Positions 1 through 64,000 of a stretch of 64,000 bases of DNA are shown piece after piece. The position numbers were made by a program, and so were the translations under genes. The number at the start of each line of letters is the position of its first letter. Within the stretch, counting starts at the first letter, position 1. The notes beneath the pieces are model-generated. The model saw nothing but the letters and a program-made list of their open reading frames with translations, was not told the DNA's origin and did not search any database. Source of the DNA: Posidonia oceanica (Eukaryota; Streptophyta; Magnoliopsida; Alismatales; Posidoniaceae). Location: the NCBI GenBank assembly GCA_037176725.1, contig JAZBRS010000023.1, forward strand, positions 31,863,001 through 31,927,000, given 5' to 3'.

Positions 1-2217
1 TTTGGATGCTCGTGGTGGTGGGTTTGCAAAGAAGAAGGTCGCTCTGAGCCTGTTTGGGTGCTGTCCACTTCGGGGAAGAATTCCGGCAAGGATTGGGGGT
101 CTTTTTTGGGTTCTGGAAGAAGGGTGCGAGAGCTGGTGACTTGGTCTTTGCAGGTGTGTTGGCCGAACTCCCTTCTGATTCCAAAATCCCAAGTTTTTGA
201 TCTTTCAAACTTGCTAGTTTCCAACAGTCAAAGGGAGGGCATGGGTCTCTGTTTTTCTGCCACCATTGGCAGGGCATGGAGGGGATGGTCTTGGTCGTGG
301 GTCGTGGGTGATGGTGGGAGGCCAAGGTGGTGTCAGGGAGGTTTGAAAAAAAGAAAACCAATGAGGGAGGCTACTGTCGTTTTTTGGCTGTGAGAGGAGG
401 AGAGGAATAGAAGAAGAAGAAGAGAAGGAGGGAAGAAGAAGAAGTTGGCTGGTTGTGGGCTGGGCCTTGAGCACAGTAAAAAAGGAAAGAAAATGAAGGG
501 GAGGAAGGGAGGAATGGGAAGTGGGAAAGAAAGGAAGGAAGAAGAAGAAAGGAAGAGAAAGGAAATAAAATTAGAAGAAGAAAAAAATAAATTAAAAATA
601 AGTAGAAATACTAGAAAAGTTGTGTTGTGAGTTAGGATTTTAATTAGATTTTTAGTGACTGTTTTTAGGTTAATTAGTGTGTTTTGGGCTTGATTAGGGT
701 TTTAGGGTTTTGGTTTTGTTTTTAATTAGTTTTTGCTTGATTAAGTGTTTGTTAAGTCTTTTTAAATTGTTTTAAAAATTGTGTTTCCCTTGTTGGACAC
801 TTAGAATATTGATTAGGATTTTTTTAGGATTTATTTTCGTATTAGTCAGGGTTGGTTTTGGGTTTTTAAGTCTTAGTCTTTTTAGGGTTTTTCTTTCTTA
901 AGTCATTTGGATTAGGTTTTTTTTTTTTTAATTTTTATTTGTTGATTTTTCTTGACGTTCTTTAATTAGGTTTCTCTTGTTTGATTAAGAGTCTTCAAGT
1001 CTTTTTGATGTGTTCTTCATTCTTTTTGATTGAGTTCTCCAATTGTTTTTCTTAGGTTTGTTAAGTTAAGCTTTTTCTTTCATTAATTACTTATCTTAGT
1101 GTTCTTAATTGTTTCACTTCTTTTTTAGGGTTTGTTTTTTAATTCTTTTGGTAGGGTTTTCATTTTTGGTGGGTCTTGATTTTGTTTTAGTTTTTTCCTA
1201 GATTTTTCAGTATTTTATTTTGGTTTGTTTCGCATTTTTTAGTTTGCATGCTTGATTTTCTTTTTAGCTTAGTTTAGTTAAGTTTAAGTTTTTAATTGCT
1301 TGCTTAATGTTTTTTAATTGTTTTTCTTAGAGTTCTGGTTTGCCTCTTTTATGTTTTGGAATTTTACAGATTTTTAGGGGTTTTTTGCAAAAGAAAGAAA
1401 AGGAAGAGAGAAGGAGGAAGAGAATGGAAAAAAGGGAGAAATAAAAGGGAAAGAGATGAGTTGGAGGGAAATGATTTTTTAAAATTCAGAGAAAATGCTA
1501 AAAATAAAATAAAAATAGGAATAAGATAGAGAAGGGATAGAAGCACAAAGGGGGCCCACAGCCAGGCCAGGGAAAGGGCAAGAAGGGGATGAAAAGGGAG
1601 ATGATAATCAGGAGAGAGAGAGGAGAGAGAAAATGATAATCCTAGGGAGAGAAAAGGATAATTTGGGTGAATGGAAGTCTTAGAGGTCTCGGAATGGGGT
1701 GGAAATTAGTGAGTGGGTAGTCTAAGGTTTGAAGTCTTGTTTCTAAAGTTTTGGTTTGATTCTAAGAAGGTTTTGGAGGGGTTTCAAGGTGTAGAAAAAG
1801 GGGAAATTCACCTAGGTTTTCTAGGGTTTTTGGGAATGGGTTAGGTTTAGAAATTTCTAGGTTCTAGAGTAGGTTTGTTGAGTGGGTGTTGGTGGATTTT
1901 CCTATGGATTTTGGTCAAGTTTTGAGCTCGGGAAGAGGGGTAAAGGCTTAGGTCAAGTTGGCTGGTTTTGAAGGGTAGAAAGGAGGGTTAGGGTTTGGTT
2001 TTGGCTTGGGTTTTGGATGGTTTCAGGGTAAGGTTTTGGTATGGTTTCAGGGTAAGGTTTTGGGGTTAGAAAATGGGTGTGGTTCTAGGTTTGGCTTTGA
2101 GGTTTGAGCTGGAGTTTTGATTTGGGAAGAAGGATGAAGAGAAATATGCGATTTTGGGTTTTTCCTAGCCGCCAGAGAGATCTGCCGATTCAGCCTTGTC
2201 GAAATGGGGTGTCAACA
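1..2217 (-). mobile_element. Tat-type LTR, partial, inserted into RNase H of element A
   Basis: Read on the minus strand the LTR opens TGTTGACACCCC at 2217 and runs left past the window edge. Block order matches the LTR at 10669-17007: a conserved cctaggttttctagggttt word near the start (about 1811), a purine-rich block with gggcccacagccaggc (about 1550), a T-rich block (about 630-1370) and a GC-richer block (1-480). Divergence between the two copies is obvious by eye and much larger than between the two LTRs of element E, so this is probably a different, related insertion and not the 3' LTR of A. The junction falls exactly at an LTR terminus inside the RNase H frame. The predicted target duplication is cctac (2218-2222), whose partner lies outside the window. 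Confidence 0.75.
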
Positions 2218-4502
2218 CCTACGCCTCGGCCTTTTTTGTTTACAGCACCATCAAAGTATAGCTGCCATTGCTCCTGATCTTCAGGGTCTTTGTCTTCAGA
2301 GTCCTCCATTGCAAACAGAATGTCTTCATCTGGAAACTGCGTCTGGAGTGGCTGATATTCAGGCAGTGGGAGATCAGCAAGATGGTCTGCCATAGCTTGG
2401 CCCTTCATAGATTTCTACATGACAAAGGTGATGTCGTATTGTGACAGTAGCACCTGCCACTTAACACATCTGCCTACCATAGCCGGTTTTTGAAAGAGGA
2501 ACTTGATTGGGTCATGCCGGCATAAGAGCTGTACAGGGTATGCCATCATGTAGTGCCTTAATTTCTGTGCAGCCCAGATGAGGGACAGGCAGGTCTTCTC
2601 TATTGTACTGTACCTAGCTTCGCATTCATTGAACTTCTTGCTCAGGTAGTAAATGGCACGCTCCTTTCTACCAGATTCGTCATGTTGGCCCAAGACGACG
2701 CCCATGGAATGCTGCGTGGTAGAAAGGTAGAGAAGTAAGGGTCTCCCTGGAGTAGGGGGAACCAAGACGGGAGGCTTAATCAGTTGCTGCTTGATCTTGG
2801 CAAATGCGGCCTGACACTCCTCGCTCCAATGAATCTGCGCATTCTTCTTCAGGAGCTTGAATATAGGTTCACAGATGGGCGTAAGCTGTGCAATGAAGTG
2901 ACTGATGTATTGTAAACGCCCAAGCAGACCTCTGACCTCTTTTTCAGTCCGAGGGGGTGGCATATCCACGATGGCTTTTGCCTTCATCGGGTCTACCTCA
3001 ATCCCCCTTTGGCTAACAATGTAGCCTAGCAGTTTGCCAGATAACACCCCGAATACACACTTGTTGGGGTTCAGGCGCAGCTTGTACTTTCGTAGACGAG
3101 TAAAGAGCTTCTTTAGACAGGCAAGATGATCTTCAGGTTCTTTGGTTTTAGCAATCATGTCGTCTACATAAACCTCCACTTCTTGGTGCATAAGGTCGTG
3201 GAACAGTGCAGTCATGGCCCTCTGATAGGTTACGCCAGCATTCTTCAGCCCGAACAGCATGACTTAGTAGCAGAAGACTCCCCAAGGGGTGATGAATGAA
3301 GTCTTTTCCATGTCTTCTTCTGCCATTTTGATCTGATTATATCCAGAGAAGCCGTCCATGAAGGAGAGCATCTTGTGGCCCGCTGTATTGTCGACTAGGA
3401 CGTCAATGTGAGGCAATGGGAAGTCGTCCTTGGGACTCGCCTTGTTCAGGTCCCTATAGTCGATACAGATCCGGACGTGGCCGTCTTTCTTGGGCACAGT
3501 TACAATGTTTGCCAGCCACTCAGGATAAAGGACGACCTTGAGGAAATTGACTCTGTGCTGCTTCATGATCTCTTCTTTGATCAAATGCAGCCACTGCGGT
3601 CGCCATCTTCTCAGCTTCTGCTTTACTGGCTTGGCATCTGGGTCCAGGGATAGGTTGTGCACCACTATCTCTATGTCAAGGCCAACCATATCTTCGTAAC
3701 TCTAGGCGTAGACATCCGCATATTCTTTTAGGAACGTGATGAACTCTGCTCGAACCTGGGGGGACAGCTGGGCACTGATGCGAACTTCTTTGACTTCCTC
3801 AGCTGTGCCGATATTGACAACCTCTGTTTCTTCTTCAACATGGAGGTTGGGGCCTTCTGGGTCGTCGTCATAGGGCCAGAACTCGAGCAATGGTTCGTCA
3901 GTCTCATCCTTGTCCGTATCATCCTCCTCTCCATAAGTAATAAGTTCTGAGAGGATCTCTTTCTCAAAAGAAGGATTTGTGTTGTCGAAAGAGTGTATGT
4001 GTTTCGTTGCTTGGCCCTGGTGATGCTTCAAGATGGTCACGCTTACTCGAGTATTCTTGTAGCCTCGGTGCGCGACCTCCATCCTGGCAACTTCTTCTGT
4101 CTGCTCTGGCCTGATTGATTCTACTGAGTGCTCTGCTGATTTTGCTGAGGGCCTTGCTGATTCTGCCACTGATGCTGTTGATGGCCCTGCTACTAAGGCT
4201 GCTGATGATTCTGTTGCTGATTCTGCTTTCTGCTCTGTTGCTGTTGCTGCTTGGATTGCTAGTGCTTCCTCCTCTGAGTCTTCTAGTGTGCTTATGGAGG
4301 GTGTGCCGGGCGGGCGGCTGATCTGGGCACTGCCGCTTGCTACACTGCCTAAGTGAGGCATGTGTTGCACAAACCACCTAGACTTGCCTTCTGATTGGAG
4401 GGTAATGAGCTCATCTGGTCTAGGGGAGTCCGGCACTGCTGAATCTTCTTCCAGGACCATGATAGAAGCATGGTCTTCTTGCAGAGGAGGGTCCGTAACC
4501 AC
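2218..4502 (-). pseudogene. Element A pol: RT plus RNase H, stop-codon riddled and truncated
   Basis: Reverse transcriptase copies the element RNA into DNA and RNase H degrades the template. Visible on the minus strand: an acidic, Ser/Ala-rich linker (4502-3702), the finger and palm of RT (3689-3264) with IDYRDLNKASPKDDFPLPHID and FMDGFSGYNQI, then FGLKNAGVTYQR and the catalytic YVDD near 3160, followed by the gypsy RNase H. A second RNase H starts (WQLYFDGAVN near 2290) but is cut at 2217 by an LTR start. Stops at 3702, 3264 and 2415 fall inside conserved text; in the alignment to element B, a TGG (W) before SYEDM and a CAG before KSMKGQAMAD explain two of them. No frameshift is present. This copy cannot be functional. 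Confidence 0.9.
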
Positions 4503-4562
4503 GGCTTTCTCATTCCTTTCTACGGCTTGGTGCTCTGCCAGGTCTTCTACTATCGACTTGAG

Positions 4563-6938
4563 CTATTCTTGGTAGAGTAACTCTAAGTCGGACATCCATG
4601 AATCGACCTGGGCTTCTATCGCCACTCCTTCCTCCTCATCCGAGGGTGAGTCGACGTAGTAGGTGCCGAGGGCTTGCGGCACTAGCCCGGCTGCAAGATG
4701 GATCGCTGCCCTTGGTATTTGCATGGTCTGGCTCATGGGCGCACCTAATAGCGGCAGCTTCGCCATGGGAGATCCAAACAGACTGGTCAGCGGGGCCACA
4801 GATGGGTACGCTACCAGGGTCACTGTTGCAATTAGAGGGCAGGCAGAGGTGCTCTTCTAAGGGCTCAAGGGCTGGGAGACTATGATGCTCAATTGGTCCT
4901 CTGCATCTGGTGGTGACTGTGAGAGTGCGGCCTCTGATGCCATGGGGGCCTGCCATGAGAGTTGCTGTTTTGCGGGAGGAGGATGTGAAGCGGACTGTGC
5001 CGGCTGCATTCTCGGTGATGCGGCTGCTGAAGTGGGCCGAGTCGCGCTGCTGACTGAGTTGACTGACTGTCCCTCTAGAGAGAGTGACAGCGGTACTGAT
5101 GCGATTGCGACCACAGGTAGCCTGCCTGATTGTGCCAGAAGGAGTGTCTCTGACTTCTGAGTTGCTGCTGCTGCCTGTGCTTGTAATGAGGATGTGGCTG
5201 CAGAAATGTTAGGGCTTGTCAGTTCTGCCACAGAGTCTGCTGATTTGTCTGCTGTATCTGCTGAAGGAAGAGCCAAACAAACTGACCAAGGTGCTTCCAT
5301 GTTGATCAGAGCCTTGCTGCCAGTTGGGACTGCCTCTGTTGCACTAGACTGCTCCTCATCTGAGTAGTAGTCCTCAATGCAGACCCAATCTTCTGTTGGC
5401 CCCGTGACTTGATCATCAGTTGATCCCAGAACTCCTGCACTGGTGAAGTTAGTGAGGTCTCTAGGGATGGCAGGTTCTTGATTCTTGAGTTGAAAGCAGT
5501 AATCTTCGCTGGGCTTGGGCTCATAACCGAGGCCTTCAGATTTCCTCCGCTCCACTGCCACAATCGGCTCTGCGATCCCATGGCCGTGACGCCTGAGCGG
5601 TGTACCCTTTATGTAACCCCACCTGTGACATACATTCTCGACCATTCGAAAGGGGTTGTTGTGAACGGCCAAGGAGTTGGCACGTTCAAGATCAGGAATG
5701 AAGTTAACTGGCTCGCATCGGTTAACGCGATACAAGGCTTCAGAAGTCTCGGGGTCAAACGGGATAGCTTGTGAAGAGACGGGGGAGACTGCCTCGATCC
5801 ACTCCTTCTCAAAGTTCTCTGCCATGACGACAATGACATCATCGTCGTGACGGTACTTTATCATTCGATGGAGGGTCGAGGGAAGGACCTGATGCTTGTG
5901 GAGCCAAGGGCACCCAAGTAGGAGATTGAAGTTCGGCTTCAAGTCGACGACATAGAATTCTACATCGAAGACGACTGGGCCAATGGCAAGAGGAATAATC
6001 AGGATCCCCAGAGCGTCATGGTGGGTGTTGTCAAAAGCTGTCATTCCCTTCACGGCTGGCGTGATGTCCTCGGCCTTGAATCCGAGCTTTGTTGCAGTAC
6101 GCAAGGGGCAGACGGTAAGGCCTGACCTGTTATCAACCAGTGTTAGGGGAATGCAAAAGTTTTTGAACTGAACCGTGACGAACAGGGGTTGATTGTGATT
6201 AATCCCCGCCGGAGGCAGCTTATCACTCATAAAAGAGATGACCTGGGGCTTCGCAATCATCCCTACCATGCTTTCCAAAGCTGAAGGCTCAATAGATTGG
6301 GACACACGGGTAGCCTGGAACACGCGAAGGAAAGCCTCGTGGTGTTCGGCAGAGGTGTGGATTAGGTCCCAAATGGAAATGTTGGCTTTGACCTTCTTAA
6401 GTTGGGAGGTTATGTCTGCTTTGGGTTGGTTTTTCTTGGCAGCGGGAGGGGTTGTTTTGGCAAGCTCTAAAGGAGTAGTGGCAGGAGATTGAGTCGCCAC
6501 AGGTTGGGCAGGGATTTGGCTTGCTACAGGTTGGTTTGAGGCCGGATTTGCTATGGGCTGGTTAGAAGGTGGGGGCATAGTAGGTTCAGGGAGATTTGGC
6601 CTAATTGCCGGTGCTGGGGGTCTATAGACCCTCCCCGATTGCGTTACTTCCGCACACATTTCCGTGGTGTAGCTGTAAGGGACGCGATGGGTGTCCAGGG
6701 TTAAATCAATAACCACCGGAGCACGTGCTGCGAGCACAGGAGGGGTCACAAGGGGACCTACTGGGTATTGAGCTCTATCTAAATGGTAAGGTTGTTGGGG
6801 TGGGAATGCAGGGGCTGACTGAGGTCTGTCTAGAAGATGTATGGGGGATTCTAGCTGAGGCCGTCCTAAGAGGTGGACAGGGGATCTAGGCTGGGCCCTA
6901 GCTAGGAGGTGTACAGGGGGTTGAGCCTGAGGAAGCAC
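4563..6938 (-). pseudogene. Element A protease-like and G-patch-like region
   Basis: This stretch joins gag to RT in the same frame. A Pro/Gln-rich N-terminal part with PVHLLARAQ-type repeats (about 6938-6790) leads to a retropepsin-like fold near 6190-5830: LFVTVQF, LTLVDNRSGLTVCPL, then GPVVFDVEFYVVD and FNLLLGCPWLHKH. The usual catalytic Asp-Thr/Ser-Gly is replaced by D-N-R-S-G, so the active site looks damaged or divergent. A Gly-rich G-patch-like stretch follows (RRHGHGI, EGLGYEPK near 5530). The rest is acidic and Ser/Ala-rich. Stops occur at 4857 and 4563, each consistent with CAG to TAG. The family function is cleavage of the gag-pol polyprotein; activity here is unlikely. Confidence 0.75.
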
Positions 6939-6977
6939 AGCAGGGGGCGCGAAGGGGCGCTCCAGCCTGGCACGCGA

Positions 6978-9347
6978 TCAGATCATGTGAACTCCTGACT
7001 CGGAGCCGGCAACTGCCGCGAGATAGAGATGGATAGGGAAAGGCTCAGAGATATCGGAAATAAGATCAGAAGGGCCTACAACAGAGGTAGTAGGCCTAGA
7101 AGGAAAGACAGAATGATTGCCTGAGGTTCTTGCCCCTCCCGGATAAGTGTGCTCCGGTAGAGGTTGGTGGATGATGCCAGAATGAGAGGGAATAGCTGAA
7201 TGTGCAGATGCATGTGTGTGTGCTTGAGTGGATGCCTCGTGCGTGTCAATCACAATCGTTCCCGATTCGATTAGATCCTGAATAGCGTTCCGCAGGGAGT
7301 AGCAATTGTCCGTCGAATGCCCGACGCTTCGATGGAAATTGTAGAAGAGGTTCGCCTTAAACCAATGCGGCAAAGGATTTGGGGGCAGGCGAATCTCCGG
7401 GAACTTCAGGAGCGATGTAACCTTCGACAAGATGATCGTGAGCGGTTCCACTAGTGGGGCGAATTTCCGCTTCTCAGTGGGTGGCCTTCTTTGCCTCTAG
7501 TATGAGCCTTGCTGAACCGGTGCGGCGGGGTAGACCGGCCTAGCAGTGGTTGTGATCTATGGTGTGGGTGGATTCCTAGGTGCAAGAGCATACACCATTT
7601 AAGCTGGGGTAGGCCGGGACGGCAAGTGAACAGGCACAACAGGAGAGTTGACGAATGCAACAGCGGTTTTTGGCGAGTCCTTTTTTGGACGGTTGTTGCT
7701 GCTGCCGCTGTTGTTGGAAGCGCTGCTATTGGCACTGTTATTGCTGATCGTGGCCTGCTTAGCGAACGCAGAGAGAGCCGGGAAGTTGCCACTCTACAAA
7801 GAACTCTCCATGCGTGCTCCAGCTCGGATAAGTGCTGCAAAAGTAGTGACTGGCTGGATGCTAAGCAGAGCTCCAAGAGATGGCTGCGCCCCTTTGATAA
7901 CGATCTCAATAGACTCCTCGTCAGAGGGTCTATCTTGGACCTGTGAAGTAAGGACGTGCCAGCGGCCGACGTACTCCCCGAACGGCTCGCTGGAATTCTG
8001 CTTAATTGCGATCAAGTCCGCCCACTTTGGGACTAGATCGAGGTTGAAGGAGTACTGTTCCAGGAACGCCTGACTGAGGTCGTTCCAAGTCTTGACGGCT
8101 GACATATCAAGCGATGTGAATCACTTGAGTGCCGGCCCGGTCAAGCTCTTCTGGAACAGGCGGATCAGCAACCTCTCGTCAGCCTGAAGCTGAGCGAGAT
8201 CACCGCAATACGCCTTCAGGTGTGCTACGGGGCAGCCTCTACCATTGTATTTCTCGAAGTTCGAGATTTTGAACTTCGAAGGGAGTATCACCTCTGGAAA
8301 GCAGCAGAGGTCCCGAAATTGGTAGGTCTGGTGCTCAGAACCCTGCACTAGTCGTAGTGCCTTCTCCAAGACGTCCATCCGGTTGTTGATGGGGTCTGGA
8401 TTTGCTGCCATAGGAGAGGGATCAGCAGGGGTAGTGAGCACATACGCCGAATGGGTCGCACCTAAGTGCTCCTCCGGGTCTACCATAGCGTCGCCTGGTG
8501 GAGCAACGGGATGGCCAGCGTATCCATGCTGGGGGACAGTGTATGCGGGGATCAATGTAGGGTTCTGGGCCTAATGCAAGGGAGGAGGGTAGAGGACATG
8601 CTGTGCTGTGGGAGGGGTAAGATGCTGGAGCACCAGTTGCTGTATAGGCAGGGTGCCAGACAGCGAGCCAGTGGAGTACTGGGCTCCAGCCAGCCCAAAG
8701 GACAGACCACCAGGGGGAAGAGGAGCATGCTGTGCTAAGTGTTGTGCAGAAGGAGGCGGTAAACGGGCCCCCATCGTCGGAACCGTGAGCAGTTGAGACG
8801 ATGGTCGAGGCGGAGGTGTGGAGGTAGATGCATGAAATGCAGGAACTGGCCTCAAAGGAACCTCAGGAACGACAGGAGCACAGGAGGGACGAACCGATAG
8901 AGCCATGCCCTACAGTCTCTGGGCAAGCTCCATCAGGCGCTGGTACTGAGCCTCAGGTGTTCCGTCAGCAGGAACACTGAAGTGCAGTGCCGGCGAGGAT
9001 TGAGAAGCAAACGGCACGGACACAGACTGTCTGGGAGGAGTAGGTGCTATAGCGAAAGTCGCAGCAACGGTAGGAGGAATGTCAAAGGCAACGTATCCCT
9101 GGGAAGGAGGGGGCAATGGCATCTCCGAAACGCGGGTAATGGTCATCAAGATAGACTCAGCGACCGGATCCAGAGGAAGAGATGCTTGCCAGTGTCCCGG
9201 GACATACTGAGATCCTAGAGGTGCCAGGGGAGGAAACCCTGGCGTCGAAGGTGGGACAAAAGGGGCAGAAGGAGCAACTGGAGGGGCCGGAGCGGAAACA
9301 CCCTCTGTGACAGGAGTAAAGAGAGGCTCACTGTCGTACTGGGCCAT
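6978..9347 (-). pseudogene. Element A gag, decayed
   Basis: Gag builds the virus-like particle. The start is set at the ATG at 9347 because the following ATGGCCCAG is shared with the gag of element E (23503). A Pro-rich N-terminal region (to about 8570) is followed by the retrotransposon gag core (8555-7794) with FPEVILPSKFKI, FEKYNGRGCP, LLIRLFQKSLTGPAL and FLEQYSFNLD. A C-terminal zinc-knuckle-like remnant follows (NFHRSVGHSTDNCYSL, near 7330). In-frame stops lie at 8910, 8571, 8121, 7794, several between 7610 and 7495, and 6978. Comparison with E shows TGG to TGA at 8121 and CAG to TAG at 7794. Frame is kept throughout. Confidence 0.85.
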
Positions 9348-10648
9348 TGCTGACCTAAAGCGCGTGAGAATAGGGCTGCGACGGGTATGCAAACGGTGAT
9401 TCCTAATAGGAGCTATTGTCGCAAAGGCGGATAGCTCAGAAGGGGAATGGTCGCGAACAAGGTCGCAACAGGGGTGTCAGAAAGGTTCGGTACTCAAGCT
9501 CCAGCGAGGGGAACTCGCTTACCGATCATTGCTGACGCAAACAGAGATAAACAGGGATTAGATACTGAAAGACAGATGCAAATGAGTTAAGTTAGATGGC
9601 ATGAATGATATGTATGCTTTCTAGTATGCCCCCTCACCTATCTAGTGTGTCCTAGTAGGTGGTCTACTTCAGGTATCCCCAGGTGTACGGGTCACCGACT
9701 CAGGTCAGAAAAAGTAGGCTCCCTGTCGAACTCTTAGCCAAAGCTGAGGAAATAATAGGGTGGTGCGTTGGTGGCCCTGACCCCGCCAAAGCGTGGGCAG
9801 TACACTCCATTACACCGACATGACCCCTGGACAAAGGGGGGACAGACCGACTGACTTGACCCACGCCAAAAGCGGTGGAACAAGAGGTCGGGACCATCCT
9901 TCGCAAACTAGTAGGTGGACTCAGATGAGAAGAATGCATGCCCTATATGATGCTTATGCAAATGCTTAAAGTTTTTTATCTTGCTCATTTTATTAGACCA
10001 AGGGGGTGCAAGATTGTTTGAAGTCTCTAGTTGCTCCTAGAAGTTCTTTTTACTTGCCATTTATAGTTAACCACAGGGAGAGCAAACAGTCTCTACTATC
10101 CTAGGCATGGCATGTGCGAAAGGGAAGAAAATCAGTCAAATATGGCAAGCAAACAGCATACAACATAGCAAAAGGCAAGTGCATGGCATGTGCGAGTGTT
10201 CGTGAGCATGATAGTGAAAGGAAAAGCATTCATCATGTCAAAAGGCATATATACAGGGCATGTGCGTGTGTAGTGACATAGCAAATGTGTGAAAGAAAGC
10301 ATTCATCATTCAAAAAGCATGCATTGTTGCCAAACAAGTATGTAGACATGCATTGTGTAGGAAATAAAGCAATAATAAGTAAGCAAGATAAAAAAGGAAA
10401 GACAAGTAAGCTGTAAGGCAAATAAGAGCAGAAGTAAGGAAATATGCAAGCAATCAAGCAAACTAGACAGAGCAAAAGCCAAGGCAAAGCAGACGAGGGA
10501 GGTGCAAAACCTAAGCAAAGTAGCCACGAGGCGACTCGCTAGGAGTTTGCACAGAAGAGCGAACAAAACAGGCAAAGGAGGCACAAAAGGCAGACAAAGC
10601 TGCAAAACAGGCGAGCGAAAAAGCCAAGAGCGAAAGCCGAAGTCTGTT
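9348..10648 (-). other. Element A untranslated leader
   Basis: Between primer site and gag. No coding signal was recognised. Part of it (about 9690-9900) matches the leader of element E (about 22930-23170): both hold a run about gaccgactgacttgaccc/ggtcggtctgtccc and a CCCCTGGACAAAGGGG-like inverted word. The shared leader may include the packaging signal (inference). AT-rich, CA-rich text with many gcatg words fills 9960-10500. Confidence 0.6.
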
Positions 10649-10667
10649 ATCCCCAGCAGAGTCGCCA
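10649..10667 (-). promoter_or_regulatory. Primer binding site of element A (Arg-tRNA type)
   Basis: The minus strand reads TGGCGACTCTGCTGGGGAT one base after the LTR end ...TACA. This is the primer site expected for Tat/Ogre elements and is nearly identical to the one in element E (TGGCGACTCCGCTAGGGAT). Confidence 0.85.
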
Positions 10668-10990
10668 CTGTAGTAATCCCGGTGTTCAGATCGTCCATGC
10701 ACACTGCCAGAAGCTTGCATGCACCGATCGGAATTAGGCTCACTATAAGCGGCTATGTTCGAGGAGGAGGGCTCAACTCGAAAACACTTAAAACAAAGGA
10801 GAAAAGATAAGAAAAGAAGAAGATAAGACAATTCAGAGTCGCCACCGTGTCTATTATCGGGAGACAAGGAAAACTGGGGGAAATGCGTGAGTTAACACGC
10901 AAAACCAAGCAAAAGATGCAATGCAAAGCAATGCAAAAGAAAACAAATGCAAATGAATGCAAATGATATGACTCATGCCTAGGATAAGGG

Positions 10991-11080
10991 CAATATGGTC
11001 ATTACGGGCCAAAAGACTGGGCAAGGACTCCTGTTACGTGCGGGGAAGGTGTTAGGCACCCCCGACACGCCCGAGAATCG
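10991..11080 (-). promoter_or_regulatory. Conserved LTR box (GGGGGTGCCTAACACC) in A
   Basis: The minus strand contains GGGGGTGCCTAACACCTTCC, then a run about taacaggagtccttg and tgaccatattgccc. The same block is found in E (22071-22150 and 31955-32035), C (62908-62990) and D (58441-58555), always about 300-400 bp before the LTR 3' end. Function unknown; it could be part of R/U5. Confidence 0.7.
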
Positions 11081-11384
11081 ATCTTTCTAGGCTTATGCTC
11101 GCATACGCAGGGAGATGCAGGTTTGAATGCCTAAATGCCGATGAATGCTTGAATGAATGCTCATAGGTGTGCTCTAAGTGGTGAGATGCAATGCAGAATA
11201 GTAAACGTGCAGTCTAAGTGCTTTGCAACGCTGTCTGTGTTCCGAACCGGTCAAAACCTGGCTCGTGAAAACTCCAGGTAGTAAGCATCACTGCCCTATA
11301 TGCAAATGCAAGCGAAAAAACAAAACGGCGGTAAAACTAAGCGATGCAGGCAACATGCAAGAGAAAACGACGTAAAACATGCGA

Positions 11385-12180
11385 AACAACGTGAGAAACG
11401 AGAGCAGCACGCGAAACGGTGCAAGAAAACGAGGTCGGCACGTAAAACGGCGCAAAAGCCAGAGCGGCACGCAAAATGGTGCGAGAAAACAAAGCGGCAC
11501 GCGAAACGGTGCGAGAAAACAAGAACGGCACGCAAAACGGTGCCAAAGACGAAGCGGGCACGCAAAACGGTGCCAAAAGCAAAGCGGGCACGCGAAATGG
11601 TGCCAAAAGCGAAGCAAGCACGCAAAAGGATGCCAAAAGCCGAAGCGGGCATGCAAAACGGTGCCAAAAGAAAGCGGGCACGCAAAATGGTGCCAAAAGT
11701 GAAGTGGACACGCAAAACAGTGCCAAAAAGAAGCGGGCACGCAAAACGGTGCCAGAGCAAAGCGGGCATGCGAAATAGTGCCAAAAGCGAAGCAGGCACG
11801 CCAAAGGGTGCCAAAAGTCGAAGCGGGCACGCAAAACGGTGCCAAAAGAAAGTGGGCACGCAAAATGGTGCCAAAAGCGAAGCGGGCACGCAAAACGGTG
11901 CCAAAAAGAAGCGGACACGCAAAACGGTGCCAGAGCAAAGCGGGCACACGAAACGGTGCCAAAAGAAAGCGGGCACGCAAAACGGTGCCAAAAAGAAGCG
12001 GACACGCAAAACGGTGCCAGAGCAAAGCGGGCACACGAAACGGTGCCAAAAGCGAAGCAAGCATGCAAAAGGGTGCCAAAAGCCGAAACGGGCACACAAA
12101 ACGATGCCAAAAGCAAAGCAGGCACAAAAAACGATGCCAAAAAGAAGTGGGCACGCAAAACGGTGCCAAAGCAGGCGAAA
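11385..12180 (-). repeat. Tandem array of 29-31 bp units inside LTR of A
   Basis: More than 25 units of the type gcgggcacgcaaaacggtgccaaaa-like (29-31 bp). Each contains GGCAC and GTGCC as short inverted arms around an A-rich loop. A higher-order repeat of several units is also visible (compare 11880-11970 with 11970-12050). The array has almost no stop codons, so open frames appear on both strands; these are artefacts. The equivalent place in solo LTR D (about 58780-58870) lacks the expansion. Confidence 0.85.
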
Positions 12181-12939
12181 TAAAACATCGACGAAGCCAT
12201 GTAGATGCAAATGCAAAGAGAAAGGACAGGAGAAGCAAAAGGGGAAGCAAACAGTGTGTGTATGAAGACAGACACTGTTTAAGGACCGCGCAAAGTAGGT
12301 GTGAAGACCTACAAAAGGGAAAAGAAGCAAGTAGAGGGATTACCACTGTTTTGTGACTGTTTCCCACCAAAATGTCCCACGATGTGTCTCGCACGCAGCC
12401 AAAAGCTCGCGATGCGATAGGATCGTGGAAAAGGGGGAAGAAAGTCGCAATTAGTAGTGAATCCAGGAGAAACGCAACACAAAGTAGTAGGAGTACGCGA
12501 AAAGAGGAAGCAGTGTTGATAGATAAGAAGAGGGAGTCCTACTCTACATGCTCGAGGAAACAGAAGGCAAAAACGATGCATGCAATGCAAATGGTGTGCA
12601 AATGAATACTGTGCAAGGGTTTAGGAGGACTTACCTTGGAAATCTGAAGCCTAATCTGAAAACTGCTTGGTCCATGCTGAAGAGTGCTCCGCCAGGGTCG
12701 TCCAGGTAGCTTGGTTGAGAAGATCCAACGGCCAGATCTGAAGATATCCCAGCTTCAAGGCAGAGGGGCCAGAACAGGGGAGAAGAATGGATCTAGGTGT
12801 ACAGGAGGTCCTAGGGGGTGCACAACAGGTCCTCCCATGTGAATGGGAGCTAAGAATGCTTAAGTGTGTGCAGGAATGCCAAAAAGCAAGAATGCATGAA
12901 TGCAATGCATGCAGAATGCAAGAAAAGACGAAGGGATGA

Positions 12940-13800
12940 TTTTTCAGAAAACTTGGGAACTTATATGCAATTTTTGAAAAAGTAGGGGTCTAAATGCAAA
13001 GATTTTGAAAAGTTTGGGGCTTTTATGCAAGGTTTTTGAAAATGGAGGGTCTAAGTGCAATTTTGCAAAGTGCAGGGTTCAAAATGCAATTTTACAAGGT
13101 AAACATGCATTTGGACAAGTTTTGAAATCATACGGGGGATTGACATGCAATTTTGAAATATACAGGGTCTAAAATGCAATTTTGTAAGCAAAGCAGTGGT
13201 CTTAATGGTCTGGGAATGCAAACAGAGGTCCTATATGCAATTTTTAAATATGTAGGGTCTAAAATGCAATTTTATAGGCAAAATATGCATTTAAATGACT
13301 TTTATAAGCAAGCAGAGGGCTTATGTGCAATTTTTAAAACATGCAGGGTCTAAAATGCAATTTTATAAGCAAAATATGCATTTAAATGTATGCTGTGCAT
13401 TAATGAAGGACCTATATGCAAAAATCAAAAAGTATGGGGGAAATGATGCAATGCAGTAAGAAAAATTGAAAAATAAATGCATAAGTTAACAGAACAGAGG
13501 ACTAAGGTGCAAATATTGAAAACAGCAGGGATTAAAATTGCAATTTACTAAGGTAAAATATAAGCATTAAATCAGATTATTGATTGAAGGACTAACATGC
13601 AAAAATGGAAAACTAGAAGGGCAGAACTAAAATAAACACTGAAAAAAAACACTACAGAAGGGCTAACATGTAATTAATCAATTTTTTAGATTTTTCATGC
13701 AATTTCATATGATTTTAATTCAGAATTAAATGAGTTTTAAACAGAGGCAAGACCAGAATGCAATAAATAAAAAACAGAGACCGAAAATGCAATTTAATAA
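12940..13800 (-). repeat. Periodic TGCAATTT block in LTR of A
   Basis: A degenerate motif (agggtctaaaatgcaatttt-like) recurs every 50-70 bp for about 850 bp. The homologous block in D is 59270-60260. No coding signal. Confidence 0.65.
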
Positions 13801-16800
13801 CAAAATAGCTTAGTAACAGAAAAATAAAAGCACAGTAACCCACAGAACGGCAACCACTGTAGCACAGTGCTACCAGTGGCCATCGCGAGTGGAGGAGGGG
13901 CGCTGGAGACGCGCGGGAAGGTCGGCGATGCTCTCCGAAGCTCGGCAGAGGTTGCTGTAGTGTCGGCGAGCCACGGCATGGCCTGAGGACGGCCGGAGAA
14001 GACGACGGAACAGTGCGGGAGACTTTGGAGCAGACCGGAGGGCCAGAGCATCGAGGGAGCATTCTGGAAGCATAGTCATGCTCCTGGAAGCTCCCCGGAC
14101 CTCGGGCGACGATCGGGGCGTGCTTCTGCTGACCGGAGCGGCGTGACAGAGCCGGAGCTCACCGGAGAAGAAAGGGGTCGGCGGTGTTGACTCCGGGCAG
14201 GAGGGAACAGAAGGCTAAACTAATAAGCGGAGAAGCAAGAAGAGAAGAAAATTAAACTAATGGCGTGGAGCAGTACCTGTTTCGACGTCCGGAGAGCTCC
14301 CCCGACGCGAGCTGTCTCAGTGGTTGCCGGTGAGGTTGGACCGGGTGCCGTGGTCGTCGGCGGTGGCTCGCGGGTGTTAGGATCTGGTGCTTGAGGTCCT
14401 CTGATGCTTCCTGAACGGCCGAAATGAAGCTTCGAAGATTGGTGAGGAGATTGGCACTTTTGGGTGCACAGCAAATGGCCGGAGGTGGGGGTGGTGATGT
14501 ACTGCTCCTCAGGCCAGATGGAGGATTCTGGCGAGCTTCTGGAGGTCTGGTGATGGTGTAGGGATGCTCAGGTGGATCCAAGGAGGCCTGGAGAGGGAGA
14601 TTGCTGGTGGTGGATTTTCTGGCAGAGAAGTCAGGGAAGGTGTTTGAAGTGGTGGGTTCGGCTTGTGATGGGGGTTAGAGGGGGAGCTTGGGTGGTTTTG
14701 AAAGGAAGTGTTCTGGGGAGTATGATGGTGGAGATTGGGATGATCAAGTGGTCAGTGGTGTCAGGAATTTTAGGGAAGGTGATGTTGGGTTTCTGAGAGA
14801 AAAAAGGATGAGTTGCGGGGTGATTCTGGGATGGTTCTGGCTATGGAATGGGGGCTCTGGAGTGCTGGAGTTCTGGGTGGATTTGGGGAAGGAATTGGGA
14901 GAGATTTGCTGGGTTGTTGGAGGTTTGGATTGCAGTGGGAAGGAAGAGGAAGAAGAGTTGCAGAATTCGGAGGAGGAAGGAGGAGGATTGCTCTCTGGAT
15001 GCTCTCTCCCGCTCTGGCTACTCTTTCTGGGTGACAAAAAGGCGAAAGAGGAGGAGAAGGCTGGAGGTTTTAAGCAGGAGCTGGGATGCTGCGAGGCACG
15101 CTGGATTTGAATTACCACCGACGGGAGCTGCTGTTGATGTGAGAGGAGCGGTCGGCGAGAGGACGGGCAGTAAATGCCCCCCGGAAGAACCGTTGAGACG
15201 CCAGAGAGGAGGGGGCGAGCTGGAGCTGATGGGATCGAGAGGGAGAAGTTGAAATCGAATTTGAAGAGGTGGAGGGAGATGGCTGGCGCGGGAGAAACTG
15301 TGGAAGGAGAAGAAGAAGAAGAAGGAGGGAAGGAGGAGGACGAGCGAGCGGGCCGGGCCTTACGCATGAGAAAAAAAAGAAAAAAGAAAGGAGAGGAAGA
15401 GGTGGAACGGGCATGCAACTGGGCCGGACTAGAAGAGAAAAAATAAAAAGAAAGAAAGGAAGGATGGAAAAGAAGGGAAGAAGAGAAAGAGAAGAAGAAA
15501 TAAAAAATAAAAATAAAAATAAAAATAGGAAAGATTTGAAGATGTTTTTAGAGTAGTTATTTAGGTTAGGATTTTTTGATTAGGTTTTTTAATGATTGTT
15601 TTTAATTAGTTAATTAGGTTTAAAGGGATTTAGTTTTGATTAGGGTTTTTAGGGTTTTCTTTGTTTTGTTTTGTCTTTGATTTTGTTTAAATGTTTGTTA
15701 AGTCTTTTAAGTTGTTTTTTAATCATGTTTTTCTTGTTAAGTATTTGGGATTTTGATTAGGGTTTCTTAAAGATTGTTTTTGATTAGTTAGGATAAGTTT
15801 TAGCTTTTAATTTTAATCTTTTTAGGGTTTTGTTTAAGTTTCCTTTTAGATTTGATTTTGTTTGTTAATTTCTTTTAATATTTTTTAGATTAGGTCTTCT
15901 TGTTAAGTTTTTAATTAGGTGTTTTTGGATTTTTGATTGTTTGTTTTTATTTTTTAATCAAGTTTTCAAATTGTTTCTTTTAAAATTGTTAAGTTTAAGT
16001 TTTTTCCTTGATTACTAACCTTAGTATTTCTTAAGTGTTTCCTTTCTTTCAGGATTTGTTTTCTTGATTGTTTTTTAATAGGATTATACTTTTACTTGTT
16101 TTGATTACATTTGGGTTTTTCCTTGATTTTACAGCATTTTCCTTTTGTTTGTTTTGCATTTTTAAGTTGCATTCTTGGTTTTCCATTTTAGCTAGATTTA
16201 GTTAGGTTTTTGGTTTTTAATGGTTTGTTTTAAGTTTTTAATTATTTCTTTTAGGGTTTTGGTTTGCTTTTCTTTTGTTCTAGAGTTTTAGAGGTTTTTA
16301 AGGATTTTTTAGGGATTTAGTAGAAGGAAGGAAAAGAAAAGGGAAAGAAAGAAGAAAGGGGAGAAATGGAGGAGTAAAGACGAAAGAGAGGAGTTGAAAG
16401 AAAATAATTTTTTGAAAGTCAAAGAAAATGCTAAAAATAAGATAAAAATGAAAATAAGATTGAGAAAGGATAGATGCACAAGAGGGGCCCACAGCCAGGC
16501 AAGAAGTAGGGCGAGAAGGGGGTGAAAAGAGGGAGGATAATTAGGAGAGAGAGAGGAGAGAGAAAAGAATAATCTAAGAGAGAGAAAAGGATAATTTGGG
16601 TAAATAAAGCGGTTAGAGGTTATGAAAAGAGGTGAAATTTGGGGAGTGTGTGGCCTAGGGTCTCTAGTGTTAGACCTAGGGCTTTGGTTTAGTTTTGGGA
16701 AAGTTTTGGAAGGATTTTGAGGTGTAGAAAAAGGGTAGTTTTACCTAGGTTTTCTAGGGTTTTTGGGAGTGGTTTTGGGTTGAAAATTTCTAAGTGTTTG

Positions 16801-17007
16801 GGTAGGTTTGCCAAGTTGGGGATGGTGGGTTTTCCTATAGTTTTTGGGTAGTTTTTGAGCTCTGGAAAGGGGTGTAATCTTAGGTCAAGTTTAGGCTTGT
16901 TTTGAAGGGTAGGATGAAAAGGAATGTGTAGTTTTGACCTAGGTTTGGATCCATAAGTCACCAGGAGATTCCAATTGATTCAAGCCTGTCAAAATGGGGT
17001 GTCAACA

Positions 17008-18559
17008 GGTGGCAGTAGGCCTTGGATTTCATTTAAGACCCTCAAGTAGCGCCACACGGGGGTATCGTCTCGCCTTGTAGATAGCTTCGTGCTGAAGCCA
17101 TCTTCAAGGAGGGGCAATCTATAGATACCCCGTTTTGGCACTCCCTTCATGTTAGGATAGTCTCTTACATTAGGTCGCTCTTAGAAGCCCTCCACCCATT
17201 TCTGAATCTCACTTGAGCCAAATGTTCCTTTCAAGTCCAAAATGCTATACCTTTCTAAGCCCCAATTGTTGGCAACCTGAGTGATTCATCTTGTCTTGAC
17301 CAAATTTGGGAGTCAAACTGATTAAGGGTGTTGTCCGCTGGCTTCTCAGAGTACAACATTGGCCGCTGGATCTCTAGTGCCTAACGTTGGCTGCTGCTTT
17401 TCCAGCGTCCAACGTGGCAATCTAGTCAGCCAAAGCTTTCCTTATTTGGCCTAATCCAGAAGTCATGTTTTTGCCTTCTTTGGAACCTGTTGACCGGTTA
17501 AAGCCATCAAAGCCGAGTTTAATCACACTTAAAGACTCCTTAATTGGAGAATCTTCTCTGATCCTAGCAGTTATGCCTCGGAGGTCGTTATACGCGAGTT
17601 CTCTCGCTTATAACTTTATACGCTGGTTTTCCAGCGTATAACACTTTTGAAATAGGAAGCTCTGCTGACTTGGCATTTGTGTCCTTTTTTGTTCCTCCCT
17701 TGCTTCTATAAAAGCAAGGGTACCCCCACAGAGTTCAAGGCCGGAATTTTGAGAAAGAAAAGGAGTTAAGAAACTTTTGGAACTCACATACTCTTGAGAT
17801 TAAAAATCTTAGAGAAGTGAAGTCCTTAAGAATTGAAAGAGAGAAGAGAGATTTTGAAAGAAAGAGAGTCTTAGGAAAAGCTTGAGGATCCTTTTGTCGT
17901 TGTTGGCTTCATGCCAACACAGTTTGCACCTTGTGCATAGATAGAGGAGACTCTATTTCATTCATTTCCTTTTCATTTCTGATATTACATGTTTAATTCC
18001 GTAGTATAATCAAGCATTTTTTTTTCATATATTGTTTTAACTAGGCATACATCTCTTTTAGTTGCAACCGGGGGGATCAAACCCCTCAGGTACGTATCTC
18101 ACTACACTTTCTTTACTTTCTTTTCTACTAACTCTCGATAGATTTCTACACATATTGATCCATTTTTATATTGTCTTGTTTGTTTTGCTTTGCTAACGTT
18201 TGTCATACAAGGAGGAAGAAGGAAGAAAGAGCTTACCGAGCACGGGCATCCTTGGGCAATGTTGGCGTTGTCCCAAGGTAGCTGAACCCGCAACCACACT
18301 ACATCTCCCCAAAGGCGTCTCGAGGGCCGATGAAAGCGAACCGAGAGTGGCGATCACACCAATTCCATCACACGTAGAGTGACGGAGTCGGATACAAAGA
18401 AGGGGGACCTCGAGAAAGAGAAGATAGAGCGAGCAAAAGACGGAGCCAAAAGAAGCCTTCTTCTTCCCCAAACCTCCCTCGTCATCATCTTCTTCACCTC
18501 TCGCACTTCCAAAAAACCCCATATCCATAGCCTCCAGGCGTTAAAATAGGGTGTCTACA
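17008..18559. mobile_element. LTR-like remnant next to element A
   Basis: The right end reads, on the minus strand, TGTAGACACCC from 18559, which is an LTR start. Internally there is a plus-strand TATA box (17706), words resembling the palindromes of LTR C (gcgtccaacg, cctaacgttgg, 17380-17640), and gagtggcgatcacacc near 18344, like the primer-site copy in the LTRs of B. Orientation signals conflict, so this may be two truncated LTRs end to end. No gag or pol was recognised. Confidence 0.4.
17697..17720 (+). promoter_or_regulatory. TATA box in the loop of a perfect inverted repeat
   Basis: Arms ccctTGCTT / AAGCAAGGG (9 bp, no mismatch) enclose ctataa; together they hold CTATAAAAG. Likely the core promoter of a plus-strand LTR remnant. 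The A-rich, gag-less stretch that follows (17740-17890) resembles an LTR transcript leader. Confidence 0.55.
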
Positions 18560-19406
18560 ATCTCTCTCTCTCGAGGTTCTTTTCAGCGAAGTAGGGGGCC
18601 GTTATTTATAGGGAGGCCGCACTTTCTAATTCAAATATGAATATGTTTGAATTTTAAGTTCAAAATATCCAAGAGTAGTATATCTTGACAATATTTTTTG
18701 CTTTTCAAAATAATTCCACCTTATATGCATGAGCATATAAGGTGGAATCTGTTGGCACAACCTCTATTATTTTGTTGGCTAGATAGATGTGTCGGCCTCC
18801 TTTTAGGTCTTCATGGAGGTGTGTTATGTGCGTATTGAGTTCAATTTTGATGGACTTCAATTCTTCATGGGCTTGTATTGAGCTTAGAATTTCTTGATAT
18901 CAACAACGAGTTAAATGATACGAGAATGACGATAAATGAAAGCAATAAGTAAAAAGTTGGGGGTAATGTAAATTGTTCATCCTATTTAAATTCAAATTTT
19001 ATTACACTTTTAATATTATACAAGTTTTAGAAAAATTTAAGACTTCAATGTAAAATTTCTAAACAAATCTCATGTTTTTGGGACTTGATGAAGACTAAAA
19101 TTATCTTTTGGGGACTTCTTTTGTAAATATCCATGTTTTAATGTTTATATTTTGGGTACTTCATAGAAAAAAGAGAAACAAGACCATATATTGTTTCTAA
19201 AAATCATTCTTATTTTTATTATTAATTTTTTATTATGTTGGTTTGAGGATTTGGAGGATGTCAACTTTGACGTTTGGATGTTCAATTCTGGGTTAATTTT
19301 TTCAAGGTTTCTTATAATAATAATGTTACAAAATTGATAATTAGGAATATTCTTAAGAATTTTCAATTTTATTATTGGTTCCTATAAGTCACATACACAC
19401 ACTTTC
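18560..19406. other. AT-rich flank of Copia element F
   Basis: Starts with a (tc)n run. It holds a minus-strand TATA-like word (ctataaataac, about 18600-18617) and a strong hairpin (18713-18748). Otherwise no gene, RNA or element terminus was recognised. Its last five bases, ctttc (19402-19406), are the target duplication of F. Confidence 0.5.
18713..18748. repeat. Perfect 16-bp inverted repeat with 4-nt loop
   Basis: Arms attccaccttatatgc and gcatataaggtggaat are exact reverse complements around atga. It could be a MITE core or an LTR enhancer element. No flanking duplication was found. Confidence 0.8.
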
Positions 19407-20105
19407 TATTAGGATTCTAGGCTTCACTAGAGGGGGTAAATAGTGATCTAAAGGATAAGTGTAGATTTTAAATTCTCTTTAACTATTTAAAGCAAATTTG
19501 CAAGTAAATGAAATATGGAGATATGGATTTGAATGTTTAAACTAAAACATGCATAGAAGGGGATGAGAGGCAATGAAAATATATACAAGTAATTTTATAG
19601 TGGTTTAGCCTCCCTGGCCTAGTCCACTCCCTGAGAAAACCCCTCGAGAATTACTTTAACCTTGATCTTGTTCTGGGCCAAGATCCTGCCGTTACACCTT
19701 GACGAATCCTCGCCAAACCCTCACAAAGACAGCGGCTATCCCCTTCTCACGTCCGAAGAAGAACTCACTCAAGAAAACAGAAGATTACAACTCTTTTAAC
19801 TATTTTCTTTATCTCCCAAAAACTCTTTTGGCAAGGTGGAAAGGATGGAAATGAATCTCTCTTGCTTTGGGAATTTTTCTAATAAATTAGAGTGGAATGC
19901 TTGGAAAATTATGTGGCTTGAAGCTCTATATGATGTGTGTTGTCTATGTGATGAATGGAGGTCCTATTTATAAGGAAACATGGGTAAAAGTTTGTTTCTA
20001 ATGGCTCTTTCAATGTTCACAAATAGCTAGTCAAACGATAGACCGAAATTTTTCGGTATGCTGTTTTAGCTCAGATTGTTATAGCAAATATGACCAATTC
20101 GATAG
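19407..20105 (-). mobile_element. 3' LTR of F, outer part
   Basis: Matches 35717-36400 closely (aggattctag..cttcactagag, then cctccctggcctagtccactcc). It is cut at 20105 by element E; the copy at 32253-32677 continues it. Confidence 0.9.
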
Positions 20106-22367
20106 TGTTGACACCCCAATATGACAGCCATTTGGTGGATTTCACTCGGAGGATCGAGCTCAGAAGCGGCGGACCCCACTTTCCACCTAAACCTAGACCA
20201 AAATCCCTCGAAATTCCCAAACCCACTAGACTCCACAAACTTAGGTCCATTAGAAACCCACAAGGCTCATTAGAAGCCCTGTTGAGACAGGAGGGTTTGG
20301 TCGACAGTCACACAGGCGACTGACCCTGTCGCCATGTAGGGGCGACTCAGTCTCTCGCCAGTCACAGCGACGACTGGACTGTGTTGTCGCCCACCAGTGT
20401 GGCGACTCACTTGTTCAACCTTCTCCTGCGTAGACTGCCACCACCCACGACTTGCAACCACGTCGTTTGCTCGTTGCCGTGCACGCCATCCTTGCTAGAG
20501 CCCATGCCACGCCCTGCCACCCACTCCCAGGCATGCCACGACCTGCTACCGTCCTTCCCGTGCAGACAACCAAACAAAACAGCCACCTACCACAACCCAA
20601 CGAAGGGGGACACACAAAGGAACCGAGATTGCCCACTTCCTCACCCTTCGGTGGCCATTTTCCCTTGCTTCCAGAGCGAACCAGAGCCACCCACACCTTC
20701 TGAGCGATCCCCGAGCATCCCTGGACGCCGACACAAGCTCCAACAGGCTTCCTGAGCCTCCAAGTCCACTTCGCGCTGTTGTCTTCCTCATCTCTGGCGG
20801 CCCCATCTCGCCCGTTCGATGCTGCATTCTCCTTCCCTGAACATCGCAAAGCATCTCCGGACGTCCCTGAGCACGTTCCAACATCGTCGAGTATCTGCCG
20901 CTTCCTCCAACACCGCCGCGACCTCCACGCTGTCCGTCTCCGGCGAGCCACGCCAGGAGGCATGTCCGTGGCCTCGCGCAGGTGCGAAACTACTCCCTCT
21001 TCATCCTCGGATCTCCCTCTAACTCTCTCGACCTTCTTCGAGCACCTTGGTGGTGACTCGCGGCCTGTCGGCCTCTCCCAAGGCCGACGGACACGGTCGT
21101 CGCCGGCGAGAAGAGAAGGTGGGTGGTTAGAGCGGTCCGCTATCTCATTTCTTGTTTTGAATGCATGCTCGCATTCGTGGGAATGTCGTGAAGCTTCCCT
21201 GATCGCCACTGGTCCCTTTCGTGCCGCCATTGGTGTGGATTTTGGCGTCGAAGTCCGACCTCCAAATTGTCGTCGGTCGGAGTTTGGGCCGGCGTATCTC
21301 GCGGCCCAGGTGGCCGTTTTGCTTGTTGATTATATGCATGTATTCGTGGTTGAATTGTCTTTAATTGCATGTATTTAGCTTCTTATATTGCATCACCAAC
21401 GGTAGGAAATTTGGCTCCGAAGTTCGCCGTGCAGGCTGCCTGAGCTGCCAGCTATCGCGCCACTTGTAGCGGCGACTAGCCTGGCTTTTCGGGCAGTCTC
21501 CGGGCCAACTTTGCGCCGACGTATCTCCCTCTCCGGGCACCCATTTTACTTTCCGTTTGTATGGATTTGATCTTTGTTATGCCCTCTATGTTGCCATGCA
21601 TTTGGTTTCTTATTTTGAGTAGATTTGCTAGCTTTTTTGAGGCGATGAAGTTGCCTGTTTGGGAGCCTACATAGAGTCCAGCCGCTGCTCTCATCGGCGA
21701 CCTGTGCCGCCGCCTCTCAGGCAGGCGACGAGCCTGGTCGCCCTGAGTACCGGTGACTCAGCCTGTAATCCAGACAACAGCCTTCATCCCTTGTTTGCCG
21801 CTTTCATTTTGCATCCGCTTAGCTTATTTAACTCTGTTTTAGTTTCTTAATCGCTTTACCATTGCATCATGGTATTCTAGCCCTAATCATCCATATTTGG
21901 CATGTTTTCACTAAGTATAGTATGTTTTCAAATGGCATTTAAGTAAGTAAAGCATCCATAGCATAGCATGGCATGGCATTTATCGCCCTCGGGTGTACAG
22001 TTAAAGACAAGCATTTGCCAAATTTCCCGTATATGAGAGCGATAAGCCTTGAAAGACTGATTCCGGGCGTGTCGGGGGTGCCTAACACTTTTCCTGCGTG
22101 TAATAGGAGTTCTTGCCCTTTCTTTGGACCTGCAATGACCATTATGCCCATATCATAGGCACGAGTCAATCATTTTGCATAGCATTGCATTCATTTGCAT
22201 GTTTTCTTTCATTTCCCTTGATTTTTCTCGTCTCTCGATTGAATAGACTATGTGGCGACTCAGTTTTGCTTTATCATTTGTTTTCCTTCTCTTCGTGTCG
22301 CTATCCGTGAAGACCTCTCTCTTTCAGACCCTTGTCGGTCCAGATCTCCCAGGGATAGGCATTCACA
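20106..22367 (+). mobile_element. 5' LTR of E
   Basis: Starts TGTTGACACCCC and ends ATTCACA three bases before the primer site. Holds a cluster of GGCGACT/AGTCGCC words (20300-20410), a GC-rich block with open but unrecognised frames (20400-21130), the conserved U5 box (22071-22150) and a primer-site-like tgtggcgactc (22251-22261). Clearly similar to 29980-32252 with scattered substitutions and small indels. Confidence 0.92.
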
Positions 22368-22370
22368 GGC

Positions 22371-22389
22371 TGGCGACTCCGCTAGGGAT
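22371..22389 (+). promoter_or_regulatory. Primer binding site of E
   Basis: TGGCGACTCCGCTAGGGAT, Arg-tRNA type, three bases after the LTR end. The following 1.1 kb leader (22390-23502) has no recognised gene; 22930-23170 matches the leader of A. Confidence 0.88.
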
Positions 22390-23502
22390 TCTAGACTCCG
22401 GCTTTTGTTTTGGCTTTCTCGCTTGCTTGGATTTCGCATTTTTGCATGCCTTGTGCCTGTTTCCATGCTTGTTTGCTTGCCTTATGCCTGTTTGCCTGTG
22501 TTACTGCTTATATTGTCCTTGTTTGCTTTATTTATGCATTATACATGCCTTTTGAGTGGTAAATGTTTTCTTTTACACAAATGCTATGCCACCACACATG
22601 CACATGCCATGTATACATGCCTTTTGATGTGATGAGTGTTTTCTTTTCACTATCATGTCCACAACACAATGCACATGCCTTTTGCCTTGTTGTATGATTG
22701 TTTGCATTCCATGCCTTTCTGTTTCTTTCCCTCTCATGCTTTTGCCATGTCTAGGATATTAGAAACATGTTTGCTCCCCTTTGGCTTAATTTAAAAGCAA
22801 CAATAAAGCCAAACTTTATACTTTAAGCACAACTAGAGCCGAAACTTGTAATTTTCCCCTTTTGGTTAAATAAAACGCAAGTAAAACACTTTAAAGCATA
22901 TTGCATGATTGATCATACTAGAAAGCATACATCTTCTCATCCCTAAGTCCACCCACTTAGTCTGAGAAGGATAGTCCCGGTCGCTTGTTCCATTACTTTG
23001 GCGTGGCGCAAGTTGGTCGGTCTGTCCCCTCTTGTCAAGGGTCATGTCGGTGTTAGTAGAGGGTACAACCCATGCTTTGGCAGGGTCGAGGCTCCAAACG
23101 CACCACCCGTTCACCGCTTGAGCTTTGGTCAGGATTTAGAATGGGGACCTACTTTTTCTAACCTGGAGTCAATAAAACCCATTACCCATGAGTGAGTCCG
23201 AGTAGGTCATCTACTCAGGACATGCATGGTGAGAGAGCGCATACTAGGACATTCATCTGCATGTATGCCATTCATATCACCGTAACCATTTGCTTTTTGT
23301 CCAGGCGCTAACCTGATTTGCTTTGCCTGTCCACAGGTAGGTGCGAGGTCCTCAGCCGGAACTCAAGCATCTCTGTCCCGGGCAGCTCCCCGTGGTCCCC
23401 CTCTCTTTCCGAGCTATTTCGTCGTCTTTGACGATAGTTCGTCCTAGGACTCGTGCGTCTTCTTTTCACCGCAACCCTGTCCCTTCCTGCTTGCGGCTAG
23501 CT

Positions 23503-25738
23503 ATGGCCCAGTGGGCCTCTTACTTCTATTGCACTAGAAGAGTTTTCGACTTCGGTCCCTCCTACTACTGCAACTACCCCTTCTTTCCATGCATTCCGCT
23601 TCTGGGTGCAAGATGACCCTCTGTATACCACGGAGGAACCGTGGGTCCTAGTTAGTCTAGAGCCCGTCACCGATTCTGTCGTAGTGACCGCCACTCGGGC
23701 TCTGGATACGCCTCCTTTTGTCCCTTCTTTGGGCTTTCCTATTTCAGGAACTCAGCCGGCTACAACTACTTCTGTTGTAGGGTTTGTCCCTCTCGGCTCT
23801 TTTTCTCTCGTTCCCCCTTCAACAACTATCCCTTTACGTCCCGGCTCGTCAGTCGACGAGTCCTTAGCCATGCGAGCGCAACATCTGTGGGCTATGACCC
23901 AGAGGTTGCAAGGCATGGCCTTTTCTTCTGGTCCTGCTCCCTCTTTCTCTCATCCTATGACCCCTGAGTTTCCGGTGCAGCCCTCTGAAGTTTTGCAGGC
24001 TCACCACACTGCACTTCCGCCCTTATCATTGCCCCAGCTCCTCACAGCTTCGACGATGGGGGCGCCATATCGGCCTCCTGCACTTACACAGCACTTTGCA
24101 TAGCATGCAACTCCATCACCTGGTAGCCAGCTCCTCGGACAGGCAGGAGCGCAGCATCTCCTAGGCCCGTTGCCCGGAACCGTACCGGCACAACAGCTGC
24201 AGCTCCCATACACTGCACAACACACAGCACAACATGCCTTTTACTCATCCCTTTTGCATCAGAATTTTCAGGCTCTACCATACATATCACCGCACTTTAC
24301 ACCCTTGCACGGGTATGCTGGCCCTCATGCTACGACACCAGGTGGCATGACGATGGATCTGGAGGAGCGCTTTCACGCGACCCACACAGCATATGCGGCA
24401 CCTGCCTTAGCTGCACTAGTCTCGATGGCAACAACTTCAGACGCCCTCCTTACCAGGATGGGTGATCTAGAGAGAGTACTTCGTCAAGTGCAAGGCACGA
24501 ACCGCCAGTCCTACCAATTCCGAGACCTCTGCTGAGGCGATACTCCCTACGAACTTCCGCATCTCAGAATTTGAAAAATACAATGGTAGAGGCTGTCCCA
24601 TTGCTCACCTGACGGCGTACTGCAGTGACCTCGTCCAGCTCCAGCATGACGATAGGTTGCTGATTTGTTTGTTCCAGAAAAGTTTGGCGGGCCCTGCTCT
24701 TGAGTGGTTCATATCACTTGACATGGCTACCGTCAAGACTTGGGACGGCCTCTCTCAGGCATTCCTGGAGCAATATTCCTTCAACCTTGACTTGATCCCC
24801 AAGCGCAAGGATCTTATCACAATTCGGCAGAAGCCTCATGAACCATTTGGGGAGTATGTTGGCCGCTGGCGCACCCTAGCCTCCCAGGTCAAGGATAGAC
24901 CCTCGAACGAGGAGTCTATTGAGATCTTCATCAGGGGAGCGCAGCCAGTGACTGGGGCTCTACTCTGCCTGCAATCCATCACTAGCTTTGCATCGCTAAT
25001 CTGGGCTGGCGCTCGCGTGGAAAGCTCGCTGCAGAGTGGAAACTTCCCCGCACTCTCCGCATTCGCAAAGCAGGCTACCGCCTCCAACAATAGCAGCAAC
25101 AATAGCAACAATGACTCCGACGCCCACTACCACAAGAAGCCGACTGTCGCTTGCATCAATTCTCCTGCAGAGCCTGCCTTCGCAGCCAGCCAGCCCGGTT
25201 CACCTCAGCCTGCATCTGCACTTAGTTTTCCACACACTGCCACCGTCGAGCCAGTGCATCACATCGCACCAGACCGGCAAGGACGACAACCAGGGGAAAG
25301 GCGACCCCGCCGCAAGGAAAGCGAGTTCACTCCCCTAGCTGAATCGCTAACCACCATCTTGCCCCAAGTTGTGTCATTCCTAGAGCTTCCGGAGATTCTC
25401 CCACCATCGGATCCTCTTCCGTCGTGGTACAGGATGAATCTGTTTTACAAGTTTCATCAAGCTGGCGAAACTCGACGGACAAATGCTTTACCCTCTGGAA
25501 TTCCATCCAGGATTTGATTGACAATGGGGTCATTGTCATCAACACACAGGAGGCTGCACACACATCTGCACCTGCACACCCTAGCATAGCCAGCCTTTCC
25601 TCGCCTGAGCTTTCAAGCTCCAAGGATTCTGGGACTTCAGGGGTCTATCTTCTTGCTCCCGTCCTCGCTGATTCTAGCTCTTCCTTGATGGATCCCTACG
25701 ATCTCATCTATTTGACCTCTTCTCCAGCCTTTCCCTAA
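23503..25738 (+). pseudogene. Element E gag, frameshifted
   Basis: Start chosen at ATGGCCCAG, shared with element A gag. A Pro-rich N-terminal region leads to the gag core with YQFRDLC, FEKYNGRGCP, LFQKSLAGPALEWF and FLEQYSFNLDLIP, then an Asn/Ser-rich linker and a remnant STDKCF zinc-knuckle-like segment. Compared with A, an 8-nt loss after YQFRDLC (24535) shifts the frame, and another indel near 25460 shifts it again. An earlier frame break lies between 23503 and 23606. It keeps W at the position where A has a stop (8121). Structural protein for particle assembly; this copy is inactive. Confidence 0.85.
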
Positions 25739-27224
25739 CCTTGTCCGCAGGAGGGCCCGGCTTAGAGAGCTCACCTGTCTGTCAAGCACCGGCTCGAGTC
25801 TGTAAGCACAAACACCCTGGATCCCAACAAGAGATATAGTTCAGCAGCATCACAGGCAGAAGCAGTCTCAACAACAACAGCAGTACTGCCAGAGCAATCA
25901 ACAACAGCAAGCAGCTGACAAGGGGGACCACAGCTATATCCTTTTTGCCTGTTTTCTTATTACTTTCCTTTCAAAAAATAAAAAAACACAAAACTCAAAA
26001 GTAAAAGCACAAAAAATCAGAAAACCTAAAAACGGCAATAAAAAAGCAAGCCTGCTGGAAGGAGAGAGTCATCCCTTCTCAACTGACACTACCTAGATAA
26101 CCAGGTAAGTGAGAGAGCCACAACTCATCGAGAGTGGGACGATGTGTCCAAACTCCGTACGGGGCCTACACCTCCCAGAGGGAGAGGAAAATGTTAGGGC
26201 GATTGAGAGAGTGAGCCTGAAAGAATGCAAATTCGCATGGGCATTAAAGAAAAAACATGCAGATAGAAGGCAAAGACAGAAGTCAGCTCAAGAGAGGGAC
26301 GTGCGGATTAGCTATATCCCCACCATACCTTGGAGAGGAGTTGGAGCATGCACCTGGGCAACCTACACCTCCAAAGGGATTAGCCACCCCTTCCTGTAGC
26401 AAAAGCCTCCAGCCCAAACTAGGCACCTATTTACCTCAAAGTTAGGGATAGAGCGAACCCAAGCGTCCGTGAGGGAGCAGAAAAGAAGGAATTCTCAAAA
26501 GAGCAGGTGTAGGGCCCAAAAGAGTTTGGCACGGAGCCCGAATCATCACCCACTGAGAGCTTGAGCGTCACCACCCACCAAGGAGAGCCACCCATAGCTT
26601 GTGAGTCCTGGTAGGGTCAATTGAGTCAAGGGTTTCCTCCTCCTTTCAGCAGGCATAAATGCTTTCCAAAATAACTGAGGGCAGACAAATAAAAACTTCT
26701 AATAAACAATCATCATACTTGAACACTATCTTGCATGCTTCATATGCATAACCTCGCAAGATCAACTCCAGCATTTCCAACCAAGGGCATGTCAGTTACT
26801 TCCTGATCAGGGCACGTACATCAGAGCACTCTCAGAACAAGCCTTCCACGACCAACAGTGCGAATCCAGCAGCTTCTATCAGCACACAGATCCAGCACTG
26901 GAGACATTCCATGTCCCCCAAGTGTCAAGTGTGGACACCAGGCATTAACAACAAGCATTGACAACCAGTGACAGCACTCACCCTGCAGTCAGCAACAAGC
27001 AAACCCGCCTTCAGAGGTCAACATCAACAAACAAGCATCATCCAGCGCCTCGGTCAGCATTCAGCAACAATGGTCCGGGAGCACCTGTAGACCAGCCTCC
27101 TCAACAGACTTCCTCTCGGCTGAACCATGTGGCTTGGCCCCCTGCATCCCTGTCTCCTTTTCTCCTTCACCCGCAAGGCGAACCCATCAGCGCCTCGATA
27201 CCAGGGGCATCTCGGTTGCCCTCT
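25739..27224 (+). other. Noncoding internal region of E
   Basis: In place of pol. It has a CAA/CAG-rich stretch (25850-25920), an A-rich patch (25975-26045) and text with no recognised domain. Small open frames at 26109-26445 and 26958-27263 show no known motif. Confidence 0.6.
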
Positions 27225-27766
27225 GGCGTCGATATCTATCCTTTCTTGCCGCCAAATCTTTGAATCTGTCGATATTCATTCACCTTTGCCACCAGATCTT
27301 CGAATCTGTCGATATCTATCAGCTCTTGCCACCAAATCTTTGGACCTGTCGATATTGTTTCACCTTTTGTCTCCAGATCTTAGGATCTGTCGATATCATT
27401 TCTTACTACCAGATCTTTGAATTTGTCGATATTCATTCACCTTTTACCACCAGATCTTCGGATCTGTCGATATCCTCTTGCCGCCGGATCTTCAGATCTA
27501 TCGATATCCCCTTGCTGCCAGATCTTCGGATTTAACAATATTCCCTTGCCGCCAGATCTTCAGATCTGTCGATATCCCTTTGCCGCCAGATCATCGGATC
27601 TGTCGATATCCCCTTGCCGCCAGATCTTCGGGTCTGTCGATATCCTCTTGCCGCCGGATCTTCGGATCTGTTGATATCCTCTTGCCATCAGATCTTCGGA
27701 TCTGTCGATATCATTTCTTGCCGCCAGATCTTTGGATCTGTCGATATTGTTTCCCCTTTTGCTGCC
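27225..27766 (+). repeat. Minisatellite with TTCG-loop stem units, part 1
   Basis: About 14 units; the regular ones are 34 bp (27475-27700), the earlier ones about 40-45 bp. Core cagatcTTCGgatctg followed by tcgatatc. CAGATC and GATCTG pair around TTCG, so the RNA would form a stem closed by a cUUCGg tetraloop; variants read TTCA, TTTG or ATCG in the loop. The array resumes at 29085 after insertion G. Confidence 0.85.
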
Positions 27767-29084
27767 TGATGTGAATTTTAATTAACCGCAAGTGCACGGT
27801 GTACTATGTAGTACATATGCAAAATACGGATCGATCCCACAGAGAATAGAGTTTTAAAACACAAAGATTAATTATCAGTTATTGAAAGGAGAGGTTGAGA
27901 GTGATGATGATTAAGAACTAGAGAATTAAATAGATGGTAACTAAAACTAGAAGATATAATCAGATTAATTAAAACCTAGCGTTTCGAATTCATTTATGTA
28001 AAATACACTATGCATGATTAAATCCACTCTCTGTCTCTCTTCATGATCTAAATAGTTTACTCAATGGTTCTTATCCTAACAAGCATAACCTATATGCAAT
28101 GCACCATAGATTATCAAGTCCTAAGATAAAATCACACAAAACAAACTAAATCAAATGATATATGATAGATCTGAGATTATATACACAACTCCCAAGTTAT
28201 TCTTCCCTAAGCATAGATTAAAAAGATATTATCAATATTAATCTATCAAAGTTTATCGAATAATGAATAATCTCTGTAATATAGATTCAGTCTACATAAT
28301 CATAGCACTTAAGCATGAGAAGACAAAGAGGAACTTAATCACAACATATGCAATAACATAAACTTCATCTAAACCCTAGATCTAGAAACTTAGCCAAGCA
28401 TGATAATGAAAAACATCAAAGTAAAAGAATGGGAAACAGAAGAGCAAGACATAATTAATATAATGGAAATGAACTTGTATTAATAAAATACCTTGATTAC
28501 AGAAAATAAGCTTAAAGAACTCTAAACAATGGAAGAAGAAAACCTAAGCCTAATGTGGAAGATGATAGCCTCCTTATGTACAAGATTCAACCTCTAGGGT
28601 TTACACAAGGGTCCCTTTTATAGGTTTACAAGAGCTTTAGTAATCACGGAGACAAATCCGGATACAACTTAGGAAACTGAATTTCAATTACAAGATATTT
28701 CCAAAATAATTATGTGACGGCCAAAGCTTGAGTCAACATGGTCTTCCCTGGGCGCCTGGGAGGTGCCAGTTGTGCTCTTGGGCGCCTGGGAGGTGCCAAC
28801 TGGCCCGAGATTAGCTCCAATTTTATTGATTCTGTTATGTTATCTTCCTCCTCATGTTCACACATGTGGAAAAGGTATATTTGATATCTTGCACGGATTT
28901 CCATTTCTTCTATCCTTAGATTTGCATTTCTTTTTGTCTTTTATCATTTGTCTTCCTTCTTTTTTTCTTTTCTCTTCAGGTCCAAAGTTCCTACACAAAT
29001 TGTACAAAATACCTCGAGTAATATTATTTATGAACAAAAGAGATAAATATGGGCATAAAAGATGTAAGAATAATGTGCTAATCA
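27767..29084. mobile_element. Solo-LTR-like insertion G in the minisatellite
   Basis: AT-rich 1318 bp segment starting TGATGTGAATTTT and ending GCTAATCA, flanked by ctgcc (27762-27766) and ccgcc (29085-29089). TG...CA ends and a near-perfect 5-bp duplication fit a solo LTR. It splits the array cleanly. It contains aaccgcaagtgcacggtgt and ggatcgatcccacagagaat near the left end, a word pair seen in plant repeats. No coding frame was recognised. A different element class is possible. Confidence 0.6.
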
Positions 29085-29340
29085 CCGCCAGATGTTCGGA
29101 TCTGTCGATATCATTTCTTGCCGCCAAATCTTTGAATCTGTCGATATTCATTCAGCTTTTGCCACCAAATCTTCAGATCTGTCGATATCCCATCTCTTGC
29201 CGCCAAGTTTCTAAGCTTGTCAATATCTATCTTTTCTTGCCGCCGGGTCTTCGGATTTGACGATACTCTTCCTCTATTGCCACCAAGTCTTCGAATTTGT
29301 CAATATCCCTTCCTATCGTCGCTTGCCCTTCGGACCAGTC
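29085..29340 (+). repeat. Minisatellite of E, part 2
   Basis: Six or so further units (ccgccagatgttcggatctg, then diverged forms with ccaagtcttcgaattt) that continue the array broken at 27766. Divergence rises to the right. The following 29340-29966 holds three copies of an agttctttttcgggctgg-like repeat (29600-29720). Confidence 0.75.
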
Positions 29341-29966
29341 GAAATCCTCCTTCTCTCCTCGAGCTGATAGCCCTAACTGCTGGGTCGACAACCGTCAAAC
29401 TGTCTAGCGTCCATTTCCGATGCCAGGAGCATTTCAGCCGCCCTTGGTATCATCTGTCTTATACCAGGGGCATCTCTTTTTTTTTCACTGCCTTTGGTAT
29501 CATGCCCTCATCTCCTCCGGGCTGGCAGCCCTAACTGTCTGGATGACATCCACTAAAATGTCTTGCGTCGCGGGCGACAAGTACGATAATCTTGTCTGGA
29601 GTTCTTTTTCGGGCTGGTAGCCCTAACTGCCTGGACGGCAAGCACGATAGTCTTGTCTAGAGTTCTTTTTCGGGCTGGCAGCCTTAACTGCCTGGACGGC
29701 AAGCACGTTAGTCTTGTCTGGTGCCCCTTTTTGCGTAAGTTTGGATTAGCTGCCAACTTATCGCCCAGCATCACATTACATATCATAGCACCTCTCTTTG
29801 CATTTCACTGCATCTCATTGCATCTGCATTGCGGCAACAAGTCATGAGTTTCGGTCCATCCACCGAATAAGTGGCTCACGCCCACAACAACATTGGCCTC
29901 CTATCGGTGTCAAGAGGGGTGTCATGTCAACCCTGAGCAGTGGCCTTGGTACCGTCAACCTCGCTC

Positions 29967-29979
29967 AGGGAGGGGCATC
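29967..29979 (+). promoter_or_regulatory. Polypurine tract of E
   Basis: agggaggggcatc directly before the 3' LTR start TGTTGACACC. Element B has the near-identical aaggaggggcatc in the same place. Confidence 0.85.
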
Positions 29980-32252
29980 TGTTGACACCCCAATCAGACA
30001 GCCATTTGGCGGATTTCACTCGGAGGATTGAGCTCGGAAGCGGCGAACCCCACTTTCCACCTAAACCCAAACCAGAACCCCAAAAACCACCCAAAATCCC
30101 TCGAAACTCCCAAACCCACTAGACTCCACAAACTTAGGTCCATTAGAAACCCACTAGGCCCATTAGAAGCCCTGTGGAGACAGGAGGGTCCGGTCGCCAG
30201 TCACACAGGTGACTGACCTTGTCGCCACTCGCAGAGGTGACTCGGTCTCTCGCCAATCACAGTGGCGACTGAACTGTGTTGTCGCCCACCAGTGCGGCGA
30301 CTCACCTGTTCAACCTTCTCCCGTGCAGACTGCCACCACCCACGACCTGCAACCATGTCGTTCGCCCGTTGCCGTGCACGCCATCCTCTCCAGAGCCCAC
30401 GCCACACCCTGCCACCCACTCCTGTGCACGCCACGACCTGCTATCGTCCTTCCCGTGTAGACAACCAAACAAAATAGCCACCTACCACAACCCAACGAAG
30501 GGGGACACACAGAGGAACCGAGATTGCCCACTTCCTCACACGTCGGCGGCCATTTTCCCTTGCTTCCAGAGCGAACCAGAGCCACCCACACATTTTGAGC
30601 GATCCTCGAGCATCCCTGGACGCCGACACAAGCTCCAATAGGCTTCCCGAGCCTTTGAGCCCACTTCGCGCCGTCGTCTTCCCCATCTCCGGTGGCCCCA
30701 TCTCATCCGTCCGACGCTGCATTCTCCTTCCTCGAACACTGGGAAGCATCTCCAGACGTCCCCGAGCACGTTCCAACATCGCCGAGCATCCGCCACTTCC
30801 TCCAACGCCGCCGCGACCTCTGCGCCGTCCATCTCCGGCAAGCCACGTCGGGAGGCACATCCGTGCCCCCGCGCAAGTGCGAAACTACTCCCTCTTCATC
30901 CTCGAATCTCCCTCTAACTCTCTCGACCTTCTCCGAGCGCCTTGGTGGCGTCTCGCGGCCTGTCGGCTTCTCCCAAGGCCGGCGGACGCGGTCGTCGCCG
31001 GCGAGAAGAGAAGCGAGGTGGTTAGAGCGATCTGTTAGCTCATTTCTTGTTTTGAATGCATGCTCGCGTTCGTGGGAATGTCGTGAAGCTTCCCTGATCG
31101 CCACTGGTCCCTTTCGCACCACCGTCGGCACGGATTTTGGCGTCGAAGTCCGACCTCCGGACTGTCACCAATCGGAGTTTGGGTCGCCGTATCTCGCGGC
31201 CCAGGCAGCCGTTTTGCTTGTTGATTATATGCATGTGTTCGTAGTTGAATGGTCTTTAACTGCATGTATTTAGCTTCTTATATTGCATCACCAACGGCAA
31301 GAGATTTGGCTCCGAAGTTCATTGTGCAGGCCACTTGAGCTGCTAGCTATGGCGCCGCTTGTAGCGGCGACTAGCCTGGCTTTCTGGACAATCTCCGGGC
31401 CAACTTTGCGCCAGCGTATCTCCCAGTCCGGGCACCCATTTTACTTTCTGTTTGCATGGATTTGATCTTTGTTATGCCCTCTATGTTGCCATGCATTTGG
31501 TTTCTTATTTTGAGTAGATTTGCTAGCTTTTCTGAGGCAATGAAGTTGCCTGGTTGGGAACCTACACAGGGTCCAGCCGCCGCTCTCGCCGGTGACCTGT
31601 GCCGCCGCCTCTTAGGCGGGCGACGAGCCTAGTCGCCCTGAGTAGCGGTGACTCAGCCTGTAGACAACAACCTTCATCCCATGTTTGCCGCTTTCATTTT
31701 GCATCCGCTTAGCTTGTTTAACTCTGTTTTAGTTTCTTAATCGATTTACCATTGCATCATGGCATTCTAGCCCTAATCATCCATATTTTGCATGTTTTCA
31801 CTAAGTATAGCATGTTTTCAAATGGCATTTAAGCAAGTAAAGCATCCATAGCATAACATGGCATTTATCGCCCTCAGGCGTACAGTTAAAGGCAAGCATT
31901 TGCCGAAATTCCCGCATATGCGAGCGATAAGCCTTGAAAGACCGATTTCAGGCGTGTCGGGGGTGCCTAACACCTTCCCCGTGCGTAATAGGAGTCCTTA
32001 CCGTTTCTTTGGACCCGCAATGACCATTATACCCATATCCTAGGCACGAGTCAATCCTTTTGCATAGCATTGCATTCATTTGCATGTTTTCTTGCATTTC
32101 CCCCGATTTTCCTCATCTCCCGATTGAATAGACTAGGTGGCAACTCCGTTTTGCTTTATCTTTTGTTTTCCTTCTCTTCACGTCGCTATCTGTGAAGACC
32201 TCTCTCTTTCGGCCCCTCACCGGTCCAGATCTCCCAGGGACAGGCATTCACA
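29980..32252 (+). mobile_element. 3' LTR of E
   Basis: TGTTGACACCCC to ATTCACA. Same blocks as the 5' LTR, with the conserved box at 31955-32035. The internal primer-like word is mutated to tggcaactccg (32138). Confidence 0.92.
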
Positions 32253-32677
32253 GGTAGATCGTAAAATTTCGGTATGCTGAAAATCTCTGATTCGGTAGAC
32301 CATAAAATTTCAGTATACTGTTTTGCATGAAAACTCTGCATACACAATTTTCATGATTTAAAAGCTTTTTGCAAATTTTCTCGAACCACTTGCTTCTAAC
32401 CTAAGTGCTCTTAACCTAAGGTACTCTAGGATTAACTAGGTCACTCTTTCATGATTTTTGGGAATTTTACAAAAGAAATATTACAACTCAAACATAATAC
32501 AAAAGTTACATATTTAGAGTTGAACACAAATCTTCATGTCTTCATTGAAGCTCCATGAGCCATTTTGCCTTCTTCTTTTTTAAGGTCTATAAGAACGCTT
32601 TCTTAACCTAATAAGAAGGGTTAGAATACAAATTATTTTGTTATCATCAAAATTGAGATGAGGTAATTTTGCCAACA
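32253..32677 (-). mobile_element. 3' LTR of F, inner part
   Basis: Continues the LTR interrupted by E; matches 36395-36823. Ends gccaaca at 32677, that is, the minus-strand LTR start TGTTGGC. Confidence 0.9.
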
Positions 32678-32700
32678 ATCTCCCTCTTTTTGATGATGAC
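32678..32700 (-). promoter_or_regulatory. Polypurine tract of F
   Basis: The minus strand reads CATCAAAAAGAGGGAGAT directly before the 3' LTR start, the form usual in plant Copia elements. Confidence 0.85.
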
Positions 32701-34231
32701 AAAAACTATAAATATACAAAGCTATAGAACCGGCTCCCCCTTGGAATATGCATAAATATATGTCAATAAAATCTGAATGCACCCCCTCTTATCTTATAAT
32801 AACATGATAAGCTCAAAAACATAGCTTTAGAAAACCTATCCGATTCTTCTCTCCCTTTTTGTCATAAGCAAAAAGAATAGAAGGCATAAATCCAAAGAAA
32901 TATAAGCAATAAAAGCAAGAGCATTATCAAAAGGTAAATAATTTTCAATAGACATTCAAACCAACTTTTATTAATAAGAATTAATAAAATCAAAAATATT
33001 TTAATCAAAAATCAACTTATATAACATATTCAATAAAAATCACCAAAATCGACATTTTCTCAATGAGATATTTAATCAAAATCAATTTTGAATGGTAAAT
33101 GATATGCATGAATATCAACTTCATAATGTATATTAATACCAATTGTTAGATCTATACCAATTTGTTAGATCAATATGCATCAAGATCAAATGATATTTAA
33201 TAAACATCAAAATCAATGTAAAAATATTCAATAGGAATCAATTTCATTCTCAAAGGTAAAGTATTGTAAAAATCATCAAAATCATCCTCAAAGGTAACTT
33301 ATATACAATAAGCTTCCAAATCAACCAAATATTCATAAATATTCAATAAGCTCTCCCTCACTTTAAGCATAGATATTTACAAAATTTATTTTTAAGAGAT
33401 ACCAATTGTTGAAAAGATACCAATTTGTAAAAAGATATTCAATGTTGATACCAATTGTTGGAAGATATTCAATTAAAACTTATCATCAAATCAAATGCCA
33501 AAATCAATTAATATGATACCCAATGTCAAATCTATATCAATTAATAAGCATTAAGATCAAAATATTATGATGTAAAAGATATTCAATATGCTCCCCTTAT
33601 CAATAAGCATATGTAAAATAGTTCAATATCAAGTAGTGATAACATTAAGAATTAAAAATTCTTGTAAAAACTCTCATTTCCATTTCAACATGAGCAAAAT
33701 GATATAACAAGATATTAACATCATCATGACAGGGAATTACATTAATTCAATCATGATAATAAGATAAAACACTATAACCCTTCGTAAGATGAGATATGTT
33801 AATTTAAACACAATCACATAAGATTAAATTCTGTATATAATGATTTAAAAATTTTATCAAAGGCATAAAATATCAATAAACAGTAAGATTATAAGCCATG
33901 AATATTATTTCAAAAAAAAATTGGTCAAGAAATTCAAAAATTCAGATTTCCAGACAAATCGGCAAACTAGATGAAAATGGCACACCGAATCAGAAGATTT
34001 CGGTATTTCGGTCCAAAAACGATATTCCGAACCAGTTTAAAAATTTAAAACAGAGATAATTTTTTAGGGAATAATACCAATTGTTTGTAATGTAAATTCA
34101 TGATAAATTGAGTGAAATTCCATCCAAATAATTTCATTAATCAATAAATTTAAAACATCTTTTTTTTTAATGGGATTTCCAATATTTGTCAATGATTAAT
34201 AGTCTCATGTACCTTCTCATTCTTGAAGAAA
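32701..34231 (-). other. AT-rich noncoding internal region of F
   Basis: No coding frame was recognised. The words taccaattgtt and caatttgtt recur (33140-33480), echoing the primer-site/LTR junction (accaattgttagg) of the same element. There is no trace of pol motifs. Confidence 0.6.
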
Positions 34232-35565
34232 TCAAGTACCAAGTAGAGATTTTGGTACCCACATAATTTTGGGTCTAAATGGATTAGTCTTATTATTTCT
34301 CATTTTAGGGATCCATTTATCTCTTTCTTCCATCTTCATGACAAATTCATAACTTTCATTATTTTTTGGTCTAATAAAACTATTTTCATATGGAATAGCA
34401 TTTTCAGGAACATTTTCACTTCTATGCGTTCTTTCATCAAAAGTTTTCTTTCTATGAGTAAGTTTACTAACTTCATTAAGCAAATTTTCACTTTTGAACT
34501 TTACTGATGCAAAGTCACTTTCCAAAACATCAATTCTACTTTTTATGATATTCAATTCATTTTTCAAGTTATCATTCTCTATTTCAAATGCTTTATTTTT
34601 ATTTTTCAACTCTTCATTTTCATTTGAAATCATTTCTTTTTCATGAGATACATCAACAAAGTTTTTGTTCAAACTTTTGTATTTACTATTTAATGATTTA
34701 TATTTTAAAAAAATCTCATTAAATGCATCAAGTAAATTATCCATAGAAAAATCTTCAATATTGTCTAAGGATAATACCTCACTAGATGTAGCCATAAAAC
34801 ATGAGTGAGCAACCTCACCATCTTCATCGGAGGAATCGCTATCGTCTCATGTAGCTTGGAGAGCTTTCTTCTTCTTGGTTTTTCTCTTGTTCTTCTTTTG
34901 AATTCTTTCTTTCTTTAAAAATGACTTGAACTTGTTAGTAATAAAAGCAAATTCGTCCTCACCCGAATCATCCGACTCGTTTGAGACATTAAATGCAATA
35001 CTATTCTTTTCTGGAACTTTTTCTATTTTTTTCTCAATCATTTGTACTTCATAAGAAGTGATATTTCCTATGAGTTCTTCTAGTGAATAATTTGAGAGGT
35101 CTTTGCCTCTTCAATGGCAGTAGTCTTTTTCTCCAAATTTGGAGTTAAAGACCAGAGAATTTTTCTAACTAACTCACTTTGGGAAAAACTTTTCCCAAGA
35201 GATTGCAATTTATTTGTAATCTCAAAAAATCTTGTAAACATGTTACCAATGGATTCATTGGATTGCATTTTAAACATTTCATACTTATGAACAAGCATAT
35301 TAATTTTTGTTTCTTTTACTTGACTTGTTTTCTCATGAGTAATTTCTAAAATATGCCATGCATCATGAGAAGTACAACAATTAGAAATTCTATTAAATTC
35401 ATCTTGACTAATAGCACAAAATAATGTGTTCAATCCCTTAACATCTAAAGTTGCTAATTTCATTTCATTTACATTCCATTTCTTATAATCCTTCTTACTA
35501 GGTGTATATCCATTTATAATGATATCCCATAAATCAAAATAAATGGATTTAAGATATACTTGCAT
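34232..35565 (-). pseudogene. Copia gag (UBN2 type) with coiled coil, broken
   Basis: Minus-strand frames 35565-35080, 35041-34847 and 34795-34232. The first has the UBN2 gag pattern: LWDIIINGY, a run of WNVNEMKLATLDVKGLN, SHDAWHILEITHEKT and ETKINMLVHKYEMFKM. The second is Lys/Glu-rich. The third is a coiled coil (KYKSLNSKYKSLNKNF then heptads with ENEELKNKNKAFEIENDNLK). A frame change lies near 35080 and a stop after 34847. Builds the particle of Copia elements. No pol follows. Likely inactive. Confidence 0.85.
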
Positions 35566-35702
35566 TCTACATTTTCAATAATTATAATTTGTGCTATCAA
35601 AAAATGGTGGTCTATGAATACTTTATCCCTCTACAAAACTAGAGTTAAAAGAAATCATAAAAATATAGAAGATGTTTAAATCTTATATTCTAGAAAAACC
35701 AA

Positions 35703-35714
35703 GCTCTGATACCA
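35703..35714 (-). promoter_or_regulatory. Primer binding site of F (initiator Met tRNA)
   Basis: The minus strand reads TGGTATCAGAGC two bases after the LTR end ...CCTAACA. Standard for plant Copia elements. Confidence 0.92.
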
Positions 35715-35716
35715 AT

Positions 35717-36823
35717 TGTTAGGATTCTAGACTTCACTAGAGGGGGGTGAATAGCGATTTAAAGGATAAGTGTGGATTTTAAATTCTCTTTAACTATTTT
35801 AAGCAAATTTGCAAGTAAATGAAATATGGAGATATGGATTTGAATGTTTAAACTAAAACATGCATAGAAGGGGATGAGAGACAATGAAAATATATACAAG
35901 TAATTTTATAGTGGTTCAGCCTCCCCGGCCTAGTCCACTCCTCGAGAATTACCTTAACCTTGATTTTGTTCCGGGCCAAGATCCTGCCGTTACACCTTGA
36001 CGAATCCTCAACAAGTCCCCACAAAGACCGCGGCTATCCCCTTCTCACGTCCGGAGAAGAACTCACTCAAGAAAACAAAAGATTACAACTCTTTTGACTC
36101 TTTTCTTTATCTCCCAAAAACTCTTTTGGCAAGGTGGAAATGATGGAAATGAATCTCTCTTGCTTTGAGAATTTTTCTAACAAATAGGAGTGGAATGCTT
36201 GGAAAATGATGTGGCTTGAAGCTCTATATGATGTGTGTTGTCTATATAATGAATGAGGGTCCTATTTATAAGAAAACATGGGTAAAAGTTTGTCTCTAAC
36301 GGCTCTTTCAATGTTTACAAACGGCTAATCAAACGGTAGACTGAAATTTTTCGGTATGTCGTTTTAGCTCAGATTGTTATAGCAAATACGACCAATTCGG
36401 TAGACCGTAAAATTTCGGTATATCGAAAATCTCTGATTCGATAAACCATAAAATTTCGGTATACCATTTTACATTGAAACTCTGCATACACAATTTTCAT
36501 GATTTAGAAGCTTTTTGCAAATTTTCTCGAACCACTTGCTTCTAACCTAAGTGCTCTTAACCTAAGGTACTCTAAGGTTAACTAGGTCACTCTTTCATGA
36601 CTTTTGGGGATTTTATAAAAGACATATTACAACTCAAACATAATACAAAAGTTACATATTTAGAGTTAAACACAAGTCTTCATGTCTTTATTGAAGCTCC
36701 ATGGGCTATTTTGCATTCTTCTTTTTTAAGGTCTATAAGAACGCTTTCTTAACCTAATAAGAAGGGTTAGAACACAAATTAATTTGTTATTATCAAAACC
36801 AAGATGAGGCAATTTTACCAATA
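35717..36823 (-). mobile_element. 5' LTR of F
   Basis: 1107 bp. The inner end is TGTTAGGATTC (plus strand); the outer end reads ccaata where ccaaca is expected. A TATA-like word (ttataaatagg on the minus strand, about 36265-36276) is a likely promoter. Confidence 0.9.
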
Positions 36824-37185
36824 CTTTCCACGTTATACCCTTGTGCTAACAATTACGCAATAACTAGTTGTATATTTACACTAAGATATTATGTTGTTTG
36901 CGGGAACATATATGTACGTATAAGATATTTCTTTAGGACATATGTAAGGAAAAAATACAGTTCGTGACTTGGCGTACATGAAAAAACTGAAATTGTGACA
37001 ATTAGAAAAGCATAGGATACACAAATCCTTTTTTATTCGTTGGCAGTATGAAAACTTTCTTATTATTCCAAAACTATATGACTCGTTATTCAAACCAGAG
37101 AACAACGACCATCAATCGTCTAATTTATCTTTGTCAATGCGAAATTCTGGTATACTTAACTCACATAAAATGACAATGATAATGG
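36824..37185. other. AT-rich flank between F and hAT element H
   Basis: No gene or repeat was recognised. It begins with the duplication ctttc of F and ends with gataatgg (37178-37185), the predicted 8-bp target duplication of H. Confidence 0.6.
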
Positions 37186-37212
37186 CAGGGGCAGATGTAG
37201 GTGGGGGCTAGT

Positions 37213-38437
37213 GGAGGCTTTGTCTTCATTGGATTTTGAAAAAAATACACTAAAGTATATACAATATTTTGCAAATAGCCCCCATATATGATATAAAACC
37301 CCATTTCCTTACCCTCTTCCAACTTTTCCCACGCAACAAGCCACCGATGCTTCCTTTTCCCATTGCCAATGATGCTTCCTCAGTTCTCCTCTTCTCTCTC
37401 GGCCTCTCCCACAGTCCCACGTGGCCACGCAACGACCGTTGTCCATCGACGCTCCCTCTCAGCCGAGTCGTCGGGTTGAAGCCCACCGCTCACCGTTCCG
37501 CTAGCAAGTAGCAACCTAATCGGCTCCAGCGAGTAGGCGATGGCGGCGAGCCTCCACAGACCACAGACACTCACTGCTCAAGCTCCGCACCTCCGCCACT
37601 CTGGACGTTCAACGACAGTCAAGTACTCGATCTGATCTCGCTCTCGGCTCTCCATGCCCTTGATCTTCCTCTCCACCTCCCTCACCTCCTCCGTCCGCAC
37701 CCTCGACTGCAGCAAGCCAGCACCCGGTTCTCGACGGCCTCCAGCTCCAGCACCCGTTGCCTCGACCGGCGATCGCTCCAGCCCTCTTGATGGAGACCTC
37801 AGACCTCGTGCTCGAGTCGAGGACGGAGGATGGGGACGAGGGGGCAATCGGCGACAATATTTTTTTATGGCTTTTGTTCTAAATAAATTGTTGTTGCCAC
37901 TTGCTTGTCACTTGCCAGAATGTAGAATTTCAATTGAATGCCACTTGCTTACCAAGAGAAGAAGCTGGGCCTCTTGCTTGCGACAATACTTTCTCTTTTT
38001 TTTATGGCAAGAGAAATAAACTGTTGTTGCCACTTGCCAGAATGTAGAATTTCAATTGAGAGTATTCTTTCTTAGCTTTGTTTAACAAAATTAAGTGAAA
38101 TGACTTTACTTTAATGGAATTTTCTTTGCTTGATGTAGCTACTGCTCTCACTTGATCACTTCTCTTGCCAGCCGTTGGCACTTGGCAGAAAAGCCCATCT
38201 AATTGGGTAGGTGCAACTATAGGATCTCTGGTCTCAAGAGCTGCACTTGTGGTGGAGTCACTCAGACATTAGGTAACTCAGACACTTAGACAATGAAATA
38301 TTTTTGTCAATTTCATAATTTTGTGTTATTGTCCTTTCTTAATTTAAAACAATGAAATGTTTTCTCCTTTCTTAATTTCTAAATGTTATTATCAATTTAA
38401 AATAGCATCTTTTTCTCTTTTCTTTCTATGTAGAGTT
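37213..38437 (+). other. hAT 5' untranslated and subterminal region
   Basis: A CT-rich, GC-rich stretch (37280-37850) is followed by tandem-like pieces ttgttgccacttgccagaat (37890 and 38020). tttctatgtag just before the start codon could be an intron acceptor (38421-38432), so the gene probably has a 5' untranslated intron. No protein was recognised here. Confidence 0.5.
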
Positions 38438-39386
38438 ATGGATAGATTTGTGACAAAAACACCAAGAACACGAAATCAAAATGACGAAGAAGCTGGGCCT
38501 TCTTCAAAGCATCGTCAAGTAGAGATTGATTTAGAAAATATTCCTACTGATCCTGGTTTAAGACCAAGGATGTTTAGTTATCACTACAATGACAGAGATA
38601 AGATTCGAAGAGCTTATCTTCTAAGAAAGCCAACTCAACATCTTGGGTATGCATTTCCTTCAAGGTTGATTCAAGGACAATATCGAAAGTTCACTGAAGA
38701 TTTATTTGCTAATGAGAAGTACAAAGACTGGTTGGAATATAGCATAGAGAAAGATGCTGTCTATTGCCTTTTTTGCTATCTTTTTAAACCAAATGGTGTC
38801 AGCAATGATGCTTTTGTTGTTGATGGCTTCAGAAATTGGAAGAAGACTGAGAGAATTGGAACTCATGTTGGAGGTATGTCTAGTGCTCACAATCAAGCGA
38901 AAAAGAAATGTGAAGCTTTGATGAATGAAAAGGAGCAAATTACGACAGTATTTGCAAAGCACTTGGGTCAAAATGATGGGGGATATAGAAGATGTTTAAA
39001 CACATCAATAGGAATCATTTGCTTTCTTTTAAGACTGGGATTAGCTTTTTGAGGTCATGATGAATCAGAAGAGTCGAGCAATCGAGGAAATTATTTAGAA
39101 CGTTGGAGATCTCTCACTAGTTTGCATGAGAATTTCCAAAAGTTATGGGATAATGCTCCTAGAAATAGCAAGCTTACTTCCCATGATATTCAAAAGCAAA
39201 TTGTAAATTGTTGTGCAGTTGAAACTACTAATTGCATCATCGAAGAGATTGGTGATTCTTTCTTTGCTTTGTTGGTTGATGAATCTCGTGATGTGTCAGT
39301 GAAAGAACAAATGTTTGTTGTTCTACGTGTTGTTAACAAGAAAGGTCAAGTAATTGAAAGATTCTTAGGAATTCCTCATGTGAAGG
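38438..39386 (+). pseudogene. hAT transposase (zinc-finger MYM-type 1-like), N-terminal part
   Basis: Transposase of the DUF4371/hAT family. The start at 38438 opens MDRFVTKTPRTRN. A TTF/BED-like zinc finger is visible at about residues 85-165 (DWLEYSIEKDAVYCLFC, then FRNWKKTERIGTHVG and SSAHNQAKKKCE). The RNase H-like fold begins with FFALLVDESRDVSVKEQM, whose Asp is the expected first catalytic residue. A TGA at 39050 after RLGLAF lies where an Arg codon (CGA) is expected before GHDESEE; it is a C-to-T change. The frame then stops at 39387 because LTR C is inserted. The reading frame continues at 63209. Confidence 0.88.
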
Positions 39387-41002
39387 TGTAGACACCCCAT
39401 TTTTTGATAGCTTGGATGTTGGTGGATCTTGCTAGAAGCTCGCTTGGATTCGGGATGGCTAATTTCTCTCAAATGCACCCTAAAACCTCACCAAACCCCA
39501 AAACCTTCCTAAACCCACCTAAACCCTTCTAAAACTCCACCTAAGCCTTCCTAAGCTTTAACCCACACCTTACACTAAGCTAAAACACCCAAAACAACCC
39601 TTAAACTTCTCAGATCCATTGTACACTGCCTTTGCCAGCGTCCAACGTTGGACGCGCTCTGTACTGGCATCCAACGTTGGACGCTATTCCGGCAGGCGTC
39701 CAACGAGTCGATGACTGCCACCTTCGGCCTGCCACTCCCATCCTCTCCTTCGTCAGCCCACACTTACTACCATGTCCCCTCACCGCTCTCGGCCACCCAC
39801 TACGCGCCAAGGCCCACTTACTGCCCTGCCACCGCGTCCCTTCCTCGCCGGTGGATTTCCGGTCTCTCCACAGTCACTGCCACCAGCCACCTGTGCTCTG
39901 CCACGCTGCAACTTTTCCTCCACCTCCTGACACCCCACTTACTTCCCACTACAAGCCACGACCAAGACTTACACCCCTAGACACAGCCGACTCTCCTCAG
40001 AAGTGTGCCACAGCCCCTTCTCCTCCATCGGCGAAAAAAGAAGAACCCAACACTCTCCAATCCTCCACATACACCACACACACCTCCAGAACCCAGGGAA
40101 GCACCTGAGAGACTCCACTAGCCTTCCCGAACCTTCCCCCACATGCGAGAGAGAGCCACAGCAGCCTCCCCCTCTCCGTGAGCTCGCCGCAGTCCGTCCA
40201 AGCTCGCCGGCCGGCCGCGTACATCTCCTCCAAGCCACACACAGGTCGTTTTCTACCCTTAGGCGCGTCCCTCGTCTCCTCCCTCATCGTATCCAAGCTT
40301 CATGGCTTCCCGGCCCCTCAGTTGGCCGGAAATGCAATGAACGCCGGCGGCAAGAGGGAGGAGGCGGGTGGACTAATCCACGCGCCCATTTCCAGTTTTG
40401 AATGCATGCCTATGTTCGTAGTTACTTGCTTATGCTTGGTGGATGTTTAGTTTCCCTTTTTGAATCGATTTGAGCATCAATTGTTGCCGGGAAACATCCC
40501 AACCTGTTAGATGTGCACCCTAGGGCGTCTAACGTTGGACGCGCCCTGAGGCAACGTCCAACACCCCTGCTGGCTTTTTCACTTATTTGTTTCCATGCTA
40601 CAATGGTTTGAATGCTATTTCCATGTGGATCATCTTGCATGCTTTCATTCATGCTTTTACATGCCATGTTGTAGATCTTATCTTGATTTGGGCATGGTTT
40701 CCTTTTTCATGCTTCATAATCTCCTACCTAGGTGTAGGATGCTACAGTTTCCAGTGTCTTATGTTAGACGCTAGTACACCTAGCGTCTTACACTCCAGTT
40801 TGCTTGCTTGCATCTTAACATCTAAAAGTCACTTTATTTTAAGATGCTTCTTTGATCCATGCATGTATGTTGATATCTAAACCTTCTTTCAGTTATTTGC
40901 AAGTTTATATGATGTCATCTTATCATTTAGCATGCAACAGTTTTTAGGCCTCTGTCTGCTCTGTGTCTCTAACGTCCTATGTTAGACGCTGAATGCTCTA
41001 GC
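39387..41002 (+). mobile_element. Solo LTR C, part 1
   Basis: Starts TGTAGACACCCCATTTTTTG directly after the target duplication gaagg (39382-39386). It contains palindromes built on gtCCAACGTTGGac (39638, 39670, 40525), a GC-rich block (39700-40390) and a gttttgaatgcatgc word shared with LTRs of E. It is interrupted at 41003 by element B; the duplication ctagc lies at 40998-41002. Confidence 0.88.
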
Positions 41003-41633
41003 TGTGGGTGTGGAATTTGGAATTTGGGGGGTGTTTGAGAAGATGTCGGCGCCTCCACGTACGTCGTCAACTCTGTTGTGATCGCCACTCGCCTTTGGGT
41101 AGATAAGACACCTGGGGGGAGATTATGATGATGGGGGTCCTCGGACCACTAGATTGACGGCAGGATGTCGTCTAGTGGCTTCCTCGTGCTACGTAAACTC
41201 CTTCCTTTCCTTCAAAATAAAACAACATAGATCTAAATTAGCTCAAGTGTAGTAGTCAGCAACCGAAGTGAACGAAATGACATGACTAAAAGAAAACAAA
41301 TATCGATCGAGGATTGTTCTCCGCATGCACATGCTATGGATCCTATGCTAAGGAATGTAAGAATGCAATGAGAAATTAGATTGGAAGAAAATACTCCCTT
41401 TCACCCTTATGCTGTATGCAATGAGGTTGGAAGGAAGCACGGTCGGAGCTCTGGGATCGGAGGTAGAAGCCTAGGTTGGTAGCCTATTAAGGATAGGAGA
41501 TAGAGTTTATGGATTGGAAATCTAGCTCTCTGAAGATGGCTTACAACTGACAGGGCTCTGCCTCTCTTAGAAATTCCTCTCTAGGGGGATTTCTCTCTCA
41601 AAAATTCCGACCCTCAAATCATCGGTCTAGGAG

Positions 41634-41647
41634 GTCTATTTATAGAC
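41634..41647 (-). promoter_or_regulatory. TATA box within GTCTAT/ATAGAC inverted repeat
   Basis: The minus strand reads GTCTATAAATAGAC: 6-bp arms around AA. The 5' LTR copy (57261-57274) has one changed base in the outer arm. Confidence 0.6.
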
Positions 41648-41783
41648 TCTAGGGGTGTGAGGACGGTTGGAGTTCAGAAAATTCTAGAAAAAGTGGTAGT
41701 TAGGGTTAGTCCGGTTCAGGTGGCGACTAAGGCTAGCAACCGCTCAGTCAAAGTATGGGAAGGCGGGAACGAGGCCACGACTG

Positions 41784-41966
41784 TTAGTCGCCGGTTGAGC
41801 TGGCGCCTAACGGTCGAGGGGGTAGTGGGAAATAACTGTGGAAAAGCGGTTCAAAAGTAGCCACGATTGTTAGTCGCCGCACGGAGTGACGCCTAATGGT
41901 CAAGGATCGTAGGGGAGACCGAGGCAGTTCCACAACCACTCAGTCGCCTGATGATCTGGCGCCTAA
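41784..41966 (-). repeat. Three 27-nt inverted repeats, TTAGTCGCC...GGCGCCTAA type
   Basis: At 41784-41810, 41870-41896 and 41940-41966, each 27 nt with arms TTAGTCGCC and GGCGCCTAA (small mismatches) around a variable 9-nt middle. The same set occurs in the 5' LTR (about 57412-57594). Confidence 0.75.
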
Positions 41967-42469
41967 GGGTTGAGGGGATCGTGGTGAGCAACTGCTACCC
42001 ACGATTGCCCAGTCGCCTTTCCAGGTGGCGTCCTCGTGGGTCGCCTCCTCAGATGGCTTTTGACTGGGCCGCCTCTGATGTCGACTTCTGAAGCAGTCGG
42101 CTAGGCAATGGGCGACGGGCTTAGGTCATTTCTAGCCCTTTTCCCGGGTTTTGGTCAGAGGAAACAAGATAGAAGGCCGGAAAACTACAAATAGTCTATG
42201 AAATCAAGGAGGCATCTCTGTTAACTCAAATCTACTACGAATCTGAGTAGAAATGAAGGATACCCAGGGTACTCAGACTTGCCACGAGCCTAAGCGAGTT
42301 AGCTCTGCCACAGCCAACAACTTGAATCAAGGTGGGATCAAGTGATGCTTTAAAGAAGTCAAGGAATATCTAGAAGATGTGTTATCAAAACTTAGGCACA
42401 AGATTTGGGGCACCTCAAGGTTTCTATCCTCAGGAGAACTCTCAGAAATGCAAAAATAGGATATCTACA

Positions 42470-42482
42470 GATGCCCCTCCTT
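42470..42482 (-). promoter_or_regulatory. Polypurine tract of B
   Basis: The minus strand reads AAGGAGGGGCATC directly before TGTAGATATCC, the start of the 3' LTR. Confidence 0.85.
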
Positions 42483-43539
42483 GGAGTTGATCTTGGAACA
42501 AGATTGGGTCCAAGGCAAGAATGATGTCCTATTGAGCATTTCTTGAAAAGGGGAGCTCCGTCTCAAACAATTTGCCACTGAAGTAGCCAAAGGAAAGATA
42601 AAAAGAGGGTTTAAATTGCCATCAAATTGAAGACTCGGGCATGGAGGGGTCAAGTCGGTTTCGGATCTTGTGTCACAGCCGAAGTCAAGACCAAGTCAAC
42701 CATGTAGAGGTGTTCCAACAGGCAAGCACTAAGGAGGAAATCGCGGGATGTTATTCCGACACGATCGAAAGGAGAGTGTGACATCTTGTTTGAGACTTCA
42801 CTCAGATTGGAATTGATAAGTGGATAGGTATGAACTGGGTTGGTATTAGGAGAATCATATGCCTAAAGGGTTTCTAACACTCTTGAAGAACAGTGCTTCG
42901 TCCATGCTCCACTTCCAATGATATGAGAAGATGCATGGATGCATGATTCAAACACGCGATGATACTGCAAGGTCAACATGCAATGCAATGAATGGTCCAT
43001 ATGCTAGGTTAGGCCGGCGGGGTACGGTTTGTCCCAAACCATATGGATATATGCAAAATGAATGAATGCAATTCATTGTGGTCAAGTGTTTTCCATCTCG
43101 GAGTGTGACCAGCACTCTTTGGAAAGGATCGTCGTCCTACAACTCGATTTAGCAAGTAAAGAGGTTCCGTGCAAAGAGAATCGGGTGAGGGAGTGAACCC
43201 TTCATTTGCCAACCCGATGTGTCGTCTGGTGTTCGCAGTGGTTGCGGCAGGTGGTGCGTGAACTCAAGGCAAGAGTTCACTCCTCGGCTTCACAGTAGTA
43301 GATAGTCTGTTCTGATGAGTTAGGCGCCTCTTGACTGGGCGGCTATTCTAGTCGCCGCTTGTTGGGGCGACGCGCGATCTCCTGGCTTATTTAGTCCAGA
43401 AACCGTTTTAAACCCTGATTCTTTTGATAAGGGGAGATAAAAGACGGTCGTCCTTGCTTTTCAGGAAACATTCTGCACAAGTAAACCCCTTATCTTGACC
43501 ATGAAGTTTCCTTCCTTCTCTTCTTCGACCTTCTAAGTG
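42483..43539. other. Spacer of B between antisense unit and 3' LTR
   Basis: No domain was recognised on either strand. Being upstream of the plus-strand unit, it could hold that unit's promoter, but no clear TATA box was seen. Confidence 0.5.
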
Positions 43540-45356
43540 AAGAGGGTGGTTGATATCCCCAACCATTTGATGAAAGCTATCTGGGATGACCAGGTATGTT
43601 CTCCAGCACTCGGCGGTGGAGTGATGTGCAGTGGGCTCCGGAGTGGCTTCGCCCTGTGAGACATCTGGGCCGCTTCCTTTTAGAGATCCTCCCAAAGGAG
43701 TGGGTGAGTTTCAGTGCTTAGACCCCTCTTTCCTGCACAGTTTACTGGTTTCAGACTGATTTGTGCTTGTAGCTTGTCTGAAGACCCTACTCCGAGGGTG
43801 AGCATGCTGATGAGGAGCCCGTGGCGTGCGGTTCCCACTTGTTCTTTCGAGAGTGCTGGCTTTTTAGCCTCTTCCGATGTCACTACAGCCAGGTGGGCCG
43901 TGTCCTGCGATAGTTCGGCCTTCGGCAGGTTGTTCCGGTGGCAGGTCCTACGGATTGCTCTCAGGGATCTATTTGGGGAGGTCGGACTGATACTCCTCAG
44001 TGGTTTGGAGAGCAGCTCGAGAACTGGCGCTCGGGTGGCACAGAGCCCCTTTCTGATGGTTCTGCAGAGACGGAGGCAGCGTGGAGGACCTGGTTTGATT
44101 TTCAGCTTGGCCATTTGATTGTCTTCCACCGTGATGTCTTTTATGGTCGCTCCAACATACCGATGGGCGTTGGTCCTAGTGTAAGCATTGGCGACCTTCG
44201 TCATGAGTTGGGGATTGCCCGCAGCCGCATGGAGGAGCTGGTAAGCAATTCCTTTTGGTGTTGTGTTATTTTACTTCTCCATTACTTGTTCGTTTGCTTA
44301 CGCATCTTCCTTGTTTGCGTAGATGGACGCTTCAGAGGGAATGACTGAGGCATTCAGGACTCAGCAGGAGCAACACTCCTTGAGAGTGGCAGAGTTGGTG
44401 CGGAAGAGGGACGAGCTCCTGTCCCAGATGGACGAGCTTTGAGCACGAGTGAGTCTAGTTTTCCCTTTTTAGTTGTTTGTGCCTGTTTCTGCTTGTCTAA
44501 TTGTTGTCTTTGCTTTGATACAGGCCGAGGGTGCTTCAACAAGTGCAGAGCCTGCCCCTACTGCCACCATAGGTCCAGCCGCTTCCCATGCCGAGGGCGT
44601 ACTTGCTGAGGAGGTCCAGGCTCACGATTCAGAGGTATTACCGCACTTTTCTTGCTTTAAGTACTTGTAAATACCTGTCCTCTAACTTGTATGGCTTCAT
44701 TGTGCAGATTCAGGCGATGATGGATTTGATCCATACACCTCCGGCCACTGGTCCCACTCAGAGCCAGCTGGACGATGCCTTGGGGCGTGCCGAGGAGCTA
44801 TAGGGGCGCCTCAGTCAGGCGGAGCGGGAGCATGATAGCCACGTCCGGGAGTTGGAGGCCCGTGTGGCTGCATCTGACGCAGCCATGGCTAGGGTTCAGT
44901 TTGAGGCTTCCTCCATGAGAAGGGTTTTTCTGTTCTGCTTTAATACTTTAGCTGTAGCTAGTCTTTCTGCCTTTCTTTGCTAATAAACTGCTTTGACTCT
45001 TTGGTTTGCTGTTTCTTTTTTTGCAGTTGAGTGACTTTCGGGCACAGCAGCTGCGGGACATGGAGGCGCGACTGATGCAAACGGAGATGGCAGTCGCGAC
45101 CGTTCTTCCCGATTCTGATATAACTGGTCTGATGCCGCCCCTTGTTGCGGCAGCTCCTACGGGGTCTGGGCATTCTAGGGCTTTGACAGCTGAGCAGATT
45201 TCGAGGGCACGATCTTCTCCTCATCTTGAGATGGTTCGCTCTATACTAAGGGCGTCTCGGGAGAGGAGCCAGAGCGAAGCGACGTCTTCTGTGGTGCAGC
45301 CCACGTCGAGGCCTCTAGGCGATGGACGCGAGGGTAGCGGCGAGTCTGGCCATTGA
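43540..45356 (+). pseudogene. Antisense five-exon gene in B: plant-mobile-domain-like with coiled coil
   Basis: Runs opposite to gag-pol. Exon 1 (about 43540-44240) encodes SDVQWAPEWLRPVRHLGRFL, ADEEPVACGSHLFFRECW, LFRCHYSQVGRVLR and FDFQLGHLIVFHRDVFYG, reminiscent of plant mobile domain proteins (from memory, not searched). Introns with GT..AG ends: 44241-44322, 44449-44523, 44635-44707 and 44924-45026, 73-103 bp each, all joining in frame. Exons 2-5 give a Glu/Arg/Gln-rich coiled coil (LRVAELVRKRDELLSQMDEL; REHDSHVRELEARVAASDAA; LRDMEARLMQTEMAV), ending at TGA 45354-45356. Defects: a frame change near 43600 and stops in exons 1, 2 and 4, mostly of CAG or CGA type. Extra antisense ORFs between integrase and 3' LTR are known in Tat elements. 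Confidence 0.7.
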
Positions 45357-46765
45357 GCTTGTACCTTTCTTTTTGTCAGAGTCTGTACTTTCCTTTTGCC
45401 AGAGTCTGTACTTGTGAATATTCATATGAAAGGTTTTTTGTTTCGCTTTGTTTCCTACACATGCTTACTTTTCTTGTTAGTAATCAATGAGCATACCTTC
45501 CTTGGCGAAAGATTTGGCTAAGTTAACTAATTAATAAAAGAGAAGATATGTCAAATGAAAAGATTTAGGCTAAGTTAATTAATTAACAAGGGGCATAACA
45601 GATGTTAATGCAAAGAAAGCATTCTTATTTTAAATGGGTGGAGGGAATTAATTTCTGGCCTTAGCTAAAGAGATGGAAATCAGAGCCCAGTAGACGCTGA
45701 TTATGAGTCATCCGTGGATGCTCTAAAGATCATTATGCGAGTAATGTCTTTGTTGAGAGAGCGCACCCAAGCTGTGAGACACGCTTGAGTAGAACGCTAA
45801 CTCCGAATCCTGGTGAGTCGATGGTTGCATCATCGGCCAGATTAATTCTAGTTTTCCTACTTACTAAGTTCTCACTTGTAGGTAGGTTGGATGTCTTGGT
45901 TTTTTTTCCTAGGTTTTGTAATTTTTTTTTTGTGTTTTGGGTTATGTGATTTTTTTTTGAGTTTTGAGTTATATGATTTTTTTTGGATTTTGGGTTACAT
46001 GATTTTTTTTTGTTTTTGGGTTATATGATTTTTTGGATTTTGGGGGTTTTCTAATAGGGGAAAGATGAGTACCTACCTTAAGCATTAGCCTCGGGGTCTG
46101 CTTCAACCAAATGAGTGGACCCTACATTTGTGGACGTGTCCCTTGGGCCATGCTTGCACTCTTTTAAAGACTTTGGTTCACACACCAGTCCTTACTTGGG
46201 TTGCTACTCCCTGAGCCTTTTTAGTCCTTGACCACCTGGGGTTGCTTACTCCTTGCCTGTTAGTGAGAATAGGACAGCGGAAGTTTCGGGATATAGTAAA
46301 CTCTCGATTTTGGCTTAGGCCTTGATTCCTGCTTGCCTTTCTCTAGTCCTTAATGCGTCTTTCTATGGTTTAAGCTTTTAGATGCACAGACAGTCGTTGT
46401 CATGCTCTTTTCCGCTCTTTGGACAGCTCTTTGCTGACCTCTTTTAGTTGGACAGTTTCTTTTACTGTCTCCTTTCGTTTGTTCCTTACTTGGACAGCTT
46501 CTTTGCTGCCTTCTTTCCTCTCTGTTTGGGTGGTTTTTGCCGCTGTCTTTTCTTGACGCTTTCTAGGTCACTTTGACAAGCAGTTTGTACTCTAAGCCTC
46601 CGCACCGAGCCTACTTTTTCCTTACCTTCCCGTGCAGTGTGTACGTAGAGACAGGACAAGGTATGGGTCCACCCAGGTGTTCCTCTTCCTATTGGCTTTG
46701 GGAATCTCTCCCTTTTCTGGTTTGGTGTTAGGCCCTAGGTCTTTTCGATGATATAGACATGCTGA
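45357..46765. other. Spacer of B between antisense unit and integrase
   Basis: Contains a T-rich patch of repeated gatttttttt/gggtta words (45895-46045), then Ser/Leu/Phe-rich text with no recognised domain. The repeated cttttgccagagtctgtact words (45370-45415) may mark the 3' end of the antisense transcript. Confidence 0.5.
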
Positions 46766-49700
46766 TCAAGGGTAGTACCTTTTTAGGTGCATTGCATTCC
46801 AAGGGTCAGGAAGATCTATTCTGTTATGGGACAATCGATAAGCATTCCCTGGATATGCAGCAACCACTATGTAGGGTCCTTCCCAGTTTGGCTTTAACTT
46901 TCCCTTAGGGTGGGGCTTATTGTAAGGCAACACTTTTTTAAGCACTAGATCACCAATTTTAAATTTGCATTCGATTACTTTCTTTTGGTAAGCCTTGGTT
47001 AACCTTTGTTGGTAGACACGCGTATTCTCAGCGGCTGCCAGCCGTTTCTCATCAAGGAGTTCTAAATGAAGGAGTAAAGCTTGCCTCTTTTCTTCGGCAG
47101 ACATTCTCCTATCAATCTTAACTCTTAATGAGGGGATCAGGATCTCGTATGGGACTACTGCTTCCATACCAAAGGCTAAAGCGTAGGGGGTTTGACCCGT
47201 TGCTGTCCTTATGGTGGTGCGGTACGCCCATAACGCATTAACAAGCTTATCTAACCAATCCGATCCCTTAGCATCTTCTACCGTCTTTTTAATGATTTTG
47301 ATTAAGGTTTTATTAGTAGCTTCTGCTTGACCGTTCCCTTGCGGGTAATACGGGGAAGAGTGGTGTAGAGTGATACTGAATTTTCAGCATAACTGCTTGA
47401 ACTCCTCTGAGATGAAGATTGGTCCGTTGTCTGCTACTAAGGCTTTAGGCACCCCGAACCTTGCGATGATATTTCACTGTACGAATCGGCACAGGGTTGT
47501 AGCCTTGATGTTTGTGAACGCCTCTGCTTCTGCCCATTTGGTGAAGTATTCCATTGTCGTTAGGATGAAAGTGTTGCCCTTTCCCTGATGGATGGGTCCC
47601 ACCACATCGAAGGCCCACATGGAGAAAGGCCATGGTGTTGATAAAGCGTGAAGCACTGAAGCTGGAGCATGGATCTTGTTAGCGTACAGCTGGCAGCTCT
47701 TGCACCGCTTGACTTTACTTGCGTAGTCGGCTTCCTTGGTAGGCTAGTAGTACCCCCTTCTGATGATCATTTTATCCATGAATTGGGAGTTGATGTGGCC
47801 CCCGCAGACTCCCTCATGTGTTTTCTTGAGAATTTCGGCTGACTCAGATGCATCCACACATCGGAGTTCGATCCCTAAGGGTGTTCTCCGAAAGAGTGTG
47901 TTGGCTCTGATGTAGTACTTCGTAGCCATCCTCCTCAGTGCTTGTCTGTCCTTGGGAGCTGCATAGGTCGGGAAGGCGCGATCTTGTACATAATTCTGTA
48001 TGTCATAATACCACGGGTTGCCATCATCATTTACTTCTGTAGCTCCTTGATAACAGACCTCTGTGCACATTAAGCTTCCTTGGTTTAGTTCCTCTCTGAG
48101 TTCTTGAACCCATTGGGCGGCAGACCTCACTGTTAGAGCGTTGATTCTTCGCACCATGATGGATTGCTCGTTTGTCTCTGAGTTGAAGGGGAGCGAGGAT
48201 GCCAATGAGGCCAATGAGTCAGCCAGGATGTTGTTGCTTCTAAGTACGTGCACATACATAACCCTGTCAAATTTCTTCAATAAGGCTTTAGCCAGATTGT
48301 GGTATTCCTGCAGCTTTGGCGAGAGGGTCTTGTATTTGTTGAGGACTTGTCGTATGATAAGCTGTGAGTCCCCAACCACTTTTAGTCTTCTTGCCCCTAG
48401 ATCGAGAGACATTTGGAGCCCTAGAATGAGTGCCTCGTATTCTGTAATGTTATTACTCGCTGAGAAGAGCAGTTGGGCTGCAGCGGGGAGAACAATACCC
48501 TTCGGAGTGAGGAGTGTTGCCCCTATCTCGGTGCCTTGTGAATTAAGTGCTCCATCGAAATGGAGAGTCCATTCTCTAATGAGTGGCATGACACTATTGA
48601 TTGCCAGTATCTCCTCGTCTGGGAAATTTGTTGACACTGGCTGATACTCTGACACAGGTAGCCCGGCGAGTTGATCTGCGATAGCTTGCCCCATGATCGC
48701 CTTCTGAGTGATGAACTGTAGGTCGAACTCAGTAGGGAGCATTTGCCATCGTGCTAGCCTTCCGGACAATGTTGGTTTCTCGAACATGTACTTGATAGGG
48801 TCCATCCTGGCTAAGTAGCAGACTTTGTGTGCAAGAAAATAGTGCCTGAGCTTTTGTGAGGCCCATACTAAGGCTAAGCAATGTCTCTCGATCTGGGAGT
48901 ACTTCCTCTTGTATTCAATGAATGTTCTACTGAGGTGATAAACCTCTTTCTCCTTCTTCCCAGTCTCATCGTGTTGTGCAAAGACAACACCCACCGAGTT
49001 ATCAGTAACGGCCAAGTAGAGTAGTAATGGCCTCTCGGGGACTGGAGCAGTCAATAATGGAGGGTTAAGGAGGTAGAGTTTTAGCTCATCGAAGGCCTTC
49101 TGACAGGTATGATCCCACTTGAATTCTACACCGCCTTTTAAGAGCTCATAGAATGGTCTACACTTTTCTGCATGCTGAGAGATGAATCTTCGAATAAACT
49201 GTAGCCTCCCTATGAGTCCTCTGAGTTCCTTGACATTCCTTGGCTGTGGCATGGCTGTTATAGCTTTGGCTTTGGTGAGATCCACTTCTATGCCCTTTTT
49301 GCTCACTATGAAGCCGAGCAGCTTTCCGGCAGTGACCCCGAAGACACACTTCTTGGGGTTCATTCTGAGATTGTATTGATCTGCTCTCCAGAGTACTCTT
49401 TCTAGTGCTTCAAAGTGTCCCTCTCTTGTTCTTGACTTTACTAACAGATCATCCACATAGCACTCCATGTAATCATGTATCATGTCGTGAAAGATTGCCA
49501 TCACAGCCCTCTGATAGGTGGCCCCGGCGTTCTTTAATCCGAACGGCATGACTACATAGCAGTAGGTCCCCCATGGAGTGGTAAATGAGGTTTTCTCCTG
49601 ATCTTCTTCTGCAAGTTTAATCTGGTTGTAATCGGAGAAACCGTCCATGAATGAGAGCATCTCATGGCCTGCAGTGTTGTCTATGAGGATGTCTATGTGT

Positions 49701-50419
49701 GGAAGAGGGAAATCGTCTTTTGGCCATGCTTCATTGAGGTTCCTGTAGTCAATGCACACGCGTACTTTGCCATCTTTCTTTATCACTGGAACTATGTTGG
49801 CAATCCATTCTGGATATACCACAACTCTGATGAACTTTGCCTTGTGTAGCTTGTCTATCTCTTCTTTGACTTTTAGTGCAAGGTCTGGACGTAGACGCCG
49901 GAGCTTCTGCTTCCCTATCTTAGCGCCTGGCTTGAGAGGGAGCCTGTGCTCCACCAGTAGTGAATCAAGACCAGGCATTTCTCCGTAAGAGAAGGCCAGT
50001 ACCTTCATATATTTTTTGAGTAGTTTTTCCATTCTGGTCTGTTCACCTGAGTTGAGGGCAGAGCTTATCCGAACTGGTCTTGGATCATCTTTAGTGCCCA
50101 GATTGACTTCCTCTGTTTCTTCAGCGGCAGTCTTGGTCTGCTCGTCGTATTTCTTTATCATTTCTTCAAAGTTGGCAAGGTCTACCGATTCTTCATCTAG
50201 GTCTTCTTCTGTATCCACCAGCTCGAAGAATTCATAGTTTCCAGTGTCTTTGCCGATGATGTTTGACACTTCTTCGACTAGGAAGATGGCATGTGACGCG
50301 GCTAGCTCCCACGGTAATGCTGTGGTATAGTGACATACTCTGACAGTTTGGGTGATCGGCTCCTTCCTGTCCCGGCCTGCACACTTAGTAGAGTGATTAG
50401 ATACTTTTTGTGAGGACAT
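46766..50419 (-). pseudogene. Element B pol: RT, two RNase H, integrase
   Basis: One frame from ATG 50419. Acidic linker, RT (about 50000-49400) with PEWIANIVPVIKKDGKVRVC, FMDGFSDYNQI, FGLKNAGATYQR and YVDD; gypsy RNase H (about 49200-48750); a second, archaeal-type RNase H (about 48570-48150) with WTLHFDGALNSQG, TEYEALILGL and VVGDSQLIIRQV, which is diagnostic of the Tat lineage; integrase with an H2C2 start (GVCGGHINSQ), catalytic FDVVGPI, ADNGPIF and NGQAEATNK, and a C-terminal GDLVLKKVLP segment. Stops at 47744 and near 47475 replace TGG (Trp), and one lies near 47388; all are within integrase. RT and both RNase H are open, so this copy lost only integrase read-through in pol. Confidence 0.92.
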
Positions 50420-50616
50420 GGTGGCGGTTAGGCCGTCCTTGCCATGTCCTCGTCTACCTTTCCCACTACTAATTAATCTAGGAAGTAAATTGCCAAAAAG
50501 TAAATCATGCGAAAACAAGATGCAGGAATTAAATGCGGGAAAGAAATTATTTACAAGGGTAGGGGGTTTGCCCCTAGGTTTGCTTCCATGGTGGAGGCGG
50601 TTCGCCATTGGGCGTT

Positions 50617-50936
50617 CAATCTGTGGCCCCGGCCCCTTCTTGCTTAGAGGGGCAAGGCCGTAGGTTGCTGAAGAGACGGGCGAGCTTGCAGATGGGGTCA
50701 GAGTCCTCCGCTTTAGTGTCTTCAGTGGAGGTTCCGGAGGAGTCGCTTGCTCGGATGTCCGAAGGTGAGGGAGTTTAATCTGTGGCCCCAGCCCCTTCTT
50801 GCTTAGAGGGGCAAGGCCGTAGATTGTTGAAGAGACAGGTGAGCTCGCAGACAAGGTCGGAGTCCTCTGCTTCAGTGCCTTCAGTGGAGGTTCCGGAAGA
50901 ATCGCTTTCTTGGATGTCCGGAGGTGAAGGAGCTTC
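50617..50936 (-). repeat. 159-bp tandem duplication at the protease-RT junction of B
   Basis: 50617-50775 and 50776-50936 are two similar copies. 159 is a multiple of three, so a 53-residue unit (DIQESDSSGTSTEGTEAEDS type) is repeated in the gag-protease frame. The pol frame differs from the gag-protease frame, and the switch happens just to the left of this repeat. Confidence 0.8.
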
Positions 50937-51296
50937 TGGGGATGCGAGGAGAGCAACAGGGACCTCCTCTATGCAAGAGATTGATGCTCCTTCCTCGAGC
51001 TTTGTCCGAGCGTTGAGGATGGTTGGAACTTCTTCTAGACAGGGAGAAGGAGTCGGTGCCGTCTCGGGATCTGTAAGAGTGCCGAGGATGACGGGCTTAG
51101 AGGCTTTTGCAGCCATTGTTGTTGCTAGAAGGTTGGGAACTGTGTCTGACGCATGCTTGCCGTGCACTTGTAGCCCGACTGATATGAAGTGGTTGGCAAG
51201 TGACCATGCTAAAGGTTTGCTTGGATCTGGTTGCCCAAGGTACCCTAGCCCGGTACGACTGCGCTCCTCAGGCGTTTCGAGTGCGTCCCTCATTCT

Positions 51297-52031
51297 TTAC
51301 TCTTGGCAGCCAAGTCCTTTCCCCAGGGTGTACCCTATCTTGAGGAGAATCTCCCAAGACCTTTTCATGTGGTCGGGGTAATCGTATTGATTCATATCAA
51401 TACCCTGGGGAGCAAAGACCTTCTTGACATTGTTTATGGCCTTGGCAGTTGAGTCCCTGACCAATGGTGCTGGCGCGGTAGTTGGGATTGTTACCAGGTG
51501 GGCATCAGCTTCTACTTGTTCGTCTCCCTGTATTTTGATGATTTTCCCTTGGTAAGGGAACTTCATGCATTGGTGACGCGGGGAGGTGATCGCCTTGATC
51601 TCTTCGATCCATTGGTGCCCTAAGATGAGTCGATACGAGATTGGGGCATCGACTACTATCAGTTCTGTCTCCATTTGGAGAGGGCCAATGGTAACTTTGA
51701 CGGTGATCTTCCCCAAGGTTGCTTTTTTGTTGTTGTCGTACCCTGATACAGTTAAGGCTGCTGGACATAATTGAGATTTTGTTAGCCTAATTAACTGCAG
51801 GGTTTCTAGGGAGCATACGTTTAGAGTTACCCCGGTATCCACAAGTACACCACAAAGTTTATAACTGTTTATTACAATAGTAACACTTAAAGGTAGGGTC
51901 CTCCTCTCAGGAGGAGCTAACTCGGAATCGGTGAAGATGACCATAGGCTCCATGAACATAGCAGCGGCAACGGCTGCCAGAGCTTCAGCGGGCATGTCCT
52001 CTGGTACCTGGGCCTTCTTTAATACCTCCAT
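51297..52031 (-). pseudogene. Element B second retropepsin-like domain plus G-patch
   Basis: Second aspartic-protease-like domain of the same polyprotein: PLSVTIVINSYKLCGVLVDT then GVTLNVCSLETLQL, a flap-side GKITVKVTIGPLQMETELIV and the C-terminal RLILGHQWI. The catalytic motif is D-T-G. Following it, KIGYTLGKGLGCQE is a G-patch core ending in a stop at 51297; the frame continues (51293 to about 50640) through a Pro/Ser/Glu-rich linker. Same frame as gag. It is not the same text as the first protease at 52314-53522, so the element carries two. Confidence 0.8.
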
Positions 52032-52313
52032 CAGGATATCCCAATGCTTCTCCGAGGCCTTGATCAGCTTGTAGATAGAGATCTTTGCTTGTGTCTTTCT
52101 GAGCTGCTCTAGGATGTCGAAGGTGCTTTCTATCCTCCGGGGTATGTGGAACTCCGGTTGAGGCAGGGAAATGGCTCGTTCTACATCAGGCGGAGATGGT
52201 GCAACTTGGTTGGAGATTCACCCTGTTCTTGTGATGGGGGCTTGCTGAGCTTAGTTGTGTTCTCCCTTGGCGTAGCCGGACTTAAGCAGAGATAGAGGTC
52301 TTATGAGGAGAGA

Positions 52314-53522
52314 CTACCCCTGATTTATGGGCAGTTGAGATGAGCTTAGCAATGTGGGCCTCTGGACCTGGGTATACCCTTGTGCTTGATCATCGGTGAA
52401 CTGCTGGAATCCTTGGATGCTTGGGGCTTCAACGTCCCAGTCATTGATCCAGTCGCCTGTGTCATTTGGTGCTGGATCTCCTATGTGAAATCCCGCTCGA
52501 TAGGGTTCCCCGATCATTTCCAAGGTTGTTTCATGGTCTGCCTTGATAGTGATCATCTCCCCTTGGAACTTGAACTTTAATAGCTGGTGCGTCGAGGACG
52601 CAACTGCACATATTTCCGCCAGCCAAGTTCTTCCCAGGATCAATGGTTCTACTAGTTCGCATTCTACCACCATGACCTTGGTAATGTTGGTGAGGGGGCC
52701 GATGGTAATCGCTAACTGAACTGTCCCTATCACCTCTGTCTGACTATTATCAAAGCCCTTGCAGAAAATCCTCTCCTTGGTGCTCTCTTCTTCTTCAACA
52801 TCCAGGTAGTCGAGTGTGTTCAGAGAGCACGCACTGCGACTAGCCCCTGTGTCTACATGTATGCCGGGGAGGAGGTAGCCGTTGACCTCTACAGTGATCA
52901 CTAAGGGCCAGAGCTGTTTTTCTGAAGTGGGTAGTTCTGAGTCCTTGAAGACTATATTCCTCCACTCATATTTTTTGATAATTTTCTGGGCTAGCTTGAA
53001 GGGATCTGTCCCGCCATTTTTCTCTTGGGATTGACCTTCTCCTGGGAGAAAATTGAAGCACTTGAGGAGCTCCAAGTCATTCTCCTCTCTTTCTTCGTCT
53101 TGTACTGCCTCTATTGGGAATTCCCATTCTATGGATCCCTGTTCAGAGCATACCTCGGCCTCATTGCTTTCCGCGACAAAGGAAACCAGCTCCGGCTCTG
53201 ATTCAAGTAGGCAAATGGAGACGGTCTCAGCCTCTGGTGGACAGCCTTTTGCCTCCAGGTGCGCCACTAGGTGGTTGGGTAGAGGGTTCTGGTGTATCTG
53301 CAACTTGTGTTGTCCCGTCCTGGCCTCTTTTAATCTGTCTTTGAGGGCAGACCACATTATTTCTCCCTTATCATTTAGATCATATATTCTATCTTTTACC
53401 ACATAACATTCTTCAAGTGTGTGCCCGTTTTTCTGGTGATATGTACAGTACTTGGACATGTTTGTGTTGGGAGCGTTTGGCTTTGGCACTGGGAGTTGTA
53501 AGTCCCCACTTTTGACCAGCAT
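52314..53522 (-). pseudogene. Element B zinc knuckle and first retropepsin domain
   Basis: Starts after gag with a C-x2-H-type knuckle (KYCTYHQKNGHTLEECY), a Glu-rich linker, then an aspartic protease: LVITVEVNGYLLPGIHVDTG followed by ASRSACSLNTLDYL, VQLAITIGPLTNITKVMVVE and EPLILGRTWLAEI. Catalytic D-T-G is intact. A stop closes it at 52314; about 280 bp to the second protease are partly scrambled with several stops. Family role is polyprotein processing. Confidence 0.85.
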
Positions 53523-55205
53523 TTTGAAGATGTCTGGGATTGTCTCTGGAAGTGGTGAGTAGTTCTGTCTCCTTGGTCCCCTAGGTGCTTGTGGAAGAGG
53601 AACATTGTGGTAGTCCCTCTGCCCTTGCGGCGGTGCCTTGTATTGGTTGTTGCTCTGCCCCTGTTGGGCATTTATCGAGGAATTAGAGTGCTGGGGTTGG
53701 AATTGCTGGAATGGCTGCCTCTACTGTTCCATTTGATATCGAGGTTGCTGGAAGTGTTGACCTTTCCATTCCCTCTGATTCTGCGTGGTCAGCTGTGCCA
53801 TGTTGCCAGTGACACCTTCTATTGTATGCCCCGCAGTCTTCTTCTAGTTTTTTGCTTCGAGCTCCAAGAATGGCAGCTCTTCTCTGTTCCGCATCACCTT
53901 GGCAGCCCGCTCATATAACTGTGGATAGGTGTGGAAGTCACCTACCAACAGTCCAGCTCTGAGTGCTCCCATGGTATTTCTTAGGATTATCTCCACGACT
54001 TGGCCTTCAGGTATGTAGCACTCTGACCTAGCGGCCATGTCCCTCCACCGGCTAGTGAAGGTGATGAAGTCCTCATTTCGCCTCATTCTCTCAGCTGTAA
54101 GGTCGCCCGCAGTGGGTTTGTGTGGCACCCGGTGACTGTACTGATTTAGAAATTTCTCTTCAATTATCCTAAAATACTGGAGATCATAGGAAGTTAGGGT
54201 GTCAAACCACTTTAAAGCTTCTCCCTCAAGTGTCTTGAAGAAGAGGTATGTAGTGAGTCCGGCATCGTAACAGTATGGCAGAGTATCCATAGTGAAGGCA
54301 GCTATGTGATTCCTGGGATCCTCTGTTCCGTTATATCTCCTCATCTTTGGCATTTTAAACCCTAGGGGAAGGGTAAAATGAGGGAACTTGGAGATGTCGT
54401 AGCTGATGGGTGTCTTTGAAGTGACTCCGGCCTCTATTAGTGCTTCGACGATCATCCTCTTGAGATCTGTCCCTGGTGCAGCGTGATGCCCCTGGCTTGG
54501 GCGTTGGTGTGTCTGTGGGAATGGCAATAGTGATGGGTTATGTTGCGGGGGAAAGAGGGATGATTGGGGTCGTGTAGGGTAGTACAGTGTGTTAATGGGA
54601 GGTTGTTGTGGATGGAAGAATGATGGTGGAGGCGGAGTGGGGTAGTATGGCGTGTTAGCGGGAGATTGTGGTAGGTATGGGGTTGGATATGGCGGAGTTG
54701 GATGGATATAAGGGTAGGTGGGCGTCGTGTGGTATGGTGGATAGGAACCTTAGTTAGGGAAGGCAGGGTTAGGTATGGCATGTGTATAGACTGGCGTATG
54801 GAACAGGTGATTGTGGTGTTCCTGGAGGGTGGAGGTTTGCGGGCTTGTGTGCGTGAAATGTTGTTGAGCCAGGGATTGCCAAACCTCGTAGGTCTCCTCC
54901 TCAGTTGGATAGGAGGTAGTCACAACGGGAGGCACGACGTTGGAAGTTGCCTCGGGATGTGTGAACTCGGGTGGGATGTTCATTGCTCGGGACTGATCCG
55001 CCTCCCTTCCTTCTTCATTTGTATCTATGTGGTAATCGAAGGGGATGGAGGCATGTAGGAATCTTCGTCGGCCGGTGGCTCGTGGGAAGCTGGGGGTTCC
55101 TGGCCCTTCCATTTGTGAGGTTGAGCCTCTGAAGAAAGACCCATCCGAGCCTAAGCTTTGCTGCGCCATGAAGGTAGAGGTAGAAGACGTGCTCATGTGC
55201 TCCAT
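53523..55205 (-). pseudogene. Element B gag
   Basis: ATG at 55205 (MEHMSTSSTSTFMAQQSLGS). Tyr/Pro/His-rich N-terminal half, then the gag core (54440-53850) with FKMPKMRRYNGTEDPRNHIA, FFKTLEGEALKWFDTL, FLNQYSHRVPHKPTAGDL and FTSRWRDMAAR. Stops near 54748 (TAA), 53844 (TAG) and about 53730 (TAG) are in frame and fit CAA or CAG to stop transitions. The same frame continues into the zinc knuckle and both proteases, giving an uninterrupted gag-protease polyprotein in the ancestor. Confidence 0.88.
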
Positions 55206-56586
55206 TTTTCCTTTCTTTTTCTTTTTGTATTCTCTTTTTCTTTTTGCTTTTTTTTGCTTTTGCTTTTTCTTTTTCTTTTTGCTTTTGCTTTTTTTTCTTT
55301 TTTCTTTTCTTTTTTGCTTTCTAGACTATTACAGAAGATTGAAAGCAAATTACAGATTCAAGTAACACTAATTAATACAGACTCGATGGAATGAAAGAAA
55401 ATTAATAGAAATTAAAACAGTTCGAGCTTACCACCTTGTGAACAGTAACATGCATAGACCCCTGCAAGCAAGGCACTGAAACGTAAGGTCCCCTATAGTC
55501 GCCTGTTTTACAAGCGGCTAGACAAGTCGTCGATTTCACCGGCGGCTGAGCGAGGCGCCTCCTGAACAGGTGGCTGTGCCTCTTGTTCAGTCAGCAAACC
55601 AGGTCTGTCTTGGACAGACCACGCAATAGTCGGGAAAGAAAAATGAGAACAGGTTTCAAACAATGCGTTGCTTTTACTTGTTTAAGTGTTTAATTAATGG
55701 ATTGATTAATTAAACCTGCGTGGGTCACAAGTAAATGGGATTGGTTGGCTTTAAGGTACTCCTCCTTGACCTTCTCTAGGGTCCACCAAGAGGGGCCTAG
55801 ATGGGGGGCTTGTCTCTCTAAAGAGGGACCCTCAACCTAGAATTCTGTCCTTAGGCTCGGCACTTAACAAACCATAAAGCAGGAAGTAAACACGAAATAC
55901 TAAAGCGTAAAGTATCTACCAAGTTTTACTATTGGCTCAGGGAGAGAGGGGAGCCAACAACAATACTTGGGACACCTTGAGATCTTGATCTAACTATTGT
56001 AGTTAACACTGAGTATGGGAGAGCGACTTGCACTAGCCCGGGTTCGCTCAGGTTAACTGTTCTAGCTAGAGGAAGACTTCCTCAAGGAACTTCCACTTTA
56101 ATATTAGACAATTAGTTTCCACCTTAAGGGTGGACACAAGCAAATCTAAAAACTGTTAAAAAACTAAAACACAGTGGACATGGAGAGTTGTTTTAAATTT
56201 TTTTTTCTTATGCTATTGCAGATCTAAAAATACAACACAAAATACAGAAAAGAAAACAAAGATCTGCAGTAAAAAACGGACTAGGGAAGTCGCCTGTGTA
56301 AAGGGCGTCTCTATCAGTCGTCCTCTGTAGGAGCGGCTAGGACAGGCGCTTCTAGGACAGGCGGCTCGCAGCACAGTGTTCTAACCTTAGTAAATTAGCC
56401 CCAGCTATTGGAGCTTGGGATTTTACTGATGTTAGAAACAGAAAAAAAAACAGAAAGATGGTCTGGGGTATCGTGAAAACCTAAACGCATGATTACCTGA
56501 ACCAAAAAACTACTCCTAGATCTATGAGAATGATGGAAATGAAGGAAGGAATTGACTTACGTAGCACGGGGGTTGGCTAAAGCCGA
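55206..56586 (-). other. Leader of B
   Basis: Begins by the gag start with a purine tract on the minus strand (55205-55325, cttttt/tttttgc repeats on plus). No gene was recognised. Two clusters of AGTCGCC/GGCG words (55495-55590 and 56285-56370) resemble those in the LTR. Confidence 0.6.
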
Positions 56587-56604
56587 GTCCCATTGTGATC
56601 GCCA
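56587..56604 (-). promoter_or_regulatory. Primer binding site of B
   Basis: The minus strand reads TGGCGATCACAATGGGAC, six bases after the LTR end ...CCCACA. It differs from the TGGCGACTCC form of A and E, so a different tRNA may be used. The cognate tRNA was not identified. Confidence 0.65.
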
Positions 56605-56610
56605 CTTTTC

Positions 56611-58098
56611 TGTGGGTGTGGAATTTGGAATTTGGGGGGTGTTTGAGAAGATGTCGGCGCCTCCACGTACGTCGTCAACTCCATTGTGATCGCCACTCGC
56701 CTTTGGGTAGATAAGACACTTGGGGGGAGATTATGATGATGGGGGTCCTCGGACCACTAGATCGACGGCAGGATGTCGTCTAGCAGCTTCCTCGTGCTAT
56801 GTAAACTCCTTCCTTTCCTTCAAAACAAAACAACATAGATCTAAATTAGCTCAAGTGTAGTAGTCAGCAACCGAAGTGAACGAAACGACATGACTAAAAG
56901 AAAACAAATACTGACCGGGGATTGTTCCCCGCATGCACATGCTATGGGTCCTATGCTAAGGAATGTAAAAATGCAATGAGAAATTAGATTGGAAGAAGAT
57001 ACTCCCTTTCATCCTTATGCTGTATGCAATGAGGTTGGAAGGAAGCACAGTCAGAGCTCCAGCGTAGCTGAGGATCTATGGGATCTTAGGTAGAAGCCTA
57101 GGTTGGTAGCCTATTGGGGACAGGAGATAGAGTTTCTGGATTGGAAATCTAGCTCTCTGAAGGCGGCTTACAACTGACAGGGCTCTGCCTCTCTTAGAAA
57201 TTCCTCTCTAGGGGGATTTCTCTCTCAAAAATTCCAACCCTCAAACCACTGGTCTAGGGGATCTATTTATAGACTCTAGGAGTGTGAGGACGGTTGGAGT
57301 TCAGAAAATTCTAGAAAAAGTGGCAATTAGGGTTAGTTGCCAGTTCAGGTGGCGACTAAGGCTAGAAACTACTCAGTCAAAGTGTGAGAAGGCGGGAACG
57401 AGGCCACGACTGTTAGTCGCCGGTTGAGCTGGCGCCTAACGGTCGAGGGGGTAGTGGGAAATAATTATGGAAAAGCGGTTCAAAAGGAGCCACGATTGTT
57501 AGTCGCCGCACGAGGTGACTCCTAATGGTCAAGGATCATGGGGGAGACCGAGACAGTTCCACAACCGCTCAGCCGCCTGATGATCTGGCGCCTAAGGGTT
57601 GAGGAGATCGTGGTGAGCAACCGCTGCCCACGATCGCCCAGTCGCCTTTCCAGGTGGCATCCTTGTGGGTCGCCTCCTCAGATGGCTTTTGACTGGGTCG
57701 CTTCTGATGTCAGCTTCTGAAGCAGTCGGCTAGGCAATGGGCGACGGGCTTAGGTCATTTCTAGCCCTTTTCCCGGGTTTTGGTCAGAGGAAACAAGATA
57801 GAAGGCTGGGAAACTACAGATAGTCTATGAAATCAAGGAGGCATCTCTGTTAACTCAAATCTACTACGAATCTGAGTAGAAATGAAGGATACCCAGGGTA
57901 CTCAGACTTGCCACGAGCCTGAGCGAGTTAGCTCTGCCACAGCCAACAACCTGAATCAAGGTAGGATCAAGTGATGCTTTAAAGAAGTCAAGGAATATCT
58001 GGAAGATGTGTTATCAAAACTTAGGCATGAGATTTGGGACGCCTCAAGGTTTCTATCCTCAGAAGAACTCTCAGAAATGCGAAAATAGGATATCTACA
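56611..58098 (-). mobile_element. 5' LTR of B
   Basis: 1488 bp. Starts TGTAGATATCC at 58098 (minus) and ends CCCACA at 56611. It carries an exact internal copy of 17 bases of the primer-site region (56681-56697) and the TATA word at 57261-57274. Confidence 0.92.
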
Positions 58099-58103
58099 CT
58101 AGC

Positions 58104-58237
58104 GTCCTATGTTGGATGCTGTGTATTCCTGCGTCCAACACTCTGCATTGTTTTAAATCATGTTCATGCCTGTATCATGCTCTTAAATCTTTTTTGGCTA
58201 CTTATCTGGATTGTCTAGCATGATCTGCATGTCTCCT
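58104..58237 (+). mobile_element. Solo LTR C, part 2
   Basis: Piece of C between insertions B and D. It continues the cgtcctatgtt(a/g)ga words interrupted at 41002. Ends with ctcct (58233-58237), the duplication of D. Confidence 0.85.
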
Positions 58238-61200
58238 TGTGAACGCACCCTTTCTCCTTTAGGTTGGACCGGAGGGGGTCCGAAAGAGAGAGGTCTTCAT
58301 GGATGGAACGACGCGAAGAAGGAAAGCAAAGATAAGACAAAAGGGAGTCGCCACCTAGTCTATTATCGGAAAGACGAGGAAAATCGAGGAAAATATAGAA
58401 AACATGCAGATGAATGCAATGCTATGCAAAATATATGACTCGTGCCAAGGATGAGGGCAAAATGGTCACTACGGGTCCAAAGAAAGGGTAAGGACTCCTG
58501 TTACGTGCGGGGAAGGTGTTAGGCACCCTCGACACGCCTGAGGAATCGATTTTTCTTGGCTATTTGCTCGCATTTGCAGGAATTTTGGCAATGATTGCCT
58601 TTAACTGTACGCCCGTAGGCAATAAGTGCTATGCCATGCTTTAATGCCTAAAATGCTTGAATGCCATGCATGGGGAATTAAATGTACAACCTATGTGCTT
58701 AGTAGCGCTGCCTATGTTCCGAACCAGGCGAATCCTGGTTTGTGAGAACTCCAGGCAGTAAGCATCACTGTCTTAATGCGAATGCAGGCGATAAAACAAA
58801 ATGCCGATAAAACCACGCAATGCAAGTGTACGACATGCAAAGGAGAAAGAAAACGAAGGTGGAAAATCCTAATCTACATGCATGAGAAAACAGGGTGCAA
58901 AAACAATGCATGCAGTGCAAGTGGCAGGCAACAAGTGATATGTAGTGATTCAGATGGACTTATTTTGAATATTTGAGGCCTGATCTGAAATAACTTTGGT
59001 TAGAACGAAATATCATTCAACCAGGAAGACCTGGATGGTTGGATCGTGAAGATCCAACGGTCCGATCAAAAGTTATTCAGGTTTCAAGTCAGATGGCTCA
59101 AGGGCCAAAAAAAGTGGTCTAAGTGGGGGTCTAAGTGCAAATTACCTCTATGTGTGTGCAATGCAGGGTGTCCTACATGCCATGAGGCTAACAGTGCTCT
59201 AACAAATGCTAGAGTGCAATATGCAATGATATGGAGTGCAATGCAGGCAAGAATGCAAATGCAGGGACCTAAGTGCAATTAAAATAAGTGCAGGGGCCTA
59301 TATGCAAGAACATGGAAAAATGCAATGCAACAGGATAAATGCATGCAAAGATGTAGATGCAGTAGAGTATGGGGCCAGCAAGGGCCAAATGTAGCATTAA
59401 GTAAAAGCAGGCATGCAATAAAGCAATAAAAGGACCTACAAGCAGTTTTGAAAACATGTGGGGTTTAGAATGCAAGGCTAAATAGACATGCAAACAAGCA
59501 ACAATTTGAAAATATGGACTGAAATGCAATTTGTAAAACTGTTGGACAATTAAAGCAATGCAATATGGTTAAAATTACAATTTAAATGATGCATGTATGT
59601 AAATAGGACTTAAATGCAATAATAACAAGTCACAGGACTTTATTACAATGTAATAAAGTTTAAACTTGCATTTAAATGGTAGTTGGAAGAAAACTGGACC
59701 AAAATGCAATAATGTAAACTTGCTGGACTTTATTACAATGTAATAAGGTTTAAAAGTCACATTTAAATCACAATTCAAAGTAAATTGGACTCAAATGTAA
59801 TAATTGAAAATTGTTGGACTTTATTGCAATGTAATAAAGTTTAAAATTCACAATTAAATCACAATTGAAACCCAACTGGACCTAAATGTAAAAATTAAAA
59901 CCTAGAGGGCTTTATTACAATGCAATAAGGTTTAAAATCACATTTAAATCAAAGATATCATGTGAACTGGACCTAAATGCAATTAATTAAACATGCAGAC
60001 ATTTAATGCAATGCAATATGATTACAAATGCAAATTAAATGACTTTTAAACAACTAATGGACTGGAATGCAAAATAAATAAACCAGAGGGCTTAATTGCA
60101 ATGCAGCAAAGTTATAAAAACAGAATTTAAATAACTTGAATTAAAGTTGGACTGAAGTGTAAATAAAATAACCTGCAACATTTTAATTCAATGCAATATA
60201 GTTTTAATTCCATATTAAATGATTTTCTCAATTGAAACTGGACTGAAAAGTAAATAAATAAAACCTACGGACTTAATTTCAATATCAAATGAAACTAAAA
60301 TAAAAGTATTTAAACTAAAGTGCTACAGTGGCTACAGTGCACCCTGACTCTTGCCACCTGCGCTAGAGAAGGAGAGCGTGCCTGCGGCGGTTCGGCGATT
60401 TGGAGGATGGTCTGAGGCTTCCGGAGGCTGGAGGCGGCACGTTGGAGTGCAACGGTGGTCCCGGCAGCGTGCGGTGGTGACCGGAGTGGCCTGGCGACGT
60501 TGGTGGCAGTTGCAGAGATTGCCGGCGGACGGGGGGAGCACTAGAGGCAGCGGTGTGAGGCGGGCGGTGCAAGGCTGAGTCGCAGGTGGTGCGGCGAGGA
60601 TCTGGAGGCGGTCTGGAGGCGGCGCGGAGGTCCGGCGCAAGCGGTGGGCGGTTACAGTGATCGAACGGCGCCGCAGAAGAAGACAAAGGCGGCGGAGCTC
60701 GAAAACCAACAAGCGACCCAAAATCCAAAACAAATGGCCTAGGAAGCATAAACAGTATGCGAGGAATTCAAATATGGCATCCATTACCTATGAGGATGGC
60801 CGAAGCGTGCTACCGACCTACGTTGGGTTAGGTAGTCCGGGGGAGGCTCGGGGCGGCACTGTGGAGGACGACGGTGGCGTGGCGCGATCGGGAGGAGTTG
60901 CAGACGTCGCAAGGGAGGTCCGGAGCCAATCAGAAGCTTGTTTTCCCGCGCGTTGACTGATTTGAAAATTTGGGTCTCCACTGGAATTTTTGATCCCTTT
61001 CTGGTGGTGTAACTCTCTCTGGGCTTGTGTCTCTGTCTCTGGATTGGTGGTGGCTCAAGGAAGGTGGAGAGGAGGTCTGTGGAGGCTGTGGGTGCCTGTG
61101 CTGTTGTGGGGATGTTTTTGGGTTCAGTTGCAAGAGCTAGGTTGCTGCTGCGTTTGGGCAAGTGTGTGTGTGTTGTGAAATGGATTGCCAACCTCTGCAT

Positions 61201-62088
61201 GGAAAGAGGGGAGATGGTTTTGTTGTGTGTTGGGAAGCCACTGAAATGGCAGGAGGGCATGGGCTGTGGCATGAAGGTTGTGCTTTGGCAGTGTAATGGT
61301 GGTGTCGTTGGGCAGTGAAATGGGAGAGCGGGAATGGAGGGAAATGGCAGTAGGAAGAGATGGGTAGTAAATGGTGGTGGGTGAAGTGTGGAAGGCTGAG
61401 CAAGGGCCGTGAAGGAGGTGTTGATGCTGTGGTTTTTCAGTAGGAAGAGGGGAAAAGAAGAAGTAAAGAAGAGGAGAGGTCGGGCCTGCAGGTGGGAAAA
61501 AGGAAAGAAAAGGAAGGCTGTGGAGTGGGCTGAGCCGGATGAAATGAAAAGAAAAATAAAAGAAAAGGAAAGGAAGGGGATGAGTGCTGGTGGGCTGGGC
61601 TTTGGGGAATAAGGAGAAAAAGGAAAAAAGAAGAAGGGGAGAATAGTTGGGCTGTGTGGGCTGTGGGTTGTAAAAGGGAAAAAAGGAAAGAAATAAAGAA
61701 GGAAAAGAAGAAGGAGAAAGGGAAGAAAAAGAAGAGAAGAAAAGAAGAAGAAAAGTGTTAATGGGCTTGGGCCTGATTTGGATGTGACCTAGGGTTTTCT
61801 AGGATTTAGGGTTTAGGTTTCTACCTAGGTTTTCTAGGGTTTAGAGGTTTAGGTTTCTATCTAGGTTTTCTAGGGTTTAGGGTTCCTAGGGTTTTAAACC
61901 TAGGGTTTCTACCTAGGTTTTTGTGAAGGCTCCTAGGGTTTTCTAGAGTTTTGATGGGAGATTCCTAGGGTTTTGTTCTACGGTTCTTAAGGTTTTAACC
62001 TAGGATTTTGTGAGTGGGTTTTCTAGATTTTCATTCCACCAGAGAGAGAGCCATTAGCACAAAAAATCAAAAAAATGGGGTGTCAACA
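58238..62088 (-). mobile_element. Solo LTR D (Tat type)
   Basis: 3851 bp, minus strand TGTTGACACCCC...GCGTTCACA, with perfect duplication ctcct at 58233-58237 and 62089-62093. It has the same block order as the LTR of A: conserved U5 box (58441-58555), TGCAATTT-periodic block (59270-60260), GC-rich block (60340-60960), purine-rich block (61440-61760) and telo-box words (61780-61960). No internal region, so it arose by LTR-LTR recombination. Confidence 0.9.
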
Positions 62089-62093
62089 CTCCT

Positions 62094-63204
62094 ACTGCCA
62101 TATTACATTTGCATCATGTTTATACATTCAGCATGCATGCATTTCTTTCAAAATCTAGGCTCAGCTGTTGGACGCTAACTTTCTCAGCGTTTAACACCCT
62201 CTGTCTGTTTAAAATCATTTTGATGCATGCATTTGATTTCTGAGCTTTGTGCTTTGATATTTTAGCATGGTTTATCTGCCCATAGCTTTTACATTACATT
62301 AAAACACATGATTTCCAAGTTTGCAAGTTTTCCTATAGGTTCTTTATTTTTCTGTGTTGAACGCTATCTGTTCCAACGTCCAACATAGGACGTTGGTCAG
62401 TCCATTGTCCAACGCTTTACAGCTTACTGCACACTGTTTTTAGCGCCAATCTTGTTTTCGTTGTCGCTTTCCGCACTTTGTCGTTTCCGATACATGCCTC
62501 AGCATCCATGCATGTTGCCAGATCCCTGTTTCCTGTTTTATGCCTTGCATCGCTTGCTTTCTTGTGGTTTTTTCGCCTCGGACTTGTTTCCATCGCATGT
62601 CGCTATTTGCATTGCATGGTTTTCTTCGACGTTTTGACTTCTCGCCTGCATCACATTTAGGACAGTGATGTTTACTGTCTGGAGTTCTTACGAACCAGGG
62701 CTTGTCCGGTTCGGAACACTGGCAATGCTGCTGAGCACATAAACTGCACGTTTAATTTTCCATACATGGCATTCAGGCATTTATGCATTTGAGCATACAT
62801 AGCATGGCATAGCATCCCTCGTCCCATGGGCGTACAGTTATAGGCAAGCATTACCGATAATCCTGCAAATGTGAGCGAGATTAGTGAAGAAAGACCGATT
62901 CCTCGGGCGTGTTGGGGGTGCCTAACACTTTCCCCGCGTGTAATAGGAGTCCTTATCCTTTCTTTGGACCTGCAATGACCATTTTGCCCTCATCCTTGGC
63001 ACGAGTCATACATTTTGCATAGCATTGCATTCATTTGCATGTTTTCTTGCATTTCCCCGATTTTCCTCGTCTCCCGATTGAATAGACTAGGTGGCGACTT
63101 CGTTTTGCTTTATCCTTTGTTTTCCTTCTTCGCGCCGCTCTTCTGTGAAGACCTCTCTCTTTCGGGCCCTCGCTAGTCCGAATCTCCGGGGACAGGCGAT
63201 CACA
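62094..63204 (+). mobile_element. Solo LTR C, part 3
   Basis: Rest of C: more ccaacgtccaac/ggacgttgg words (62165-62420), the conserved box (62908-62990), gtggcgactt (63091-63100), and the end GGCGATCACA at 63204, followed by the duplication gaagg (63205-63209). Summed over its three parts C is about 2.86 kb and has no gag or pol. Confidence 0.9.
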
Positions 63205-64000
63205 GAAGGACACTTGTGCTGTAACATTGAAAGAAAAGATTGATGAATTATTCTCTAGACATGGATTGAGTACATGTAGGCTACGCGGTCAAGGTTATGA
63301 TGGAGCTAGTAATATGTCAGGCGAGTTCAGTGGGCTTCAAGCATTAATCTTGAAAGAGAATGAATCTGCACATTACATCCATTGTTTTGCACATCAACTT
63401 CAATTGGCATTAGTAGGTGTGGCAAAAAAAGTTGATCAAATCGATGATCTCTTTACTTTGATTACTAATGTGATTAATGTTGTTGGATCTTCATGCAAGC
63501 GTCGTGATAAACTTCGTGAAAAGCAAGCACAAGAGATTTTTAATGCTTTACAGAGAGAAGAACTTTCAACAGGAAAATGTTTGAATCAAGAAACTGGTTT
63601 GAAACGTACTGGTGGAACTCGTTGGAGTTCACATTATGGATCATTGATTAGCATGATTGTAATGTTCCCTTCAGTGCTCAGTGTTCTTGAAGATATTACA
63701 GAAGATGGAATAAAGTTTGAACAAAGAATTGAAGCTCGTTCACTTTTAAGACTATTGAAATCTTTTAATTTTGTCATTAGCTTGCACTTCATGAGAAATG
63801 TGTTGGCAATAACACATGCATTGTCACAAGCTTTACAAAGGAAAGAGCAAGATATTGTAAATGCAGGGGATCTAATTACACGAGCAAAAAGATGTTTGTA
63901 GACAATGAGAGATGATGGATAGGCTGATTTATTGAAAGAAGTCTCTATATTTTGTGTCAAGTATGAGATTCTCGTGCCTGATATGAATGAAGAGTTATAG
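63205..64000 (+). pseudogene. hAT transposase, C-terminal part
   Basis: Continues the gene broken at 39386; the codon split by the insertion is completed at 63209-63211. Visible motifs: HGLSTCRLRGQGYDGASNMS with the second catalytic Asp, HYIHCFAHQLQLALVGVAKK, and GGTRWSSHYGSL around the conserved RW. Stops at 63899 and 63920 replace Gln or Trp codons expected there (TMRDDG then stop), and another ends the window at 63998. The hAT dimerisation region and the last catalytic Glu would lie further right. A cut-and-paste transposase remnant; inactive. Confidence 0.88.

Follow-up and report, generated by a model that had tools for sequence, protein, structure and literature searches.

Architecture of the locus

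The stretch analysed here (the window) comprises 64,000 nucleotides of the Posidonia oceanica genome (contig JAZBRS010000023.1, positions 31,863,001 to 31,927,000, forward strand) and contains a complete Tat-type LTR element of 17.1 kb (window 41003-58098) with a 5-bp target duplication. On the strand opposite to its gag-pol lies an intron-bearing unit, described below with the exon numbering of two putative plant mobile domain (PMD) genes, PMD-1 and PMD-2, of sister elements:

40998-41002, no strand: target-site duplication CTAGC, left (direct reading)
41003-42469, minus strand: 3' LTR (self-BLAST; ends read directly)
43501-43593, plus strand: PMD-1 exon 1, with one in-frame stop; a GT donor follows at 43594, and nothing further of PMD-1 remains in this copy (sequence; L072/L073 alignment)
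43604-43609, no strand: deletion junction, PMD-1 intron 1 to PMD-2 exon 3 (sister alignment)
43605-43703, plus strand: PMD-2 exon 3, 5' part missing
43773-44240, plus strand: PMD-2 exon 4, encoding the C-terminal portion of the mobile domain and interrupted by two in-frame stops
44323-44448, plus strand: PMD-2 exon 5, one in-frame stop
44524-44634, plus strand: PMD-2 exon 6
44708-44923, plus strand: PMD-2 exon 7, coil-like, one in-frame stop
45027-45356, plus strand: PMD-2 exon 8, including the stop codon
46766-55325, minus strand: gag-pol remnants (Pfam: SH3_Tf2-1, below cut-off; RVT_3; RNase H; RVT_1; two protease-like matches, below cut-off)
56611-58098, minus strand: 5' LTR (self-BLAST; ends read directly)
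58099-58103, no strand: target-site duplication CTAGC, right (direct reading)

The two LTRs are direct repeats with 93.6% identity (self-BLAST of the window) and TG...CA ends, which together with the target-site duplication mark a complete insertion. Their divergence (K2P 0.0552 over 1467 aligned positions), combined with assumed substitution rates, places the insertion at ~2.1-4.3 My, an estimate only. Within the ORF at 47744-50968, Pfam orders the domains as RVT_1 (397-555), RT_RNaseH (618-744) and RVT_3 (804-922), followed by the pol end. RVT_3 is a second RNase H behind RT-RH, and a second RNase H between RH and integrase is what defines the angiosperm Tat clade (Ogre, Retand) according to the available text of PMC6317226; the element thus belongs to Tat, as originally predicted, and its PMD content favours Ogre, the subclade marked by a tRNA-Arg primer site and an intron separating gag-prot from RT, rather than Retand. 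The pol end lies at 46766-47383 on the minus strand. Here the integrase is assigned from a sub-cut-off SH3_Tf2-1 match and its position, the integrase core having no Pfam match. A tRNA scan of the window for the primer tRNA returned none. Two consecutive minus-strand ORFs (51297-52217 and 52314-53720) each match gag-asp_proteas below the cut-off (E 0.0015 and 0.00026), and the gag-pol of this element possibly holds two protease domains.

Other repeats in the window include a GC-rich tandem array of 29-30-base units with several frames open on both strands (11285-12540), a second tandem array of ~34-base units (27228-27747), and a separate repeat family represented by a 2.3-kb direct repeat with 89% identity (20106-22369 and 29980-32254), of which partial copies lie near 58276-58844 and 62589-63205.

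The unit itself occupies ~43605-45356 on the plus strand, between the pol end and the 3' LTR and antisense to gag-pol; the exon map and the Pfam matches bear out the strand and place given in the original prediction. It is made up of six exons of 99 to 468 bases, separated by five phase-0 GT-AG introns whose removal leaves a single frame, and its base composition differs between introns (GC 0.38, T 0.47) and exons (GC 0.59). The prediction of four introns and five exons in one frame was correct as to the GT-AG borders and the common frame; the count is one higher for each, with the first exon truncated, and four in-frame stops interrupt the reading. Searches with this copy returned no PMD in Pfam (coil-bearing families matched weakly, all below the cut-off), no match in NCBIfam and nothing at E <= 1 in the protein database, a lack of matches that we attribute to its truncation; PDB sequences gave none, and IMG/VR one pattern match that is no relative. 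The tail, described earlier as a Glu/Arg coiled coil, matches Pfam Sec10_N below the cut-off (2.4e-4), and its simple heptad score is reached by 45 of 500 shuffles; a coiled coil is plausible here, if weakly supported.

The window copy is the product of a deletion

Two sister copies, L072 and L073, align unbroken with the window from the LTR onwards (42119-43604; 93.1% and 91.9% identity). Past 43604 these copies continue into the intron and second exon of PMD-1, whereas the window jumps into exon 3 of PMD-2; by genomic coordinates, the window lacks 4,422 bp that the L072/L024 element has. Sister copies can be aligned with the window from ~43609 on and, with the exception of L060, not upstream of that point. 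This particular deletion was found in no other fetched copy; L060 (about 602-1146) has a different internal deletion, which fuses LTR-side DNA to the middle of a PMD exon, and its upstream DNA is as in the window.

The unit therefore reads as what a deletion has left of a larger gene, not as the self-contained five-exon gene that had been proposed, and the start assigned to it, 43540, falls in PMD-1 exon 1 (43501-43593), which the loss of ~4.4 kb joined to PMD-2. Because of this loss and the stops present, the window copy encodes neither protein, and it is evidently the dead, shortened remains of an accessory gene of a retrotransposon family.

Sister copies carry a predicted multi-exon mobile domain gene

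A 26-mer taken from exon 4 occurs, with at most three mismatches, at 1,483 + 1,635 = 3,118 places in the genome (2.96 Gb, 80 contigs), and the reversed 26-mer, used as a control in the same genome, at zero. We fetched 68 of the exact places listed and used 67, L063 (1,551 bases) being excluded from all counts; the sample thus consists of exact matches to the exon 4 26-mer, and copies without it are not represented. The homologues anticipated in sister elements are consequently plentiful.

Upstream of the part homologous to the window, the sister copies contain a further exon, exon 2, whose frame is free of stops or almost so, kept at 80% or more of its length in 66 of the 67 copies and at less than half in none. 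On its own this exon matches PF10536 in two copies (E 1.1e-25 and 6e-23; profile 1-180; 91.0 bits against a cut-off of 34.9), and exons 3 and 4 of a sister copy, joined, cover profile positions 182-294 (E 9e-8; 32.1 bits, short of the same cut-off). When exons 2-8 of one sister copy were spliced, with X at the stops, the match became a single stretch that spans two splice joints and covers 1-295 of 347 profile positions (E 4.3e-36, 125.2 bits). The region missing from the window copy is, on this profile evidence, a true plant mobile domain. The mobile-domain front of the original prediction is thus recovered in the spliced exons of sister copies, as the profile search suggested with that prediction brings out, and is beyond Pfam detection in the window copy itself.

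In one element (L071/L013) we additionally read a leader exon that starts ATGGCTAGC and ends at a GT donor, with the next exon behind an AG and a fitting phase 2. The leader pattern is present in L069 and L071 and absent from L070; few copies stand behind the first two exons. Since these two exons precede exons 2-8, PMD-2 would comprise, by our own reading of the sister copies, nine exons: a leader, a charged exon, three PMD exons and four tail exons. Downstream of its stop, AATAAA is found in 2 of 58 copies, i.e., a poly(A) signal is not conserved.

The borders of the five introns present in the window are kept across the copies, as befits spliceosomal introns. With the window included, the GT donors are retained in 61/67 to 66/68 sequences and the AG acceptors in 61/68 to 62/64. 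The donors have a mean retention of 0.946, compared with 0.761 for 106 other GT pairs, and random sets of five such pairs reach their mean in 1.4% of draws; the acceptors are no better than other AG pairs (reached in 18% of draws), and their conservation does not exceed chance.

A second antisense PMD gene, PMD-1, lies upstream of PMD-2 in sister elements (L072-L073, L069-L071, L074-L085), where two of its exons are seen. Its second exon scores 35.4 bits against PF10536 in one copy and 33.3 in another (cut-off 34.9); its first exon and its second half have no Pfam match. The two predicted proteins can be aligned over 55 residues (33% identity, E 1e-5). At the expected place in 12 further stretches, the first half of PMD-1 was found in all 12 and the second half in 11, the remaining stretch, L083, ending before it. 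By these alignments, the sister elements evidently carry two antisense PMD genes in tandem.

Selection on the reading frames

The dN/dS check proposed for the unit was carried out on variants called "shared" when seen in at least three of the 67 copies, over exons 2-8, those seen in exactly two being excluded. Shared exon variants are distributed over codon positions 1/2/3 as 355/276/443 (chi-square p 3e-9) and comprise 571 replacements and 446 silent changes, i.e., 0.48 of the expected replacement-to-silent ratio (N/S), a value below those of all five other frames (0.59-1.06) that points to selection on a protein. Singleton exon variants, on the other hand, are evenly spread (503/545/508, p 0.36) with an N/S of 1.29, and introns read as codons give 92/83/93 (p 0.71) and 0.76-0.78. 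Restricting the count to transversions leaves 0.46 for shared and 1.10 for singleton variants in exons, and 1.3 and 0.99 in introns. Compared directly, shared variants differ between exons and introns in their replacement-to-silent proportion (Fisher p 0.005), the corresponding value for position 3 being p 0.051. Singleton N/S exceeds 1 in exons 2, 7 and 8 (1.90, 1.58 and 1.53), which points to alignment noise in these exons.

Stops and indels were counted in the same copies. The gene frame contains 9.3 stops per 1000 codons, against 23.6-53.0 in the other five frames, and each of the 67 copies has between 1 and 15. With shared indels counted once per copy, 79 of 139 exon deletions and 15 of 120 intron deletions have a length divisible by three; among insertions, where we report no such excess, the figures are 12 of 41 and 14 of 223. 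All seven exon lengths are divisible by three in 29 of 67 copies. Sense-strand coding over the same bases was considered and rejected, the reverse frames having 23.6-37.6 stops per 1000 codons and an N/S of 0.59-0.97 of expected.

For PMD-1, variants seen in at least two copies (14 sequences, gene frame) fall at codon positions 21/22/55 with an N/S of 0.22 of expected, and singletons at 61/42/60 with 0.71. The signal of purifying selection is stronger in PMD-1 than in PMD-2.

Our reading of these patterns is that selection worked while the elements transposed and that copies, once inserted, probably decayed freely. The PMD-2 unit would then be a selected protein gene whose introns are presumably spliced out of its transcript.

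Related proteins in taro

With exon 2 of a sister copy as query, 24 proteins were found: 21 on short ENA contigs (551-1,664 bases), two in the monocot taro (Colocasia esculenta) and one of other origin. In P0014, P0017, P0018 and P0019 (ENA), as well as in P0022, the translation overruns the exon end, at the same place as judged by eye, into intron-like sequence. The spliced query added three taro proteins, bringing the related ones to five. One of these, P0027 (765 aa), shares 26% identity with PMD-2 over 537 positions, with its parts arranged in the same order. Aligned with the tail of PMD-2, its tail reaches a score of 106, which none of 300 shuffles equals (50.7 +/- 9.0), and RPP...EG-GESG closes both proteins. 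An AlphaFold model of a 217-aa relative (14 rows) had a mean pLDDT of 38.7 and was discarded.

Interpretation and alternatives

Taken together, we consider it highly probable that, in functional relatives of the element, selection maintained two antisense PMD proteins with a presumed action in the nucleus, and that what is left in the window is a damaged remnant of this arrangement. Both genes would be encoded antisense to gag-pol between pol and the 3' LTR. Introns in this orientation would not be spliced from the genomic RNA and would be carried through reverse transcription, i.e., they would survive retrotransposition because the genomic RNA is the other strand; the antisense orientation found here supports the original argument that introns can be kept in a retrotransposon only in this way. 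Removal would take place solely from mRNA transcribed off an integrated copy.

The proteins may then be nuclear and influence chromatin or transcription; most likely they would bind the host MAIN/MAIL-PP7L silencing module or compete with it, to the advantage of the element, and a nuclear regulator acting on host silencing appears to us the likely role of PMD-1 and PMD-2. More tentatively, and with less confidence than we place in the selected gene pair, we suggest that the family may keep a two-protein anti-silencing kit as intron-rich antisense genes, with MAIN/MAIL-PP7L as its domesticated counterpart or target. We propose that the introns would confine expression to integrated DNA read by the host polymerase in the nucleus, so that the proteins would act where silencing is decided.

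The gene could instead have been captured recently, introns included, from a host MAIL-like gene, its exon signal being inherited from before the capture, an origin close to that first suggested for the unit. The introns do resemble ordinary plant introns (GC 0.38, T 0.47), and host genes, too, carry PMD (PMC5418596). The selection signal, however, is seen among transposed copies, in shared and not in singleton variants, and a single element contains two different PMD genes. In addition, five taro proteins are related, one of them matching in PMD, tail and C-terminus, which makes the architecture older than the copy family. Recent capture is therefore improbable. We regard it as still less probable that the product is the antisense transcript rather than a protein, pairing with genomic RNA to give siRNAs that damp the element. 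Such a role has been proposed for antisense ORFs in a review (PMC7264820), and PMD genes of tea are reported to yield phased siRNAs (PMC10673657), but selection at the protein level in both PMD-1 and PMD-2 speaks against the transcript as the product, and the two readings may hold together.

That the frame arose by chance, GT and AG pairs in a GC-rich stretch being misread as exon borders, might be suspected from a window copy with four stops and no Pfam match. Given the PF10536 match of a sister copy across splice joints (E 4e-36), the selection pattern and the taro homologue, we find this scarcely credible and regard it as refuted as far as sequence can refute it. We thus retain a selected pair of antisense PMD genes as the preferred reading.

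Comparison with known systems

PMD frames in Gypsy and Ogre elements are already known: in the published texts, Neumann et al. put the share of Ogre elements with PMD at 57% (PMC6317226) and Ikeda et al. describe clades PMD-A1 and PMD-A2 as restricted to Gypsy elements (PMC5418596). Neither antisense PMD genes with several introns nor a tandem PMD pair turned up in the searchable literature, a Genetica 2011 paper on extra ORFs lying outside its scope. Surveys for continuous ORFs of at least 250 codons, such as that outlined in PMC6317226, would miss much of PMD-2, whose window exons measure 99-468 bases. The host proteins MAIN and MAIL1 (clade PMD-C) act in transposable element silencing with PP7L (PMC5418596, PMC7156037). 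In PMC5418596, Ikeda et al. speculate that PMDs captured by MULEs serve anti-silencing and leave open a Gypsy origin of the MAIN/MAIL silencing genes, a question on which ~3,100 marked places and selection on two PMD proteins offer direct material.

The closest likeness is to the PMD eORFs of Ogre and the PMD-A1/A2 frames of Gypsy elements, which likewise combine PF10536 with a Tat-type element that has a second RNase H after RT-RH; what sets the present elements apart is a tandem pair of antisense PMD genes, of which one has at least seven introns and a long tail. The taro proteins P0025-P0027, annotated as 'aminotransferase-like plant mobile domain', resemble PMD-2 in their charged N-terminus, PMD, coil-like tail and RPP...EG-GESG end and differ in sequence (26% identity), the comparison being one of proteins alone. 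The antisense ORFs of Retand (TRP28) and gene23 of maize Grande occupy the same position, antisense between pol and the 3' LTR (PMC11963269, PMC7264820), but have another domain (PF04195) and are described as continuous ORFs, the available texts of both papers containing no "intron". Grande gene23 has its own promoter, and antisense accessory genes with their own promoter or a nuclear product are known from Grande (PMC7264820). MAIN and MAIL1 of Arabidopsis, which act with PP7L, are likewise PMD proteins, with a part in transposable element silencing, and differ in being host genes of clade PMD-C. HBZ of HTLV-1 is likewise a spliced antisense gene of a retroelement, but its protein is unrelated, and it provides an analogy only for the arrangement described here (PMC1459196).
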